Positions 1 through 64,000 of a stretch of 64,000 bases of DNA are shown piece by piece (the first letter of the stretch is position 1; each line of letters opens with the position of its first letter). Below the pieces are notes generated by a model. That model made no database searches and was not told the DNA's origin. It was given only the letters and a program-made list of their open reading frames with translations. Made by a program: the position numbers and the translations under genes. This DNA is from Cafeteria roenbergensis (taxonomy: Eukaryota; Sar; Bigyra; Bicosoecida; Cafeteriaceae), in NCBI GenBank assembly GCA_008330645.1, contig VLTN01000031.1, positions 359,729 to 423,728 of the forward strand, given 5' to 3'.

Positions 1-6
1 GCTCAC

Positions 7-2932
7 CTGCAGCCACCGGCGGAGCAGCGGGCCGTGCGGAAGGAGGCCGAACTTGCAGAGCTCGCAGGCAAGCTTGACGTTGTTGCGCTTTTCGAGGGCG
101 TGCGAGCGGGGGCGGCGCCGGACCAGGTACTTGAACTCCCGGGCGAGCAGGTCGACAGCGGGCTCGGCGAGCCCCGTGAGGGCGGCGTCGGCCGCGTCCG
201 TCGCCTGCGCGGGGGGCCGGGTGGCCTCGTCCACCTGCACCACCGCGCGCAGGATGAACGGCAGCGCCGCCGAGTCGGCGCGCCGCGCGGCCAGCAGCGA
301 CTCCGCCAGCCTGCGCTTTCCGCGCGGCGTGTGGAGCCCGCGCTGAAGGAAGGACCTGGCCCAGAAGTCTGCCGCCGTGATGGAGCGCACGGTCTGAAAG
401 AGAGCCTCAAGGGCCTCCGTGGTCGCGGCGGAGCGGTCCCTCGCGGCGATGACCAGCCCCGCGTCGGTGCCCTCCTCGCCCTCGGCCCCGCCGGCAGCCG
501 CGGCCCCAGCCACCTTGCCCTCTTGCGCGGCGTCCGCTCGATCCTCCTCCTCGTCGCTCGCGTCCTCCAGAAGTGCCTCCACCGCCGCCTGCAGTGCCCG
601 CTCCTCCTCGTCCGCCGCCGCCGCCTCCTCCTCCTCCTCGGAGGGGGCCGCCGCCGCCGCCAGCACCGCCTCCGCCAGCACCGCCACCGCCACCGCCAGC
701 CGCTCCCTCGCCGCGTCCCCGGGCGGCCTTGCCGCCGTCGCCGCCGCCGTCGTTCCCGCCGCCGCCGCCGCCGCTGCCGGCCTGAGCGCCCCCCGTGCCG
801 TCGCCGTCGCCGTCCTCGCCCGCCTCAGACTTGATCCCGATGCGCGCCAGCGCCGCCATCGCCCCAGTGACCCCGCTACCGTACCCCACGGCGCCCGTGC
901 CAGTCTTGGCGGTGGGGTCGTACAGCCCTGCCGCTGAGGACGCCGCTGTGGCCGCCCGCTTCGCGGCGTCGAGCCCTGCGCGCGAGCGATCCTCCCTGGC
1001 CCGCGCGTCGTCGAGCACCGCTGAGCGACGCGGGTCCCTCAGGAACGCCTCTGTGAAACGCAGTCGCTGCGACGTCCACCCCCTGTACAGGTCGCGTTCC
1101 GCCTCCGACTCGTACGGAGCGCCGGGGCTGTGAAAGCCACCGGCCTGCGACAGCACTGCAAGACGGCCGCCGGCGCCCGACGACGCGCCTGCCAGCACGA
1201 GGGGCTTGGGCGGGAGTCGCTCCCTGCCGCAGACGTCGACCAGAGCGGCAGCTCGCGCCTCCGCTGCGCGGGCCTCGTGTTTGGCCGTCTGTAGCTTTGC
1301 CGACTGGTTTGCCGTGAGGGCTCCGTTCTCCGCCTCCGCCTCCGCACTCCGCAGCCGCTGCTTGGCAAAGGACTTTCGCAGGCACTGCAACTGAGAGACA
1401 CATGCGTCGCTCCACCGGTCGAGGAGCGTCAGGGCCGCGCCCAGGTGAGGCTCCGGCAGAGACGCGACGAGCCGTCCAGCCCACGACGCTCGCACAGCCG
1501 GCGCGGACTGCGCCGCCCTTCGTGGCGCCACCCCCAGCAGCGTAGGCGCGGTCAGCTGCAGCGCCGGCACCACCAGGGCCACTCGCCTCAGCGCCTCCGC
1601 GGCGACGTCGCGCGCGGGCATGGGCAGGCTGCCCGGCTCAGGTCGCGCCGACGGGCCGCCCTGCGCCCCGCACTCCGCGGCCCCGGGCCAGAAGGACGGG
1701 CGCCGTGGCGGCAGAGCCGCGTACTCCTCGGCCTCACTTCGAAGTGCGTCCTCGTCCACCTCCTCCAGGTCCGTGATCGGCTTCACGCGCTTCGCAGTGG
1801 CCGGCAGCGTGCCCGCCGCCTCCTCCACGTCCCACGCAGCCTTGCCGATCACACTTCGAAGCAGAGCCACAACGGTGCCGCCGTTTCGAAACACGCCGGC
1901 GTCGAACATGGCCAGCACCAGCGCAAGCGTGGCGGTGAACTGGCTGGCTGCCGCGTCCGAGTCAGCCGAGGCGGCGGCGGCTGCGGTTGCAGCGGCGGCG
2001 GCTGTGGCGGCGCTCGGCTGTGACTGAGTGGAGGACCCTCCTCCGCCTGCCGCCGCCGCCGCCCCTCCAGCCGCCGCCGCCGCCGCCGCAGACGGCGCCG
2101 TTGCGGACAGCGCGGAAGAGCCCGCGCCCTGCCCCGCTGACTGGCCCGCTGACTGCGACGCTGAGCCCCCGGCAGAGCCCCCGGCAGAGCCGCCCTTGCG
2201 CGCAGAGGCCTTGGCAGCGCGCCGGCGGGCTTTGCCCGCCCTCCGCTCCGCGGCAGCATCAGCCGCCGCGTCTGCGGCCGCTTCGGCAGTGCCGCCCCCC
2301 ATGAGCGCCATCATCGCGTCGTCCATGCCTGCCTCGTCGTCGTCCGCGTCTGCGGCCGACTGGCGCCCGCCTCCCCCTCCGGCGCCGCCTGCTCGGCCGC
2401 CGCCGCTGCCGCCCCCGGAGCCGGATGCCGCTGCGTCGCCCCACCGCCCCGAGGGGTCTGCGGCAGCCTGCTTGCCAAGCGCAGCCAGCTCCCGCGCGAT
2501 GGATCCCCCTGGCGTCGCGCATGCGAGGCCCACAAGCTCCGCCTCGGCGCCAAGGCGCTTGAACAAGCGCTTCGCGAGCTTGGCCGCGAAAGCAGGGTAC
2601 GCGCCCGTCATGGCGCAGGCGACTCTGACCACTGCGCACACGTCCGACAGCCGGAACTTGGGGCTGTCAGCGATGGCCTGCGCGAGCTCGGACACGTGCC
2701 GCTCCAGGTCCAGGTGCTGAATGTCTGAAATCGACTTTTCGACCGCAGCCTCGGACATCCCCATGCCCAGGACGCGGTTGATCAGGGCGGCAGACTTGCG
2801 AAAGTCGCCAATCTTGCCTCGGGGCGCGGGCGTGTCGGGGCACGCGCTGGCCCGCAGCTTGTCGCGCAGGGCCAGCGCAGCAAGCGGGTCATCGGCCTGC
2901 GACGCCCACGGCGGACGGGGCCCGAAAGCCAT
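7..2932 (-). CDS. UPF2: UPF2-like nonsense-mediated decay factor (partial)
   Basis: UPF2 bridges UPF1 and UPF3 in nonsense-mediated mRNA decay. Residues about 45-160 read as the first half of an MIF4G domain (HVSELAQAIADSPKFRLSDV, then a Y-x-x-F motif). An Ala/Gly/Ser-rich insert (about 160-330) follows, then FTATLALVLAMFDAGVF. The helical stretch at about 500-570 and the Pro/acidic segment GAPYESEAERDLY near 604 match the region before UPF2's second MIF4G domain. The frame open from the ATG at 2932 runs to 407, but below about 700 the meaningful frame is another one. It gives an acidic linker, then a clear MIF4G core (EFKYLVRRRPRSHALEKRNN, about 100-160). No GTGAGY intron explains the switch, which lies in a GC repeat at about 700-830, so an indel or sequencing error is likely. 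The exon appears to end at base 7 with a GTGAGC donor (6-1); the C-terminus lies outside the window. Ordinary eIF4G-type MIF4G proteins are the alternative. Confidence 0.8.
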
Positions 2933-3229
2933 GCCGCCCTACCTCCGTGGTCGGTGCCGCACACAGGGGCGGAGCCTCGCGGGGGCAGAGACGCGCGCTG
3001 AGTGCCATCGCGCGCCGCGGGAGCGAGGCCTTGCCGGCCGTCGGAGCAGGGCTCGCCCCCGCTTTCGACAGAGCCTCCCGGCGAGCGGCAGCGTAGCCGA
3101 CGTTGTGGGGGCAACCGAGCAGCCAGCGGCCCGCGAGCGCCCGGCCCTCCGCACTCGACGCGGTCGAGGCCCAGCCTCTCGCGAGCCAGCCAGCCAGCTG
3201 CCCCGAGCCGGCTGCCGGAGCGCTTGAGG
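2933..3229. promoter_or_regulatory. Shared divergent promoter, UPF2 / TRAPPC10
   Basis: The 297 bp between the two head-to-head start codons must hold both promoters. It is uniformly GC-rich. I see no TATA box, and there is no long convincing coding frame. Confidence 0.4.
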
Positions 3230-6200
3230 ATGCAGTCCGTGCCGCCGGAGGTGCTGCGGCCGCCCGAGCCCTATGTTGCCGTGCTCGCCGACAGCTCCAC
3301 GGGGTCCATGCTCGCGCGAGCCCTCACTGCCGCCAACACAACCGCCACTGGCGGCTTTCTGGTGGGCGGCAGGCAGCCCGGGCAGGTCGCGGCCTCGTCG
3401 GACCGGTCTTCGCGCCTGGCGCTGTCCTACCGCGCAGTGGACCTCGCTGCCTTCCCCAGGCCGGACGCCATCCGGCACGTGCTGGGGCACCCTGGGCCTG
3501 CCCCCTCCGCTGCCGATGCCATCCTGCGCGAGGATTGGCACGTGGCACGGGCGTCTCTCCCGTGCGCGGCGGTGGCCGTGGCCATTCTGGATCCGTCGAC
3601 GCCCCCCGAGGCGTGGGCTGCCGCGCGCGAATCGGCCGTGGGCCGGTGGCGCGCAGCCAAGGCGTGTCTGGCCGCCAGCGACGCCCCCGTGCACTGCGTG
3701 GCCATCTGGCCAGGCGGGCCCGAGCCTTCGCAGCGTTCTGCTCGCGAAGCCGCGTCGAAGCGACTTGCAGAGTGAGTTGCGACTGCCGCGCTGCCCGCCC
3801 GCGGGCGCTGATGTCCGGGGACGGGGAAAGGGGGGTTGGCAAGGGGTTGCATGCGGCCTTTGCGATTGCTCTGTGCCTGCCCGCTGCTGCCGGGCGGGCG
3901 CAGACCGCCCTGTCCGCGCTGCGCGCCTGTGCTGCGAGCGGGCTTGTCGTTGTTTGTTGTTCCGAGTGCCTCGGCACGGCCTGCCGTGCGCAAGCTCGCG
4001 CCATCCCTGCCAGCCAGGCCCTGCACCAGCGACCCTCCCCCCCCCCCGACGCCTTGCCCCGCCTGCGCTGATTCGCGCGCAGACTGCGCTCTGCCCTGGG
4101 CCCGGACTGCCCCTCCGCTCTGCTGCTGACAGCCGAGGACCTCGCCGCCGCCGCATCGGACGGGGACTCGCCACCCACGTCGCCGGGACCCATCTCTTCG
4201 CGCGCCACGCGTCTGGAGGCGGCTCTGCGTTCCGCCGCCGCCGCCCACCTGCAGGGAGCGATCCACCGCGTGTCATCGGCCACAATTGCAGGGTGGGCGC
4301 CCACGGACCGCTGCCGCGCTGCCTTCGCCCGGGCAGAGGCTTGCGAGGCCCTTGGGTTTGCCGAAACCGCGGTGAACGCCTACGCGGAGGCCGTGTCGGC
4401 TGCAGGGGCGGTCATCGCCTCGGCCCCCGAGCTCGGCGCCGCAGGCTGCGCCGGCAACGCCATCCTCTGGGCAGCAGCGCGCGCGCTGCAAGCCACGCTG
4501 GCAGCCGGATCGGCCAGCGCAGCGGGCTTCGCCGCCGCCTTCCACAGAGAGGCCTTGGTGGCCATGGGCAGGGTCCCCAGCGCCGCGGCCGGCAGCAGCC
4601 TTCGCGCGCTGTGCGTGCGCGCCCGCCACTGGGCGCGTGTGGCGGCGTTGCAGCTTCTGCACGCAGAGCTGCTCCAGCTGGCCATGGTGTCCGTTGCGCT
4701 GGCGCCAGAGGGCGTCGCGCCGTCGCAGACTGACGCCCCTGCTCAGGCTCTGCCGCACATCAGCCCGGCGGTGTTTTATTCCGCCGCTGCCCGCTCCGCG
4801 GCGAATCAGCGCCTGGCAGTGGAGGCAGTGCTAGAGGCAGCCGCTGCCGCGGGAATCGCCCCCCCCGACCCTGCGGCCGCAGCAGCGGCAGCGGCAGTGG
4901 CAGGCGATGGCTCGGACGTCGCCCCTGACTCTGTGTCCGGATCTGCATCCGCAGCTGGAGCCGGAGCCGGTGCCTCAACGGATACGGCGCCGCCAACCTT
5001 TGCCGGGGCTCCCCCGACGAGCGACATCGACTGGATCAAGGCAGCCGGGTCGCTCAGCGAAGCCCACGAATCCGTCCTTTCAGCCTCCGCTCAGGCGCAG
5101 GCCACCAACGAAACGGCCCTCGACATGGCCGAGGAGGCCGCAGGCGGCAGGCGCGGCCGGCTCCCGGGCGCCTTCGGCCGCCGCGCCGGTGTGGCTCTGC
5201 CGCCCTTTCTGCCTGCGTCGGCATCGCCCTGCCTGGCCGCTGCTGTGGCGGGGCCCTCGGTAAAGAAGGGCCTCCCCTTCGCCGCGAAACCGCCCCGCAG
5301 AGCCACCAGGGCAGAGCTGGCGCGCCGAGTGCTGGTCGGGCGGGAGCTGCTGCTGCGGGCAGCGGGCGCGGCCCGTGCGGCCGCCGGCAGCGCGACTGGC
5401 GCCGAGCCAGCCGACTGGTCCACTGAGTGGTTTGACAAGACCGGCGTGCGCGGCGGAGCGGCGCTGGCGCCCCGTCTGGCGCCCGTGCCGAGCGAGGGCG
5501 GCGCTCCCTGGGAGGAGGACGCTGCAGCCGCCCTGGTGCTGCTTCGCCCGGCTCTGCACGGTGTCCTGTCGGACGGGACGGCGCCGGCGTCCCTGGTGGC
5601 ACCTCTGCTGGTGATGACGGCTCGCGCAGCGGCGGCGGTGAGAGACGCGCTGTCGCTCGCCCACGCTCTCTGGTGCCTGGCAGGCATCGCAGCCAGCCAA
5701 GCGGCTCTGCCGTCCTCCCCGGCGGGAACCCCAGCACCCTCCGACACCGGGTGCGGCTGGCAGGTCCCAGCCCCCCGGGCCGCCGTGTCCGGTGCTGCCG
5801 CCGCTCTCGGATCCGCCTTGTCATCCCTCGGCGACGTCCTGAGCGAGGACGCCGCTGCCCCGGCAGGCGGCGCGGGCGGCGCTCTGGCCCTGCTGCGCAA
5901 CGGCCTTCGGCCGGTTCTCTCGCACGGATCCTTCCTACCGCCAGTGCTGCCCGCCGTGCCGGAGTCGGCGGGCGCGCTGGGCGCAGTGCTGTCCGCCAGA
6001 CCCGTGCCCAAGGCGGTGCACAGGCCCGCCGCAGCGCCGGTTCCCGTGCCGATCCTGGCATCGCTGACCTTTGAGCGCCGGGCGGTGCCCGTGGGGGGCC
6101 AGCTCACCGCCACGCTGCGCCTCCGTTTCGATGTGCCGGGCCCCGCCCCGGGCGCGGACGAGGCCCCAGCCATCGAGCTGCGATCCGTGACGCTGCTTCT

Positions 6201-9200
6201 GACCCGTCCAGAGTACTCCGTCAGGCTTCGCCACGACGCCTCCGCCCCTGCCCCGCCGGCAGGGCCCGGCGCCGAACCCGTCCCGGTCGACCTCGCGCCG
6301 CCGGCAGAGCCGTCCCGCACCGGCGTGCGCTGGGAGGGCGCGGCAAACCTCCGCCTCGCCGCAGGTCGCACGCTCAGCTGGCGCCTCCGCCTCCGCGCCC
6401 ACGCCCCGTACCCTGCGCAAGCCGTGGTCGCCACCAGCGCGGTCGCGGCGGCCTCCGCCCCGCCGCAGCCCCCCACGGACCTGCCCTGGGCCCCGCTGCG
6501 ACCGGCCTCCCTCCGCCGCGCCGCCAGACGCCTGGCCGACCCTGTCAAGCTCGGGGCAGCGTTCGGTGCCGGGGGCAGCGGCTCCTTCGACGTGGCCGGC
6601 GCGGGAGGCTCCGCCTTCTGCACCGACCCCGCTGTCATGGATCACAAGCCGGCTCTGCCGACAGCAGCATCGGAAGTGGATGGACCCTTCAGCTCTGCCA
6701 CATCGGTGCCGCGCGTCCGTGCCCTGTGCGACGCCGCCGAGCAGCAGGCCCGGTCCTCTGAGCACGCGGCCACGGCCTGGGGCATGCTCGCCAGAGGCGG
6801 CGCGGGCAGCGCGGCGGCCGCCCCTGCAGTCGCCGCCGCGCTCTCTTCCGCGGCAGCGGCAGCGGCAGCGGCTGGCTTGGCCGGCCACGCCGCCTCTGCC
6901 GGCTCCGGGAGGCTGCGGCTTTGCTCTGCCGTGGCTGAGTGGGCGGGAACCACCGACTCCTTCGAGGGCCACACCGGGTCGCAAGTGGCTCTGCTCCCGC
7001 TGCAGATCGTGACCGGCCTCGCGAAGGGCGCACCCGTGGCGGCGCGTGCCGGGAGCCGGGGCGCGGCTTCGCCTGCGCTGGCCGACGACGCCGCCGCCAC
7101 CATGGCGGAGCGCGGGGGCGTCGCTCACACGCTGGGGGATCGCGCCGCTCCTGCTGGCAGAGCCGCTGTTCGAGCAGCTGCGCTGCGCATCGGAGACGTC
7201 GGACCGGCCGCCTCGGCCGGCCTCGCCAGCGGACCGTTCGGCATCGTGCAGCGGGCTGCAGAGGCTGCCGGGGCAACGCACCGCTCCAGCAGCGTGAGAG
7301 AGCTCTGCAGGTGGGCGGCCGCGGCGGCAGCGGCCGTTGCAGCCGCGTCCGGCGCTGGAACGCTCCCGTCCAGCGTAGACTCGTTGGAGGCCGCCGCGGA
7401 TGACGTGGCAGCCCTGCTGGCCACGGGAGGCGCTCTTCTTCCGAGCGACGCGGAGGCGCGGCGGGGGCTGGACGGCGCGGCGGCGGTTTCGGCTGCGGCG
7501 GGCTCTGCGGTGGCAGGTGCGACGCCGTCTGGCGGCGGCTTTGATGACGTGTCCGTCGTGGCGCGGCCGCCAGCGGTGGACGTTGCGGTGCTGGGCGACG
7601 GGCTGCCGGCCTGGGAGGGCTCCGCGCACTGGCTCGTAGCCACCGCCACGGCAGCACAGGCAGAGGCAGGGTGCGGCTGTGTCGGGCCGGGCGTGGTCGT
7701 GTCCGGCCTTCGGCTCGCTGCCTCCGTCGTGGCCCCGCTGACGGAGCGGCGTGGCGCCGACGGCTCTGCCGGTGCCTCGGCCGGTGCCGTGGGCCGCAGA
7801 CTGGCCGAGTGCGTGGTGCTTGTGCCCGCGGGGGCGTGGGTGAGGCTTGATGCCACCGACGGCGACGAGGGCGCCGCTGGTGGCGAAGCCGCTGCCGGCC
7901 CTGTGGCAGCCGGCGAGCAAGCCAGCGCCGCGGCTCTGTGCTCGGCTGTCCAGGGGAAGATCGGACGGGCGGCAGAGCTGCTGGCGGCTCCCAAGGGCTC
8001 GGCAAGACAGGGGCTCGGCGATGCCGCGGACAAGCTGCGGGTGCTGCCGGCGACGGCGAGTGTGGCCCTCCCCCTCCTCGAGTGCGGCGTAACCGCGGCA
8101 ATTCGTTTCGCCGTGGTGGTTCCCACAGTGGGGTCGAGCGCGGGGCCCGTGGCCGCGGCAGCGCGTGAGCCCGAGGCGGCGGCGGCCGCCCCCACGCTGT
8201 GCGTGCGAGCCGCTGTCGCCGCCGTGGGCCCGCTCTCCCGCGCCGCCGCCCTCAGAGCCGCAGCCCCAGCCGGAGCCGTGTCCAATGCCGCCACGGGCGC
8301 CCACACGGCGGCATCTGCAGGCGCGGCAGCGGCACCGAAGGCCGGAGCGGCAGCGGCAGCGGCATCGGCAGCGGCAGCGGCCGGTGACAGCGATGCAGCT
8401 GCCGCCGGAGCCAGTGTCGCCCGAGGCATCCAGCGCCCCACCGCGCTGCTGGCCGCCGGCGGGCGCCTTCCGGCTGAGGCCGGGCCCTGGTCGGAGGCGC
8501 CCCCCTCCGTGGCGGCCGCGGCGGCAGCTCACCCTGCGCTGGCGGCCACGCGCGCTGCGGATGCGTCGTGGGCGGTTTCGCCGCCGCTGTCGCGGGCAGC
8601 CGACCTGTTCACATCGGGGCAGCGGCCACTGGTCGCCGCGTCGGCAGTGTTCCCGAGCGAAGGCAGCCATGACGGGGCCAGCCGAGGCGGCGCTGGCCGC
8701 ACTCCGCCAGGCTGCATCGGTCCCCACATCGCTCCGGGCGACACCGCGTCGCTCATCCTGGGCCTGAGTTGCCCGGCGTGCCTGCCCGCCGGTGCCCTCG
8801 ACCCGGCCTCTGCCCCGAAGCCCCGCTCCACGGCGCAGCAGGTTGCGCTGGCCAAGTGCTGGGCGGACGCGGAGGCGCTGGACCCCGTCGCGAGGCAGAG
8901 CGTCCAGCTGGCTCTGCTCCGTGTGATGTGCCCGCCGGCGCTGCCGAGAGCGTCACTGGTCTGCAGCAGCGTGGCCGTCACGCCGCCGCCCGCAACCGCC
9001 TCTGGGGCGGACGGGGGCGCCGCCCCGGGTGCCTCTGCGCATGGTGAGGCCGGGCGTGTGGCCTCGGCGCATGCCCCGCAGCTGAGGGCGGCGCTGTGGC
9101 TGCCAGGCGCAGACGAGCTCGAAGGCGCAGACAGCAGCGACAGCGGCAGCGACCGCCGCAGCGACGCGAGAATCAGCTTGGCGTCGGCCGAGGCGCCTGC

Positions 9201-9999
9201 GCTGGTGGGCGAGCCCTCCCCGGCCGGGGCGGCGGCGGCGGCCAAGGCCGAGGCGGCAGGGGCCTTCCCTGGCACGCTGGGCTGCGGGTGGTCCGCCGCG
9301 CTGCGGCTGCGAGCGCCGCAGCCGGCGGATCTATTCGCCGCTGCTTCCCGATCGCCTTCGGGCCGAATCGTGGGCAGCGCTGAGATGCGGCTGGCAGCCG
9401 CAGCCGGGCGGGGGTCGGGCATCGAGAGGGTTGCTCTGGGGACCGTGCGAGCCCAGTGGGAGGAGCGCACTGTGGGCGAGGGCTCCGCTCTGTGGCGGCC
9501 GGTGCGGACTGGCCGCTGGTCGGCTGCGGTTCCCAGCCTGGCGCTGGTCGCGCGGCCAGTGCAGCTGCGAATCACGGGACCGACGGCGGTGCCTGCAGGG
9601 GGCGAGGCATCGGCTGTGGTGGAGCTTCTGTCGGCTCTGCCGCGGCCGCTGCTGGTTGACGCAGCCTGGGGAGACCACCCTGTGGCGGTGCCGTCTGGCC
9701 CACAGGCGCGCCTGCCCGGGGATGCGGCTGGCGACAGGGGCGAGAGTGTTGGTCTCGTGTCCAGCGGCGCGGCGTCTCGTCGTGTCCTCCTCCGGCCTGG
9801 CGTGCTCTGCCGGATCGCGCTGCCCTTGATGGGCCTCAACTGCGGGGTCTTCCTCCCGCCCCGCGTGCGTCTTAGGGCTCTCGCCGATGGCTCGCCAGCT
9901 GGAGCGGAGGAGGGCCGCTCGCTGGTCGCAGCTGCATCGGACATGGGCTCCGTTGTGGGAGCGCGAGGCGTGCGACTGCCGCCCGTTGCTGTGATGTGA
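3230..9999 (+). CDS. TRAPPC10: TRAPPC10/TRS130-like TRAPP-II subunit
   Basis: TRAPPC10 (Trs130) is a core subunit of the TRAPP-II tethering complex that activates Rab11/Ypt31 at the Golgi. I read two exons, 3230-3771 and 4083-9999, giving about 2152 residues. Exon 1 has the N-terminal pattern of the family: AWAAARESAVGRWRAAK followed by a strand-forming HCVAIW segment, like the conserved lysine/tryptophan helix and DWLIV strand. Exon 2 starts with LRSALGPDCPSALL and continues into IAGWAPTDRCRAAFARAEAC and EALGFAETAVNAYAEA, resembling the family's PGW motif and the following tandem helices. The C-terminal half is beta-sandwich-like (for example ELRSVTLLLTRPEYSVRL), as in Trs130. It is longer than animal homologues (about 1260) because of Ala-rich inserts. 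TRAPPC11 or TRAPPC9 are the alternatives, since similarity outside these motifs is low. It ends convergently with the centromere-protein gene downstream. Confidence 0.62.
3772..4082 (+). other. Intron of TRAPPC10-like gene
   Basis: The donor is GA|GTGAGT and the acceptor GCGCGCAG|A. A C-rich tract sits upstream and a CTGAT branch-point-like motif lies 12 bases before the AG. Splicing joins phase-2 GA to A (Glu) and enters the long downstream frame exactly; without it exon 1 stops at 3775. Confidence 0.75.
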
Positions 10000-10927
10000 G
10001 GGGAGGCTGTCCGAGTCGCGCTGTGTGTGGCACTGCAGCGTCGCCAGCTCAAGCCACTCTCTTCGTGGACACGCACCGTCCGAGCGCCCAGCGCAAGCAC
10101 GAACTGCTGCAGCCTGCGCGCCGCTGCTGAAGCAGGCTGTGCTGCTTTTCGCTGCAAACTGACAGGTGCTTGCAAGCTCGGCCTCAGCAGGCCTGGAGCG
10201 AGCTCCACAGACGGGAACGCACAGCATGGGTCTGCAAAACCGCCTGCGATCGTGGCATGACACACACAAGTTCACCTGGTGGCCGCCACATGACTGACGC
10301 TGCCATACACGGCTGTGTTTGCGTTTCATTCGTCCAGCAAGGCGAGACCTCTGCTCATCAAATTGGCGCCACCGTCGCTCCTGATTCAAGAGCTGTCTGG
10401 CCGAGAACAGAGGCTTGCGCTTTCGGCCACATTGGGGAGGCCTTGTTGGAAGCATATTTTGTGCACACATTGTGCCGAAAAGGGAGCTGCTTCCAGACTC
10501 AAACGTTTGCTGCCCTGCGGATGCCAGGACACGTCCAGATTTCATCATACACCTCCCTTCGCAATGGTCGGGAAAGTGCAAAAACTTCTGCTCCCCGCCT
10601 GCTGTGCTCGTGGGTGGCCTTGCAACTCAAGTTCTATGTCAACGGAATCTAGGGTATCAGTCGCAAGGATTTCGAGTGCCCAACAATGGATCAAGCCTGG
10701 CTTGAAACGCACACGTTCACAAATTGTGATGGATAGGCCAATAACAAGGCATGACAAGCTGGCGCCTGAGACACAGTTTGAGCAGATGCGATGCAATTCG
10801 CTGATGCGTTTGTCAAGCCGTTCGTGTGGCCGATGCCTGAAGCCAACATTGCAGCCCGACGCAAAACCAACTTGCGGTCCGACCATCTCGGAAGCAGTTC
10901 GGCCGTCTCACGAGCTTGCGCACGCAG
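10000..10927. other. Convergent intergenic region with lowered GC
   Basis: This holds the 3' ends of two convergent genes. From about 10300 to 10900 the GC content falls to roughly half, well below the flanking coding DNA. Open frames here show no recognisable domain. I see no tRNA, no element ends and no clear polyadenylation hexamer. Confidence 0.5.
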
Positions 10928-13900
10928 TCACTCGGCACTCGTGGCTGCATCAACTGCGCTTGCAGCGAGGCGGGCCTCGTCCGCATCGGCCTGGGCAAGG
11001 TCAAGCTCCTCCTCCTCGTCGGAGTCGTCCTCTGCGTCCTCGCCGTCGCTGTCCACGACGCGAACGTGGGCCGTGCCGCCCGGCGACATCACTGCCCTCA
11101 CGCGCCGCCGAGGTCCGCGCGCCAGCCCGGGGGCAGCCTCTCGCTCAGCGTCCTCTTCCGCGTGGAGCCTCCCAGTGCGCTTCCGTCGCTCTGGAGTCGC
11201 GCCGTCGTCGTCCGGACCTCGGCTGGCAGCCATGGCCCAGCCCGACCGACCACCCTTTCGCAGCAGCTCCACGTACGGGTCCAGGGCCTCCCGATCAACG
11301 GGCTCTCGAATCAGCCCAGGGGTGTCAGGGCTCAAGCCTGCGAACCGCGCAGAGCGCCTGCGGCCGCCTTGGGCTGGAGGAGCGTTCGCCGCCCTCGCGG
11401 CCACCGGCCCGACGCTGACGTCACTGATGTCAAGTGCCCCCAGGCTGAGCCGGCTGTCTGGCGCCACGCGCGCGTCCGTCTTGCCGGCAGGCGTCTTTGG
11501 CGGCGGCGCTGGGGTCTCGCTGCCCGCATCCGCCTGTGCGCAGCCAGAAGCGCGTTGGACCCCGCGGGTCTCGTCAGCGCTGGCACCGTCGGCGTCGCCA
11601 TCGTCGTGGGCTTGCGGCCCCCCGCTGGCGATGTCGGGCACTTTCTCCTGCGTTCCACGGGGCTCACCACGCGCTCCAGCCTCGCTGCCATCCTGGCCAG
11701 GCGGCGGGGAAGGCGGGTGCCCTCCCGCTGTCGCTGGCTCTGCATCAGAGACTGCTTCCGCTGGAGTCGATGCGGCAGCGTCGCCCCCCGCGGCTGGCTC
11801 TGTTGCAGCGACTGCGCTACTGGCTCTGCCTGACGCCCCGTCCCCAAAGGACCCGGCGAGCAGATCCTGCGGGGCGTTAGCAACAGCCTCCGCCTCCATC
11901 AGCGCGCGCAGCTGCCGGCGCCGCCGCTGCGTGCCCTTGCCCGCAAGCCTTCCCACCCGCCCTGCAGCCGCTGCAGCGCTCTCCGCTTTCCCACCGTGCT
12001 CCGGCGAGTCCTGCGCGGGGGCTCCTCCGTGGAGCTCAGTCCACCGCCTGCGGCACTGCGCCGCGTCGCGGGGGGCGGGGCCCACAGCGTGGCCGGCGGC
12101 CGCAGCCCGCTGGCGACTCGGCGACACGGCGGCCAGGCTCATGGCCACCTTGGGCCAAAAGCGCGACGTGGTCGGGGGCAGCGCCGCGTGCGCCTGCCGC
12201 AGGGCAGCGTCCTCGTCCGACGCCCAGCCGTCAGCTCCCCGCAGCCGCCTGTGCCCGCCTCCCGCCGATGGCGAGCCAGCGTGCAGATCGGCGTCACTCT
12301 CTGCATCGCTCTCTCCGCCGCCGGGAGGGGCAAAGCTGTCGTCGCCCTCGTCGGGCTCAAATGCCTCGTCCTCAGAGCCCGGCGTTGCAGCAGCAGCAGC
12401 AGCAGCAGCAGCAGCGCGCTGCCCAGGGCTGATCGGTGCAGGGCTCGCGGCACCCGACGCCAAGCCCCCGCCGCCACCGCCTATAGAGGCGTCGGATGCG
12501 CGCGCCCGGGGCCGGGCCGCCCCAGGGGTCGTCACTGCGGAGGCGGCATCGGCCATTCGAATCGCTGCGACAGCGGCAGCCGTCCGTCGCGGCCTGCGGG
12601 TGGCAGGGGACTCAGCCGTCCGCTCTGACACGTCTCCCTCGGCAGAGCCGGCAGAGCTGGCAGAGCTGGCAGATCCAGAGCGGCGGCGGCGGGGTTTGGA
12701 GGCGGCGGCCGACGCTCGGCCGCTGTTGCGCGGCCGTTTTGCGTCCGGTGGAGGCGCCGCAGAAGCTCGCTTCGAGCGGCCCCGTTTCGCAGCGGGGCGG
12801 GCCGTTGCGCCGCCAGGAGCCGCGGCCGGCGAAGAACTCCCTGCCGTCGGTTTCGCGCTCCGAGATGGCTTCGAGTCATCCGCCCGTGGCTTGGCCCGGG
12901 CCGCGCTGGCCCGCTTCTTGCTCTTGAGAGGGCTAGCTGCGCGGCGCCGCTGCGGGGCTGCACGTCTGGCGGCCTTGCTCGTGGCGGAGCTGGATCCACC
13001 AGCTCGATGCTTGGAACCAGCGGCAGAGCTGCGGCTGGCTCTGCCTCCGCGGACGCCTCGGGAGGCACTGCCCCTGCCGCTTGAGTCGCTGTCACTGCTG
13101 CTGTCACTGCTGCTGTCACTGCTGCTGTCGCTACCGCTGCCACTACTGTTGTCGCTACCACTGCTGCTGTCGCTGCTGCCGCTCATCTCCCGGCTAGTGT
13201 CCCCGGCTCCGTTGGGCCGCGTTTGCGCTCCGTCCGCTCGCTTTGATCTCTTCGCTGCAGGAGCAGCTGCCGCGTCCCGCTTGGATCCGCCACCGCGCGG
13301 TTTCGCCACAGCATCGCGCTCCCCCGTCGGCACCTCCAGCACCGGCTGCGAGAAGCGGTACGACAGCCGCTCTCCGCGCCAGAACTCCATCCTCGGCAGC
13401 GACACCCGACCGCTCCGCGTCGCCCTTGCGGCCAGGCCGGTGCTGTCGGGGCACTGGGCGGGAGACGGCGAGAGGCTGGGGCTAGCGCCCCGGCCTCGCC
13501 CGTCGTCGCCGTCGCCCGCGGCTGGCAGCCCGCTTCTCGCCGCCTTGCCCGATTGGCCGCCGGTGGGAGGGGACGCGACTCTGGTCCGGGAGTCCTTCCC
13601 CGACGTCCTCTGTCGGGAGGCGGCGCTGGACGCGCCACTTCGGCCCGACGTGGCGCTTCGTTGTGTTGGGGGGGAGGCCACGTCGGCGAGGCGGACGACA
13701 GCGGTGCCCAGGATGGTGCTTGGCGCTGACAGGCCAAGGAGAGACGACCCGACGGCGGAGGAGGAGGAGGAGGAGGAGGAGGCACCGCTGCGAGGAGCGG
13801 ACTTGCCCGAGCCAGAGCCCGAGCCAGGGGCCTCAGGATGGGCTCGGGGCGGATGCTTGCTGCCTGGCGCTACTGCTGCAGACTGTGCTGTTCGTGCGGC

Positions 13901-16852
13901 AGAAGCGGCCGCTGGCAACGACGCTGACGACGACGACGCTGACGACGCTGACGACGACGACGACGATGCTGGCGCCGCATCCGCCGCTCCCCGCCGATGC
14001 GCCTGCCCGCGTCGCTGCCCTGTCGTCGCGGCGAGGGCGGGGGAGGGGCGTGTCTGGGGTCGCTTGCGATCGCCGCCGGCGTCGGCAGGGACCATGGGCC
14101 GAGCAGCCGCTGCGGCGGACAGGGCTCCCAGTGACCCCAGCCCTCCCAGCAGTCCCAGGAGCGCCGACGAAGGTGCGGCCGCGGGGGGCAAGCGCGAGCC
14201 AGAGCTCTTCGCCGGCGGGGCCCGCCTGCGCCTCAGTGCCCCGCCTGCCGACTTGGAGCGGGGCGCCTTCGCGGGCGTGGGGGGGCGCGGCGCCTTCGCT
14301 GATGCCGGGGCAGCGTCGGCAGCAGCGGCGGCTGCCACGCCGGCCCGCCGTCTCCGCGCTGCTGGGCGGGCGACACGCCCGTCCGCCGACGGGGCCGGTG
14401 CCACAGTTCGCCCTCGGGGCGAGCGCGCGGGAGAGGGGCCCGGGCTGCCTCGGGGCGAGCTGGCAGCGACGGGAGCAGCACCGGGGGCGGCCGCTGCGGC
14501 GGGGGCCGCGGCGGCGGCAACGGCTGATGCAGCTTGAGGGGATGCCGGCCTGGACAAGACCCGGCCAGGGGATTTGCGCGCAGCAGGGGAGGCAGTGCCG
14601 GTCGAACGGCCCGGGGCTGGCGCCAGCGCACGTGGGGACGCGACGGCGCTGCCAACCTGGCGAGCGGAGGAGCCGGAGTCGGAGCTCGAGTCCGAATCCG
14701 AGTCGGAGCTCGATTCGGAATCCGAGTTGGAGCTCGAGTCTGAATCCGAGTCGGAACGTCCTGCTGCGGTGCGACCCGACGAGCGACCAGCTGCGTTGCG
14801 GGGCGATCCTGCGAGCACGGGGCGCAAAGTTGTCTCAGGCTGCTCCCCCCCACGCGCCTCGGAGCTGCTGCTGCGAGACTTTCGCTGGTCGGCATCACCG
14901 CCTCCACCACCAGCTGGCCCGGGGGCAGCAGCGGCGATGGCAGCGGCCGCCTCAACGTAGGCTCTGGGCGCGAGCGGGCTGCGGCCTGGGCTCTTCAGGC
15001 TGCCTCTCCCTGGGACAGCAGCGCCTCCGAGCGAGGCCGAGGCTTCCGGCGTGGGGTGCAGGGGCGCGCCCGAACTGCCGTTTGCGCCGCCGTCCGTGTC
15101 GTCATCGACGTCGTCATCGTCGTCCGAGCTGGTATCAGCGCCCGCTCTCGCAGAGGGAGCAGACACGGGCAGAATCCGGCGGCGCTGACCAGCCGCGCTG
15201 CGGGGCCTCCCGCCGTCAGCCGCGCTGGCGAACGGCCCGGATGTTAAGCCGGACCCTGGCCGCTGCTGCGGCGCGCTGCTCGGGGCCACACCCGGTCGCG
15301 AGGCCTCCCGAGGGGCGGTCCCGCTGCTGGCAGGTGGCGCCGCGACGCTCTGCGCAGGCCGGCGCCGCTTGACTCGAACTGCGACGAGACGGCGGTGCCC
15401 CACGGTGACCATGACTGGCGACGACTCGGTGCCGACTCCGCCTGATCCAGGCGCCACCCGCGGCGGAACCGAGCCGGTGCCTGCAAACGTGGGCGGACCG
15501 GCGAGGGGGCCGTGGCTTGTCCACGATGGCTGGCTGAACGTCTGTGCGGTGTGCGGAAGCTCAAGGCCTGAGTGCCGGTGCTGGTGTTGCTGTGGCGGCG
15601 ACGAGTGCGACGCCGGCCCCCACAGCGACGCCTGGGGATGCATCGGCGACGGATGCAGCCCCCCGTGCGCCAAGGGGTGCTGTCCCGGGTCCTCCCATGC
15701 CCCCCCCAGCGGCACGCAGACTCGGGGCGCCGCGGACGCTGATCCAGCAGGAAAGCTGCCCGAAACAGCCCCGCCCGACCAGACCCCACGGATGTGTGAC
15801 GCGGGCGCGCCGCCTTCTAGCCCACGCCCCAAACCAGGCCCCGTGTCCTGCCGCTGGGGCTGGAGGCGGTTTCGCCGGTTGAGCCCGACGGACATGGCAA
15901 GCCTCGCAGCCGCCGATGGAACGCGGCCGTGCTGACGGCCCTGCCAGCCCCCGGCACTGGCGCCTGCTGGGGACGCCGACGAAGCGCCTGCAGCGGCTGG
16001 CCCGCCCGGAGAGAACCCGCGCGCCGGGTGGCCGGCCGTCGCGCTCCCCAAGGCGAGCCGCGGACTGGCGGACACGGTGCCAATGAGAGCGCTGCCACCG
16101 GCGGCGCCGCTGCCAGCGGCCCCGGCCCCTCCCCCTCTCCACGCCGGCGATGCCGCTGAGGGGTCTGGTGCTCTCTGCCACGCGCCCCCGGACCATGTCA
16201 CACCGGCCCGGGCGCGCTGCTCGCTGGCCTGACCTGCCGCTGCCGCCCGCGCTTCCGCGGCCTGCAGCGCCCGCTCCATCGGGTCCACCCTGCTGGAGGA
16301 GGCCAGCACAGCGGCGAGGGACCCGCTGTGCTGGGCTGGGCTCCAGTGTGCCGGCGCCATGGCTGCGGGCGGTGCCGGGTGCACCAGCGGGGTGACCGAG
16401 GAGTCGCTGCCGCGGACCGGCTGAGGCCGCATGATCTGCTGGGGGGATGGCACCGACTGGGGGGTGATTCTTCGGCGGCCCCCGCCAGCAGAGCCCGTCG
16501 CATCTCCGCTGGCGCGGCTGCCAGCGCTGGCGGAACCAGCTGCAGCGGCCCGCAGCCCAAGCGAGGGAGACGCGCTTCCCGGCGATGCCGTTGTCCGCGC
16601 GTGCGGCGGGGTGCCGTACGCCCCCGCGGACGAGGCTGGCCGCTCAGCGGGAGGCTGCCCGGGCCGGGGGCTCTGGTTCGCCCACACGGACTGCGCGTCG
16701 GGTTGCCCGCGAGCGGAAGCCCCCTGGGGCGCGCCGGCGCGCCGTTGCGCAGCAGCCCGAAACAAGGCTCCCGTGCTGAGCGGGTCCGCGATCCTGGGGG
16801 TCACGCTGGAGGTCCCCCGGAGCGCGAGATGGTCGCCTGCCATGCCCGCCAT
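10928..16852 (-). CDS. KNL2/Mis18BP1-like protein: CENP-C motif plus SANT domain
   Basis: A 1974-residue single-exon protein. Residues about 1145-1170 (13347-13418) contain RSGRVSLPRMEFWRGERLSY. This aligns almost position for position with the CENP-C motif (R-S-x-R-x-x-L-x-x-[ML]-E-[YF]-W-R-G-E-R-x-x-Y) that binds the CENP-A nucleosome. Residues about 1541-1603 form a SANT/Myb-like domain: GWASDEDAALRQAHAALPP, then FWPKVAMSL, and after an insert AQCRRRW. The AxxxLPxxxxxFWxxVA pattern is the one seen in KNL2/Mis18BP1, the factor that licenses new CENP-A loading. I do not see a SANTA domain, nor the cupin fold that ends true CENP-C. The rest is low complexity: basic Ala/Arg/Ser segments, an Asp/Ser run near residue 1220, and an acidic C-terminal tail. 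A CENP-C that gained a SANT domain is the main alternative. The start is the ATG at 16852; another in-frame ATG lies at 16843. Confidence 0.72.
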   Translation of the reverse strand: MAGMAGDHLALRGTSSVTPRIADPLSTGALFRAAAQRRAGAPQGASARGQPDAQSVWANQSPRPGQPPAERPASSAGAYGTPPHARTTASPGSASPSLGLRAAAAGSASAGSRASGDATGSAGGGRRRITPQSVPSPQQIMRPQPVRGSDSSVTPLVHPAPPAAMAPAHWSPAQHSGSLAAVLASSSRVDPMERALQAAEARAAAAGQASEQRARAGVTWSGGAWQRAPDPSAASPAWRGGGAGAAGSGAAGGSALIGTVSASPRLALGSATAGHPARGFSPGGPAAAGASSASPAGASAGGWQGRQHGRVPSAAARLAMSVGLNRRNRLQPQRQDTGPGLGRGLEGGAPASHIRGVWSGGAVSGSFPAGSASAAPRVCVPLGGAWEDPGQHPLAHGGLHPSPMHPQASLWGPASHSSPPQQHQHRHSGLELPHTAQTFSQPSWTSHGPLAGPPTFAGTGSVPPRVAPGSGGVGTESSPVMVTVGHRRLVAVRVKRRRPAQSVAAPPASSGTAPREASRPGVAPSSAPQQRPGSGLTSGPFASAADGGRPRSAAGQRRRILPVSAPSARAGADTSSDDDDDVDDDTDGGANGSSGAPLHPTPEASASLGGAAVPGRGSLKSPGRSPLAPRAYVEAAAAIAAAAPGPAGGGGGDADQRKSRSSSSEARGGEQPETTLRPVLAGSPRNAAGRSSGRTAAGRSDSDSDSSSNSDSESSSDSDSDSSSDSGSSARQVGSAVASPRALAPAPGRSTGTASPAARKSPGRVLSRPASPQAASAVAAAAAPAAAAAPGAAPVAASSPRGSPGPSPARSPRGRTVAPAPSADGRVARPAARRRRAGVAAAAAADAAPASAKAPRPPTPAKAPRSKSAGGALRRRRAPPAKSSGSRLPPAAAPSSALLGLLGGLGSLGALSAAAAARPMVPADAGGDRKRPQTRPSPALAATTGQRRGQAHRRGAADAAPASSSSSSASSASSSSASLPAAASAARTAQSAAVAPGSKHPPRAHPEAPGSGSGSGKSAPRSGASSSSSSSSAVGSSLLGLSAPSTILGTAVVRLADVASPPTQRSATSGRSGASSAASRQRTSGKDSRTRVASPPTGGQSGKAARSGLPAAGDGDDGRGRGASPSLSPSPAQCPDSTGLAARATRSGRVSLPRMEFWRGERLSYRFSQPVLEVPTGERDAVAKPRGGGSKRDAAAAPAAKRSKRADGAQTRPNGAGDTSREMSGSSDSSSGSDNSSGSGSDSSSDSSSDSSSDSDSSGRGSASRGVRGGRASRSSAAGSKHRAGGSSSATSKAARRAAPQRRRAASPLKSKKRASAARAKPRADDSKPSRSAKPTAGSSSPAAAPGGATARPAAKRGRSKRASAAPPPDAKRPRNSGRASAAASKPRRRRSGSASSASSAGSAEGDVSERTAESPATRRPRRTAAAVAAIRMADAASAVTTPGAARPRARASDASIGGGGGGLASGAASPAPISPGQRAAAAAAAAAATPGSEDEAFEPDEGDDSFAPPGGGESDAESDADLHAGSPSAGGGHRRLRGADGWASDEDAALRQAHAALPPTTSRFWPKVAMSLAAVSPSRQRAAAAGHAVGPAPRDAAQCRRRWTELHGGAPAQDSPEHGGKAESAAAAAGRVGRLAGKGTQRRRRQLRALMEAEAVANAPQDLLAGSFGDGASGRASSAVAATEPAAGGDAAASTPAEAVSDAEPATAGGHPPSPPPGQDGSEAGARGEPRGTQEKVPDIASGGPQAHDDGDADGASADETRGVQRASGCAQADAGSETPAPPPKTPAGKTDARVAPDSRLSLGALDISDVSVGPVAARAANAPPAQGGRRRSARFAGLSPDTPGLIREPVDREALDPYVELLRKGGRSGWAMAASRGPDDDGATPERRKRTGRLHAEEDAEREAAPGLARGPRRRVRAVMSPGGTAHVRVVDSDGEDAEDDSDEEEELDLAQADADEARLAASAVDAATSAE
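13089..13178 (-). repeat. 12-bp tandem repeat coding a Ser/Asp run
   Basis: Degenerate tandem copies of CTGCTGTCACTG (plus strand) encode an SSDSSSD-type acidic serine tract in the KNL2-like protein, about 170 bp on its C-terminal side from the CENP-C motif. This looks like slippage-driven length variation. Confidence 0.75.
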
Positions 16853-18381
16853 GTGCGTGCCCCTCTGGCTGGACCTGGGAGTGCTGCCGGGATCGCCGCC
16901 GAGGGTCTAGCCGCTGCGGCCGCCGGTGACGCTCCACCGGGGACGCACGCGCTGCCCCGTGTGTCTGGCCGCACTGGGCAGCGGGCCTGGGTGCCGCTGT
17001 TGGGCGGACGGTTTGGCTCCCGGTTGCTGAGGGCTGCGGCTCCTTCGGGCGCAAAGCTGCGACTCCAGGCACCAAGGCGCGGGACGAAGACCCGAATGGG
17101 GCTGCGGGCCGGCGCCTGGAACGCCAGTGGCCGGCCCGCGCGGGCCTTCGGGCAGCTGCACGCCCGCCCGAGTCGTCGGACGACGGCAGAGCCGGCCGCC
17201 GGGACGGCAACAACACTCGCTTTTTTCGTCCGGCGATCGGCCAAGGCTGCCGGCCTGCAACCAGCGCTCAGGCCGCAGCCGCCCGCGCCCCGGCAGCTGT
17301 TCGGTGTCGCACGGGCGCACATGGCTACTGTGCTTGCGAGGAGAGAGTCTTTTCCCCGCTGACGTCCGACGCGGCGGCTGCGTCGGGCGCGTGCGCGGCT
17401 GGGTCTGATGCCAACGCTCCGAAACGCTCCTCGCGCAGTGCAATCGCCGCTCCCGGCGGCCAGCCACGGACGGGGAGCGCGACCGCGACTCGATCCCGCG
17501 CAGGCGGCTGCACTGCTCGCGGCCTCACCGGCTCGGGCGCCGCGTCGGGGCCGACACTCGAACGGAGCAGCGAGTGCGCGAAGCCAAAGCCGGCCGACGA
17601 GAGGAGGCGCAATTTGCGGCCGGATCACAGCCCCAAGCGACTGCCCGCGCGTCCCACTCATGCAGGAGCCCCTTGGGAGGCCGCACGCTCGAGCCGCGAG
17701 TCGCATGCGGTTGCAGCAGTCGCCTGGCGCGGCGTGGGTGCGGCGGAAAATTTGGCACTTTTGGCACCGGGAATTTGTTTGTCCCGGATCACCCGCCGCC
17801 TGGTCCCAGCAGCTGTTTGCGCAGCTCAGTGCAGCTGCGCACCGCCACAAAAACGCCCGGCGCCTCCGCCTGCCCCTCTCGGGTGGCAGCGTTGCCTTGC
17901 GCGTGATGCGCGCGGGCGCGCGGCCGGCCTCGTCGCGCGTTGCAGTCGCTTGCGAGCAGGGCAGCCTGGGTCAGCCAGCTCATCGCGCTGTCGTCGGTAA
18001 CGCCGCCCGGCCAAGCACCGCCCGGTTGCTCTGCTCGCAGCTGAAGCGCGGCCCTCGCGGCGCGCAGCTCCGCTTGCCCTCGGCGGGACCAACGCCAAGG
18101 CCCAGGGCAAGGACGCCACCTTCCACGGACCCGGGAGGCGCGGCCGCATCGCCTCCCAGTCAGGCGGGAGCCGGGGGGGCGTCTGTCGCAGCTCTGTCGG
18201 ACCCAGACAGGCAGGCGACGAGCGCAAGGCGAGCAGACGACTCGGCCGCTGCGAGGCCCACTTTCCGCCCGCAAAGGCTGCGCCTTCCGGCCCAGCCCCC
18301 GCCACCGCGACCCCCTCGCGTCGTTTACGCGCTGTTCTCAGCCGGCCCCGAGCTCGGTTCCGCCTCCCGGCGCTGTTGACA
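16853..18381. other. Long divergent intergenic region
   Basis: About 1.5 kb separates the divergent KNL2-like and desaturase genes. Open frames exist on both strands, but they are Arg/Pro/Ala-rich shadows typical of high-GC DNA and carry no domain I recognise. The one compositional exception is an AT-rich block near 17747-17787, listed separately. 5' UTRs and two promoters are expected here. Confidence 0.5.
17747..17787. promoter_or_regulatory. AT-rich block with E2F-like direct repeat and palindrome
   Basis: TTTGGCAC occurs twice nine bases apart (17751 and 17760), one base off the E2F consensus TTTSSCGC. It is followed by a perfect inverted repeat, CCGGGA (17767-17772) and TCCCGG (17782-17787), around a 9-base AT-rich loop. 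The block stands out from GC-rich surroundings between two divergent genes. A regulatory role is inferred. Confidence 0.3.
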
Positions 18382-19845
18382 ATGCGCGCTGGAAACATTT
18401 CCAGTCCTGCTGATGCCTCGACCCTGCCCGGAGCGGCCGAGCCCTCGGCCCGCAGTGCTGGAGGGCCCACCGAGTCCCCCGCGCGCCCGAAGGCCTCGTT
18501 TGAGGCCGGTCTCGAGCTCGAGGGCGCCCGCACGCTCGACTGGAAGGAGGTGCGGAAGCACTCCACTTGCGAGGATCTCTGGGTGGTGATCGACGACGAG
18601 GTGTACGACGTCACCGAGTGGGCGGCGGAGCATCCAGGGGGCCGGGAGATGCTGCTCAAGCTGGGGGGGATGGACGCGTCGGACCCCTTCCACGGCTTCC
18701 ACCTGCCGCGCGTTCTCGGCCGACTCGCCCGTTTCCGCGTCGGGTCGCTTTCTGCCGAGGCCGTGCTTGAAAGCGCACCTTCCGGTGCGACGCAGGCCTA
18801 CCGCAAGCTTCGCGCCCGCCTCTGGCGCGAGGGCTGGTTCAAGGTCGACCACAGCTTCTACGTGGGCCGCCACGCCATTTGGATGGGCCTCATCGCCTCG
18901 GGCATCGCGGTTGCGCTTTGCGGCCCCGGGGGCTGGGGAGCTGCAGCGCTCGGCGGCGCGCTCGTCGGCCTCGGCATCCAGCAGAGCGCCTTCATCGCCC
19001 ACGACGCGGCTCACCGCGGTGTGATCCCGTCTCGCCCCGGCGGCGGGTTTAACTTTCTCGCTTGGGCGCTCGGCGGTCCCATTTTCGGCGCGAGCATGGG
19101 GATGTGGAACGAGGAGCACAACCTTCACCACGCCGTGACCATGCGCCTGCACGAGGACCCGCAGTTCGACTACCTTCCCATCTGGCTCACGTCCGAGCGC
19201 GAGGTCACCCTCGGCGGCTACAGCCTTGACTGGCTGGGCTCGGTGCTCATCCCCATCCAGCATTTCACGTTCCTCCCCGTCTCCATTCTCGTGGGCCGCG
19301 TCACCTTCCACCTCATCTCCTTCATCCACGCCTCCAAGGCAGCCCTCTTCGGCCACAACTCCATGGTTCGCTTCGAGGGCGCCATGGATGTGGCGGGCAT
19401 GCTTGTCTACTGGATGTGGTACTCGTTTGTTGTTTCCTCCCTTCCCACCGCCGCCGAGCGCACCGCCTTTGTGCTCTGCAACGTCCTCTGCGTCGGCATC
19501 CTGCACGTGCAGCTGCTGCTCAGCCACCTTGCCATGGAGCGCTTCACCGCCGAGGAGGAGCAGCAAATGGGCTTCTTCGAGTCCCAGCTCCGCACCTCCC
19601 GCAACATCGACGCCCCCACCTGGCTCGACAACGTCTTCCACGGCGGCCTCGAGTACCAGATCGAGCACCACCTCTTCCCCATGCTGCCGCGCCACAATTT
19701 TGCGCGCGCCAAGCCCCTCGTCAAGGAGATCTGCGACAAGCACGGCATCACCTACCACTCCTCGTCCTTCCCCAACGCCATCGCGCTGTGCCTCGCCGAC
19801 CTGCGGCGCCTCGCGACCGCAGTGGTCACCCTTGAGATGGGATGA
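18382..19845 (+). CDS. Cytochrome b5-fused front-end desaturase
   Basis: A 487-residue membrane desaturase that inserts a double bond between an existing one and the carboxyl end of a fatty acyl or sphingoid chain, in the ER. An N-terminal cytochrome b5 domain has the heme-binding HPGG at residues 84-87. Three histidine boxes follow: HDAAH (207-211), HNLHH (246-250) and QIEHH (426-430). The Gln-for-His change in the third box and the HLFPMLPRHN context are diagnostic of front-end enzymes (delta-4/5/6/8 acyl or delta-8 sphingolipid). Hydrophobic segments flank the boxes in the usual order, and the length is normal for the family. I chose the ATG at 18382; the frame is open slightly upstream only through a TTG. 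The regiospecificity cannot be read from sequence alone. It is a single exon, divergent from the KNL2-like gene. Confidence 0.93.
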   Translation: MRAGNISSPADASTLPGAAEPSARSAGGPTESPARPKASFEAGLELEGARTLDWKEVRKHSTCEDLWVVIDDEVYDVTEWAAEHPGGREMLLKLGGMDASDPFHGFHLPRVLGRLARFRVGSLSAEAVLESAPSGATQAYRKLRARLWREGWFKVDHSFYVGRHAIWMGLIASGIAVALCGPGGWGAAALGGALVGLGIQQSAFIAHDAAHRGVIPSRPGGGFNFLAWALGGPIFGASMGMWNEEHNLHHAVTMRLHEDPQFDYLPIWLTSEREVTLGGYSLDWLGSVLIPIQHFTFLPVSILVGRVTFHLISFIHASKAALFGHNSMVRFEGAMDVAGMLVYWMWYSFVVSSLPTAAERTAFVLCNVLCVGILHVQLLLSHLAMERFTAEEEQQMGFFESQLRTSRNIDAPTWLDNVFHGGLEYQIEHHLFPMLPRHNFARAKPLVKEICDKHGITYHSSSFPNAIALCLADLRRLATAVVTLEMG

Positions 19846-20845
19846 GCCTGCGCACGGCTGCGGCGCATCGAGCGCTGGGCTGCCAGTCGCGGAGCGCGCA
19901 GCTCGCTCCTGGTCTCGCTGCTGCTCGATTTCGACGCCTCACGCCCATGCTCGTCGCGGCCACCTGTGCTTCACACCCGCGCCCCCTCCGCGCCGCAAGA
20001 GCACCCGGTGGCGCCGCGCTGGATGGCCGCGCGGCCTCTCCGCTCTCCCTTTGCTTCCTCAGATGCCCTGATCAATGTCTCTTTGGCAGCCAGGCTGCTT
20101 TGTCAGCCGCCGACGCTGCCGCCGCCGTTACTGCTGCTGCTGCTGCTGCTGTTGACCCGCCCAGTGCCGCTGCCCCTTCGCCTGGCCTCTTTCCTGAGGC
20201 GGTGCGTGGCAGGGCGCGGAGCCCCCGAGCCATTTTGCTTCCAGTTCGTCTCGCCTTCTCGCCTTCCGCGTCCCCCCCAACAGCGAGTGTGCACGCGCGC
20301 CCGGGGCAACGCGTGGGCGCAGCAGCAGGTTTTGCTCCCCGCGCCCGGGCGCGCGAGAGATACCGATAGCTCGTGTCTTGTGCTACAGCCTGAATTTCGC
20401 TCGAGTTGGTTGTGTGCGTTTGCGTGTGTGTTTTGTGGCCGAGCAGAGGCACAGAGTTCAACGCGTTCTGCCCTCGCCGCGCGCCCGCGCCACTTGCTCC
20501 CTGGCGACAAAGCCCTCGCCGTGCGCAGCAAGAGGGCACCACAGGAGTCGCACTGCGGGGCCGCGCGAGCTCCGGCTGCAGGTGCAGCGTGAGCGCAGGG
20601 CTTACCAGCGGTGCAGAGCGATGACGCACGCTGCTGGCCAAAAGGCGGTCGCTGGCAAATCCCGGCGCGAGGCGCCTCGGCACAGGGAGGCCCAGCTCCG
20701 CGGCGCTCCCGGAGCTGCCGGTCCGCTTGCTCGAAGCGTTGCAGCGCTACTCTCTGCAGGAGCGCGTCCTCTTTGCGGAGAGCGCCCGCAGCCTCGGCGG
20801 CCCATGGAGCGCGAGCGTGCCGCCGCGAGCGCGGGGCGTGCCCCG
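19846..20845. other. Intergenic, desaturase 3' side to giant gene 5' side
   Basis: About 1 kb with no recognisable gene. It should contain the desaturase 3' UTR and the promoter and 5' UTR of the giant surface protein. A (CTG)7 microsatellite lies at 20131-20151. An in-frame upstream ATG at 20804 could extend the next protein by 14 residues. Confidence 0.5.
20131..20151. repeat. (CTG)7 microsatellite
   Basis: Seven perfect CTG units in intergenic DNA. Confidence 0.9.
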
Positions 20846-23800
20846 ATGCGCGTGCTCGCTTATGTCATGACCTACAGCTTGATTGCGTCAGCAGTGGCGG
20901 GCCCGCTGGCCTTGGGGCAATCGCCCAATGGCCACGCCGCATTCTTGAACGGGACGCACGTGGCCCTTCCCGCCGTGACCCTCGGAGGCAGCAGCTTCAC
21001 AATCGAGGGTGAGCGAGTCCTGGTCCAGCCACCTCGACAGCGACCCGCCTCGCTTCGCGATGGCTGCGCGCAGGCCGCGCCCTCCCCATGCTGGGTTCCG
21101 TCGCTCGCCTTGCTGTGCGTGCGTTGGGGGGGGGAGCGGCGGGGCGGGGGCGGACGACACCCGCGGACAGCGGCATGTCGGGAAGGCGTTCGCGTTCGGC
21201 GCTGAAGCGGAGCGACGCCAAGCGGCTCCCTAGACCCTCGCTGCGAGACAGCGCCGCGGCGCGGGGCCTTTGCCCCGCGCGAGATGGGCCGCTTGGCCGC
21301 GCTCCAAGGGTCGGGCCCGCACTGCTTGAGACCTGCTCGGCGCCCGCTGCCGCTGATGAGTTCCCGCAGCATGGTTTATGCTTCGCCGAGTTGCAACTGA
21401 CTTGGACACGTCCCTTGTCGAGTTCGGCGACGGCCACAACACCAAGAGCCTGGCCTTGACCGTGTCCCGCACGGCTGGCAACAATGTCCTGACGTTTGAG
21501 GTCCGCAACAGCGGCGCGTCTCGCGGGTCTGTGACGACGGGGTCTGCGATGCCATTGCGACTGTGGGCGCACGTGGCGGTGGTCCACGACGCCGTCGCCG
21601 GCACAACTGCGATCTTCATCGACGGCCTCCAGCGCGCGGCGTCGGAAACGGTTCCAACTCCAGTCAGCGCCCAGCGCCGGGTGCACCGCGTGGGCGCGCC
21701 GCTGGCGTCTTGGGCTCGCAATGACATGGACGGCCTCGTGGACGACGTGCGCGTCTGGAGTTCCGCAAGATCCGCGGCCGACCTCGCCGCTGCCGCCTTC
21801 ACGCCGCCCCTCTCGGGAACCAGCCGGCCGGCGGCGCTCTTGCTGTCCTTTGATTTCGAGGAGCTTTGGGCTCCGGCGTCCCGGCGCAGCGGGCCCCAGA
21901 CCAGCGAGCTCTCCGGGCAGGAGGCCCGGCGAGCAGAGATCGTTGGGTGCTCCGACGCGGGGGCCTGCATTTTCCCCATGCAGGACGGCAAGTCGGTGTG
22001 CGGCGACGGGAAGCGGACTCGCGGCGTGGAGCAATGCGACGACGGCGGCACGCAATCGGGCGACGGCTGCTCAGCCAACTGCACCATTGAGGCTGGGTGG
22101 GTGTGCCTGGCTGGCGCGCCCGGCGGCACTGACGTGTGCGAGGAGGGCGCCATGCTGGAGCACCTCTCGCTTGACGCCACCCCGTCGAGCGATCCCGCTG
22201 GCCTCACGGCGTCGGGCTGGAGCGTTGCCGACGGGGCGTCCGCCGAGCTGGCGCGGCTTGCGGCGCAGGGCGGCGGCACTGCGGTGCTTTGCAGCGGGAG
22301 CATCGGCCTTGCTCCGGGGGCGAGCTTCGAGGGGGCGCAGGGCCTGCGCCTGTGGCGCGCGCCGGTCGTGGAGGCCAATCCCATCGAGACGCCGGCCAAC
22401 GTCGCTGCCCCCGGCGCCTCGGCCACGCGCGCTGCTGCCAACTCCGCCGGGCCCTTCCGCGACGGAGCGCCCGCGTGGCTCCCCAACGACGGCCTGGCCC
22501 TCTGGTGGAGGGCGGACCGGTCCGAGGGCCAGACGCTGGGCGGCAAGCTGCGCGCCGTGAAGCTGCCCTCGCTCGCGCCGGGGCGGTCCGGCGCCCCCGA
22601 GTGCACGCTCGTGGCGCACGACAACCTGGGCCCTGTCCTGGCGACCAACACTCCCGCCCGCGACCGGTACGCGGGCTACGCGTCCCTCAGCTTCAGCGAA
22701 GACGCCGAGGGGATGCGCATTTCCACGGGGCCGAACGGGACCAACGGCGACGGCGCCGGAGGCCGGTGCTCGCTGATGGAACCCTACACGGTCATGACTG
22801 TGGTGCGGTTCAAGACGCGCAACTCGATGCGGATTCTGTCGTCGCAGGACAACAACTGGCTGCTCGGGGTGGTCGACAGTGTCATCGGCTGGCACGTGGA
22901 CGGCGGACCGAGCTGGATCCACTGGAATGACGGCAGGCCGTACCACCACTACCACCACCCCCAGCCCGAGGACGCGTACGTGGTCACCGGCGAGGCGGCC
23001 ACTGTGAACGGCAACCGCGTGAAGCGTGTCCACCGCGACGGCGCCCTGATCGGCGTCATGACCTACAACGGGGGCTCGCACCCGTACCGGCTCGCGCTCG
23101 GTAATGGCATGCGGCACAAGAACCCAGGCAACGGCGACGTGGCGGAGGTGATCGCGTTCAACCGCACCCTCTCCGACGAGGAGCGCTGGCGCGTGGAGAA
23201 CTACATCGCCAGCAGGTACCGGCATGCCAGCAAGACCGGCCTCCTCCTCGCGGCGAGCCAGTGGTCCACCGACGCCGCAAGCATGGTCTCGCAGGCGTCG
23301 CGCCTCCTGGCGGGGGTGGACATGCGCCGGGACGGCCCGGATTACGCCGCGCTGGCCGGGTCGGCTGCGGCGGGCGAGGCCAACCAAGTGCTGCTCCGGT
23401 TCGCGGCGCGGGTGCAGGCGCCTGCCGAGCGCTTCGGCGCCCCCCTCATCGTGGCTCTCTTCGAGGATTTCAACGGCACCGCCGCCTCCGAGGAGGCCAA
23501 CCTGCCGCCCCGAATCGAGCAGTGCGGCCCCATGCTGACCGACGCCCTGGCGGGCCCCCTCGTGGCCTCAGCGCCTGCCTACGTGCCCAACGCCCTCGCG
23601 ACCGCGCCGCTCACCTGCGCGGGCGGCAGGAGGTTCTACACCGTCTGCTTCAACGCCGGCTCTGCCGGAGGCAGGATCCACTGCGACGAGACCCGGGAGC
23701 CGCCCACGGGGCAGTGGCGCCAGGTGAGTGTGGACATTGGCGCCAGCTTCCACGCCAAGTACGGGACCAACGCCTCGACCTCCTCGGCCGACGGGGTGGC

Positions 23801-26800
23801 CGGCGGGTGGGCCGGCGACGGCGGCGTGCCCCGCAGGCTGCGGCTGCTGGTGGCCGCGGTGTCCGCGGACGACCACCCTGTGGAGGCCTGGCTGGACGAG
23901 GCGCGGGTGGTCAAGCTGGACGCGCGGCCGCACTGCGCGGTCGCGAGGGCGACGAGCTGGCCGCTGGAACACCCGGCTGCGGTCGCGGCGCGCATGCGGC
24001 CTTCGGCCCGGTTCAGCCTCGACGACGGCACGCCCGGGGCCAGCTCGCTTTCGCGCGACTCCCGCTCTGGCGTGCACCTCTCGGCCGCCAGCGTCGCCCC
24101 GCCCAGCGCTGCCTTTCTCAGCGCCAGCGCCGTGCCAGGGGTGCTGCCCGGCCTGACCCACCCCGCGGACCGCGACGGCGCCGTGCGCCTGGGCGACGTG
24201 ACGCGCGATTTCATCCGCGTGCCTGCCTTCAGCAGCCGCGCGAGTGAGGCCATTGGCTTTGCCATCGCGCTCTGGGTGCAGGCGGGGTCGCTCCCCGCTG
24301 GCGGCACGGTCGGCGCCTCTGACCCGATGGCGGGCTCCGTCATCTGGTCGGACGCGCTGGCATCGCCCGCAACGGACAGCGAGGACGCTGGGTCCGGCCG
24401 CGTCTCTGCCGACCCGGACTGGGGCACCCGCTGCGTCTTGCTGTCCAACGGCTCCGTCGCTTTCAGCGTCGCCACCGACGACGGCGTGACGACGCTGGTG
24501 ACGCAGGCCCGCATCCCGACGGGCCGGCCCGTCCACATCGTGGGGTCGTTCGCCGCTCGCTACGGCGAGCTGTCGCTGGCCATTGACGGCATCACGCTGG
24601 CGGCGGACGGAACCGAGCCGAGCGGCCTGTGGGTCACGGGCGAGCGTCGCTCGGCCACGTCGCCCTCGGTGTCCACTCGCAACACCGGCAAGCTGCGGGG
24701 CCAAGGAAGAGACCTCTTCGTGGGGTGGGACGGGGTCGGCGCCGGAGCTGCCGCCATGGGCGGCGGCGGCATGCTGGTGGACGAGCTCGTGCTGTGGAAC
24801 CGGCCGCTCGAACAGCCCGAGATGGCTCGCCTTGCCAGGCCGTTCAGCGCAGGCGTGGAGCCCGGGACGGCCTCTACCTCCCGCGGGGAGGCGAGGTTCG
24901 GCGACATCGATCTGTTCGACGAGCTCCCGCCGGGCAGCCCCGCCACGGGGCTGGCGCTGTGGGCGCTGAACGAGACCACCGGCGAGGTGGCTGCCTCCGG
25001 CGCGTGGGAGTTTGACTCGCCGGACAGCAGCGTCGCCGTCGCTGCCATTGCGGGCATCGCGGGGTTCCTCAACTCCAGCGCGGTGGCGCCCGGGGCCTTG
25101 GTGGTCGGCGCGACGCGGGGAAGCGCCGTGGCTGCGTGGCAGCCACAGGGCGAGGTGCTGTTCGAGGACGACTTCTCCGACCAGCCGGACTCCGGCTCCT
25201 TGCGCAGCCGCTACTGGTGGCGCCGCGGCGGCATGCCGTACGAGTACATGGCCAACTCGGCGTTTGCGGACAACTACCCGCACACGTGGCAGGGGGCCAA
25301 GGACATGTGCCACGACAGAGGCCTGCGCCTGTGCGACTTTTGGAGCTACTGCCGGCCAACGAACTGGCGTCTCAACACCTCCACCACCATCTACGGGCAG
25401 GTCAACGGGGAGGGGTGGACCCCCTTCGACAACGGGGACGGCTCCACAAACACGTGGGTGGCCGTGGGCAAGGCCTACGCCGAGCGGGTGTGCCAGACCT
25501 ACACGCAGGTGTTTGGCACGGAGGCCACCTTCTCCAACGCCAACCCAACGTCCGGCGGGGCGGTCCTCTGCTGCCAGCGCAGCCGGCCGCAGGAGCGGTG
25601 GCGGGAGGTGGTGCAGTACCCGACCGACGAGGCCAAGTCGGGCCGCACGTTGTTCGAAGTGTACACGGACGGCCACTTCCGCTGGAATGCCGGCCGCATC
25701 TACTCCAACAGCTACTACATGGGGAACATCCGCGGCGGGTCCAACCCCAGCCTCAACAGCTACTACTGGAACGACAACCCGACGGCGGTGCCGCACGCCA
25801 AGAACGCGGGCGCCAGGTGCAAGACCCTGGTGTGGGGCGCGTACGTTCACCTCAACATTCCGGAGGCGTACACGTGGACGGACTACACGGTGGTGGCCCG
25901 CGTGTACGCGCACGTGCGCGACGTCGGGGTGCTGGTGCGGTACCAGGACGACAACAACTACTACGGCTACCTCACCAACCCCGACCCCGACGCCAACTGC
26001 GCGGGCATCATTCGCCGCCGCGGCCCGCACTTCTACGACGACTGGGACACGCTGGACGACGTGTGGCAGCAGCCGGAGCGCATCGTGGTGGAGCGCTACA
26101 AGTGGCACGAGTTCAGGGTGGCGGTGAACGGCACGACCGGCGCCACCGTGCGGGCCTGGGTGGACGGCAAGCTGGTCCTCTCCGTCACGGACTCGCAGCC
26201 CAACTTTATTCCCAGCGGCAGCGTGGCGTTCTGGTCGGCCTACAACAGGCCGCAGTTCGACGACATCCGCATCTACAAGGGGGTGCCGGAGCGCGTGGAT
26301 ACGGCCCCGGCCGACTCGGCCCTCAGCCTCGTCGGGGCGCCTCCTCTCCCACGAGTGCCCGACGGTGGCGACTTCTACGCCCAGGCGCGGCACGGCGCCG
26401 GTGCTCTCGCGTTTGTGGGCCGCAAGGCGCGGGCGGTCGACGCGGAGTCCTCGCCTTTCGCCGGCGCGGTCCACCCGCTCGGGCCCATGCCCATTGCGCC
26501 CGACAGCACCCTGCCCACTGAGGCCATTGTCAGGGCTGTGCACCCCACGCTTCGCCGCCTCCTCCCCGTTACGCCGCCCCTCTCCTGGCCCGGCACCCCC
26601 GGCGGGCTGGAGAACGCCTTCCCGGCCCCGGTGGCCGCGAACGGCCGGGCAGTAATGGCCGGGGACGGCGTGGCGTCGGCCCGGTCGCTGCTCGCCTGCC
26701 GCACGCAGCGACTCCGCGTGCCCGAGAACAGCCCCGCGGGCACAACCCTGTCAGTCCCGCTGCGCGCCCACCCCGGGTCGGTCGCTGGGATGGGCGCCAC

Positions 26801-29800
26801 CCTCGGCGGGTTCCGCGTGGTGGCCGGGAACGCCGTCACGAAGCGAGTGGTGAACGAAGACGACCTCTCAGTGTCCTTGGTCAAGACTGTGGACACCTTC
26901 TCCGTGAGCCCCGCGGACGGCACCGTGTCCGTGAAGCGCGGCGGGGCAAACCTCGACGCGGAGGCCCAGAACGTCGTCCGGATGTCGGTTGCTGCGGGGC
27001 CGCGCAGGCACGACAGCGGATGGCTGCCTCTGCACAGCATGCAGCGCGACGGCGAGGAGGGCTCCTACCGGGAGCTCTCGCTCGCGCCACGCTTCGCCAC
27101 AATGGACCCCGCGCTGGTGCGGGTTGACGTCATCTTCCGCGCAGCTGACGGCGTGAACGAGGGCTTCTGCTTCCGATCCAAGGGGAGCTCCAGCTGGGAC
27201 GACGACGACACCACCTGGAACTACTACGGAGGCGCCCTCAGCGCGTACGCCACGGGCGGGGCGGTGCCTCGCGGCGACGCGGCGCTGGACCAGCGGTGGG
27301 TCCAGGACCTCCAGCAGGCAAAGACCGCGGACGTCCGTCCCGGCGGCGCAGTCACGGCCGGCGTCACGCTCCCCGCGAGCGCGGCCGCCAATGCCAGCGC
27401 GGTGACTCCGCCACGTGTTCGCCTGTGGGCTCCCACGCACGGGAGGTTCGCCCGCGGGGCAATGGTCAACCTCGGCGGCGGGCAGGGCGCGATGTTCGAC
27501 GCCGACCGGAACTTCCTCGGCGAGAGCCATACCCAGCGCAGCCACCGCACCGAGGCGCGCGTGTTCGCGACGGAGGAGCAGCCCCCCGACTTTGACTCCG
27601 GGTGGATCATGGTGGAGTCGATGCGGGGCGCGGGCACCGACCGGCACGTTCGCCACGGGCTGAACGGGTTCCCGGACCGAACGCGCGTGCTCGTGCGGGC
27701 GGTGAGTGGGCCCAACGCCGGCTTCGTGTTTGAGGCCAAGGGCGACGGCCTCAGCCGCGACTACTACCTCAACGACTACGGAGGCGTGGTGGCGGCGGTC
27801 ACCGCCACCAGCGTGGAGCTCTACCCAGCAACGAGCCGGTCCGGCATGAACTCGGCCTTCTCGATCAAGGTGCCGAAGCGCGGGTACGGGCACGGGGCCG
27901 CCACGCAGCACTCCTTCGCGGCCGAGGTGCGCGTCCTGGCCTGGCGCATGGGCCTGCAGCCGCCGCCGGCATTCGTGTCGGACTGGCTTGACACGGAGTT
28001 CGTGCAAGGAGGCAACGGCTTCGCCGAAGTGACGCTCCCGGCGTCGCTCGTGGAGGACGGCCCGCCGTCCCGGGTGGAGGTGTGGGTGCGCAGCCGGCAA
28101 GGCGAGGAGATGCTGGTGCCGTCCGTGGGCATGTCCGAGAACTACGCGCACGTCTACTGGTACGCGACCGGCGGCATCGTCGCCGCATTCTCCAACTCGT
28201 CCGTGCGCATGTGGGCCGGAGGGCCGGATATCGGCCGCGACGAGTTTCCCAGGACGGAGATGCGCCCCATGGGCACGTCCTACGGGTGGTACTACACCGG
28301 CGGAGGCGTGGTCTACTCCACCATCGCCACCGTGCAGGTCCGCGCCTGGGCGGCCGATAGCTCAGGCCAAGCCGACATCGGGGAGGTGCAGGTGGATGTC
28401 GTCGACGTTCAGGAGCCGCCCACCGTGTCCGACACGTTCATGTTCGTCGCGGAGAGCGTGGGGGGCTCCACGCCCAACGGGCACTCTGTCGGCGTCGTCA
28501 GCGCGTCCGACGACGACAGGGACTCCCAGCTGTCGTTCCAGCTGCTCAGCGGCAACCCAGGCGGGTCGCTCTTTGCCCTAAGCAGCTCTACCGGCGAGCT
28601 CACGGTGGCGAACCAGTCGCTCCTGGACTTCGAAGCCTTCCCCACCGGCATCGACATGCTGGTGCGCGTTTCCGACGGCACGTTCGAGGGGGTGTCGCGC
28701 GTTCACGTGGAGGTGACCAACGTGAACGACCCCGTGGACGTCTTCGAAGCCAACATGTCCGTCCCCGAGAACCTGGCCTTGAATGCCCTCGTTGGGAACC
28801 CGATCGAGGCCACAGACCCTGACGTGGACCAGACCATCCTGTTCTCCGTCATCCCGGAGTTCAATCCGATGGGGGCGGTGTCGATCAACAAGTGCTCGGG
28901 CCAGCTGCGCGTGGCCAACCCGGCAGCCTTCAACTACGAGCTGTACCCGGACCACCGCATCGTGGTGCGAATCCTGGCGGTGGACGACGGCTTCCCGCAG
29001 ACCAACGACACGGCGGAGGTGATCCTGAACCTGATCGATGTGAACGACAGGCCACGCCTCAACGGGACGGAGCTGCTCGCCCCCGAGAACGCGCTTGCGG
29101 GAGAGCTCGTGGGAGTCATCCCGGCGTTCGACGAGGACAACGACACGCTGACGTTTGTGATCAGCAGCGGCGACTCGGCCGGCATGTTTGAAATCGCGGT
29201 GGATGGGCTGGACGCCGTCGGTCACCCCCGGCACGTCCTGCGCATGAGCCCGCGCGTGGTGGCGTGGGGCGAGGGGTCGGGCCGCTTGGACGCCGCCCAG
29301 TCAGCGTCCAGGGCCCCGGGCGGAGCGGCCAGCGTGGCAGGCCTTGCTGCTGCCCCCGGGAGCCAGCCCGGGCTCGTCCTCGACTTTGAAGACGCGCTGC
29401 GGCCAAGCCGGCAGTTCAAGCTCCAGATTGTGGTGTACGACGACGCGGAGGGCACCCTGGACACGCGGAGCGACGTGTTCTTCTACACAGTGTCGGTGGG
29501 CGACCGGAACGACGCCCCGCTTGCACCAGCCACCCAGACGCGGGCGGTGTCGGAGAACGTTGCTTCAGGAACGCCGGTCGGCATCAGGCTGACGGCCTCG
29601 GATCAGGACGCCCTCGACCTCGGCGTTGCGGGCGGGCGGGCCGACGGGCTGGTGTGGTCGTGGCACCCGGACTTTGACGCCAGCTCGCTGCCATTCGCGC
29701 TGAGCCCGTCGGGAGCCATCACGGTGTCGCTCCTGCCGCCGGCCAGCGGAGAAGCCAGCATCGACTTCGAGCGCCGCTCGGTGTACACCGCACGCGCGGT

Positions 29801-32800
29801 GGTCACAGACTCCGGGGGCGCTGCGGCCACGCTGCTGGACGAGAGCGCCGACCTGGGCGCGGCTCGCACTGCTCTTGCAGGCAAGCGCGCGCGGGTGCCA
29901 ACCGGGGCTCTGTCCCAGCAAGTCAACATCACGATTGCCGTTGGCGACGTCAACGAGCCTCCTGTCGTTGGCGACGGCGTTCTGCGCATCGACGAGGCCA
30001 GCCCGCCCGGCACGGTCGTGGGGTGGCTCAACGTGTCAGACCCCGACGCAGCTGATGCCGGGCTGCTGCAGGTGACCATTGACTCGGACACAAATCCGCT
30101 GGAGGCATTCGCGGTGATCACCTCCGCCAACGGCACGTTGCTCACCGTGGCGCGGGACGTCATCGACTTCGAGTCGCGGCCGAGCTACAGCCTCCGGGTG
30201 ACGGCCGTGGACGGGGCTGGAGTGAATGCCACCGGCATCGTGCAGGTGCTCGTCAACGACCGCAACGACCCGCCGACGTTCAACTCCTGCCCGAGCAGCG
30301 CCAACTCGCCGGTGGAGTACCGCACCTTCCTGGGAGTGTCCGCCGTCCAGGCCATCGTCCCGTCGCCCGGCGGCGCTGACGAAGTGAACACGTTCTGGTT
30401 CTCGCGCGTGACGGCCTTTGGCGACGACGCGGAGGCATGCGAGACAGCGTGCACCAACAACCCGGTCTGCGAGGCGTGGACGCTCTTCGGGAGCGCCTAC
30501 CCGCAGCTGGACTGGCGCGGCCAGTGCGTGGGCCGCTCCGGCTTCGCCTCTGTGCTGGCTGCCGTTGAGACTGGCGCAGCGTCGCCGCAGACCGGGGCGC
30601 CCGCCTCCCGCCCGGCCAGCGCCTTCCAGGTTCGCACCGGCGTCAAGGTGCGCGCCTGCTTCCGGGTCGAGGTGGACGAGAACGTGGGCCTGCCCTCGAG
30701 CTTGCCCGAACTGCTTGGTTGGCCAGTGAACGTGAGCGACTTTGAGGGCTACCCCTTCGTCCTCAACATCACAACGGACACCCAGAACGATGTTTCGGGG
30801 CCCCAGGCCTCAGCGGCGCTGTTTGAGCTTGTGGAGCTCGGCCCTGCCATCTTTCCGGGCGCCCCCATGGGAGCCCGCAGCTTCGGCCTGCACATCCGCG
30901 ACCCTGCCGGCCTTGACTTTGAGGCGTCCGCAAGGCACCTGGTCACCGTGCGGGCAACGGACGACCCCGGCGCCTCCTCCGGCGAGCTCGTCGCCACGTC
31001 CACCGCCGTGCTCGCCATCATCGTCCGCGACGTCAACGAGAGGCCAGTGTTCCCGTTTGCCCTCGGCGCGAGCGGGCTGCCCGCCACGAACCGCAGCGTG
31101 GTGGAGCGCGACCCTGCCGGCACGCAGCTCGGCTCGCCCGTCGTGTGCACTGACCAAGACGCCGACACGTCGCTCACCTACTGGCTGGACGTCAACGAGG
31201 GCGGCTACTTTGCGATCGACCCCTCCTCTGGCCAGCTCTCTCTCGCCTCGGACATGACAGCGACGTTCCCGCACGTGTTCGAGCTGCGAGTGAGTTGCTC
31301 AGACGGCTCCCTCAACGCCTCGGCTGTCGTCACCCTGCCCGTGATCAACACCAACGCCCGGCCGACCCTAGAGGGCGCGTCGGCGCAGCGGTCGCTGCAG
31401 GAGAATGCCCCGGCTGGCTCGCTGGTGACCGCCTCTGCCGCCCTCTCCGTCTCCGACCCGGACATGGGCGACACTCACACCTGGAGCATCGTGTCCACGA
31501 GCCCCGCTTCGGCCACTGGCCTGGTGGTCATCGACGAGCGAACCGGCGCGCTGCGGGTTGGGCCTGCCGCCCCCCGCGACGTGTTCAACTTCGAGTGCAG
31601 CCGCGACTACCCCGAGCCCCAGTGCCCTGCCTCCCATCGCACCCTCCGCCTCGGTGTGCACGTCACCGACAGCGGCGTTGGAAACCTCACCGACAGGGCC
31701 GACGTCGTCATCGCAGTCACGAACCAGCAGGAGGGCGTGGCGCTGCCGCTGCCAGGCTCTCGGGGCACCACTCCTGGCCTGGCGACGGTGGAGCTGCTGC
31801 TCGAGGTGCGCGAAAACTCCGCGCCTGGCTCCGCCCTGCTGTGGGCCCCGATGCTCTCCGACCCGCTGTCGCTGGGGGGCGCCGCCCCGGAGGCCGACTT
31901 TTACGACGACGACAAGACTCCCATTGGCTTTGCGTGGCAGGGAGTCGGCAGCCCGCTGCTGCCTCGAGCGTCCGTTGCGGGCGGCCTGGGCGGGGACGCA
32001 GTCGATCCGGCTGCCGTGCTGGTCGTGGTGTCGGCGAACCGCTCTGCAGCCGCAGCCGGAAGCGCGGTTGGGCCCGGCGACGGAAGCAGCAGCGACCCGC
32101 TTGCGGGGCTGGACTCGGAGCAGCTTCGCGTCTTCCTCAACCGCTACCCTTCCGGGCAGACGCCGGCCTTCAGCCTCGCGGCGTCCGTTCCCGAGTCGCT
32201 GCTGAGCCCGCTGCCCGACTCGCGCGGCATGGTGCTGGACCACGAAGCCACGCCCGAGCTGCGCCTGACTCTGCAAGTGGACGACGCTGGCGGTCTGCCG
32301 GCCGTCACGGTGCCGGTACTGCTGCGAGTGCTGGACCAGCCGGAGCGGCCGGTGTTCTTCGCAAGCGTGCCCGAGGGCGTCGCAGGCCCCGGCGGCCTGT
32401 CGCCGGGGGACGGGGGCGCCGGACCGGCCGCTGTGCGCGGGCCCGGGCAGCTGTCGGCTTCCGTCCCCGAGGGCTCCCCGGGCGACATGCTGGTGGCCGA
32501 CCTGGGCCGGGTCGCCTTCGACCCCGACGGCGACGCGCTCTGGTTCTCCCTGGTGTCGGTGCTGCAGCTGCGAGCCTCTGGGGACGTGGTGCCCGAGCTG
32601 CCGGATCCCCTGACCGGCCAGCTGGCCGCCACGTTCGCTGTCGACGCGAGCAACGGCACGCTGGTTCTCCGGCCGCCGGCCTTTGGCCTCAACTCCGTGG
32701 TGGACTTTGAGTCGTTTGTCGGCTACAACGTGACTGTCCGCATCGCGGACCGCCAGCTGGCGACCGACCCCGACCTCCAGTACGTTGAGGCGCTCGTCCA

Positions 32801-35800
32801 GGTGTCGGTCACGGACGTGAACGACATCACCATCACCTCGGTCAAGTCGCCGAGGGGGCCGATGCTCACGCCGGGCGGGGAGCCGGTCGTGATCCAGGGC
32901 ACAAACCTGGGGTTCGCTCACGCGATGCCTGCCGGCCTCCAGCCCCAGCTCCACGTCCAGTACGGGTGCGAGCCCCGCCAGCGGGAGGGAGACCCCTCCT
33001 CCCCCGCCTCCGGCCCTTGGGTGCCCGCCACGGTCGGCCCAGACCCGTTCGATTCCGCGTGCCGGTTTACCGCTCGCAGCTGCAGCATCACCACGCCAGG
33101 CTCGGAGATTACGTGCTTGAGCGACGAGGGCGCGGGCCGCAGGCACCGCTGGCGGGTCACCGTCACCTGGGCGGCGGGCGGCGGCCAGCCCATGAGCCGG
33201 CACTCCAACCCCTCCGCGGAGTCTGAGGACTTTCCCCAGTCGACCAGCTACGCGCCCCCCGTCGTGAGGGCTGTGGCCTTGGCCGACCCGGGCGGGCTGC
33301 GCACCGTGGGCGGCGGCCTGGTGCGCATTCAGGGGCGCAACCTTGGGCCCGCCGGGTCCGCGGCAGCCGGGTCCATGTCCGCGCGCATCGCTCCCGGCCC
33401 CATGGCAGCGGCCGTGGGCGCGGTGGCCCGCACGATCACTGTGGCGCCGCTCCCCTTTGAGGGCAGCACCAGCGCTGCCACGGGCATGAGCGGCTGCCGA
33501 GTCCTCAGCCACACCGAGGCCGAGTGCCGCGCCGGCGCGGGCGTCGGCACCGGGTACTTCTGGGTCCTCTCTGTCGAGGGCCAGGCTTCCGAGACGCGCG
33601 CCCAGTACGAGGCAGCGCTGCAGGGGCTCGCCCCCGACGACCGCGCTCCTGTCAGCGCCATGCTCGTCGACTACCGCCCGCCCACCGTGGGGTTCCTCAG
33701 CCCCGCAGCCTCGCAGCAGAGCGGCGGCGGGTTTGCTGCGAACCTCTCTTCGCTCACCACTCGCGGCGGCTCCAGGCTTCTTGAGATCACCGGCGAGGAC
33801 TTCGGCCCCGCGCCGCCCATGGCGCCCGCCGGCGTGAGCCCCATTCCCTCCAGCGGCGGCGTGGATCCCCTGCTCGCGCCCCTGGCCACGATGGTGGGGG
33901 ACCGCTTCGAGGTGACGGTGACCTGCGCTGTGGCGCCGCAGCTGGAAGAGGCCGGTGGCCCCGGCAGGCACACCAAGCTGCTCTGTGACGTGCCCCCCGG
34001 CGTCGGTCGCAGCTTCCGCTGGTGCGTCGTCATCGGCGGCCAGCTCTCCAATGCCTCCACCGAGATGACTCACTATCGCGCTCCTGACGTTTCGCGCGTC
34101 TTTGGCACGGGCGCCATCGCCTCTCCCACCAGCGGCGGGTCCACCATCCTGATCGAGGGCGACAACCTCGGGCCGCTCACTCTGCCAAGGGGCTTTGCTG
34201 GCGACGAGCTTCTGCCAGTGGACTGGGCGGCGTACGGGCGGCCGCAGCTTCACGCCGGGGGGCGCCTGCCGCCGCCGCCGGAGGCGGCCGTTCCGGGCGA
34301 GTCTCCGCTCGCTGGCTGGATCCGCGCGTCGGGCTGCACCGTGATTACCGCACACACGCTGGTCAAGTGCGTGACTGGCGAGGGCGCGGGGGCCTCCCTC
34401 GCCCTGCAGCTGTCGGTGGGCGGGCAGCGCTCCGAGGTTCGGCCTTCGGCTGTGAGCTACGGCCCGCCGTTCGTCACCCTCACGAGCGGGGAGGCCTCGC
34501 CGGCTGCCCGCACGTCCGGCGGGCAGACGGTGGTCCTCCACGGTGCGAACATGGGACGCGATGCCACCACCCTGGACGTGGTCTCGTACGGCCCCACGGG
34601 CGCGGAGTTCGAGGCCATCGGCTGCGTGGTGCAGGAGCCGCACCGCTCGCTGATGTGCACCACCCCGGAGGGAGCGGGGAAGGACTTGCGGTTTCGAGTG
34701 GTGGTGGCCGGGGTGGAGAGCGCCGCCCCGCGGACGCAGTACGCGCCCCCGCAGCTGGACGGGGTCAGGCTGCTCAACGCCACCGCCCCCGTGCAGGCCG
34801 CGCTGGAGGGGCTGCACACTCGCGGCGGCCAGCGGTTCGAGCTGCACGGCACCAACCTGGGCGCGGCGTGGGTGGCCTCCGGGTTCTCGTACATCGACCG
34901 GGTGGCCTACGGGACGTACGAGCTCCCCGCCGCCATGTGCAACGGGTCCCTGCCGGAGCACGACCGTCTGGAGTGCGTGACGCTGCCCGGCGTCGGCCTG
35001 GGGCACGGCGTGCAGGTCTCGGTCGGAATGCAAGACTCGGGGCCGACGGGCGTCTCCCTCTCGTTCCAGGCGCCGGAGCTGCTTGCGGCTGTGCTGCTGC
35101 CACCGGCAAGCAGCGCGACCCCAGCGCCGGACGGGTACGGCCAGCTCGCCGCCTCGAGCCCGCGCACGCACAGCACAGTCCCAACGTCTGGCGGCGCAAT
35201 TCGCATCGTCGGCACAAACCTCGGCAGAGCCCTTGACGGCCTGCGCGTGTGGGCGGGAACGGAGCCGGCGACCAAGGCCGCGAGCCCCATCACGTTCGCA
35301 GAGCTGCCTTGTGACAAGGGGGGCGACAGCGGGGGGTCCGTGGAGGTGCCCGCCGAGTGGCTGCCGGCGTTTGAAGCCGCCTTTCCGCGGCCGAGCCAGC
35401 CCTCGCTGCTGGTCCCAGGCGCCGCCTCCTTCCCGGTCACCGCGTTCGCCCGGGGGCTCTACTGTGCCGACGTCCTTCTTCCTGCGGGCGACGGGCGGGG
35501 CCGCGAGCTCTGGGCCGAGGTCGGCGGCCAGTCGAGCCAGCGGCTGACCTACAGCTTCGCCGACCCGTTCGTGCGCGACCTGGTCGTGATCGAGGACCCA
35601 GAGGACTCCGTGAGGCGCGTGGTCGTGCTCAAGGGCGGGGACTTTGGCCTGCCCGCGACGGGCAAAGTCCTGGTCGGCGCTTGCGTGGCCAGCAACGCGA
35701 CGCGCTTCAAGGAGCTCGCGGCGCGGCCTGACGGCGGCAGCGCCCTCATCGAGGACTGGGAAATGGAAGAGGCGGCCCGCGCAAGCATGGCCGCAGAGGA

Positions 35801-38800
35801 ATCCGAGCCGGGCGTGGTTCGCGTGAACTGCGGCGGCGGCGGGGCGTCCTCGCTTCCGGTCGTGACCATGGTGGAGTGCGTCGTCGACGGGGCGGGCACC
35901 GGCGCTGGCGCCACCCTGTGGTCTCACGCTCTGGTGCGCTGCCGCATCCCTCGGGTTCGCCAAATGGACGACGCCAGCGGCGGAGCGGAGGCCGGGCCGC
36001 TCCGGCAGGGCGTGGTGGTGGCGGTGGCAGGGGTGGACCGGCGGCCCACCCGGGCGCATGTGTACACGGAGTCGTCGCCCGTCGTGACCCAGCACTCCCC
36101 CACGCAGTCCCCGTCGGCTGGCGGCGGCGAGATGAGCGTGGAAGGCGAGTTCCTCTCCGGCTGGCCGAACCGCGCCGCCGTCGGCGTCGACATCCGCAAC
36201 GACTCTCTGGCCTTCCTGAGCGACCCTGCCAGTCCGGCCGCGTGGGCCGCCTGTCCCGTGGTCCCGGGGACCTACCGCGAGCTGCGCGACGACGGCGAGG
36301 AGTGCGACGTCGCCACGAGCGAGGCCGGCCTCTGCGTGCCGCGGACCCGCCAGAGGGCCCGGCTGCGGTGCATCGTGCCGCCTGGCGTGGGCTCGTCGGC
36401 AACGGCCGCCATGCGCCTGCGCCGCTTCGAGCAGACCAGCGAGGAGGCCGCCTTCGCCTACGCGCCCCCCTCCGCCGTGCGCTTGCTTGGCCGGCCAGCC
36501 ACCGCTGCGGGCGGCTGGGCCACTGCCGGCGGGCCCCGCGTGCACCTGGAGGGCTCCGACTTTGGCGTGACGCCCGTGGTGCAGATGACGTCGTTCTTGA
36601 CCGGCGGGTGGGTTGCGGTCCCCGCGGCTGACGTTTCGCTGGACGACGCGGCGGGCCACACGAAGCTGTCGTTCAGGCTGCCGGAGGGCTCGGGGCGGGC
36701 GAGGGCCGTGCGGGTGGTGGCGGGCGACCAAGCGAGCGATGCGCTGGTGATGTCGTACGACCCTCCCCGGCTCGAGCCGTCCTGCACGGTGCCCCGCACG
36801 CTCTCCGGCGACACGCGCGGCGGCCTGGTTGTCACGCTGTGCGGGCTGAACTTCGGCCCGCGCTCCCTGTCCCTCCTGGCGCCGACCAACGGCACAGCCG
36901 CCGTGCCAGCCAACACGAGCGCTGCGCGCAGCTACGTCCAGGTCGCCGGCGCCATCGTGCCAGCCCTGTCCTGGAACCACACGCACGTGTCCTTTGCCAT
37001 GCCGCCCGGCCAGGGCGTGTCTCTCAGCATCGTGGTGACGGTGGATGGGCAGCGGTCCGACGAGGCGCCGCAGGGGTCGTCCGGCTCCGGCAGCGGCGGC
37101 GGCTCCTCGGTGCCCGACGTCCCTTCGCTGCGGTTCACCTACGAGCAGCCGGAGCTCCACTTCGTGGCCCCGCTCGAGGGGCCCACCTCTGCCGTGGACG
37201 CGACCTCCGGCGAGCGCCAGGTCCTTGAGCTGCAGGGCCGCAACTTCGGCACGGATCCCGTGCTGCGCTTCGGCGGCGCGGAGCTGCCCCTGATCGAGGC
37301 CTCCCACACGCGGGTGCGCGCCTACATCCCGCCCGGGCAGGGCTCCTCCTCTGTGGAGCTGGTGGCGGGAAACCAGACCTTTGCCTCCATCCCGCGCTTC
37401 GTGTACGACAGGCCGCAGGCGACGCTGCTGCTGGCCGCGCTTGCAGGCCGCACCGACGCGTGCGGCCGGCTGGAGGACGTTCGCCTGTGGCGGTCGCGCC
37501 TGGGCGTGCTGCCCGCCTCTGGCGACGGAAGGCGCCTGTGCTGCGCGCCCCAGACCCTCCGCATCGTGGGCCAGTCGTTCGGCGTGCGGGCGCCCACTGT
37601 GGTGATGTCCGCGCCGTCGTCCCTGCCGCTGGCGGCCGCAGCCGCAGCCGGGCTCACGGAGGAGAGTTTGAGCAAGACGGTGTCGCGAACGTGCGCCGAG
37701 GTCGAGAGGGACGTCGACGCCAGCTGGGCAGGCAGAGCCTTCCTCAACGCCACCGGGTGCGTTCCTTACGAGCCCTGCATCCAGAGCCACTCGCACTCGC
37801 AAGTGCTGCTGCGCGCGCCGCCCGGCCAGGGGACGGGCATGTCAGTGACGGTTCTGGTGGACGAGCTGGAGGACGGCGCGGTCGTGGAAGGCCGCACAAG
37901 GCTCAACGCCACTCTGCCGCCGCCCGGCTTCGGGTTCAACCCGCCCGTGATCCAGCAGGTGGAGTCGAGCCCCCTGGACGGCCTGGGCGCCATCGTCACG
38001 ATGCGCGGGCTCAACCTCGGGTTCGACGACGCGCTCTTCCGCACCTTCGCCTACGGGGACGTCGACGCGCCGCTGCCCTACGCGGGCCTTCAGGCGCAGG
38101 CGGCCGCGGAGCGGGCCAGGCGCGAGGCGGAAGGCGCTGCGGCCACCAGCGGCGCCAGCGGATCCGGCGACCGCGCCGCGACCGCGGCCACCAGCGCGCC
38201 CCTAGCCGCGCCGTCCAGGCAGCGCTCTCTGCAGGTGGACGCCGGCGGGGACGCGGGGAGCGGGAGCGGCGGGCCAGCCGCGACGGGGCCGCAGCGGACG
38301 GACGCTGCCCGAAGCGTCCTGTCAGTCCGCGTGTCAGGCCAAGAGTGCGACGCCCTGGACTGGGTGCGGGACACGCAGGCGGGCGACCCCAAGGGGGCCG
38401 CGCCGTACCTCCGCTGCCGCCTGAACAGCGCCCCTGTGGGCAGACACAACCTCAGCGTCACCGTTGCGGGCGTCACCCGCGTTCACCTGGCCGAGGTCGA
38501 GACCCTCGTTGTTAGCCAGTGCTTCGAGGGCGCGTACGGAGCCACGGGGGAGACGTGCCTGCCCTGCCCGACGGGCGCGACGTGCCCAGGGACCCCGGTG
38601 GAGCCGGTTGCGCTTCCCGGCTTCTGGAGAGAGGAGATGCCCCCGAGCGACCCGTTCTTCAAGCAGCTCTGCCCGCCCGCCCGGCAGGACCGGCCCACGT
38701 GCCCCCTGCTGGTGTCGTGCGTACCGGCGTCGGCGTGCCTGCGCAACAACACGTGCGCGCTGGGCTACGAGGGCGAGCGCTGCTCCCAGTGCCTGCGCGG

Positions 38801-41330
38801 GCGGTACTACCGCGTGGACGGCGAGTGCATCGAGTGCCCGCAGAACCCGGAGCTGATCCTGGCCGCGTTCGTCGTCGGGGTGATCTTCGTCTGCATCGGC
38901 GCCTACGAGATGAACCGCCGCCAGCTGAACCTGGGCTGGATCGCCATCGGGCTCGACTACTTCCAGGTGCTCTCGCTCTTCGCGAACGTCAAGGTGAGCT
39001 GGCCGCCCGCGCTCAAGGAGCTGTTCCGCATCCTGTCCGTGTTCAACCTCAACCTGGACCTCACGGCCCCCGAGTGCTGGGCGGAGGGCATCACCTTCAC
39101 GATGCGCTGGTACGCCACCATCGGCATGCCGGTGGTCGCGGCGGCGCTCATCGGGCTTGTGTGGATCTCCAAGGTGCTGTGGACGCGGCTGGTCAAGTGC
39201 CAGAAGCTCGAAACCATGGGCGACGCCTCCGACAGCCTGGCCTCCGCCCTTACGACCATCTACTACGTAAGCTACCTCCTCCTGGCGCGAGCAACCGTGG
39301 ACGTGCTTTCGTGCGCCCCGTCGCACCCGCCCGACCCGCGCGGCCGCGTGTTCATGGAGTCGACCGCCATTCCCTGCTTCGAGGCGGGGGGCGAGCACCT
39401 TGCCATGTTCCCCTTTGCCGTTCTCGCGCTCGTGGTCTACAACGTCGTCATCCCCGCGGTCATTCTGCGCTTCCTCCACTCCCAGCGCGAGCTGGTGAAG
39501 GAGGACCAGTACCTCCGGGCCATGGACACGGGCGACACGCCCTCGACCAACCCCAACGCCCTGCGCATCCGCAAGCGGTGGATGCGCCTTTACTACCTGT
39601 TCAAGCCCAGCTACTGGTGGTTCATCCAGGTCATTTTCGCCCGCAAGCTTGGCCTCGCCTTCGCCGCCCTGGCCTTCCGCTCCGCCCCCTCCTTGCAGCT
39701 CGCAGTGGCGCTCATCGTCACATTCTACTCGTTCGTCCTCACCGTGCGCCTGCGCCCCTACCTCTGCTGGGGGGAGGCCAAGTCCGTCTTGTCGGAGCAC
39801 GAGCGCATGGCTGCGCTGGGCTCCCCCCTGCACTCCAAGATCAACATGACGCTGCGGTCCGTCAGAGCGACGCTGCGCGGCAACGCCATGCGGAACCGCG
39901 GCAACGACCTGTGGCGCAGCGCGGGCGGCAGGAAGGCGCGCGAAGGCAAGGCTGGCAAGGCAGCAGCGGGCGGAGGCGCGGCGGGCGCGCCAGCGGCGTC
40001 TGGCGTTGGGGCCGAACAGGCCCTCCGCGTGCTCAGGCGGCAGAGCCTGCACTCGAACCTGAACACCATGGACAGCGTGCTCATGGCCTGCGCGTCCCTG
40101 GTCACCCTGGGGGGGCTGCTGTACGAGGCGGGCGAGTTCAGCGAGCGCGACGCCTCTGCCGAAACGCTCGCGGTGACCACGCTCATCGCCGTGGTGATGA
40201 TCACGGGCGCGCTGTACTTCCTCGGCGCCGCCGCCGTGGAGCTGCTGGCCGAGGTCCGCCCGGGGACCTGCCTCAAGCCCAAGATTCGCTCCCGCGCCAG
40301 CGCGGTGAGAGGCGGCAAGCTTGCCAAGAAGGCCGGCCAGGCAGCGGTGGCCGACAAGCCGGCTGCACTGAGCGTCGACGAAGCGGCGGGAAGCTCGTCG
40401 GGCGCCCTCGACGGCTCTGACAGCGGGGCGGCCACCGGCTCTGCCGGGCGAGGCGCGGAGCGGTGCGGGTGCCTCGCCAGGTCGCTCGGGCGGCTGCCCT
40501 GCGCTGCGGCCATCCCCGTCGAGGACCCATTCCTGGCGGGCCAGGCGCGCTCTCCGCGCCGCAGCCCCCCAGTTGGATCGCCCGGCCACCCGGCCCGCGG
40601 GCGGCCCGCGTTCACGTTTGGGGGCGGCGGCGCGATGCGCCCGTCGCCGACGGATTCCGCAAAGCCGCTTGTCAGCTCCACATCCGAAGGCGGCTTTGCC
40701 ATGACGAACCCGATGGCGGCGGCCGCGGCGTCTCCGGGCGCCGAGGCAGCCGCCGGCATGGGCCTGTCTGGCGTGGGGGTCAACCCCGTGATGGCCCGGG
40801 CCATGGAGGAACAGCGCCGGGAGGAGGCGGAGCGGCGCGCCGAGCGGACCAAGGACTCGAACCTGGTGGCTGCCAAGCTTCCGAGCGAGCCGCCTGCGCG
40901 GGACGAACTGGAGCTGTGGCTTGAAAAGTTCGAGAAACTCAAGGCGCAAGCCGACGACCTGGGGCAGAGGATCCGCGACGCAACCAAGGAGGGTGCGGTG
41001 GGCGGAGAGATCGCCGCTCTTGTGGCCGCAGGGCGCCACCGCGACAGCAGTGGCGGCTCCTCGGGCCACCAGGAGGCTGCGGCTCTGGCCAGAGCCGCAA
41101 TTGCCCGGAAAAAGCTCGCGCGCGACGTAGGCAGCAGCGTGAGCATGCCGACAGGCGCCAACCCGCTGTTCGCCGCGGCGGGAGCCAAGGCGGCGCTGGG
41201 GCGCCGGCGCACCGGGTCCGGCCCTCGCAGCCGGGGCCGCGGGGCTGCGGCCAACCCGCTCCTTCGTGCCGCATCCACGCGTCGGGCGGCGGCGGCGGCG
41301 GCGGCGACACGCAAGCCGACGGACGCCTGA
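20846..41330 (+). CDS. Giant LamG/cadherin/TIG multi-pass surface protein (~6707 aa)
   Basis: Exon 1 (20846-21008) encodes a signal peptide (MRVLAYVMTYSLIASAVAG) and the start of a LamG domain. Splicing to 21370 restores GSSFTIEAWFM, the LamG core. Modules in order, by approximate residue: LamG 25-210; Cys-rich repeat CGDG...EQCDDG 262-308; LamG-like 525-672 and 995-1215; a segment with CHDRGLRLCDFWSYC and a jelly-roll-like part 1317-1693; three copies of an unrecognised domain 1935-2382; about ten cadherin repeats 2393-3875 (DVNDRP/DRNDPP linkers) interrupted by a PAN/apple-like Cys insert near 3028-3155; about fourteen IPT/TIG domains 3875-5770 (TSGG...GTNLG); a Cys-rich EGF/GCC2-like segment 5770-5882; about eight or nine membrane spans to 6352; and a low-complexity cytosolic tail. 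It is probably an adhesion or sensory receptor with a huge ectodomain; its ligand is unknown. The C-terminal design recurs in the gene at 43782. Confidence 0.82.
21009..21369 (+). other. Intron of the giant surface protein gene
   Basis: Donor G|GTGAGC, acceptor CCCGCAG|CA, and a CTGATGA branch-like motif 10-16 bases upstream of the acceptor. Phase 1. Joining restores an uninterrupted LamG strand (FTIE-AW), strong evidence that the splice is real. Confidence 0.85.
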
Positions 41331-41921
41331 GCTGAACGGACAAGTCTTCCCTGCTTCAGAGCAGACAAGAACTTGGCCGGCACATCCAACAGGCGCACTC
41401 TGTGCGCCCCGAAATGCCCCAGGACGCGCTCGACCGGCGGCCTGGGCGCCAGCAACATCTCAGCCAATGCGTCCATCAAAGCCTGCGGAACCACGAATTG
41501 AAACATGGTGCCTGACTGACGTTTGCATGAGCACTGAAGGTTGCCGCGCAGCTTGCTGCGCGCAACCGACGCCCCTTTGCGAGGCTTGCTGGTTGCGGAC
41601 CTCCTGCTGCCAGCTGCCCGCGCGGGCGATGAGTGATGGGGACACGCCACTGCACCGCGGAACTGACCAACCATGACTGCCAGCTGCCTGCTTGCACGCG
41701 CCCGACCCCCCAAACGAATCACCGCCGAACGCCCGCGAGGCCACCTGGCTGGGCGCAAGAGTTCGCGCGGCGTTGTGCTGCAGGTGCGACAGAACAAGAC
41801 ATTGGCTGCCGGCAGAGCTGGGTTTCAGCATTTCTCGGCGCGCGCCATTTCTCGGCCCGGAGGCACCGGGCGGCGGCTGGGCGGCGGGCATTGCGTGCGG
41901 CCGAGTACCTGCGGCCCCGGT
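41331..41921. other. Intergenic region
   Basis: About 590 bp between two plus-strand genes. The frame of the downstream gene is open back to 41673, but that extension is Arg/Gly-rich without family similarity, so I treat it as 5' UTR. I see nothing else. Confidence 0.45.
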
Positions 41922-43445
41922 ATGGCTGTGGAGGACGCGCCTCCGGGCCGAGGGCGCAGGCCCGCCCAGCGCGCCCGCAGGGAAGAGCAGGCCACTGCTG
42001 GCTTGACGCCCGCCGCGCTGGGCCTGCTTGCCGTGCTGCTCCTCCTGGCCGCGGGAGTCGTTGGTTCCTCGGTGTGGCAGGCGGGGGAGACGGTGCCCGG
42101 GCCGACCAAGGACCTGTACTTTGGAGGCCTCTACAACGACGGGGGCATCAACGCTGGTTCCCAAAGCCCTTGCGGGGAGCCGGGCTCGCTTGTGCCCAGC
42201 GTCCAGCCGCGGGCATCCGGTTCGCCCTGGGACACAGGTTGCGGGGTCCCAGCGTCGCCCTCGCCGTCTCCCTCGTCGGGGCTGCACAGCAGCGGTCCCA
42301 GCGTGACCTCGCCAGACCCGGGCTCCGCGGGGCCTGGCCCGCCCCTCCCTGGCCCCGACGCGCTCCCGCCGGACGCCCCGGAGCCACCCGAGACTCCGCA
42401 AGCAGCAGCGGGCGGCGTCGGCGAGGACGTGCATCCTGACTTTCGCTCGTCCGGGCAGTGGTACCGGCCGGACGCTTCCGGGCCGGACGGCGACCTTCCT
42501 GTGCAGTTCCGGCTGCCTCTGGGGGTCCCAGCGGACGGCGAGCTGGAGGAGGTGCGTGGGAAGATCGAGATCATCTGGAAGGGCCGGATGGGCAACAACC
42601 TCTTCTCCTACATGGTGGGCCGCTGCCTGCACGAACTGCTGGGGTTTGAGCTGACAATGAGCTCCGACCGGGGCCGGCTGACGAAGATGTTCCCCGATGC
42701 AGGTCCCAAGGCTGCGCAGAAGCGGCCGAAAGGGTGGCAGCCACAGGAGAAGGGCGTCGACAAGCTGTTCAAGCGGCAGGCGCGGATGGACGTGTTCGGG
42801 ATTGCGGCGGACCGCCGCCAGCGAACCATCACGATTGATGCCTACGGGCAGCAGGCAAGGTACTGGAAGCACTTCATGGCCGCAGCCCGCCGGTGGTTTG
42901 CGCTTGATGCTGGTGTTCTTGGGGCGGTGCCCACCCCAGCGGCGGACGCAGTGTTTGCGCATGTGCGCCTCGGCGACCTTGTCAGGTTTTCCGCGCAAGC
43001 TGTGGCCAAGGGAGCCCAAGGCCTTGCGCCATTGCCGAGTTGGTACTGGGACGGCGTCCTGCGCCGCCGCTCGGAGGAGGGCTATCCCGCGCCGTCGCCG
43101 CTCGTCGTGGTCGCGGAGGCCAAGGACACCGGCGCTGACAGCCTCAAGTCGTTGCTGGGCGAGCACAAGGGCACTATTCTGTCCCGGAGCATAGAGGAGG
43201 ACTTCGCGACCCTCGTCCTTGCCAACCGCGTGCTGCTTTCGTGCTCCACATTTGGGTGGTGGGCGGCGGCGCTGCGGAGGAAAGCCGAGGTGCGTTTGCC
43301 GCAATTCGGCAACTGCGACCCAGCCTTCCCGATCCCGAACAAGGGCCCGGAGATGGTGGACTACAACCCAGGCATTGACGGGTGGACCTTCCCGGACCCC
43401 TTTGCGTTTGAGAACCGCCCGGCAGGCTTCCGCCGCCACTACTGA
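41922..43445 (+). CDS. GT11-like alpha-1,2-fucosyltransferase, type II membrane protein
   Basis: A 507-residue protein with a short basic cytosolic tail, one membrane anchor (about 28-51, GLLAVLLLLAAGVVG), a Pro/Ser-rich stem to about 200 and a luminal catalytic domain. The domain starts with GRMGNNLFSYMVGR (about 221-234), the GT11 glycine-rich nucleotide-sugar motif (usually GGLGNQMFQYA). It continues with HVRLGD (about 346-351), which matches the GT11/GT10-type HxRRGD motif. SIEEDFATLVLANR precedes SCSTFGWWAA (about 439-448), the family's iisnSTFSWWaA signature. The expected reaction is transfer of fucose from GDP-fucose to a galactose acceptor in the Golgi. The Arg-to-Leu change in HVRLGD is a departure from most members and could affect donor use. 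The gene lies between two large secreted-domain receptor genes in the same orientation; a shared surface role is only suggested. The start at 41922 was chosen because it gives the type II topology. Confidence 0.78.
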   Translation: MAVEDAPPGRGRRPAQRARREEQATAGLTPAALGLLAVLLLLAAGVVGSSVWQAGETVPGPTKDLYFGGLYNDGGINAGSQSPCGEPGSLVPSVQPRASGSPWDTGCGVPASPSPSPSSGLHSSGPSVTSPDPGSAGPGPPLPGPDALPPDAPEPPETPQAAAGGVGEDVHPDFRSSGQWYRPDASGPDGDLPVQFRLPLGVPADGELEEVRGKIEIIWKGRMGNNLFSYMVGRCLHELLGFELTMSSDRGRLTKMFPDAGPKAAQKRPKGWQPQEKGVDKLFKRQARMDVFGIAADRRQRTITIDAYGQQARYWKHFMAAARRWFALDAGVLGAVPTPAADAVFAHVRLGDLVRFSAQAVAKGAQGLAPLPSWYWDGVLRRRSEEGYPAPSPLVVVAEAKDTGADSLKSLLGEHKGTILSRSIEEDFATLVLANRVLLSCSTFGWWAAALRRKAEVRLPQFGNCDPAFPIPNKGPEMVDYNPGIDGWTFPDPFAFENRPAGFRRHY

Positions 43446-43781
43446 GCGCCAAATGTCTTGACCCACAAACGGCGCAAAGCACGCACGCAGAATCGCACCA
43501 ACCCACTCCGTTGCCCCCGCCCAAAAACAAAGCTCGCGCACTGCGGCAGCCGCGGCCGATTCCCCGCGGGATCCAGGCTTCGGGGAGGGGACCGGCCGAG
43601 AATGGCTGTCGGGGAGCCGCGGCGACGTGTCCGTTCTCGAGCTCTCCGCCAAGTTGAACACTGGGCAGAGTTGCGTCGGGCCAGGAACTTTCGGGGCGCG
43701 GTGATTGGCCGGCACTTGCCTGGGCTTGCCCTGATCCCCTTGCCGCATATCTTCGGGCTCGAGGTCGGGGTTGCGGGCACG
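43446..43781. other. Intergenic region
   Basis: 336 bp between same-strand genes. The downstream frame is open upstream of 43782, but the residues there are Arg-rich and precede a clear signal peptide. I see no other feature. Confidence 0.45.
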
Positions 43782-46700
43782 ATGCGCCTTGCTGCTATTT
43801 TGGGCTGGCTGGCCGCCGCTGGCGTGGCCCTGGCCGCCGGCGAGCTCGTCTGCATCGAGGAGAGGCCCGCTGCGCAGCTGAGCACCAACCTCACGGCTGT
43901 TCTCGGCTGCTCCAGGGACCTGGCCAAAATGCAGGCCGCCTCGGAACAGGACACAATATTTGCTGTCCGATCTGTGATTGGGGTCATGGGCCCAAACACC
44001 ACCTTGTTGGTGCCGTTGCCGGAAAACACCACCGCCTCGGACGGCATTCCGCTGTTCTGCGCCGCATTCACCTTTGACCCCGCCACGGGCGCCAGTGAGT
44101 GTCTGAACAGAGGCCTGCGCATGCCCCGCAGGCTTGTGCCTTCGGGGGAGGGCGGGGGCATCGAAAGTTCCAGCGCTCTTGCCACGGTGCCGAGGCACTG
44201 GTCGAGCTGCTGGCTCAACTTTTTGTTTTCGTCCACGCGCCGCCTCGGCTCAACTTTGCGCTGGCCGCCGTCCCCCTCGGTCTCCCCCGCCCATCGCGCC
44301 GCAGTCTATCGGAGCCACCCCAACGCGAACCAAACGGGTGACGACCATGCCGTGACCGCCAAGTGGACGCTGACAGGCGTGCGTCTGACCGACGAGGGGG
44401 TCTTCTCCGCGACTGGGAACTCCGTTGGCGTGGCGACAGTGGGCGTGGCTCACTCGGTGTCTAAGCCCGTTGATTTTGAGTTCTCGGACGAGGTGCAGGT
44501 GACCTTGGCGGCCGAGGTTGTCGTGAAGCTGATGCACGACGACGATGGAAGTCCGAACGCCAGCATTCCGGCAGCCGCAGGCCCCGACTACGGCGGCCAG
44601 AACTGGACCGCGTTTGCGCTCCCCGTCGCAACGCAGCGCTTGAACTTTGCCATTGTTGACAGCCCGGTGAGCGCGCGTGCCGTGCAGCCAGGGTCCGACC
44701 GCTCCTGCTCTTGCTCCTGCCGGGGCGGCATGCACTGTTGCCCCAGCCCACGCGGGCACAAACCCCCCTTTGCCCCAGCCCCTTGGGCGTTTCCTTTGCC
44801 CGGTTTGCGTTTTTGCTCCGCTCGTTTGCCGCGGCACGCCCTGCGATGCCAAACCTATCGCGCGCTTGCCCCATGGGGCGCGAGCCATCCGCGCGCCGCG
44901 CGGTCCGGGTCGTGGCGAAATTGCCCCCCCCCCCGCCCTCCCTCTGCCAGCAGCACCGCGCTCTTGCTTGATTTCGGCGTTGCCGCAACGTTCTCTTGCG
45001 CAGGAAGCGCCAATCATCTTGACGTCGAGCGACACATGGGCTGCCGGGTCGATCCTCAACGGGTTCCGCATGGGCGAGCTGTCGTCCTGGCTGGACCTTC
45101 CGCGCTTGGACGCCAAGACCGAAGAGTTCGGCTACAAGTCCTTGAGCGGCGTGACAATGCCCCTGACATCCGTGCTTGCCGCTGGGCCCCAGATCATCGG
45201 CACGAAGCACATCAAGTTCGTTGCCACTGTGGAGGCCAGCGTGGACCAGCCTATCGGCACGCCCATCGTCGTTGCCGACGACGACCGGCAGCCGTCAGCC
45301 GAAGCAGGTCGAAAGGAGCTTGTGTGGGCGCTGCGCCCCGTCGACCCGTCCGAGAACTATTTCAAGTCACTGGCTGGCGTCGGCGGCGCCCCGTCCTCCC
45401 AGATCGACCAGGCAGCCGACGCGGCCTTCTTGCAGCAGCTCGAGCTGCGTGGCTCGGCGGTGGCCCTGGAGTCGACAGGGTTTGCGCCGCGGCTGTCGCT
45501 GCAGCTGCACGTGGCGGCCCCCAACGGTCTGAGCCGGCCCGACCGCGGCTTCGTTCTCGCCGAGGTCGTCGTGCGCGATGGGCAGGCCTTTGCTCCCCGC
45601 GACGGCAGCGGCGCCATGCCCCCCCAGGAGGACTGGCTTCCGGGCCGAGAGGCGCGCATGCTGCTGAACGTCACGGTTCTGCGCCTGCCGGTGAACGGCA
45701 TCCTCGTCAGCCCCTCGTTCATCGCCACGGAGAGCAACGTGGACTCGCCCTTCGCCACGTCGGCCATCAACGTCTTTGCGTCGCCGACCGTGTCGTGGCG
45801 CGTCACGCCAGTGAGCTCGGGCACGCTGGCCCAGACCCTGCCATCGTGGCTGTCGGTGGGGCGGGAGTCTGGCACGGGGTCTCGCAGCATCCAGGTGGCG
45901 GTGGACGCGCAGTCCCTTCCCGACGGGCGCCCTGCCGCCACGCACGTGCTCCGGATCGCACCCACGACGAGCACGGACGGCGGGGCGGCGTCCGAGGGCG
46001 CCACTCTGGTCACCATTGCCGCGCATATGCAGGCGGGCCGCGCCGTCATCGGCACGTCTGCGCTGGACATCCTCGTGCGGCCGGGGGACGTGGCGACCAC
46101 GGGCCTCACCATCGCCAACGTGGGCCGCGCTCGGCTGGAAGTCGAGCTTTCCTCCCCCGAGTCGTGGATCCGGGTCGTGGACAGCACTGGCACGGCGCCC
46201 GGGTCCAGCGGCGGCACCGCGCCGGCCGTGAGCCAGCGCCTTGCCCCGGGCGAGGCGTCCACCTTCGTGCTCAAGGTTGCGCCTCCGCAGGACCAGCCGC
46301 AGGGTCTGTCGACGTCGGTTTCCCTGCAGACGTCGGACCCTCTGCTGCGCAGCGCGGTGGTGCCGCTCACTGTGCAGGTGGCCTGGGCCACGGTCTGCCC
46401 CTCGTCCTTCGCGCTGGCCTCCACCCCCTACCACCCCAGCGTGGGCCGCGTGGACGTTTCCAACCTGGGCCCGTTCGTGGTGTCGCTGGCCGTGGACCCC
46501 AACTCCTTCGTGACCATCGACCCCGAGAGCGGGGTCCCGCTGGCCAGGGCCTGGGACCTGGTCGGGTTTTCCGCGTCGGCGGGATCCGACCAGGGAAGCT
46601 CCACGGGCGGGGTGCAGCAGGGGTCGAGCTTCGTCCCCATCCTGCTCTCCGTCCCCGACGACCGGCTCGCGCCCGGATCGTCGCCCCGGGGCGTCACCGT

Positions 46701-49700
46701 CGGCCTGACCCACCCCCGCGGCCAGCTCATTGCCTCGTCGGTGGGCACCAGTTTCGCCATTCGGTTTGACATCGTGACGTGGCGCCGCACAGCGCAGGAG
46801 GAGGCCCAGTCGCAGGCGGCCGCCGCCTCGACCGGCGACGCTTCGGCCGCTGACGGCGGGGCGTCTGCCATGTCCGCGGCGGCCTTTGCGGCCTCTGGCG
46901 GGGCTGCCGCGGGCATGGTCCGCCGAGCCATCCAGTCTAGCTCCACCGTGGAGCTCGGGCTCGCGCAGCAGGGGGCGACCTTCATCGAGCGTCGCTCCAT
47001 CACGGCGCGGTGCCAGTTCTTGCCCGGCCCAGTCGACTACAGAAAGTCCGTCATCTCCGCGCTCCCGCCCAGCGCCGACTACTTTGGCCCCGGCGGCGCG
47101 GGGGCGTTCCTCGTCGCGTACCAGGCCTTTGTCGTGCCGCCCCAGCTGTCCAAGCTCGAGGTGGCTCGCGTCACGACGGAGGAGCCAGTCCGCAGCCTGA
47201 TCAGGACCGTTGCGAGGAACGGCTTCGGCTCTTTCGTGCCCGACTGGCTCACTCCTTCCACCGTGAAAGCAGCAACGCTGGACGAAGTGGTGGGAGTGCT
47301 GGTGCTCCTGGCGCGGTCGGAGCTGCAGTCCTTTGAGGTGCATTCGACGCCGCCGGCCTCGGGCGCGGCCTCCGAGAGCACCGCGACCACTCCCGGCGCG
47401 GCAGCCACCGCGTCGCCGGCGCCGTCCCCACTGCCCGCCGACCAAGACCTTGCGCGGCGGGCCCTGCAGCCTCTGGCCGACGGCGCCGCGTCTGCCGCGG
47501 ACGGCTCGGAGCGCGCCGGCAGGTCTCCCGGTGGCGCGTCGCCGGCGCGCCAGCTTGCAGAGGTCAGTGCAATCAAGCTGTGCGCGTCTGCTCAGGAGCA
47601 AGCCGCCTTTGCAGGAACGGGCGCGCTCGGCGCCATGCAGGGCTGCACCAGCCTGCCGGCGACCAACTACACCGCCAGGCTGGACCAGGTGCTGGCAATG
47701 CCCAAGCCGTCCGCAGCCGAGCTCGCGCTGGCCCGCTCTCGGCTCAGCCTCCACATCGCGTCGGCGGCGGCCAACATCCGCCTGCGCCCCTACCCGCTGT
47801 CCGCGGCGCTGGCTGGAAACGGGCACCTGGACGCGCTCGTCCTGACCGCGGACGAGTTCGGGCAGGCCGCCGTGGTGTCGTCCGGCAGCGCCGACGGGCA
47901 GGAGGCCGCGGTCAAGCTCAGCATTCGCCTCGTCTCGGAGGGGCGGCTTGCCAACTCCAGCTCAGGCGGGGAGCAGGCCGGGCTGGTGAGCGCGGTGCGC
48001 GACCCGTTCCAGGACTCAATCACGCGAGTGTCGGTGCAGCCCACGCTGACGGGGACGGCGTCCTTCGTGGCGTTCCTGGGCGACGAGCCGCTCCAGGGGT
48101 CCGGCCAGCGCGTGGCCATCTCGGTGGCGGACTGCCCGCCGCCCTTTCAGGTCCCCGACAGCACGGGCATCGGCTGCCTCTGCGCGCCCGGGTTCGCGCT
48201 CAATCCCGACGCGCAGTTCGGCTGCACGCTGTGCGAGGAGGGCACGGAGAAGCCTCTGGCTGGCAACTCCACCACCTGCGACCGTTGCACGGGCCCGACC
48301 TTCTCGCTGGGGGGCGTGACGCGCTGCCGCGACTGCATCGACGGCGCAGCCTGCGCAGAGGGCCGGGTGACCGTGTTGCCTGGGACGTGGCACGAGGACC
48401 CCCGTGTCCTGCTCGCGGCAGTGCAACAGAGCGTCGCCGAGGGCAGGGCGCCCGCCGTCACGCTGCCTCGGAACACGTCGCTGCTGGCGCCGTCCGCGCG
48501 GCACAAGTGGTGGCTGCAGCTTTCCGACGTGGTCTTCCACGAGTGCCCCGTGGCTTCCTCCTGCCCCCGCAACGAGTCGACCACGGACTCGGCGCTGCAG
48601 GGCTGCGCGCGCGGCCATGGCGGGCCGCTCTGCGCGGTGTGCGAGCCGCACTATGCGACCTCGTCGGGGCTTGCCGGCACGCCCTGCATGGCCTGCTGGG
48701 ACGACACGACGTCCTGGCTGGCCGCTGTGGGCTCGGGCGTGCTTGTGCTGGGCATGCTGGTGATGGTTGCCTCGCCCACCATTCGCTCCAGCGCCTCGGT
48801 GGCGGCAGGCAGGTCCTCTGACGCGTCTGCCCCCGCAGCCAAGGGCAGCGGGCAGGGCGGCGGCAAGGCTGGCGGTGGCGGGCAGAAGGGTCGGCGAAAG
48901 GGCATGCTGCCCGGATTCGCCCCCGACAGTGACGCCGACGAGCCCGCGACCCCGTCCGCAGCCTCGCCGGGCTCCGCCTTCCGTGTGACCGCCAAGCCGA
49001 AGCGCCGCGCAGCCACGCTCTTTGCAGGCGGGTTCGTCGTCGGTAGCCAGCAGCAGCAGCAGCAGCAGCAGCCTATCCAGAAGCCGTCGCCCCCCAGCTC
49101 AGCGACGGGTCGCGCCGCCGCGCTGGAGCTGGCACCGATTCGCCGCCCCGCCCCTGACGCTGCCGGCTCGGAGAGGACGGGTGACAAGCTCACCGGCAAC
49201 GTGGGGCCCCGCAGCCCTCGCCGGGCGCGCTCGGTGATGAGCCCCCGCCGTGCCGGCACCGCAACCGGCACCGGGACCGGCACCGGGACCGGCACCGGGA
49301 CCGGCACCGGCTCGCTGGGCCTTGACGAGTCTCCCCTGAGCCCAATCGGCACCGCCGGGCCGCCGCAGGGCTCTCCCCGGCTCCGCGGCGCACGCTCGCC
49401 CCTGCGGGACGCGGCCAGGTCCGTAATGGCCATTCGCGCACTGAACAAGCAGCGTGACGCCCTCGCCCCGCTGGGGGCGCCGGCCATCGGCGGGGTCCCT
49501 CTCAAGAAGGGCAAGTCTCTCTTCGACGCCGTGCAGACGGCCAAGCGCGCCTCGCTCCGCGCCCGCACCGAGGCGGCCAAGGAGCGCGCCACTCCTGTCA
49601 TCCGTTCGCTCGTGAACTACCTGCAAGCCCTCTCCGTGCTGTCGGCGCTCAGGCTCGCGGGCAGCACAGAGGTCAGGTCTTCCTTCGCGCTGGCGGAAAC

Positions 49701-51399
49701 GGCCGGCGGCGTGACGCTCTCCCTCTTCCCGGTGCAGTGCGCGACTCAGATGGGCTTCGTCCAGCGGTTCGTGGCCTCGCTGCTGCTGCCGCTGGCGGCT
49801 ATGGCCATGCCCTTTGCCGTTGCCGCGGTGGTCACCGTGCTTCAGCTTCTGGACAGGGCGCTCGGCTGCTCGGCCGCTTGCAAGCGCGTCTGCTCCAAGT
49901 CTCGAAGCTCTGCCGACGCCGCCGGCGAAGCTCCCGCGGGCAGGGCCCTGTCCAAGCTCGGCTTCCGCTCCCGGGGCGGCCCGACGGTGTCGCTGCAAGG
50001 CGACCAGGCCAGCATCGACGGGTCCGCAAGGGCTGTCAAGGGCGAGACGTCGGGCCCGGGGGTGCTCCTCCTGGACGACGAGTCGCAGCAGGGCGACAAG
50101 GCGAGGGGCGATGCGGCCAAGCCCGGCGTTCTCCCCCCGCTGCGGCTCCTGCGGCGCAACGCCACCAAGGCGTCGTACAGCGTGGTGGCCCTCCTGTTCG
50201 TGCTGCACTTTGGCGTGCTCCGCGCCATCTTCCGCGCCTTTGAGCTCTACCCGTTCAAAATCTACGGCGAGACGCTGCTCTCGTCCGACTTTGTCACCGC
50301 GACGTCGGGCGAGGAGTACCGGTCGCTGGTGCTGCCGCTTGCCATCGCGGGGGGCATTTTGTACGGCGTGGGCATTCCCTTCGTGGGCGTCCTCGTGCTG
50401 TTGCGGAACGCGCACCGGCTGGAGGACGAGGGCTTCCGCGCCCGGTTCGGGTTCCTGTACCGGGGCCTGAGCCTGAAGCGGCGGGGCCGGTTCCTTTTCG
50501 AGGCGGTGGTTCTGATGCGCAAGACTGGCCTCGCTCTCATTGCCGCGTTCGGGGCGAGCGACGCTGTTGGCCAGGGCTACATGGCGGCCCTGTGGCTGCT
50601 GCTGTTTCTTGTCGCGCAGCTGGCGCTCAAGCCTTACAGCGACAACGTCGTCAACGCGCTGGAGGCGGTGTCGCTCACCTCGCTCACCATCACGCAGGTG
50701 GCCAACATGTACTACGCGACGTCGCTCTACTCGTGGCTGCCCCTGCTGGTCCTCATGTGCAACGCGGCAACGGTCGGCGCCTTTGTCGCCGTGCTGCTCA
50801 CGCTGTCGTCCAGCGGCATCCGGTACGCCTGGGCGCTGATGTGCGGCCACCGCCGGCGGCTGACCAGGTCGCTCTTCCGGTGCTGCATGCCCGCACCTGA
50901 CGAGGCGGAATCCGGCGGTTGCTGCGCTCGGGACGGCGGCGACCCGGTTGGCTCCAAGTCCGGCAGCACCGAGGAGTCGGACGAGCCCGCTCCAGACGCT
51001 GCAGTGGCCCCGCCCGTGGCGCGCAGCCTGCGCGACAACCAGCCCGCCCGCACGCCTCCCCGGCCGGCTCTGCACAGCGCGCCGGCGTTCAACGACCGCC
51101 GCCCCAGCATGCACGTGTTCGGCAACCCGCTGCTTCCCCAGAAGCAGTCACGACGCCGCCCAGAGGCCCCTGCCCTTCCTTCGTCTGGCCTGTCTGGCCT
51201 CGACGTCCAGTCTCCAGGGGCGTCCTCGTTCTCGGGCAGCGCCGCGGCGCTGGCTGCCGCGCTGTCGCCTCGGACAGCCAATGCCGCAAAGGCTGGCCGC
51301 CGCGCGCGGGGCGCACGGAGCGCAGCGCTTCCCGACGAAGCGGCTCCGCCAAAGCTCGCCGAAGTGTCGACCCGTACTCGTATCAGGGCCTCCAAGTGA
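43782..51399 (+). CDS. Receptor-like multi-pass protein with Cys-rich juxtamembrane module
   Basis: Three exons: 43782-44094, 44305-44666 and 45004-51399, about 2356 residues. Exon 1 begins with a signal peptide (MRLAAILGWLAAAGVALAAG). The ectodomain (to about 1270) is beta-rich and includes an Ig-like/ASH-like stretch at about 578-685 (DILVRPGDVATTGLTIANVG). Residues about 1271-1455 are a Cys-rich EGF/GCC2-like module (PFQVPDSTGIGCLCAPGFAL and CTLCEEGTEK, later GCARGHGGPLCAVCEPHY). The first membrane span is at about 1463-1485. A long basic low-complexity loop follows with poly-Gln and a Thr-Gly repeat, then about seven spans between 1758 and 2168. These include FGFLYRGLSLKRRGRF and LMRKTGLALIAAF, a block widespread in protist TRP-like receptor proteins. 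The last ~190 residues are a cytosolic tail. Function is unknown; a sensory or channel-like role is plausible. It shares architecture with the 6.7k-residue protein upstream. Confidence 0.75.
44095..44304 (+). other. Intron 1 of receptor-like gene
   Basis: Donor A|GTGAGT, acceptor GCCGCAG|TC, phase 1, 210 bp, with CTCAAC branch-like motifs. Its length is divisible by three but it contains poor coding sequence, so retention would add 70 unrelated residues. Confidence 0.65.
44667..45003 (+). other. Intron 2 of receptor-like gene
   Basis: Donor CCG|GTGAGC, acceptor TTGCGCAG|GAA, phase 0, 337 bp. It joins NFAIVDSP to EAPIILTSSD and switches frame into the long third exon; the unspliced frame stops soon after. 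Confidence 0.8.
49048..49071 (+). repeat. (CAG)8 coding poly-Gln
   Basis: Eight CAG codons encode eight Gln in the predicted cytosolic loop of the receptor-like protein. Confidence 0.9.
49254..49312 (+). repeat. 12-bp minisatellite coding Thr-Gly dipeptides
   Basis: Tandem ACCGGCACCGGG units encode alternating Thr-Gly residues in the same cytosolic loop. The near-perfect unit suggests recent slippage. Confidence 0.88.
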
Positions 51400-52104
51400 G
51401 GCCTTTCGCTCTCGCTGAGTCATGCCAGGAGGAAGAGAAGAAAAAAACCTGAGCATCGGCGACATTTATCACCGTTTATCAATTGAGGCAACGAGCGGGC
51501 GCCCACCCGTGAGCGTGGCCCTTCCGTGCCAAGTTCGCTGCACCTGGCGAGCGCTTTGCGGCGCGAAAAGCAGCAGCCGTCTTCGTCTTATGTTGTGTTG
51601 TAGCCTTGCTCTCGTGATCTCGCTCTCGTCGGGCGGGAAGGCGCCCAGCTCGCGCGCCGCGACTGCCCCGCACAAGCGGCTCCGTGCGCCGTCGTGTTTC
51701 GGCTTTGGGAGAGTGCCGTGGCTCGGCCTGCGTGGGTTCGTGCAGAGAACTGGCTCGTGGTCCAATGGCGGCAAGCCCTGTCACGCAGGGAACAGTCGAG
51801 GCACACGCGGCGCACCGCATGGACTTGCCGATCGGTTGGCTTCTCGCAACACACTCCCACGCAAGTACGCACGTGCGCACCGTGCCCATGGTGGCGTGGC
51901 CCGGCGACGAACCCTTCGGCCGAGGGCAACTTGGGGGCTTGTTCGGCTCGTCCGGCTGAGGCACAGCGAGAGCGCAAGCGAGATCACAGCGTGCGTGGGT
52001 GAATCGCGGGTTCGCTCGGTTGCTCTCTCGTTCCGGACAGGCATTCCTCCGGGGAGGCCCTGAGAGCCGCGCGCTGGCGGACCGCAAAGCAAGGGACGTC
52101 GGCG
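51400..52104. other. Convergent intergenic region
   Basis: 705 bp between two gene 3' ends. It contains a short AT-rich stretch (about 51440-51485, with TTTATCACCGTTTATC) shortly after the upstream stop, a possible 3'-end signal. Overlapping 100-200-residue frames on both strands have no recognisable content. No tRNA could be folded. Confidence 0.45.
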
Positions 52105-53631
52105 CTACACCGTGCTGTCGCCGTCAAAGCCAACGGCTGCGGGCGAGTCAGGGCCGTCCTTTGCAGCTTCGAGAGCCGACCGGAGAGCGCGGTTCAGGAG
52201 CCATCGGGTGCCCACCGCGGCCACCGCCATTGCAACGCCCCTGCCCAGAACGGTTCCGATGGATCCCCAGCCCGCGGGGACGGCAAGGACCAGCCCCAGT
52301 GGCACGCCAACCGCCGCAACGCTGACGGCGTGCACGGCAGCGGGCGCAGCCGAGTCGAGCAGACAACGGAGCATGAGCATGTCCGCCCCTCGGGCAGAGT
52401 CCAAGACGTTGACCACCAGCGCGATGATGGTCACCCACCTTCCCAGCTCCACCGACTTGTGGCACGCCGCGGTGCCACACTCGTCGTAGAACGGCAAGGC
52501 CAGCAGCTCGGCGGGCAGCACTAGCACGACACTGGCGACTGCTGCCGTGGCTAGAACGACCAGGCCCCACGCCAGACGGAGGCTGCGCAGCCCGCCGGCA
52601 ACGTCCCCCTCCCCGACGCGAGTGGCCGCCATTGCTGCCACCGACTCGAGCACAGCCGACGACGTGGTGAGCACTGGCCACACGCACCCTTCAGCGATGC
52701 GCAGCGCCACCACCTCTGCCACGGATATGGACCCCGCCACGATGACGACGAAGTAGTGCGAAAACAGGTCGACGCACACGGACACCATGGAAGGCAGGCC
52801 AAGGGACAAAAACAGCGACAGCGTCAGCGCCCATGCCTTGCCACCAGCGTCCACGCCGACGTCCGACAAGCGAGGCCTGGGCTCGCCGCCGGCCTCTGCC
52901 CTCGCGAGCAGCGCCGCTGCCGCAATGGACGCGACCAACGCCGACGCGATGGACGCCCAGGCGTACGCCCCGACCCCCAGAGTCGGCTGAAGGGCTGCAA
53001 ACACAGCAAGCTTGGCCACCATCTCCAACACCCCAACAACGACGAGCTGCTCGGCCTCGTCGATGGCGCCGAGCAGCACCTCGAGGAGGCGCGCCATGAT
53101 GCTCGGCGCCACTGCAAGTGACACGGCAACCGCCGACCGCTCCACGACGGCGCGGGCCCCGGGCGCCAGCCCCAGCCACGCCACGGCAGGGCCCTGCCCC
53201 GCAAGCAGCATCCCAGCCGTGACCACCGAAGCGGCAAGCGCAGCGACCAGCACGGCGAACCTCGAGCGGCGAGCCTCGGCCGCTTTGCCGCCACTGACCG
53301 CCTCTATCAGGGCCACCGCCATGCCATTCACCAGGGCGCACGCCGTCATGATCGCCCACTCCTCAAACATCATCACAAACGCGAGTCCTGCAAGGTCGTC
53401 TGGCAGTGCAGCGCGCGTCAGGACCAGGACGAGAAGGTCCCCAACGCCCACGCCAAGCGCGGCCACCGTCTCGCCGGCCGCGAGCTTCCAGACGCGATAA
53501 AGGTCTGCTGCGGCCACGACGGGCGCGCTCGACTCCGCCTCGGGCGCGCTGGCAACGGGGCTGCCCGCCGGCCTGAGCGGCTGCCGCTCCTCCTCCTCTG
53601 TCCGGGCCGTGGCGGGGCGGCGGGTGGCCAT
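52105..53631 (-). CDS. MATE-like multidrug/solute transporter (copy A)
   Basis: A 508-residue polytopic protein with about 12 hydrophobic segments after a 60-residue hydrophilic N-terminus (MATRRPATARTEEEE). Layout and length fit the MATE/MOP flippase superfamily, which exports organic cations or lipids using an ion gradient, but classical MATE signature residues are weak. Diagnostic stretches shared with its neighbour are LFSHYFVVIVAG and RIAEGCVWPVLTTSSAVLE. The frame is open to an ATG at 53730; I prefer 53631 because the extra 33 residues look like 5' UTR and the shorter form leaves room for a promoter. It is transcribed away from the paralogue at 53881. The transported substrate cannot be inferred. 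Confidence 0.55.
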   Translation of the reverse strand: MATRRPATARTEEEERQPLRPAGSPVASAPEAESSAPVVAAADLYRVWKLAAGETVAALGVGVGDLLVLVLTRAALPDDLAGLAFVMMFEEWAIMTACALVNGMAVALIEAVSGGKAAEARRSRFAVLVAALAASVVTAGMLLAGQGPAVAWLGLAPGARAVVERSAVAVSLAVAPSIMARLLEVLLGAIDEAEQLVVVGVLEMVAKLAVFAALQPTLGVGAYAWASIASALVASIAAAALLARAEAGGEPRPRLSDVGVDAGGKAWALTLSLFLSLGLPSMVSVCVDLFSHYFVVIVAGSISVAEVVALRIAEGCVWPVLTTSSAVLESVAAMAATRVGEGDVAGGLRSLRLAWGLVVLATAAVASVVLVLPAELLALPFYDECGTAACHKSVELGRWVTIIALVVNVLDSARGADMLMLRCLLDSAAPAAVHAVSVAAVGVPLGLVLAVPAGWGSIGTVLGRGVAMAVAAVGTRWLLNRALRSALEAAKDGPDSPAAVGFDGDSTV

Positions 53632-53880
53632 GCCAGCCTCCGCAACGCTGCCACCGCGCGCTAGCGCAAGGGGGACGCCCGCGTGCTGAGCAGCGCCGAA
53701 GGTGCTCCGAAGAACCCCCGGGAACCGCAATCCTGCCGCACGCGCAAGCCGCGGCTCCGGCGGCGCAGAGCCGCAGTCGTTTCTTGCGCGAGGCGCAGCT
53801 GTATCAGCCGCGCTCCGCCGGAAGCCAGCCCGGGCTCGGCGCGCGACACACCGCGCGACCGCGTGCTTGCGCCCCGCCCC
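53632..53880. promoter_or_regulatory. Bidirectional promoter of the MATE-like pair
   Basis: 249 bp between the two start codons of divergent paralogues, so the pair may be co-regulated. No TATA box is visible. Both frames are open across parts of this segment, so the starts could lie further upstream and even overlap. Confidence 0.4.
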
Positions 53881-55242
53881 ATGGCCGCCTGGGGCCCCAT
53901 CGTGGGCCGGGTGGCGTCGGCCATCGCTGTGGAGTCCATGTCCACAGTTCTGGAGGCCGGCTCCGAGGTGTCCGTGCTCGTGACCTCCCGCACTGCGCGG
54001 CCGACTGATCTCGTGGCGTTTAGCATGGTGCTCATAGTGGAAGAGTGGGTCATCGCCTCAGCGGGCGCCATGGTCCTTGGAGCCACACCGTTCGTGCTCG
54101 CGCGCGGGTCGGAGTCCCCTCGCAAGCGCGCCGCGATGGAGCGCTCCTTGTCGTTGGTGGCCGCGGTCACAGCCGCGGTGGCCGCGGCCGCGATGCTGGC
54201 TGCGGCTCCCCTGCTTCGGGCGCTGGAACAGCCCGAGGAGGCGGCCGAGCTGATGGGGCGCGCAGCGCCGCTGCTTTGCCTCACAGTCGTGCCGGCCCTG
54301 CTGTCTCGCTTCGCGGAGCAGACCCTTGCCGCAGCAGACGCCTGGGGGTTCTCCTCGACGCTGGGGGTGGCGTCGGCAGTGGTCAAGCCGGCGGCCTTCT
54401 GGCTGCTGTACCGCGCGTGGGGGGTGGACGGGTACGCCGCAGCATCGGTGCTGGCCGAGGCGGCGTACTGCTGCCTGGCGCTTGCGGGGGTGGCAATCAC
54501 GCGCGCAGAGGCCGATGGGGCGACAGCCGCTGAGGCGTTGCTCCCGGTCCTAGTGGGCGCGCCGTGGGCAGACCTGGCGGAGGCCCGCGCGGCGGCGGGC
54601 GCGGGCGCGTCGGCCCTGCTGGAGGCGGTGTCTGGCCTGTGGTCCTACTACTTTGTGTACCTGCACGCCGCGGCCGCATCGGCGTCGCACGTGCTGGCGT
54701 TTCGCGTGGTCGAGGGGATCGCGTGGCCGGTCATCACCGTGTCCTCGGACGCAGTCGAGGCCAGCGCGGCTGTGGCGGCCACCGAGGCCGCCCGGTCCAA
54801 GCGCGGGCCGGCCCTTGCCCTTGGGTCAGCGGCAGCCATCCTCGCCGCCTTGTGCACTGCGGGGGCGGCCGCTGCTGCCGCGACGCCGGCCTCGCTGCTG
54901 GCGTGGCCCGTGCTGGACGAGGACGGCCTGAGCGGAGGCTGGTCCAGCGCGGTCGAAGAGGGGAAGTGGCTCGTTGTGGCCGCACTGCTGGTGCACGTGC
55001 TTGACTGCGCGCGCATGTGCGCAGCTGCACTCTTGCGCGTGGCAGGCGGGGGAGCCGTGCCGGCCGCTGCTGCAGCAGCAGCGCTTGCAGTTGTCGGGCC
55101 GGCCGCCGTGTACCTTTCCGAGTGGGCGCAGGGCGCTCGCGTGAGCGCTGCTGCCGCCATCGCTGCGCGCGCGCTGGGCGTTTGCACGAGCTTGGCAGTG
55201 CTTTGGCACGGGCTTGGCCGCGCCCGATCAAAGCAGGACTGA
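53881..55242 (+). CDS. MATE-like multidrug/solute transporter (copy B)
   Basis: A 453-residue polytopic protein with about 11-12 hydrophobic segments and almost no N-terminal tail. It is a paralogue of the gene at 52105. WSYYFVYLHAA and RVVEGIAWPVITVSSDAVEA align with LFSHYFVVIVAG and RIAEGCVWPVLTTSSAVLES, and EEWVIASAGAMV aligns with EEWAIMTACALV near the N-terminus. Family placement in MATE/MOP rests on topology and spacing, so it is moderate. It is strongly Ala-rich, in keeping with the local GC bias. The start at 53881 puts the first membrane segment soon after the N-terminus; an in-frame ATG at 53683 would add 66 Arg-rich residues and is less likely. Confidence 0.52.
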   Translation: MAAWGPIVGRVASAIAVESMSTVLEAGSEVSVLVTSRTARPTDLVAFSMVLIVEEWVIASAGAMVLGATPFVLARGSESPRKRAAMERSLSLVAAVTAAVAAAAMLAAAPLLRALEQPEEAAELMGRAAPLLCLTVVPALLSRFAEQTLAAADAWGFSSTLGVASAVVKPAAFWLLYRAWGVDGYAAASVLAEAAYCCLALAGVAITRAEADGATAAEALLPVLVGAPWADLAEARAAAGAGASALLEAVSGLWSYYFVYLHAAAASASHVLAFRVVEGIAWPVITVSSDAVEASAAVAATEAARSKRGPALALGSAAAILAALCTAGAAAAAATPASLLAWPVLDEDGLSGGWSSAVEEGKWLVVAALLVHVLDCARMCAAALLRVAGGGAVPAAAAAAALAVVGPAAVYLSEWAQGARVSAAAAIAARALGVCTSLAVLWHGLGRARSKQD

Positions 55243-55508
55243 GAGCGCGAGTGCTCGAAGCGCCGCGAAGCCCGGCGCCCGCTATGCGTCTCCGCTTTCG
55301 TCGGAACGAAGGAGCAGCGCTGCCAATTTGGCGACCCCGCAAGCCCGGAGACCCGCTGCAAGTGCACACGAAAACGCAACCCACGGCTGCGGCACGTACG
55401 GGCCACCGCCCAGTCAAGGCATGTTCACTTGCCAAGCGCAGCCGACAGCCTTCGCCACACGCTCCCCACGGGGCCAAGCACCGGCCTCAACACTGGGGCG
55501 TGATTTGC

Positions 55509-56384
55509 TCACGGGATGCCCGGGCGGGCCTTGACGCCCTCGGTCCTGGAGCCGTCGGTTGAGGCTGTCGAAGTGCCTGCAGACACAGCGTCGAGCGATT
55601 CTTCGCCTGGCAGCTGTTGCCCGAGAAGCTGCAGCACCCGCGGGTACCACGTTTCCGCTGCCTCGTACCCCGCAAAGTAGAGGACAAAGACCTCGGGGCC
55701 AAAGCCGCCAGCCAGCGCCAGGCCGACGGCCACGAGGTCCGAGACCACGCGGCCGCCCAGCAGCTTCTGCGCAACTGCCCACGCAAGTGACCGCGCCGCG
55801 CACCGCCGTCGGGGGCTCTCGCACAGCTCCGGGGCCCGCAAGCCCTCCACCCAGTCGTGCAGCAGCTCGTCTGCGATGGCGGCGGCAGTCAGGGGTAGCC
55901 ACGCCCACCAGTGGTCCTGCAAGGCGCCGGAGATGCATGCAGCCGACAGGACAATCGCGCCCATGCTCGCCGCGTGCTGCCAGCAGTCGATCTTGCCCGC
56001 GACCAAGCAGCCGGCCGCCTGAGACAACATCAGGATGCTGGCGAACACCGAGAGGCGCGCCGTCGCGACCACGGCGAGCACAGCGCAGGCGGTGGTGATT
56101 GCCGTGAGGCAAACGCGACGCCATTCGGGCACGGTTTTTGCAAGCTGTCCGACGGAGTTGTCCCCGTCAATCATGTCATCCGTGACTTTGACGAGGGCAG
56201 ACGCCCACCAAAACGAAACCCCTGCGGCGACGACCCAGGGCCACGAATCGTCGCGATGCAGCGCCCAGCAGGCGGCAAGCACGACATCGAAGCACAGGTC
56301 GATCACGCCAGACACCCGCTGTTGCAAACGGGAGTCACGGGAGGGGGCAGCGGTCAGGCCGTCGAAGGATGCGGCCGGGGCCAT
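55509..56384 (-). CDS. Uncharacterised multi-pass membrane protein with Asp-rich motif
   Basis: A 291-residue protein with roughly seven or eight hydrophobic helices; I do not recognise the family. Notable polar residues inside membrane-flanking loops are KVTDDMIDGDNSVG, then AGKIDCWQHAAS, then ADELLHDWVEG. Clustered acidic residues of this kind occur in membrane enzymes that bind magnesium-diphosphate substrates such as UbiA prenyltransferases, but the exact UbiA signatures are absent, so that is only a lead. The C-terminus is hydrophilic and Ser/Thr-rich. I chose the ATG at 56384; another at 56477 adds 31 residues. It is divergent from the DUF2306 gene with 170 bp between starts. Confidence 0.6.
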   Translation of the reverse strand: MAPAASFDGLTAAPSRDSRLQQRVSGVIDLCFDVVLAACWALHRDDSWPWVVAAGVSFWWASALVKVTDDMIDGDNSVGQLAKTVPEWRRVCLTAITTACAVLAVVATARLSVFASILMLSQAAGCLVAGKIDCWQHAASMGAIVLSAACISGALQDHWWAWLPLTAAAIADELLHDWVEGLRAPELCESPRRRCAARSLAWAVAQKLLGGRVVSDLVAVGLALAGGFGPEVFVLYFAGYEAAETWYPRVLQLLGQQLPGEESLDAVSAGTSTASTDGSRTEGVKARPGIP

Positions 56385-56554
56385 GAGAGACCTCGCGCTC
56401 CGGCCCCAGCCCGCCTCGGGCCAAGCCAGACGTGCGCCTGCGCTTGCACTTGCGGCTGCGGCTGCGGCCACGCGCAAGAGCAGAGCGGCGGTTCGACATC
56501 GCTCGCTCTGTCAGCTGCTCAGCATGGGCAAGCACAGCAGCCGCAGCTGCCGAC
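56385..56554. promoter_or_regulatory. Short divergent promoter region
   Basis: 170 bp between two divergent membrane-protein genes. It includes a GCGGCTGCGGCTGCGGC run. No defined motif is visible. Confidence 0.35.
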
Positions 56555-57238
56555 ATGGCGCGCGCCCATGCCCCAGGCCAGGCGCTCGCCGGGCCGGGCA
56601 GCGCGGCGCTGCTGGCAGTCTGCGCGGCGTTCGCTCTGTACGTGGGCCAGGCGTACCTTGCCCGGCCGCCGCAGACGTGGGGAGAGGCGGTGGGGGAGGA
56701 CTTTGCCAGCGGCTGGCGCGCCTGGCTGTTTGGCCCACACATTGTCGCGGGGAGCATCGCGACTCTGCTGGGGCCGGCGCAGCTACTGCCGTGGTGCTCG
56801 AGGGCCACCCACGGGTGGGTTGGAAGGGCAGTTCTGCTGTGCTCGACCGTCGCGAGCGTGTTTGGCATCGCCTTCGCCGCGCTGTTCGGGACTCACGGCG
56901 GGCCGGTAATGACGGCGTCGTTCATTGCCTACGGCGTGGCGCTCGCTGTTGCCGCGTGGGCGACCTGGCGATCCAGCGGGAGCAGCCAGGGGCAGCTGCA
57001 CCAGGTTTGGGGGACACGACTTGCATTTCTGTCCGCGGGCTCGGCCATCTACCGGATTCTTGTGCTCCCCGTCTTCCTGGCCTCTCTGTGGGGTAGCGGG
57101 GACAGTGCTCTCTTGAGTCCCGAGGTGGAGACGTTGTGCCTGAACGCGGGCGCAGTGGCCTTTGTGCCCGTGTGCCTTGGTTTGGCTCACATCGCCGCGC
57201 CCGCCTCGCGCGAGGCCCCGCGCAGCAAGCAGCAGTGA
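56555..57238 (+). CDS. DUF2306-family membrane protein
   Basis: A 227-residue protein with about six membrane helices. The family pattern is clear: PHIVAGSIATLLGPAQLLP (about 61-79; His and the G-P-x-Q motif), then RATHGWVGR (83-91), then GQLHQVWGTRLAFLSAGSA (146-164) and YRILVLP (166-172). The conserved histidines and arginines spaced on successive helices are the hallmark of DUF2306, a family of unknown biochemical function that may bind heme or metal. Length is normal for the family. The start at 56555 follows an Arg-rich stretch that is open in frame but unlike the family. It is divergent from the uncharacterised membrane gene and convergent with the SET gene. Confidence 0.75.
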   Translation: MARAHAPGQALAGPGSAALLAVCAAFALYVGQAYLARPPQTWGEAVGEDFASGWRAWLFGPHIVAGSIATLLGPAQLLPWCSRATHGWVGRAVLLCSTVASVFGIAFAALFGTHGGPVMTASFIAYGVALAVAAWATWRSSGSSQGQLHQVWGTRLAFLSAGSAIYRILVLPVFLASLWGSGDSALLSPEVETLCLNAGAVAFVPVCLGLAHIAAPASREAPRSKQQ

Positions 57239-57754
57239 GCAGCAGTGGGACCTGGTTGGGGTGCGAGACGATGCACACGTGTTGTTGCCGGGGCACGCGA
57301 GCGCAGAGGGGCTGGCGGGGCGTGAAGACGGTGTTTGCTGGCGCTGTTTGCAAAGCGTTCATTGCTGCTCCCCACGCACAGCCTCGCGGTCCCGCAGCCG
57401 CGGCGGTGCCGCATCTTGAAAGCGATGCACACACGCGGAAGCGCAGGCAAGCGAAACACAACCCACACCTCCTCGTAGAGCGTTGAGGCGACAATGGGAC
57501 AACGTTGTCGCCAAAGGCATGATGGATTGGAACCAGGGTTGCCTCAGATGGGCCTGGCGAATGACCATCGTTGGGGGGGTCCTGGCGGGGCACTGGTCAG
57601 AGTTGGGGCTGCCGGCCGCGAGACTTGCAGGGGTCAAGGCCAGGAGCTCGAATCTCGCCACGGTGCCACGGGAGTGCGGGCCCAGTGCAACTGCCCCACC
57701 ATAGCGACCTGGTGGCATTCGGGAACCCCACGTCAGGCCAACGCCTTGTCAAGC
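57239..57754. other. Convergent intergenic region with element-tail-like motif
   Basis: 516 bp between two 3' ends. At 57561-57579 it carries ATGACCATCGTTGGGGGGG, 18 of 19 bases identical to the edge of the retroelement tail at 60752-60770. A tRNA-like T-loop (about 57645-57665) does not fold into a cloverleaf. Nothing else is recognised. Confidence 0.45.
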
Positions 57755-58522
57755 TCAGCCCAGCGTGACGGACTCGCCACAGCCAAGGACGTCCTGCTGC
57801 GCCTCAGTGACAAGCCAGGGCTCGTGTTCGCCAGGCACGTCGATCCTTGCGTCCATGAACGTGCCGTAGTCGTACGTGATTTCCTCGCCTTGGGCCACGC
57901 TGCGGAGCGCCACGAGGACGGTGCGCATGGACACGAGTGCGGGCCGCGAGGCGCCCGGCTCGTCCCGCACCTCGAAGCGGACCTCGACTCGGCAGTTTGG
58001 GTCGGGGCTGTGGTTGGGAAAGAGGTCGATGCCCATGGGCGCGACGTACAGCGTTCCAAGCGAAGTCAAAATGCGGTCCATGTGGTCAGCGGCTGTCGCG
58101 ACGCCGCTGCCGCAGCAGGCGGTGTCAAACTCGAATCCGGGGCCCTCGTAGTCGAGCACGAGCCCTGACGGCGGCGGCACGAGTACATCCTCCCCGGCGT
58201 CGACGCTCCGAGCCGCAAACAAGCCGATCCCCTCGATGGGCGACCGAGCAATGCGCGCCGCCGGCGGCGCCTCGTCAGGCAGCCAAGCCCGCGCAGGGAA
58301 GCTCCAGTTTGCGCCCTGTGCTGCAATCAGCTCCGCCACCATGACCTCGCACGGAAGCTTGAACTGCTCGATGAAGTCCTCTCGCACAACGAAGCGCGTC
58401 GAGGAGCCTGGCGCCAGGCGGCCTGAGTCGAGGTCTGCAGCCGCGGCGCGAGCCGCAGCGACGAGGACCGCCGCAGCCGCGGCTGCCTTGAGCAGCAGTT
58501 GGGGTTTGTTCCTGTGCCACAT
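57755..58522 (-). CDS. SET-domain protein with N-terminal hydrophobic leader
   Basis: A 255-residue protein. Residues about 98-220 carry the SET landmarks: GIGLFAARSV (98-107, cofactor-binding G-x-G), LFPNHSPDPN (167-176, the NHSxxPN motif) and GEEITYDYG (212-220, the catalytic tyrosine motif). SET enzymes transfer methyl groups from S-adenosylmethionine to lysine on histones or other proteins. There is no post-SET CxCx4C cluster, so it resembles the SETD/SMYD-like or plant SET-only proteins more than histone H3K4/K9 enzymes. Unusually, the ATG at 58522 opens with MWHRNKPQLLLKAAAAAAVL, which looks like a signal peptide or anchor and suggests an ER, luminal or organellar substrate. The frame is open upstream to 58837, so a longer form without an N-terminal leader is possible. 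Confidence 0.78.
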   Translation of the reverse strand: MWHRNKPQLLLKAAAAAAVLVAAARAAAADLDSGRLAPGSSTRFVVREDFIEQFKLPCEVMVAELIAAQGANWSFPARAWLPDEAPPAARIARSPIEGIGLFAARSVDAGEDVLVPPPSGLVLDYEGPGFEFDTACCGSGVATAADHMDRILTSLGTLYVAPMGIDLFPNHSPDPNCRVEVRFEVRDEPGASRPALVSMRTVLVALRSVAQGEEITYDYGTFMDARIDVPGEHEPWLVTEAQQDVLGCGESVTLG

Positions 58523-59120
58523 TTGGCTGCTCAGGTGGTTCAGAACGGCTCGCCAGGCCGCAGGCGGCTCGGCTTCGCAGGAGCGCGGCTGTTCTGCAAC
58601 ACCCAGGAGTGGCAGAGCTCGCGGCGCTGCAGAGCTCGCGGCGCTGCAGAGTCGCCGGGCAAAAAAGCGTGGACGGCGACGCGGTGTCGCCCGGGGGCCA
58701 GTGCCGAGCTCGGAATCGAGTGCTTCAGGACGTTCTGGCTTATGGCGATCGAGGGGGAATCGCTGGCGCGAGGGAGAGGGCGGCAACGGTGGCGCTAAGC
58801 AACTCGCCGCGTCCGACACTTGACCCAAGCGTCCCACTCACGCGGCAAGCCCGGCGGCTCGCAGGAAGCTCCGCAGGTGCAGCCGTGCTGCTGCGCACTC
58901 GAGCAGTTGGTCGACGCTTGGGGCGTTTTCTGCATCATTGGGGGGGGGCACAAAATTCGGTTTGCACGTCTGATTGTCAGCGTAGATTCAACGTCTGCGG
59001 ACAAATATGAGATCAGCCAGATTTGGGGCATATCCAGCCTCGGCAAGGCCCGCGAGAGATCGGCGCTGCTCCCCGCCCCTCCCAGCCAACGCTCGCCCAG
59101 CACCCCGCGCAGCTGACAGC
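58523..59120. promoter_or_regulatory. Divergent intergenic region, SET / ankyrin genes
   Basis: 598 bp expected to hold two promoters. It contains a 17-bp tandem duplication (58613-58646), a CATCATT motif followed by nine G (58933-58948), and an AT-richer stretch at about 58945-59035 just upstream of the ankyrin gene that is the best promoter candidate. Confidence 0.4.
58613..58646. repeat. 17-bp tandem duplication
   Basis: CAGAGCTCGCGGCGCTG occurs twice in direct succession, followed by a partial third copy (CAGAG). Confidence 0.9.
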
Positions 59121-61227
59121 ATGGCCACCCATGCTACGAATGAGCGTGCAATGGCGAGCGCGATCTGGGAGGCGGCGAGTGCCGGGGATACCGCTGAGAC
59201 CCGTAGGCTGCTCGATGAGGGCGCGCCGGTGGACTGCAAAAACGATGCCAACGTGAGCGCTTGCTGTCACGGCGTGGCGCCTCCCCCGTTCCCAAGGGCA
59301 AGGAGCGCGATACCGCAAGACATGCGTCTCTCTCCCGCCAGTTGGGCTGCTGCACCACGGCTCGCGCGGCAAGACATGTGGGGCGGTCCGGAACGCTGGG
59401 GCAACGAGGCGGTGTCATGGCGAGCTGGGCGCCGCTGGGTGGCTCACGAGAGGCCACGCCGGTCGCCTACTGCGAGGGCTGAGTTTGTCGGGGGCACACA
59501 ACCTCGCAGGATGGCTCTACGGCGCTTGCTGCTGCTGCATCCGGTGGCCACAAGGACACGGTGGAGCTGCTGCTGGACCGGGGCGCCAACCTGAGGGTCA
59601 AGGGCCCCGTGAGTGCGTGTTGCTTGCGACGGGCCGCGCCAGGCGTCACGGGCGGGCGCGAGAGGACGATGGCAATGGTGCGTGGGGGCGTCGTGGTCCT
59701 GTCGCGGTCCGGCATGTGAGGCAGCGCTGGCGGGGGGGAGATGTCGGCAGGGGAGCGATGGTGCGACGCAGTGCGGTGACATGCGGGCCCGCGACGTCGC
59801 AGGGTGGGTTTACGGCGCTTGTCTCAGCAGCACGGTATGGCCACAAGGACACGGTGGAGCTGCTGCTGGACCGGGGTGCCTACCTGGAGGCTAAGGGCTA
59901 TGTGAGTGCGGCGGTCGAGTGTTTCTGCGCGACGGGCCGCGCCGGGCGTCACGGGCGGGCGCGAGGGGACGATGGCAATGGTGCGTCGGGGCGTCGTGGT
60001 CCTGTCGCGGTCCGGCGTGTGAGGCGGCGCTGGCGGGGGGGGCATGTCGGCAGGGGAGCGATGGTGCGACGAGGTGCGGTGATATGCGGGCATGCGGCGT
60101 CGCAGTATGGTGGTACGGCGCTTGTGCTGGCTGCATCCGGTGGCCACAAGGACACGGTGGAGCTGCTGCTGGACTGGGGCGCCAACCTGGAGGCCAAGGG
60201 CCGCGTGAGTGCGGCGGCCGTGTGGTGCTGCGCGACGGGCCGCGCCAGGCGTCACGGGCGGGCGCGTGGGGACGATGGCAATGATGCATCGGGGCGTCGT
60301 GCCCCTATCGAGGGCAGGTGTGGGAGCAGGCGCTGGCGGGGGGGGTATGCCGGAAGGGGGCGATGGGTGCGACGAGGTGTGGTGACATGCGGGCCCGCGA
60401 TGTTGCAGCGATTGGGCACAGCGCTTGTTCGTGCTGCATGGCGTGGCCACAAGGACACGGTGGAGCTGCTGCTGGACCGGGGCGCCGACCTGGAGGCCAA
60501 GGACTATGTGAGTGCGGCGGTCGTGTGAAGCTGCGCGACAGGCCGCGCCAGGCATCACAGGCGGACCGGTGGGTGGCAGTGACGATGGCGAGCTGGGGCG
60601 CCGTGTCCTGTGGGGGGCGAACGTGTGAGGCAGCGCTGGCGGGGGGGAGATGTCGGCAGGGGAACGATGGTGCGACGAGGTGCGGTGACATGCGGGCCCA
60701 CAACATTGCAGGATGGTGGCACGGCGCTTGGTCAGGCTGCATCTGGTGGCCATGAACATCGTTGGGGGGGGTCGAAAACTCGCGTAACCATACCACACAC
60801 TCGATTCACAGACTCACCAATCACCAATCCAGCAACTCCATCACCGATGAGTCACAAACCGCGCCAAACCCGCAATCCCAAGTCTCAAGTCCCAGATCCC
60901 TGCCATCACACTGCCTCGAGTCGCCACACAGCCGCCCCTGCTCACCGCAAACGCTCCACCTGTGAACATCGTTGGGGGGGGTCGAAAACTCGCGTAACCA
61001 TACCACACACTCGATTCACAGACTCACCAATCACCAATCCAGCAACTCCATCACCAATGAGTCACAAACCGCGCCAAACCCACAATCCCAAGTCCCAAGC
61101 CCAGATCACTCCCATCACACTGCCTCGAGTCGCCACTCAGCCGCCCCTGCTCACCGCAAACGCTCCACCTGCTGTCGCAGGTACTGCGTCTGCCCGATCA
61201 GCTGGGTCGCCAGTCCCTTGGCGATGA
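59121..61227 (+). CDS. Ankyrin-repeat protein, interrupted by a retroelement
   Basis: Exons: 59121-59252, 59510-59608, 59803-59901, 60106-60204, 60409-60507 and 60712 onward; all introns are phase 0 with GTGAGC/GTGAGT donors and GCAG acceptors. Exon 1 encodes 44 residues (ASAIWEAASAGDTAETRRLL is a cap-like ankyrin helix pair). Each of the next four exons is exactly 33 codons, one full ankyrin repeat, with the conserved core GHKDTVELLLD and variable residues around it. The last exon breaks after DGGTALGQAASGGH at 60752, where the retroelement tail begins. The plus frame stays open through both 210-bp tail copies (each adds 70 codons in frame) and stops at 61225-61227. Ankyrin arrays are protein-binding scaffolds; the partner is unknown. 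The original 3' part of the gene, if it survives, is outside the window. Confidence 0.8.
59510..60752 (+). repeat. Tandem exon+intron units encoding ankyrin repeats
   Basis: Exon starts at 59510, 59803, 60106, 60409 and 60712 give spacings of 293, 303, 303 and 303 bp: a 99-bp exon plus a 194- or 204-bp intron. Introns are as alike as exons (shared GACGATGG, GCTGGCGGGGGG and GCGACGAGGTG blocks), so whole exon+intron units were duplicated. The fifth unit is cut at 60752. Confidence 0.9.
60753..61171. repeat. 210-bp tandem duplication of the retroelement 3' tail
   Basis: Copy 1 is 60753-60962 and copy 2 is 60963-61171, almost identical (a few substitutions and one base of length). Each begins TGAACATCGTTGGGGGGGG on the plus strand and ends CGCTCCACCTG, so each includes the last codons and the stop of the minus-strand coding region. 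The second boundary abuts the first directly. Confidence 0.95.
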
Positions 61228-63998
61228 CCTCGTTCAGCCTCGACAGCCAGCGGAAGGCCCAGCGCGCACGCTCCCTCGGCCGGTCGCCAAAGGCCGTGTC
61301 CGCCACCTTCTTGAGGAAGGCGAAGGCCGCCGGTCCCATGCGTCCCGTGGTCGTGATGACGAAGGGCACAATGGAGCTCATGTTGTCCTTTGTAGCTGAG
61401 CTCTTCTTGTACTCCCTCATCTTGTCATTCTCACGGCGCTCGAGAAAGGCGTCCATGTTCTGCAGGCCCTGCGTCACGTAGGACTTGCTCACCGCCGAGG
61501 TGATCTGCACGTCGACGAGACGGGTGGTCTCGAAGTCGACGTGCACCCGCAGGTCCGGTCGCTTGCGCGCGGCCTCGCTGGACCCCGGCTGGGATCCAAA
61601 GCGCGCCTGACCGTCCTGCCAGCTGGAGGGCTCCACCACCGACTGCAGCCCCGCCGAGCGCACCGCCGCGTGCAGGACGTCGCGGACGTCGTTGTGCGCC
61701 CGGATGGTGGAGCCCTTGCCGCAGCGGCAACGCGCCAGGTGGTGCGCCACGCCGGAGACCCCGCCGATGTGGACAGTGCCTCTCGCGGTGGTGTCTCGCT
61801 GCATGCACGCGCAGTTGATCGACACGCCGTCCGGCACCACGTGGTCGGCCTCGGAGGCTCCAATGCGGTAGCGTTCCACCACCGCAAACTCCTCGTCCGT
61901 GAGCCCGCGGGGTCCCATCATCGTGTTGCGGAGCCAGTAGTGCGTTCCCGGCACGCATGCCTCCCGGAACGCGACCAGGTCGCTCATGACGCGGAACATG
62001 GCCGGGTCGTCGATGTTGGCGACACGCTTCTCCGTCGTGCCCTTGGCCAGCGCCTCGGCCCTGCAGCGTGCTGTGCAGGCCCTGCGCGCCTTGGCCAGAC
62101 GGCGCAGGAAGGCGCACTCGTGCTTGATGCGCAGCATGTCGTCGTGGTGCAGCACCATCTTGCGCTGCAGGGCGCCTCGGTCTGCTCGTTCGCCCGCGCC
62201 GTCACCCCGTCGCCGTACAGGCACTTGCGGAGCTTGGCCTTCAGCTCGCCCGGCAGCTTACCCAGGGTGTCGGGCAAGAAGCCCTCGAACCCTGTCGCTG
62301 CGGCCAGGCAGCGGGCTCCCTTGCATGCCCTGATGAACTCCTCCACCAGGTTTGCAGTTGCCTCCATGTCATCCGACGACTCGTCGTCAGATCTGAGCTC
62401 CATCATCGCCTCCAGCGCCAGCTCCTCGATCTCGGCGCGCAGCTCTTCCAGGCCCTCGACAGCCCCCGCGATGTCCGACCTCCACACGTGCGCCAGCTGG
62501 TAGCGCTTCTTCACCCTGGCGTCATGAAGGTCGGCCTCCTTGCCCACGACGCAGTCCTTGTCCGGCCTGAAGTACCGTGCCTCGGTGCAGGCGTCCTTGT
62601 ACTCCTTGCTGTCCCGCTCGTAGTCCCGGTAGGCTCCCTTGGCGACCTCCTCGCATCGCAGCAGGATGTCGCCCACCTCCTTGGTCGCATCGCTGCGGTC
62701 TGAGCGCTTCAGCGAGCTCCTCACGAGTTTCTTGAGCGAGATGCCCTTCCAGTTGGGGTCGTTGCCGTCCGCGTCCGCGTCGGGTCCGTCCCTGGCCAAC
62801 CCGATCGCCGGCGTTCGCCTGACCGAGTAGACCTGTGCCGCATCCGCTCTCGGCTGTGCGGCATCAGATGTCTCTTGGCCGGTTGGAGCGCCAGCCGCAC
62901 TAGCTGCCGCTGCGCCGCCGCCGCTCGTCGTCATCTCGGTCGCCGCTCCCGCCGCGCTGGCGGCAGCCGCACCTCCGCCGACCGTCTGGCCTCCGCTTGT
63001 CGGTGTTGGCTGATGCCCCGGTTCAGCCGCTCCCCCGTACCGCTGACGAGCCAGCCGTCCAGCGTACCTGCAAGCTGCTGCCCGTGCGCCGGCCCCTCCT
63101 CGCAGTCCTCCTTGGACTCGCTCTCTCCGACCGCCGGGTGGTCCACCCACGGCGTGCCGCCCGCTGCAGCAGCCGCCGCACCCGACTCATCCTCCGCTTC
63201 CGCCTCGCCGGCGTTGGCTGGTCCCGCTCCGGCACCACTCCCCGACGCCGCTTCGCCTCCGCCTCCACCAGTGCCGGGTCCGTCGAGGGCCTCCTCCGGC
63301 GGTGGTGCCATCTCGAACCGCCCTTTCCGCATGTCTCGAACGGCCTCGATGAAGCCCGCTGTCGCCTTCGAAGCGGAACTGCGCCACGCCAGGCAGGCCC
63401 ATGCCCCCGGCTTTGCAGCCCCTGCTCAGCATCTTTGCCAGCCTCATCTGAGCGTAGCCTCCCTTCTTCAAGGCCGGGTTGGACGCTGCCGATGCGAGCC
63501 GAGTCACACCGTCGGCTTCCCGGCCCAGGGAGCGCCCACCACGCCTCCGCCTTGCGTGCTCGTCCGGCAGCCCCCGAACAAGCGCCTCGATGGCCTTGGA
63601 CATGGCCTCACGGAAGCCGTCCTCGGTCACCGTGCACATCTCGTCCGAGAGCGCGTGGCCGATCGCATCCAGCTCCGTCTGGTGTGCCACCGCGACAGGT
63701 TGGCCACAGCGCCGCGTGGAACACCGCCAGCTCCTGACCCGCCGCCGCACCCGCTGCTCTTGTGCAGGTAGCTGAACTTCTGGCCCACCACTGACAGCAG
63801 CAGGTGGTGCGCCCTCCTTTGAGCGCAGCAGACATCGATGCCCGCGAGGCAGGCGCTCCGCCCGCCGGCCCGAACTCCTTCTCCAGTGGCCACCTCCGGC
63901 GAGGTCCGCTCCCACAGGACACTGCAGCACCGCCACGCTCCGTTCGGTGAGGTGGCACCCCTCCAGCACCGAGGGTGGGGACCCTGGATCGTCCCTAC
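61151..63998 (-). pseudogene. Frame-disrupted reverse transcriptase / endonuclease polyprotein
   Basis: No single frame spans the region. Near the right edge SVAVLQCPVGADL resembles the RT VLGxPxGS motif. PLEKEFGPAG and then RRAHHLLLSVVGQKFSYLHK, in different frames, resemble the thumb. GGMGLPGVAQFRF (about 63370-63415) resembles the GGLGLR block that follows the thumb. A Gly/Ala/acidic linker shifts frame again near 63320 and near 63060, then a helical region (DARVKKRYQLAHVWRSDIAG) runs to another shift at about 62165-62185. The last frame (62150-61151) is intact: CACM...HHLARCRC zinc-knuckle, HNDVRDVLHAAV, then KRPDLRV and LVDVQIT spaced like PD-(x)n-D, YKKSSATKDN, VPFVITTTGRMGPAAFAFLK and a terminal LRQQVERLR. 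At least four frame changes imply a decayed copy, unless assembly errors are frequent. Confidence 0.7.
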
Positions 63999-64000
63999 TC

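What the first reader, a model, noticed from the sequence alone, without database searches (positions are those of the whole stretch)
59510..60752. Ankyrin array grown by duplicating whole exon+intron units, one repeat per exon
Four successive exons are each exactly 99 bp, start and end in phase 0, and encode one 33-residue ankyrin repeat. The three latest unit starts are exactly 303 bp apart. Introns are as similar to each other as the exons, so the units duplicated recently and intact. Phase-0 modular units can be gained or lost without breaking the frame, an unusually clean natural design for a length-variable binding protein. The framework (TAL, GHKDTVELLLD, GA) is fixed, while residues at the turn tips and inner helix (the usual ankyrin contact surface) differ between copies.
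Basis: partly seen in the sequence, partly recalled or inferred. Interest (0 to 1): 0.82.

Follow-up and report, generated by a model that had tools for sequence, protein, structure and literature searches.

The report
Hypervariable ankyrin gene family, exon-per-repeat arrays
A marine protist appears to carry many ankyrin genes built from repeated exon-plus-intron blocks, in which the likely binding residues vary far more than the introns around them, as expected of a repertoire of recognition proteins; the copy in this window is a member that has lost its end.

Summary
Exons 2-5 (59510-60507) are 99 bp, phase 0, AG|GT-flanked, one ankyrin repeat each, 293-303 bp apart. It is one of at least 22 such arrays in this 36.3-Mb genome: 260 of 272 profile hits are intact 99-bp exons, and 148 of 232 spacings are not multiples of 3, so only splicing keeps the frame. 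Eight of 21 loci modelled are complete: N-cap exon, 5-32 units, C-cap exon. N-cap and C-cap searches give 106 and 100 matches.

The 'duplicated intact' reading needs correcting. Introns are homogenised within arrays, but exon codons 1-12 and 33 are hypervariable: unit pairs with both flanking introns at most 2% diverged differ in exon sequence in 16 of 17 cases. Replacement divergence at recalled ankyrin contact positions exceeds intron divergence in 19 of 19 arrays. The window's copy is cut off in exon 6 by a retroelement-like sequence.

Assembly statistics fit Cafeteria burkhardae strain BVI (inferred). Best reading: a diversifying recognition repertoire, convergent with brown-algal exon-per-repeat receptor candidates. 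Ligand unknown; no transcripts seen.

The parts
59121..59252 (+). exon 1: start codon and 44-residue N-cap ankyrin repeat, ends in phase 0
   Evidence: an exon of the same length (132 bp) heads 18 of 21 loci modelled, 129 bp in one, two not resolved by the script
59253..59509 (+). intron 1, not homologous to the unit introns
   Evidence: 48-52% identity to introns 2-5
59510..59608 (+). exon 2, ankyrin unit DGSTALAAAASGGHKDTVELLLDRGANLRVKGP
59609..59802 (+). intron 2 (194 bp), unit intron
59803..59901 (+). exon 3, ankyrin unit
59902..60105 (+). intron 3 (204 bp); as a DNA query it has 184 matches in the genome, the listed ones (about 150) all inside ankyrin arrays
60106..60204 (+). exon 4, ankyrin unit
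60205..60408 (+). intron 4 (204 bp)
60409..60507 (+). exon 5, ankyrin unit
60508..60711 (+). intron 5 (204 bp)
60712..60752 (+). exon 6, truncated after about 14 codons; the frame runs on into the element to a stop at 61225-61227
60753..61171 (-). two tandem 210-bp copies of the 3' end of a retroelement-like sequence joined to the broken array
61151..64000 (-). antisense ORF pieces of the same retroelement-like sequence, running to the end of the contig; family not identified

Best explanation
The window holds a 3'-truncated member of a large family of ankyrin solenoid genes. Each complete gene is an N-cap exon, a head-to-tail array of [99-bp phase-0 exon + about 200-bp homologous intron] units, and a C-cap exon with a basic IQRWxRRR-type tail. 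Long similar introns let units pair out of register, so unequal exchange and gene conversion change unit number and homogenise introns and the exon core. Codons 1-12 and 33 encode the ankyrin beta-turn tips and inner helix, the usual contact surface, and are kept different by selection and by exchange of short cassettes between units and arrays. Shown: gene architecture, genome-wide family, homogenised introns, concentrated surface variability, a signal of recombination or recurrent change inside exons. Inferred: splicing, translation, selection as the cause, and the role. Most likely role: a germline-encoded repertoire of recognition proteins, for non-self (virus or prey) or for diversified partners; no effector domain was found in the one complete member scanned, so they would act as adaptors, sensors or decoys.
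For: Family and anatomy: 22 loci, 260 intact 99-bp exons of 272 profile hits; spacing modulo 3 = 84/78/70 of 232, and a retained intron would break the frame or add a stop in 180 of 232; eight complete spliced frames of 21 loci modelled; N-cap found at 22 of 22 loci (21, C74). Only ankyrin families reach the cut-off in the one complete member scanned. Variability: entropy 2.5-3.0 bits at codons 8, 1, 33, 11, 12, 3, and at most 0.78 at 21 of 33 positions. Within arrays intron divergence is 0.132, against 0.37-0.63 at positions 1-2 of codons 1, 8, 11, 12, 33. pN at seven contact codons fixed from recalled DARPin design exceeds intron divergence in 19 of 19 arrays (Wilcoxon p 2e-6) and whole-exon pS in 18 of 19. 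17 pairs with both introns at most 2% diverged: 16 exons differ, 60 replacement against 20 silent codon changes. C31 against C51, unit by unit: exons 36/396, introns 33/1062, Fisher p 1e-5 (1061 was entered in the test). Exchange: 1045 of 2271 within-exon site pairs fail the four-gamete test; some 24-bp cassettes are identical in arrays whose introns differ by over 20%.
Against: No transcript or protein was seen. Silent divergence at the same seven codons is raised too, so dN/dS above 1 is not shown there; whole-codon replacement by conversion, or a local mutation bias, could contribute. In C31 against C51 whole-exon pN (0.087) is below pS (0.101), only the seven codons reverse this (0.219 against 0.099), and intron 2 alone (17/194) is as diverged as the exons. 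Four-gamete failures can come from recurrent mutation. Sharing of cassettes is limited: 3 of 186 distinct codon 1-12 blocks and 12 of 149 codon 7-14 blocks occur in more than one array. The 17 close pairs come from only five arrays. Intronless ankyrin arrays in the same genome show a milder form of the same surface variability, so it is not peculiar to the exon-intron design. Contigs C10 and C129, probably two haplotypes, are nearly identical through ten units and differ at the array's 3' end, so copy-number polymorphism is weakly supported. No ligand or effector domain.
Confidence: 0.62

Rival explanations
1. Concerted evolution without selection for diversity: unequal crossing over spreads units, the ankyrin framework is conserved, and surface residues are simply unconstrained.
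For: Within-array homogenisation is clear: the nearest neighbour by intron lies in the same array for 85% of 226 units, against 7% by chance. Surface positions vary in intronless arrays here too.
Against: Unconstrained sites should diverge about as much as introns; contact codons exceed introns in 19 of 19 arrays and differ where both flanking introns are 98-100% identical.
Confidence: 0.15
2. Local hypermutation or cassette gene conversion directed at the first 36 bp of each exon creates the diversity, with selection secondary.
For: Silent change is also high in codons 1-12 (third positions 0.25-0.42 within arrays at framework codons 2, 5, 6, 9 and 10, against 0.13 for introns); cassettes such as FRATYHGH and VRAAWRGH shared between arrays with 22-23% diverged introns; unusual T- or A-ending codons mostly in this half.
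Against: In the same block codon 4 is nearly fixed (third position 0.05), third positions of codons 8 and 12 (0.26, 0.19) change much less than their positions 1-2 (0.40-0.63), and framework codons keep their amino acid, so selection must act. No mutator gene or template locus was looked for.
Confidence: 0.18
3. The repeated introns are introner-type mobile introns that spread through the genome, and the array is incidental.
For: Intron sequence is multicopy (184 matches) and GT-AG bounded.
Against: The listed intron matches (about 150 of 184 shown) all lie on the 22 array contigs at unit spacing. The search scored 40 of 95 candidates and skips very common words, so stray copies are not excluded.
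Confidence: 0.02
4. A decaying, non-functional subtelomeric repeat: gene-like arrays amplified passively next to a retroelement.
For: The window copy and five others end at a retroelement-like junction inside the array; five arrays stop at contig ends; seven units have 1- to 3-bp length changes.
Against: 260 of 272 profile hits are intact exons, eight frames are complete with up to 32 intact units, and cap exons match at about 100 places.
Confidence: 0.08

Closest known systems
Brown-algal LRR-ROCO genes (Teng 2024, PMC11378527: abstract and passages seen) and NB-ARC-TPR genes (Zambounis 2012, not held; Teng 2023, seen only as cited in PMC11378527)
   Same: One solenoid repeat per exon of fixed length and fixed phase, tandem exons exchanged, variable sites on the concave surface, proposed immune receptors; also stramenopiles if the host is rightly inferred.
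   Different: There the exon is 72 bp, phase 2, LRR, attached to a ROC-COR domain; here it is 99 bp, phase 0, ankyrin, with caps only and no signalling domain seen.
Fungal NOD-like receptors with highly conserved ANK/TPR/WD repeats (Dyrka 2014, PMC4986451: passages seen)
   Same: Near-identical ankyrin repeats, suggested concerted evolution, positive selection on concave-face and beta-turn residues, repeat-number polymorphism.
   Different: They carry NOD and effector domains; the passages I saw report no one-exon-plus-intron-per-repeat design.
Designed ankyrin repeat proteins (DARPins; PMC8683736 and PMC6590788 passages seen; position numbers recalled from Binz 2003, not found in those passages)
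   Same: N-cap, identical-framework 33-residue internal repeats, C-cap; five of the seven randomised design positions fall on the most variable codons here.
   Different: Artificial; here inner-helix codons 7-8 vary too, and design positions 26 and 33 hardly vary.
Metazoan ankyrin genes such as ANK1 with roughly one repeat per exon (recalled)
   Same: 99-bp exons for single repeats.
   Different: Old, fixed arrays with unrelated introns; no recent unit turnover (recalled).

Membership tests
Ankyrin repeat proteins (PF00023/PF12796) | 33-residue helix-turn-helix-beta-turn repeats matching the profile | tested here: met
   Ank_2 4.6e-46, Ank 1.2e-40 on the spliced C4 protein; hits to ankyrins and DARPins
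Exon-shuffled repeat receptors of brown algae | each repeat in its own exon of constant length and phase | tested here: met
   (from genomic sequence; splicing inferred)
Exon-shuffled repeat receptors of brown algae | diversifying selection at binding-surface sites | tested here: inconclusive
   pN above intron divergence in 19/19 arrays, but silent change at the same codons is also high; no site-model likelihood test was run
Exon-shuffled repeat receptors of brown algae | ROC-COR or NB-ARC signalling domain | tested here: not met
   one complete member (C4): only ankyrin families above cut-off. The other seven complete models were built from caps and units only, so extra exons elsewhere were not looked for
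Exon-shuffled repeat receptors of brown algae | alternative splicing of repeat exons | not testable with these tools
   no RNA data
Fungal NLRs with high internal conservation | NOD/NACHT domain | tested here: not met
   one member
Fungal NLRs with high internal conservation | repeat-number polymorphism between alleles | tested here: inconclusive
   C10 and C129 differ at the 3' end of the array; assembly error possible
Introner elements | the same intron sequence in unrelated genes | tested here: not met
   listed matches lie only in arrays (about 150 of 184 listed; 40 of 95 candidates scored)

The most novel reading that the evidence does not exclude
A single-celled predator with a roughly 100-gene, germline-diversifying ankyrin receptor repertoire: exon-plus-intron units act as exchangeable cassettes whose first 36 bp are actively rewritten between homogenised introns. 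Much of the hypervariable block uses NNT and NNG codons although the long ORF examined in the same window almost avoids T-ending codons (TAT is 1% of its Tyr codons), and arrays are repeatedly broken and recapped by an antisense retroelement, perhaps at chromosome ends. It would be a protist counterpart of immune repertoires, in a host of giant viruses and virophages.
Probability: 0.15. Interest if true: 0.88.

Novelty: new variant of a known kind. Interest (0 to 1): 0.62.

Why it matters
Exon-per-repeat arrays that also diversify their binding surface were known to me only from brown algae (LRR, TPR). Here the same design appears with ankyrin repeats in what is probably a free-living bicosoecid, so modular exon arrays may be a recurrent way for stramenopiles to build variable binding proteins. 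The arrays let two processes be separated in one 300-bp unit: introns record homogenisation, exon surface codons record diversification. If the host is Cafeteria burkhardae, genomes of four strains and transcriptomes exist, so expression, copy-number change and a link to virus or prey can be tested directly.

Tried and rejected
Introner hypothesis: rejected, the listed intron copies are all in arrays (capped list). Recent intact duplication of units as the whole story: rejected by close-intron pairs. Telomere idea: no perfect TTTAGGG x4 or TTAGGG x4 in the genome; other telomere motifs were not searched, and eight of eight other contig ends checked lie inside an array (C60, C20, C29, C88, C2) or the element (C15, C136, C43), so contig-end position may be an assembly break. 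An early impression that contigs C10 and C129 had swapped unit types was withdrawn after pairwise alignment. NNT codons as special to variable positions: weakened, framework codons 2, 6, 7, 9 and 10 in the same half also mostly end in T or A. The minus-strand ORFs gave no Pfam hit, no PDB hit at E below 0.38 (only the 357-residue piece was compared with the PDB) and no phage hit (same piece). Viral contigs: one 42%-identical ankyrin locus, not followed. 18S identification: two attempts gave no answer. A first attempt to pick out intronless repeats found none because the pattern was too strict; searches replaced it. Dropped rows: C129 (nine intact units) left out of the 242-unit set as a copy of C10, and nine units of two other subfamilies (four in C15, five in C136); 226 of the 242 had a usable downstream intron; C51, C2 and C129 are not in the 19-array test (fewer than four usable units, or dropped); C74 was not modelled.

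Full report
What is in the window. Exons 2-5 at 59510-59608, 59803-59901, 60106-60204 and 60409-60507 are 99 bp, phase 0 and AG|GT bounded, each one ankyrin repeat; exon 1 at 59121-59252 is a 44-residue N-cap. TRF reports the array as period 303 with 4.2 copies. Exon 6 breaks off at 60752. The window ends at the end of contig C31.

A genome-wide family. Intron 3 as a DNA query has 184 matches in the window's own 36.3-Mb genome (40 of 95 candidates scored); the listed ones, about 150, fall on 22 contigs at unit spacing. I fetched the 21 other loci. A nucleotide profile gives 272 hits, one of them an edge artefact in C4; 260 are intact 99-bp exons between AG and GT. Spacings are mostly 278 to 325 bp (outliers 253, 332 and 356) and fall in all three classes modulo 3 (84/78/70 of 232), so the frame holds only if the introns are removed. 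This is comparative evidence for splicing, not proof.

Complete genes. Exon 1 lies upstream of all 22 arrays (21, C74). A C-cap exon ending in a basic IQRWxRRR-type tail closes 11 of the 22 (weak in C15, E 0.001). Of the rest, five arrays run into a contig end (C88, C20, C29, C60, C2) and six are broken by a retroelement-like sequence (C31, C51, C68, C79, C61, C136). Of 21 loci modelled (C74 left out), eight are complete from ATG to stop with 5, 6, 9, 10, 14, 17, 21 and 32 units, every unit intact; the 32-unit gene (C15) ends in eight units of a 278-bp subfamily. Across the genome the N-cap query has 106 matches at E 0.01 or better (131 candidates scored) and the C-cap query 100 (107 scored); many come from divergent members whose exon structure I did not examine. 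The one complete member scanned has only ankyrin families above cut-off.

Two halves of one exon. In 242 units the most variable residues are 8, 1, 33, 11, 12 and 3 (2.5-3.0 bits), followed by 7, 15 and 32 (1.9-2.0); 21 of 33 positions are at or below 0.78 bits. Mapped on recalled DARPin numbering, five of the seven randomised design positions are among the top six; the other two (our 31 and 24) are not. Within arrays, introns differ at 0.132 per site; positions 1-2 of codons 1, 8, 11, 12 and 33 at 0.37-0.63; codons 16-30 mostly at 0.0-0.2, with third positions up to 0.30. Seventeen unit pairs with both flanking introns at most 2% diverged (mean 0.9%), from five arrays, have different exons in 16 cases, with 60 replacement and 20 silent codon differences. 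Between the related loci C31 and C51, repeat exons differ at 36 of 396 sites, introns at 33 of 1062 (17 of them in intron 2) and the 5' flank at 41 of 1716.

Selection or mutation. At seven contact codons fixed from recalled design rules, replacement divergence exceeds intron divergence in 19 of 19 arrays and whole-exon silent divergence in 18 of 19. Against a pure selection reading, silent divergence at these same codons is also high, whole-exon silent divergence exceeds intron divergence in 17 of 19, and replacement divergence at the other codons is below intron divergence in only 13 of 19. Exchange of short pieces would explain part of this: 1045 of 2271 biallelic site pairs within exons fail the four-gamete test, and some 24-bp cassettes are identical in arrays whose introns differ by over 20%, though only 12 of 149 such cassettes are shared between arrays at all. 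The nearest neighbour lies in the same array for 85% of units by intron, 64% by the variable exon part and 58% by the core (chance 7%). I read this as homogenising exchange in introns and core, with diversity kept at the contact surface.

A control inside the genome. 45 distinct repeats from intronless ankyrin arrays (five loci) also vary most at surface positions, less strongly (0.376 against 0.541 at positions 1-2 of the same codons). The exon-intron design is therefore not needed for surface variability; it may make unit exchange easier.

Unexplained. The first half of the exon uses many T- or A-ending codons (48% G/C at third positions over codons 1-14, 94% over codons 15-33), while a 6650-residue ORF in the window has 90% G/C at third positions and unit introns are 74% G/C. 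Codons 1, 3 and 12 end in T in 80, 70 and 87% of units. Descent from one ancestral unit is the simplest cause; intronless arrays also carry fixed rare codons, but scattered over the repeat.

The broken end. A sequence beginning TGAACATCGTTGGGGG follows 15 of the 22 arrays (degenerate in C4, partial in C14) and not C88, C129, C10, C20, C29, C2 or C60 in the stretches held; copies also lie upstream of exon 1 in C60 and C61. An antisense ORF goes with it at 12 loci, 91-100% identical to the window's at the 11 others except C136, where it is broken into pieces of 48-94%. It is joined at different points: inside exon 6 (C31, C51), inside introns (C68, C79, C61, C136), or within about 100 bp of the C-cap stop (C155, C8, C55, C43, C12, C15, C14). 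By eye its C-terminus resembles the endonuclease end of non-LTR retrotransposons (recalled); no Pfam family matched and the only PDB listing was E 0.38. In the window the exon-6 frame runs on through it, 172 codons from the exon start including the stop.

Host. The genome has 36,303,456 bases in 167 contigs, the window is 71% GC, and no light-harvesting protein was found. Hackl 2020 gives strain BVI of Cafeteria roenbergensis, in later papers C. burkhardae, as 170 contigs, 36,327,047 bp, 70.1% GC (PMC6972860, passages). I infer the same assembly; no sequence comparison confirmed it. In that species ankyrin-repeat genes as a class are enriched among those raised in stationary phase (PMC7852580, section 13 read); this does not single out this family.

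Prior art. Brown-algal ROCO genes have one LRR per 72-bp, phase-2 exon with four selected concave sites, and are proposed as immune receptors (PMC11378527, abstract and passages). Fungal NLRs have ankyrin repeats under a similar regime, without the exon design in the passages I saw (PMC4986451). My searches for ankyrin exon arrays and for ankyrin in Cafeteria (listings of 20 of 29, 20 of 95, 15 of 29, 2 of 2, 12 of 27 and 2 of 2 papers) listed no title or abstract describing this family; the library lacks most subscription journals.

Noticed in passing
window 60753-64000 and L049-L068: A retroelement-like sequence with a (TGAA)-type 3' end sits antisense at the 3' end of 15 of 22 ankyrin arrays, there with its 3' end towards the array, at many different break points. 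It could be a chromosome-end-healing or subtelomeric element.
   Followed up: partly
window 60753-61171: 210-bp tandem duplication of the element's 3' end (96% matches) that is open in the ankyrin frame.
   Followed up: partly
window 21378-41330 (+): An uninterrupted 6650-residue ORF with laminin-G-like and cadherin domains in the first 2873 residues scanned, probably a giant adhesion protein.
   Followed up: no
L001-L007 and contigs C28, C46, C48, C86: Large intronless ankyrin arrays, many with 102-bp (34-residue) spacing, in the same genome, also with variable surface residues.
   Followed up: partly
L068 191-1446 and C15 (L063/L072) units from 9008: Other exon-per-repeat ankyrin subfamilies with 289-bp and 278-bp units and different framework residues.
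   Followed up: no
exon codons 1-12 of the arrays: Rare T/A-ending codons concentrated in the variable half of the exon in a GC-rich genome.
   Followed up: partly
L057 (C4) 3444-3517 and 3838-3911: Two tRNA-Thr (anticodon cgt) genes on the minus strand just downstream of the C4 ankyrin gene.
   Followed up: yes
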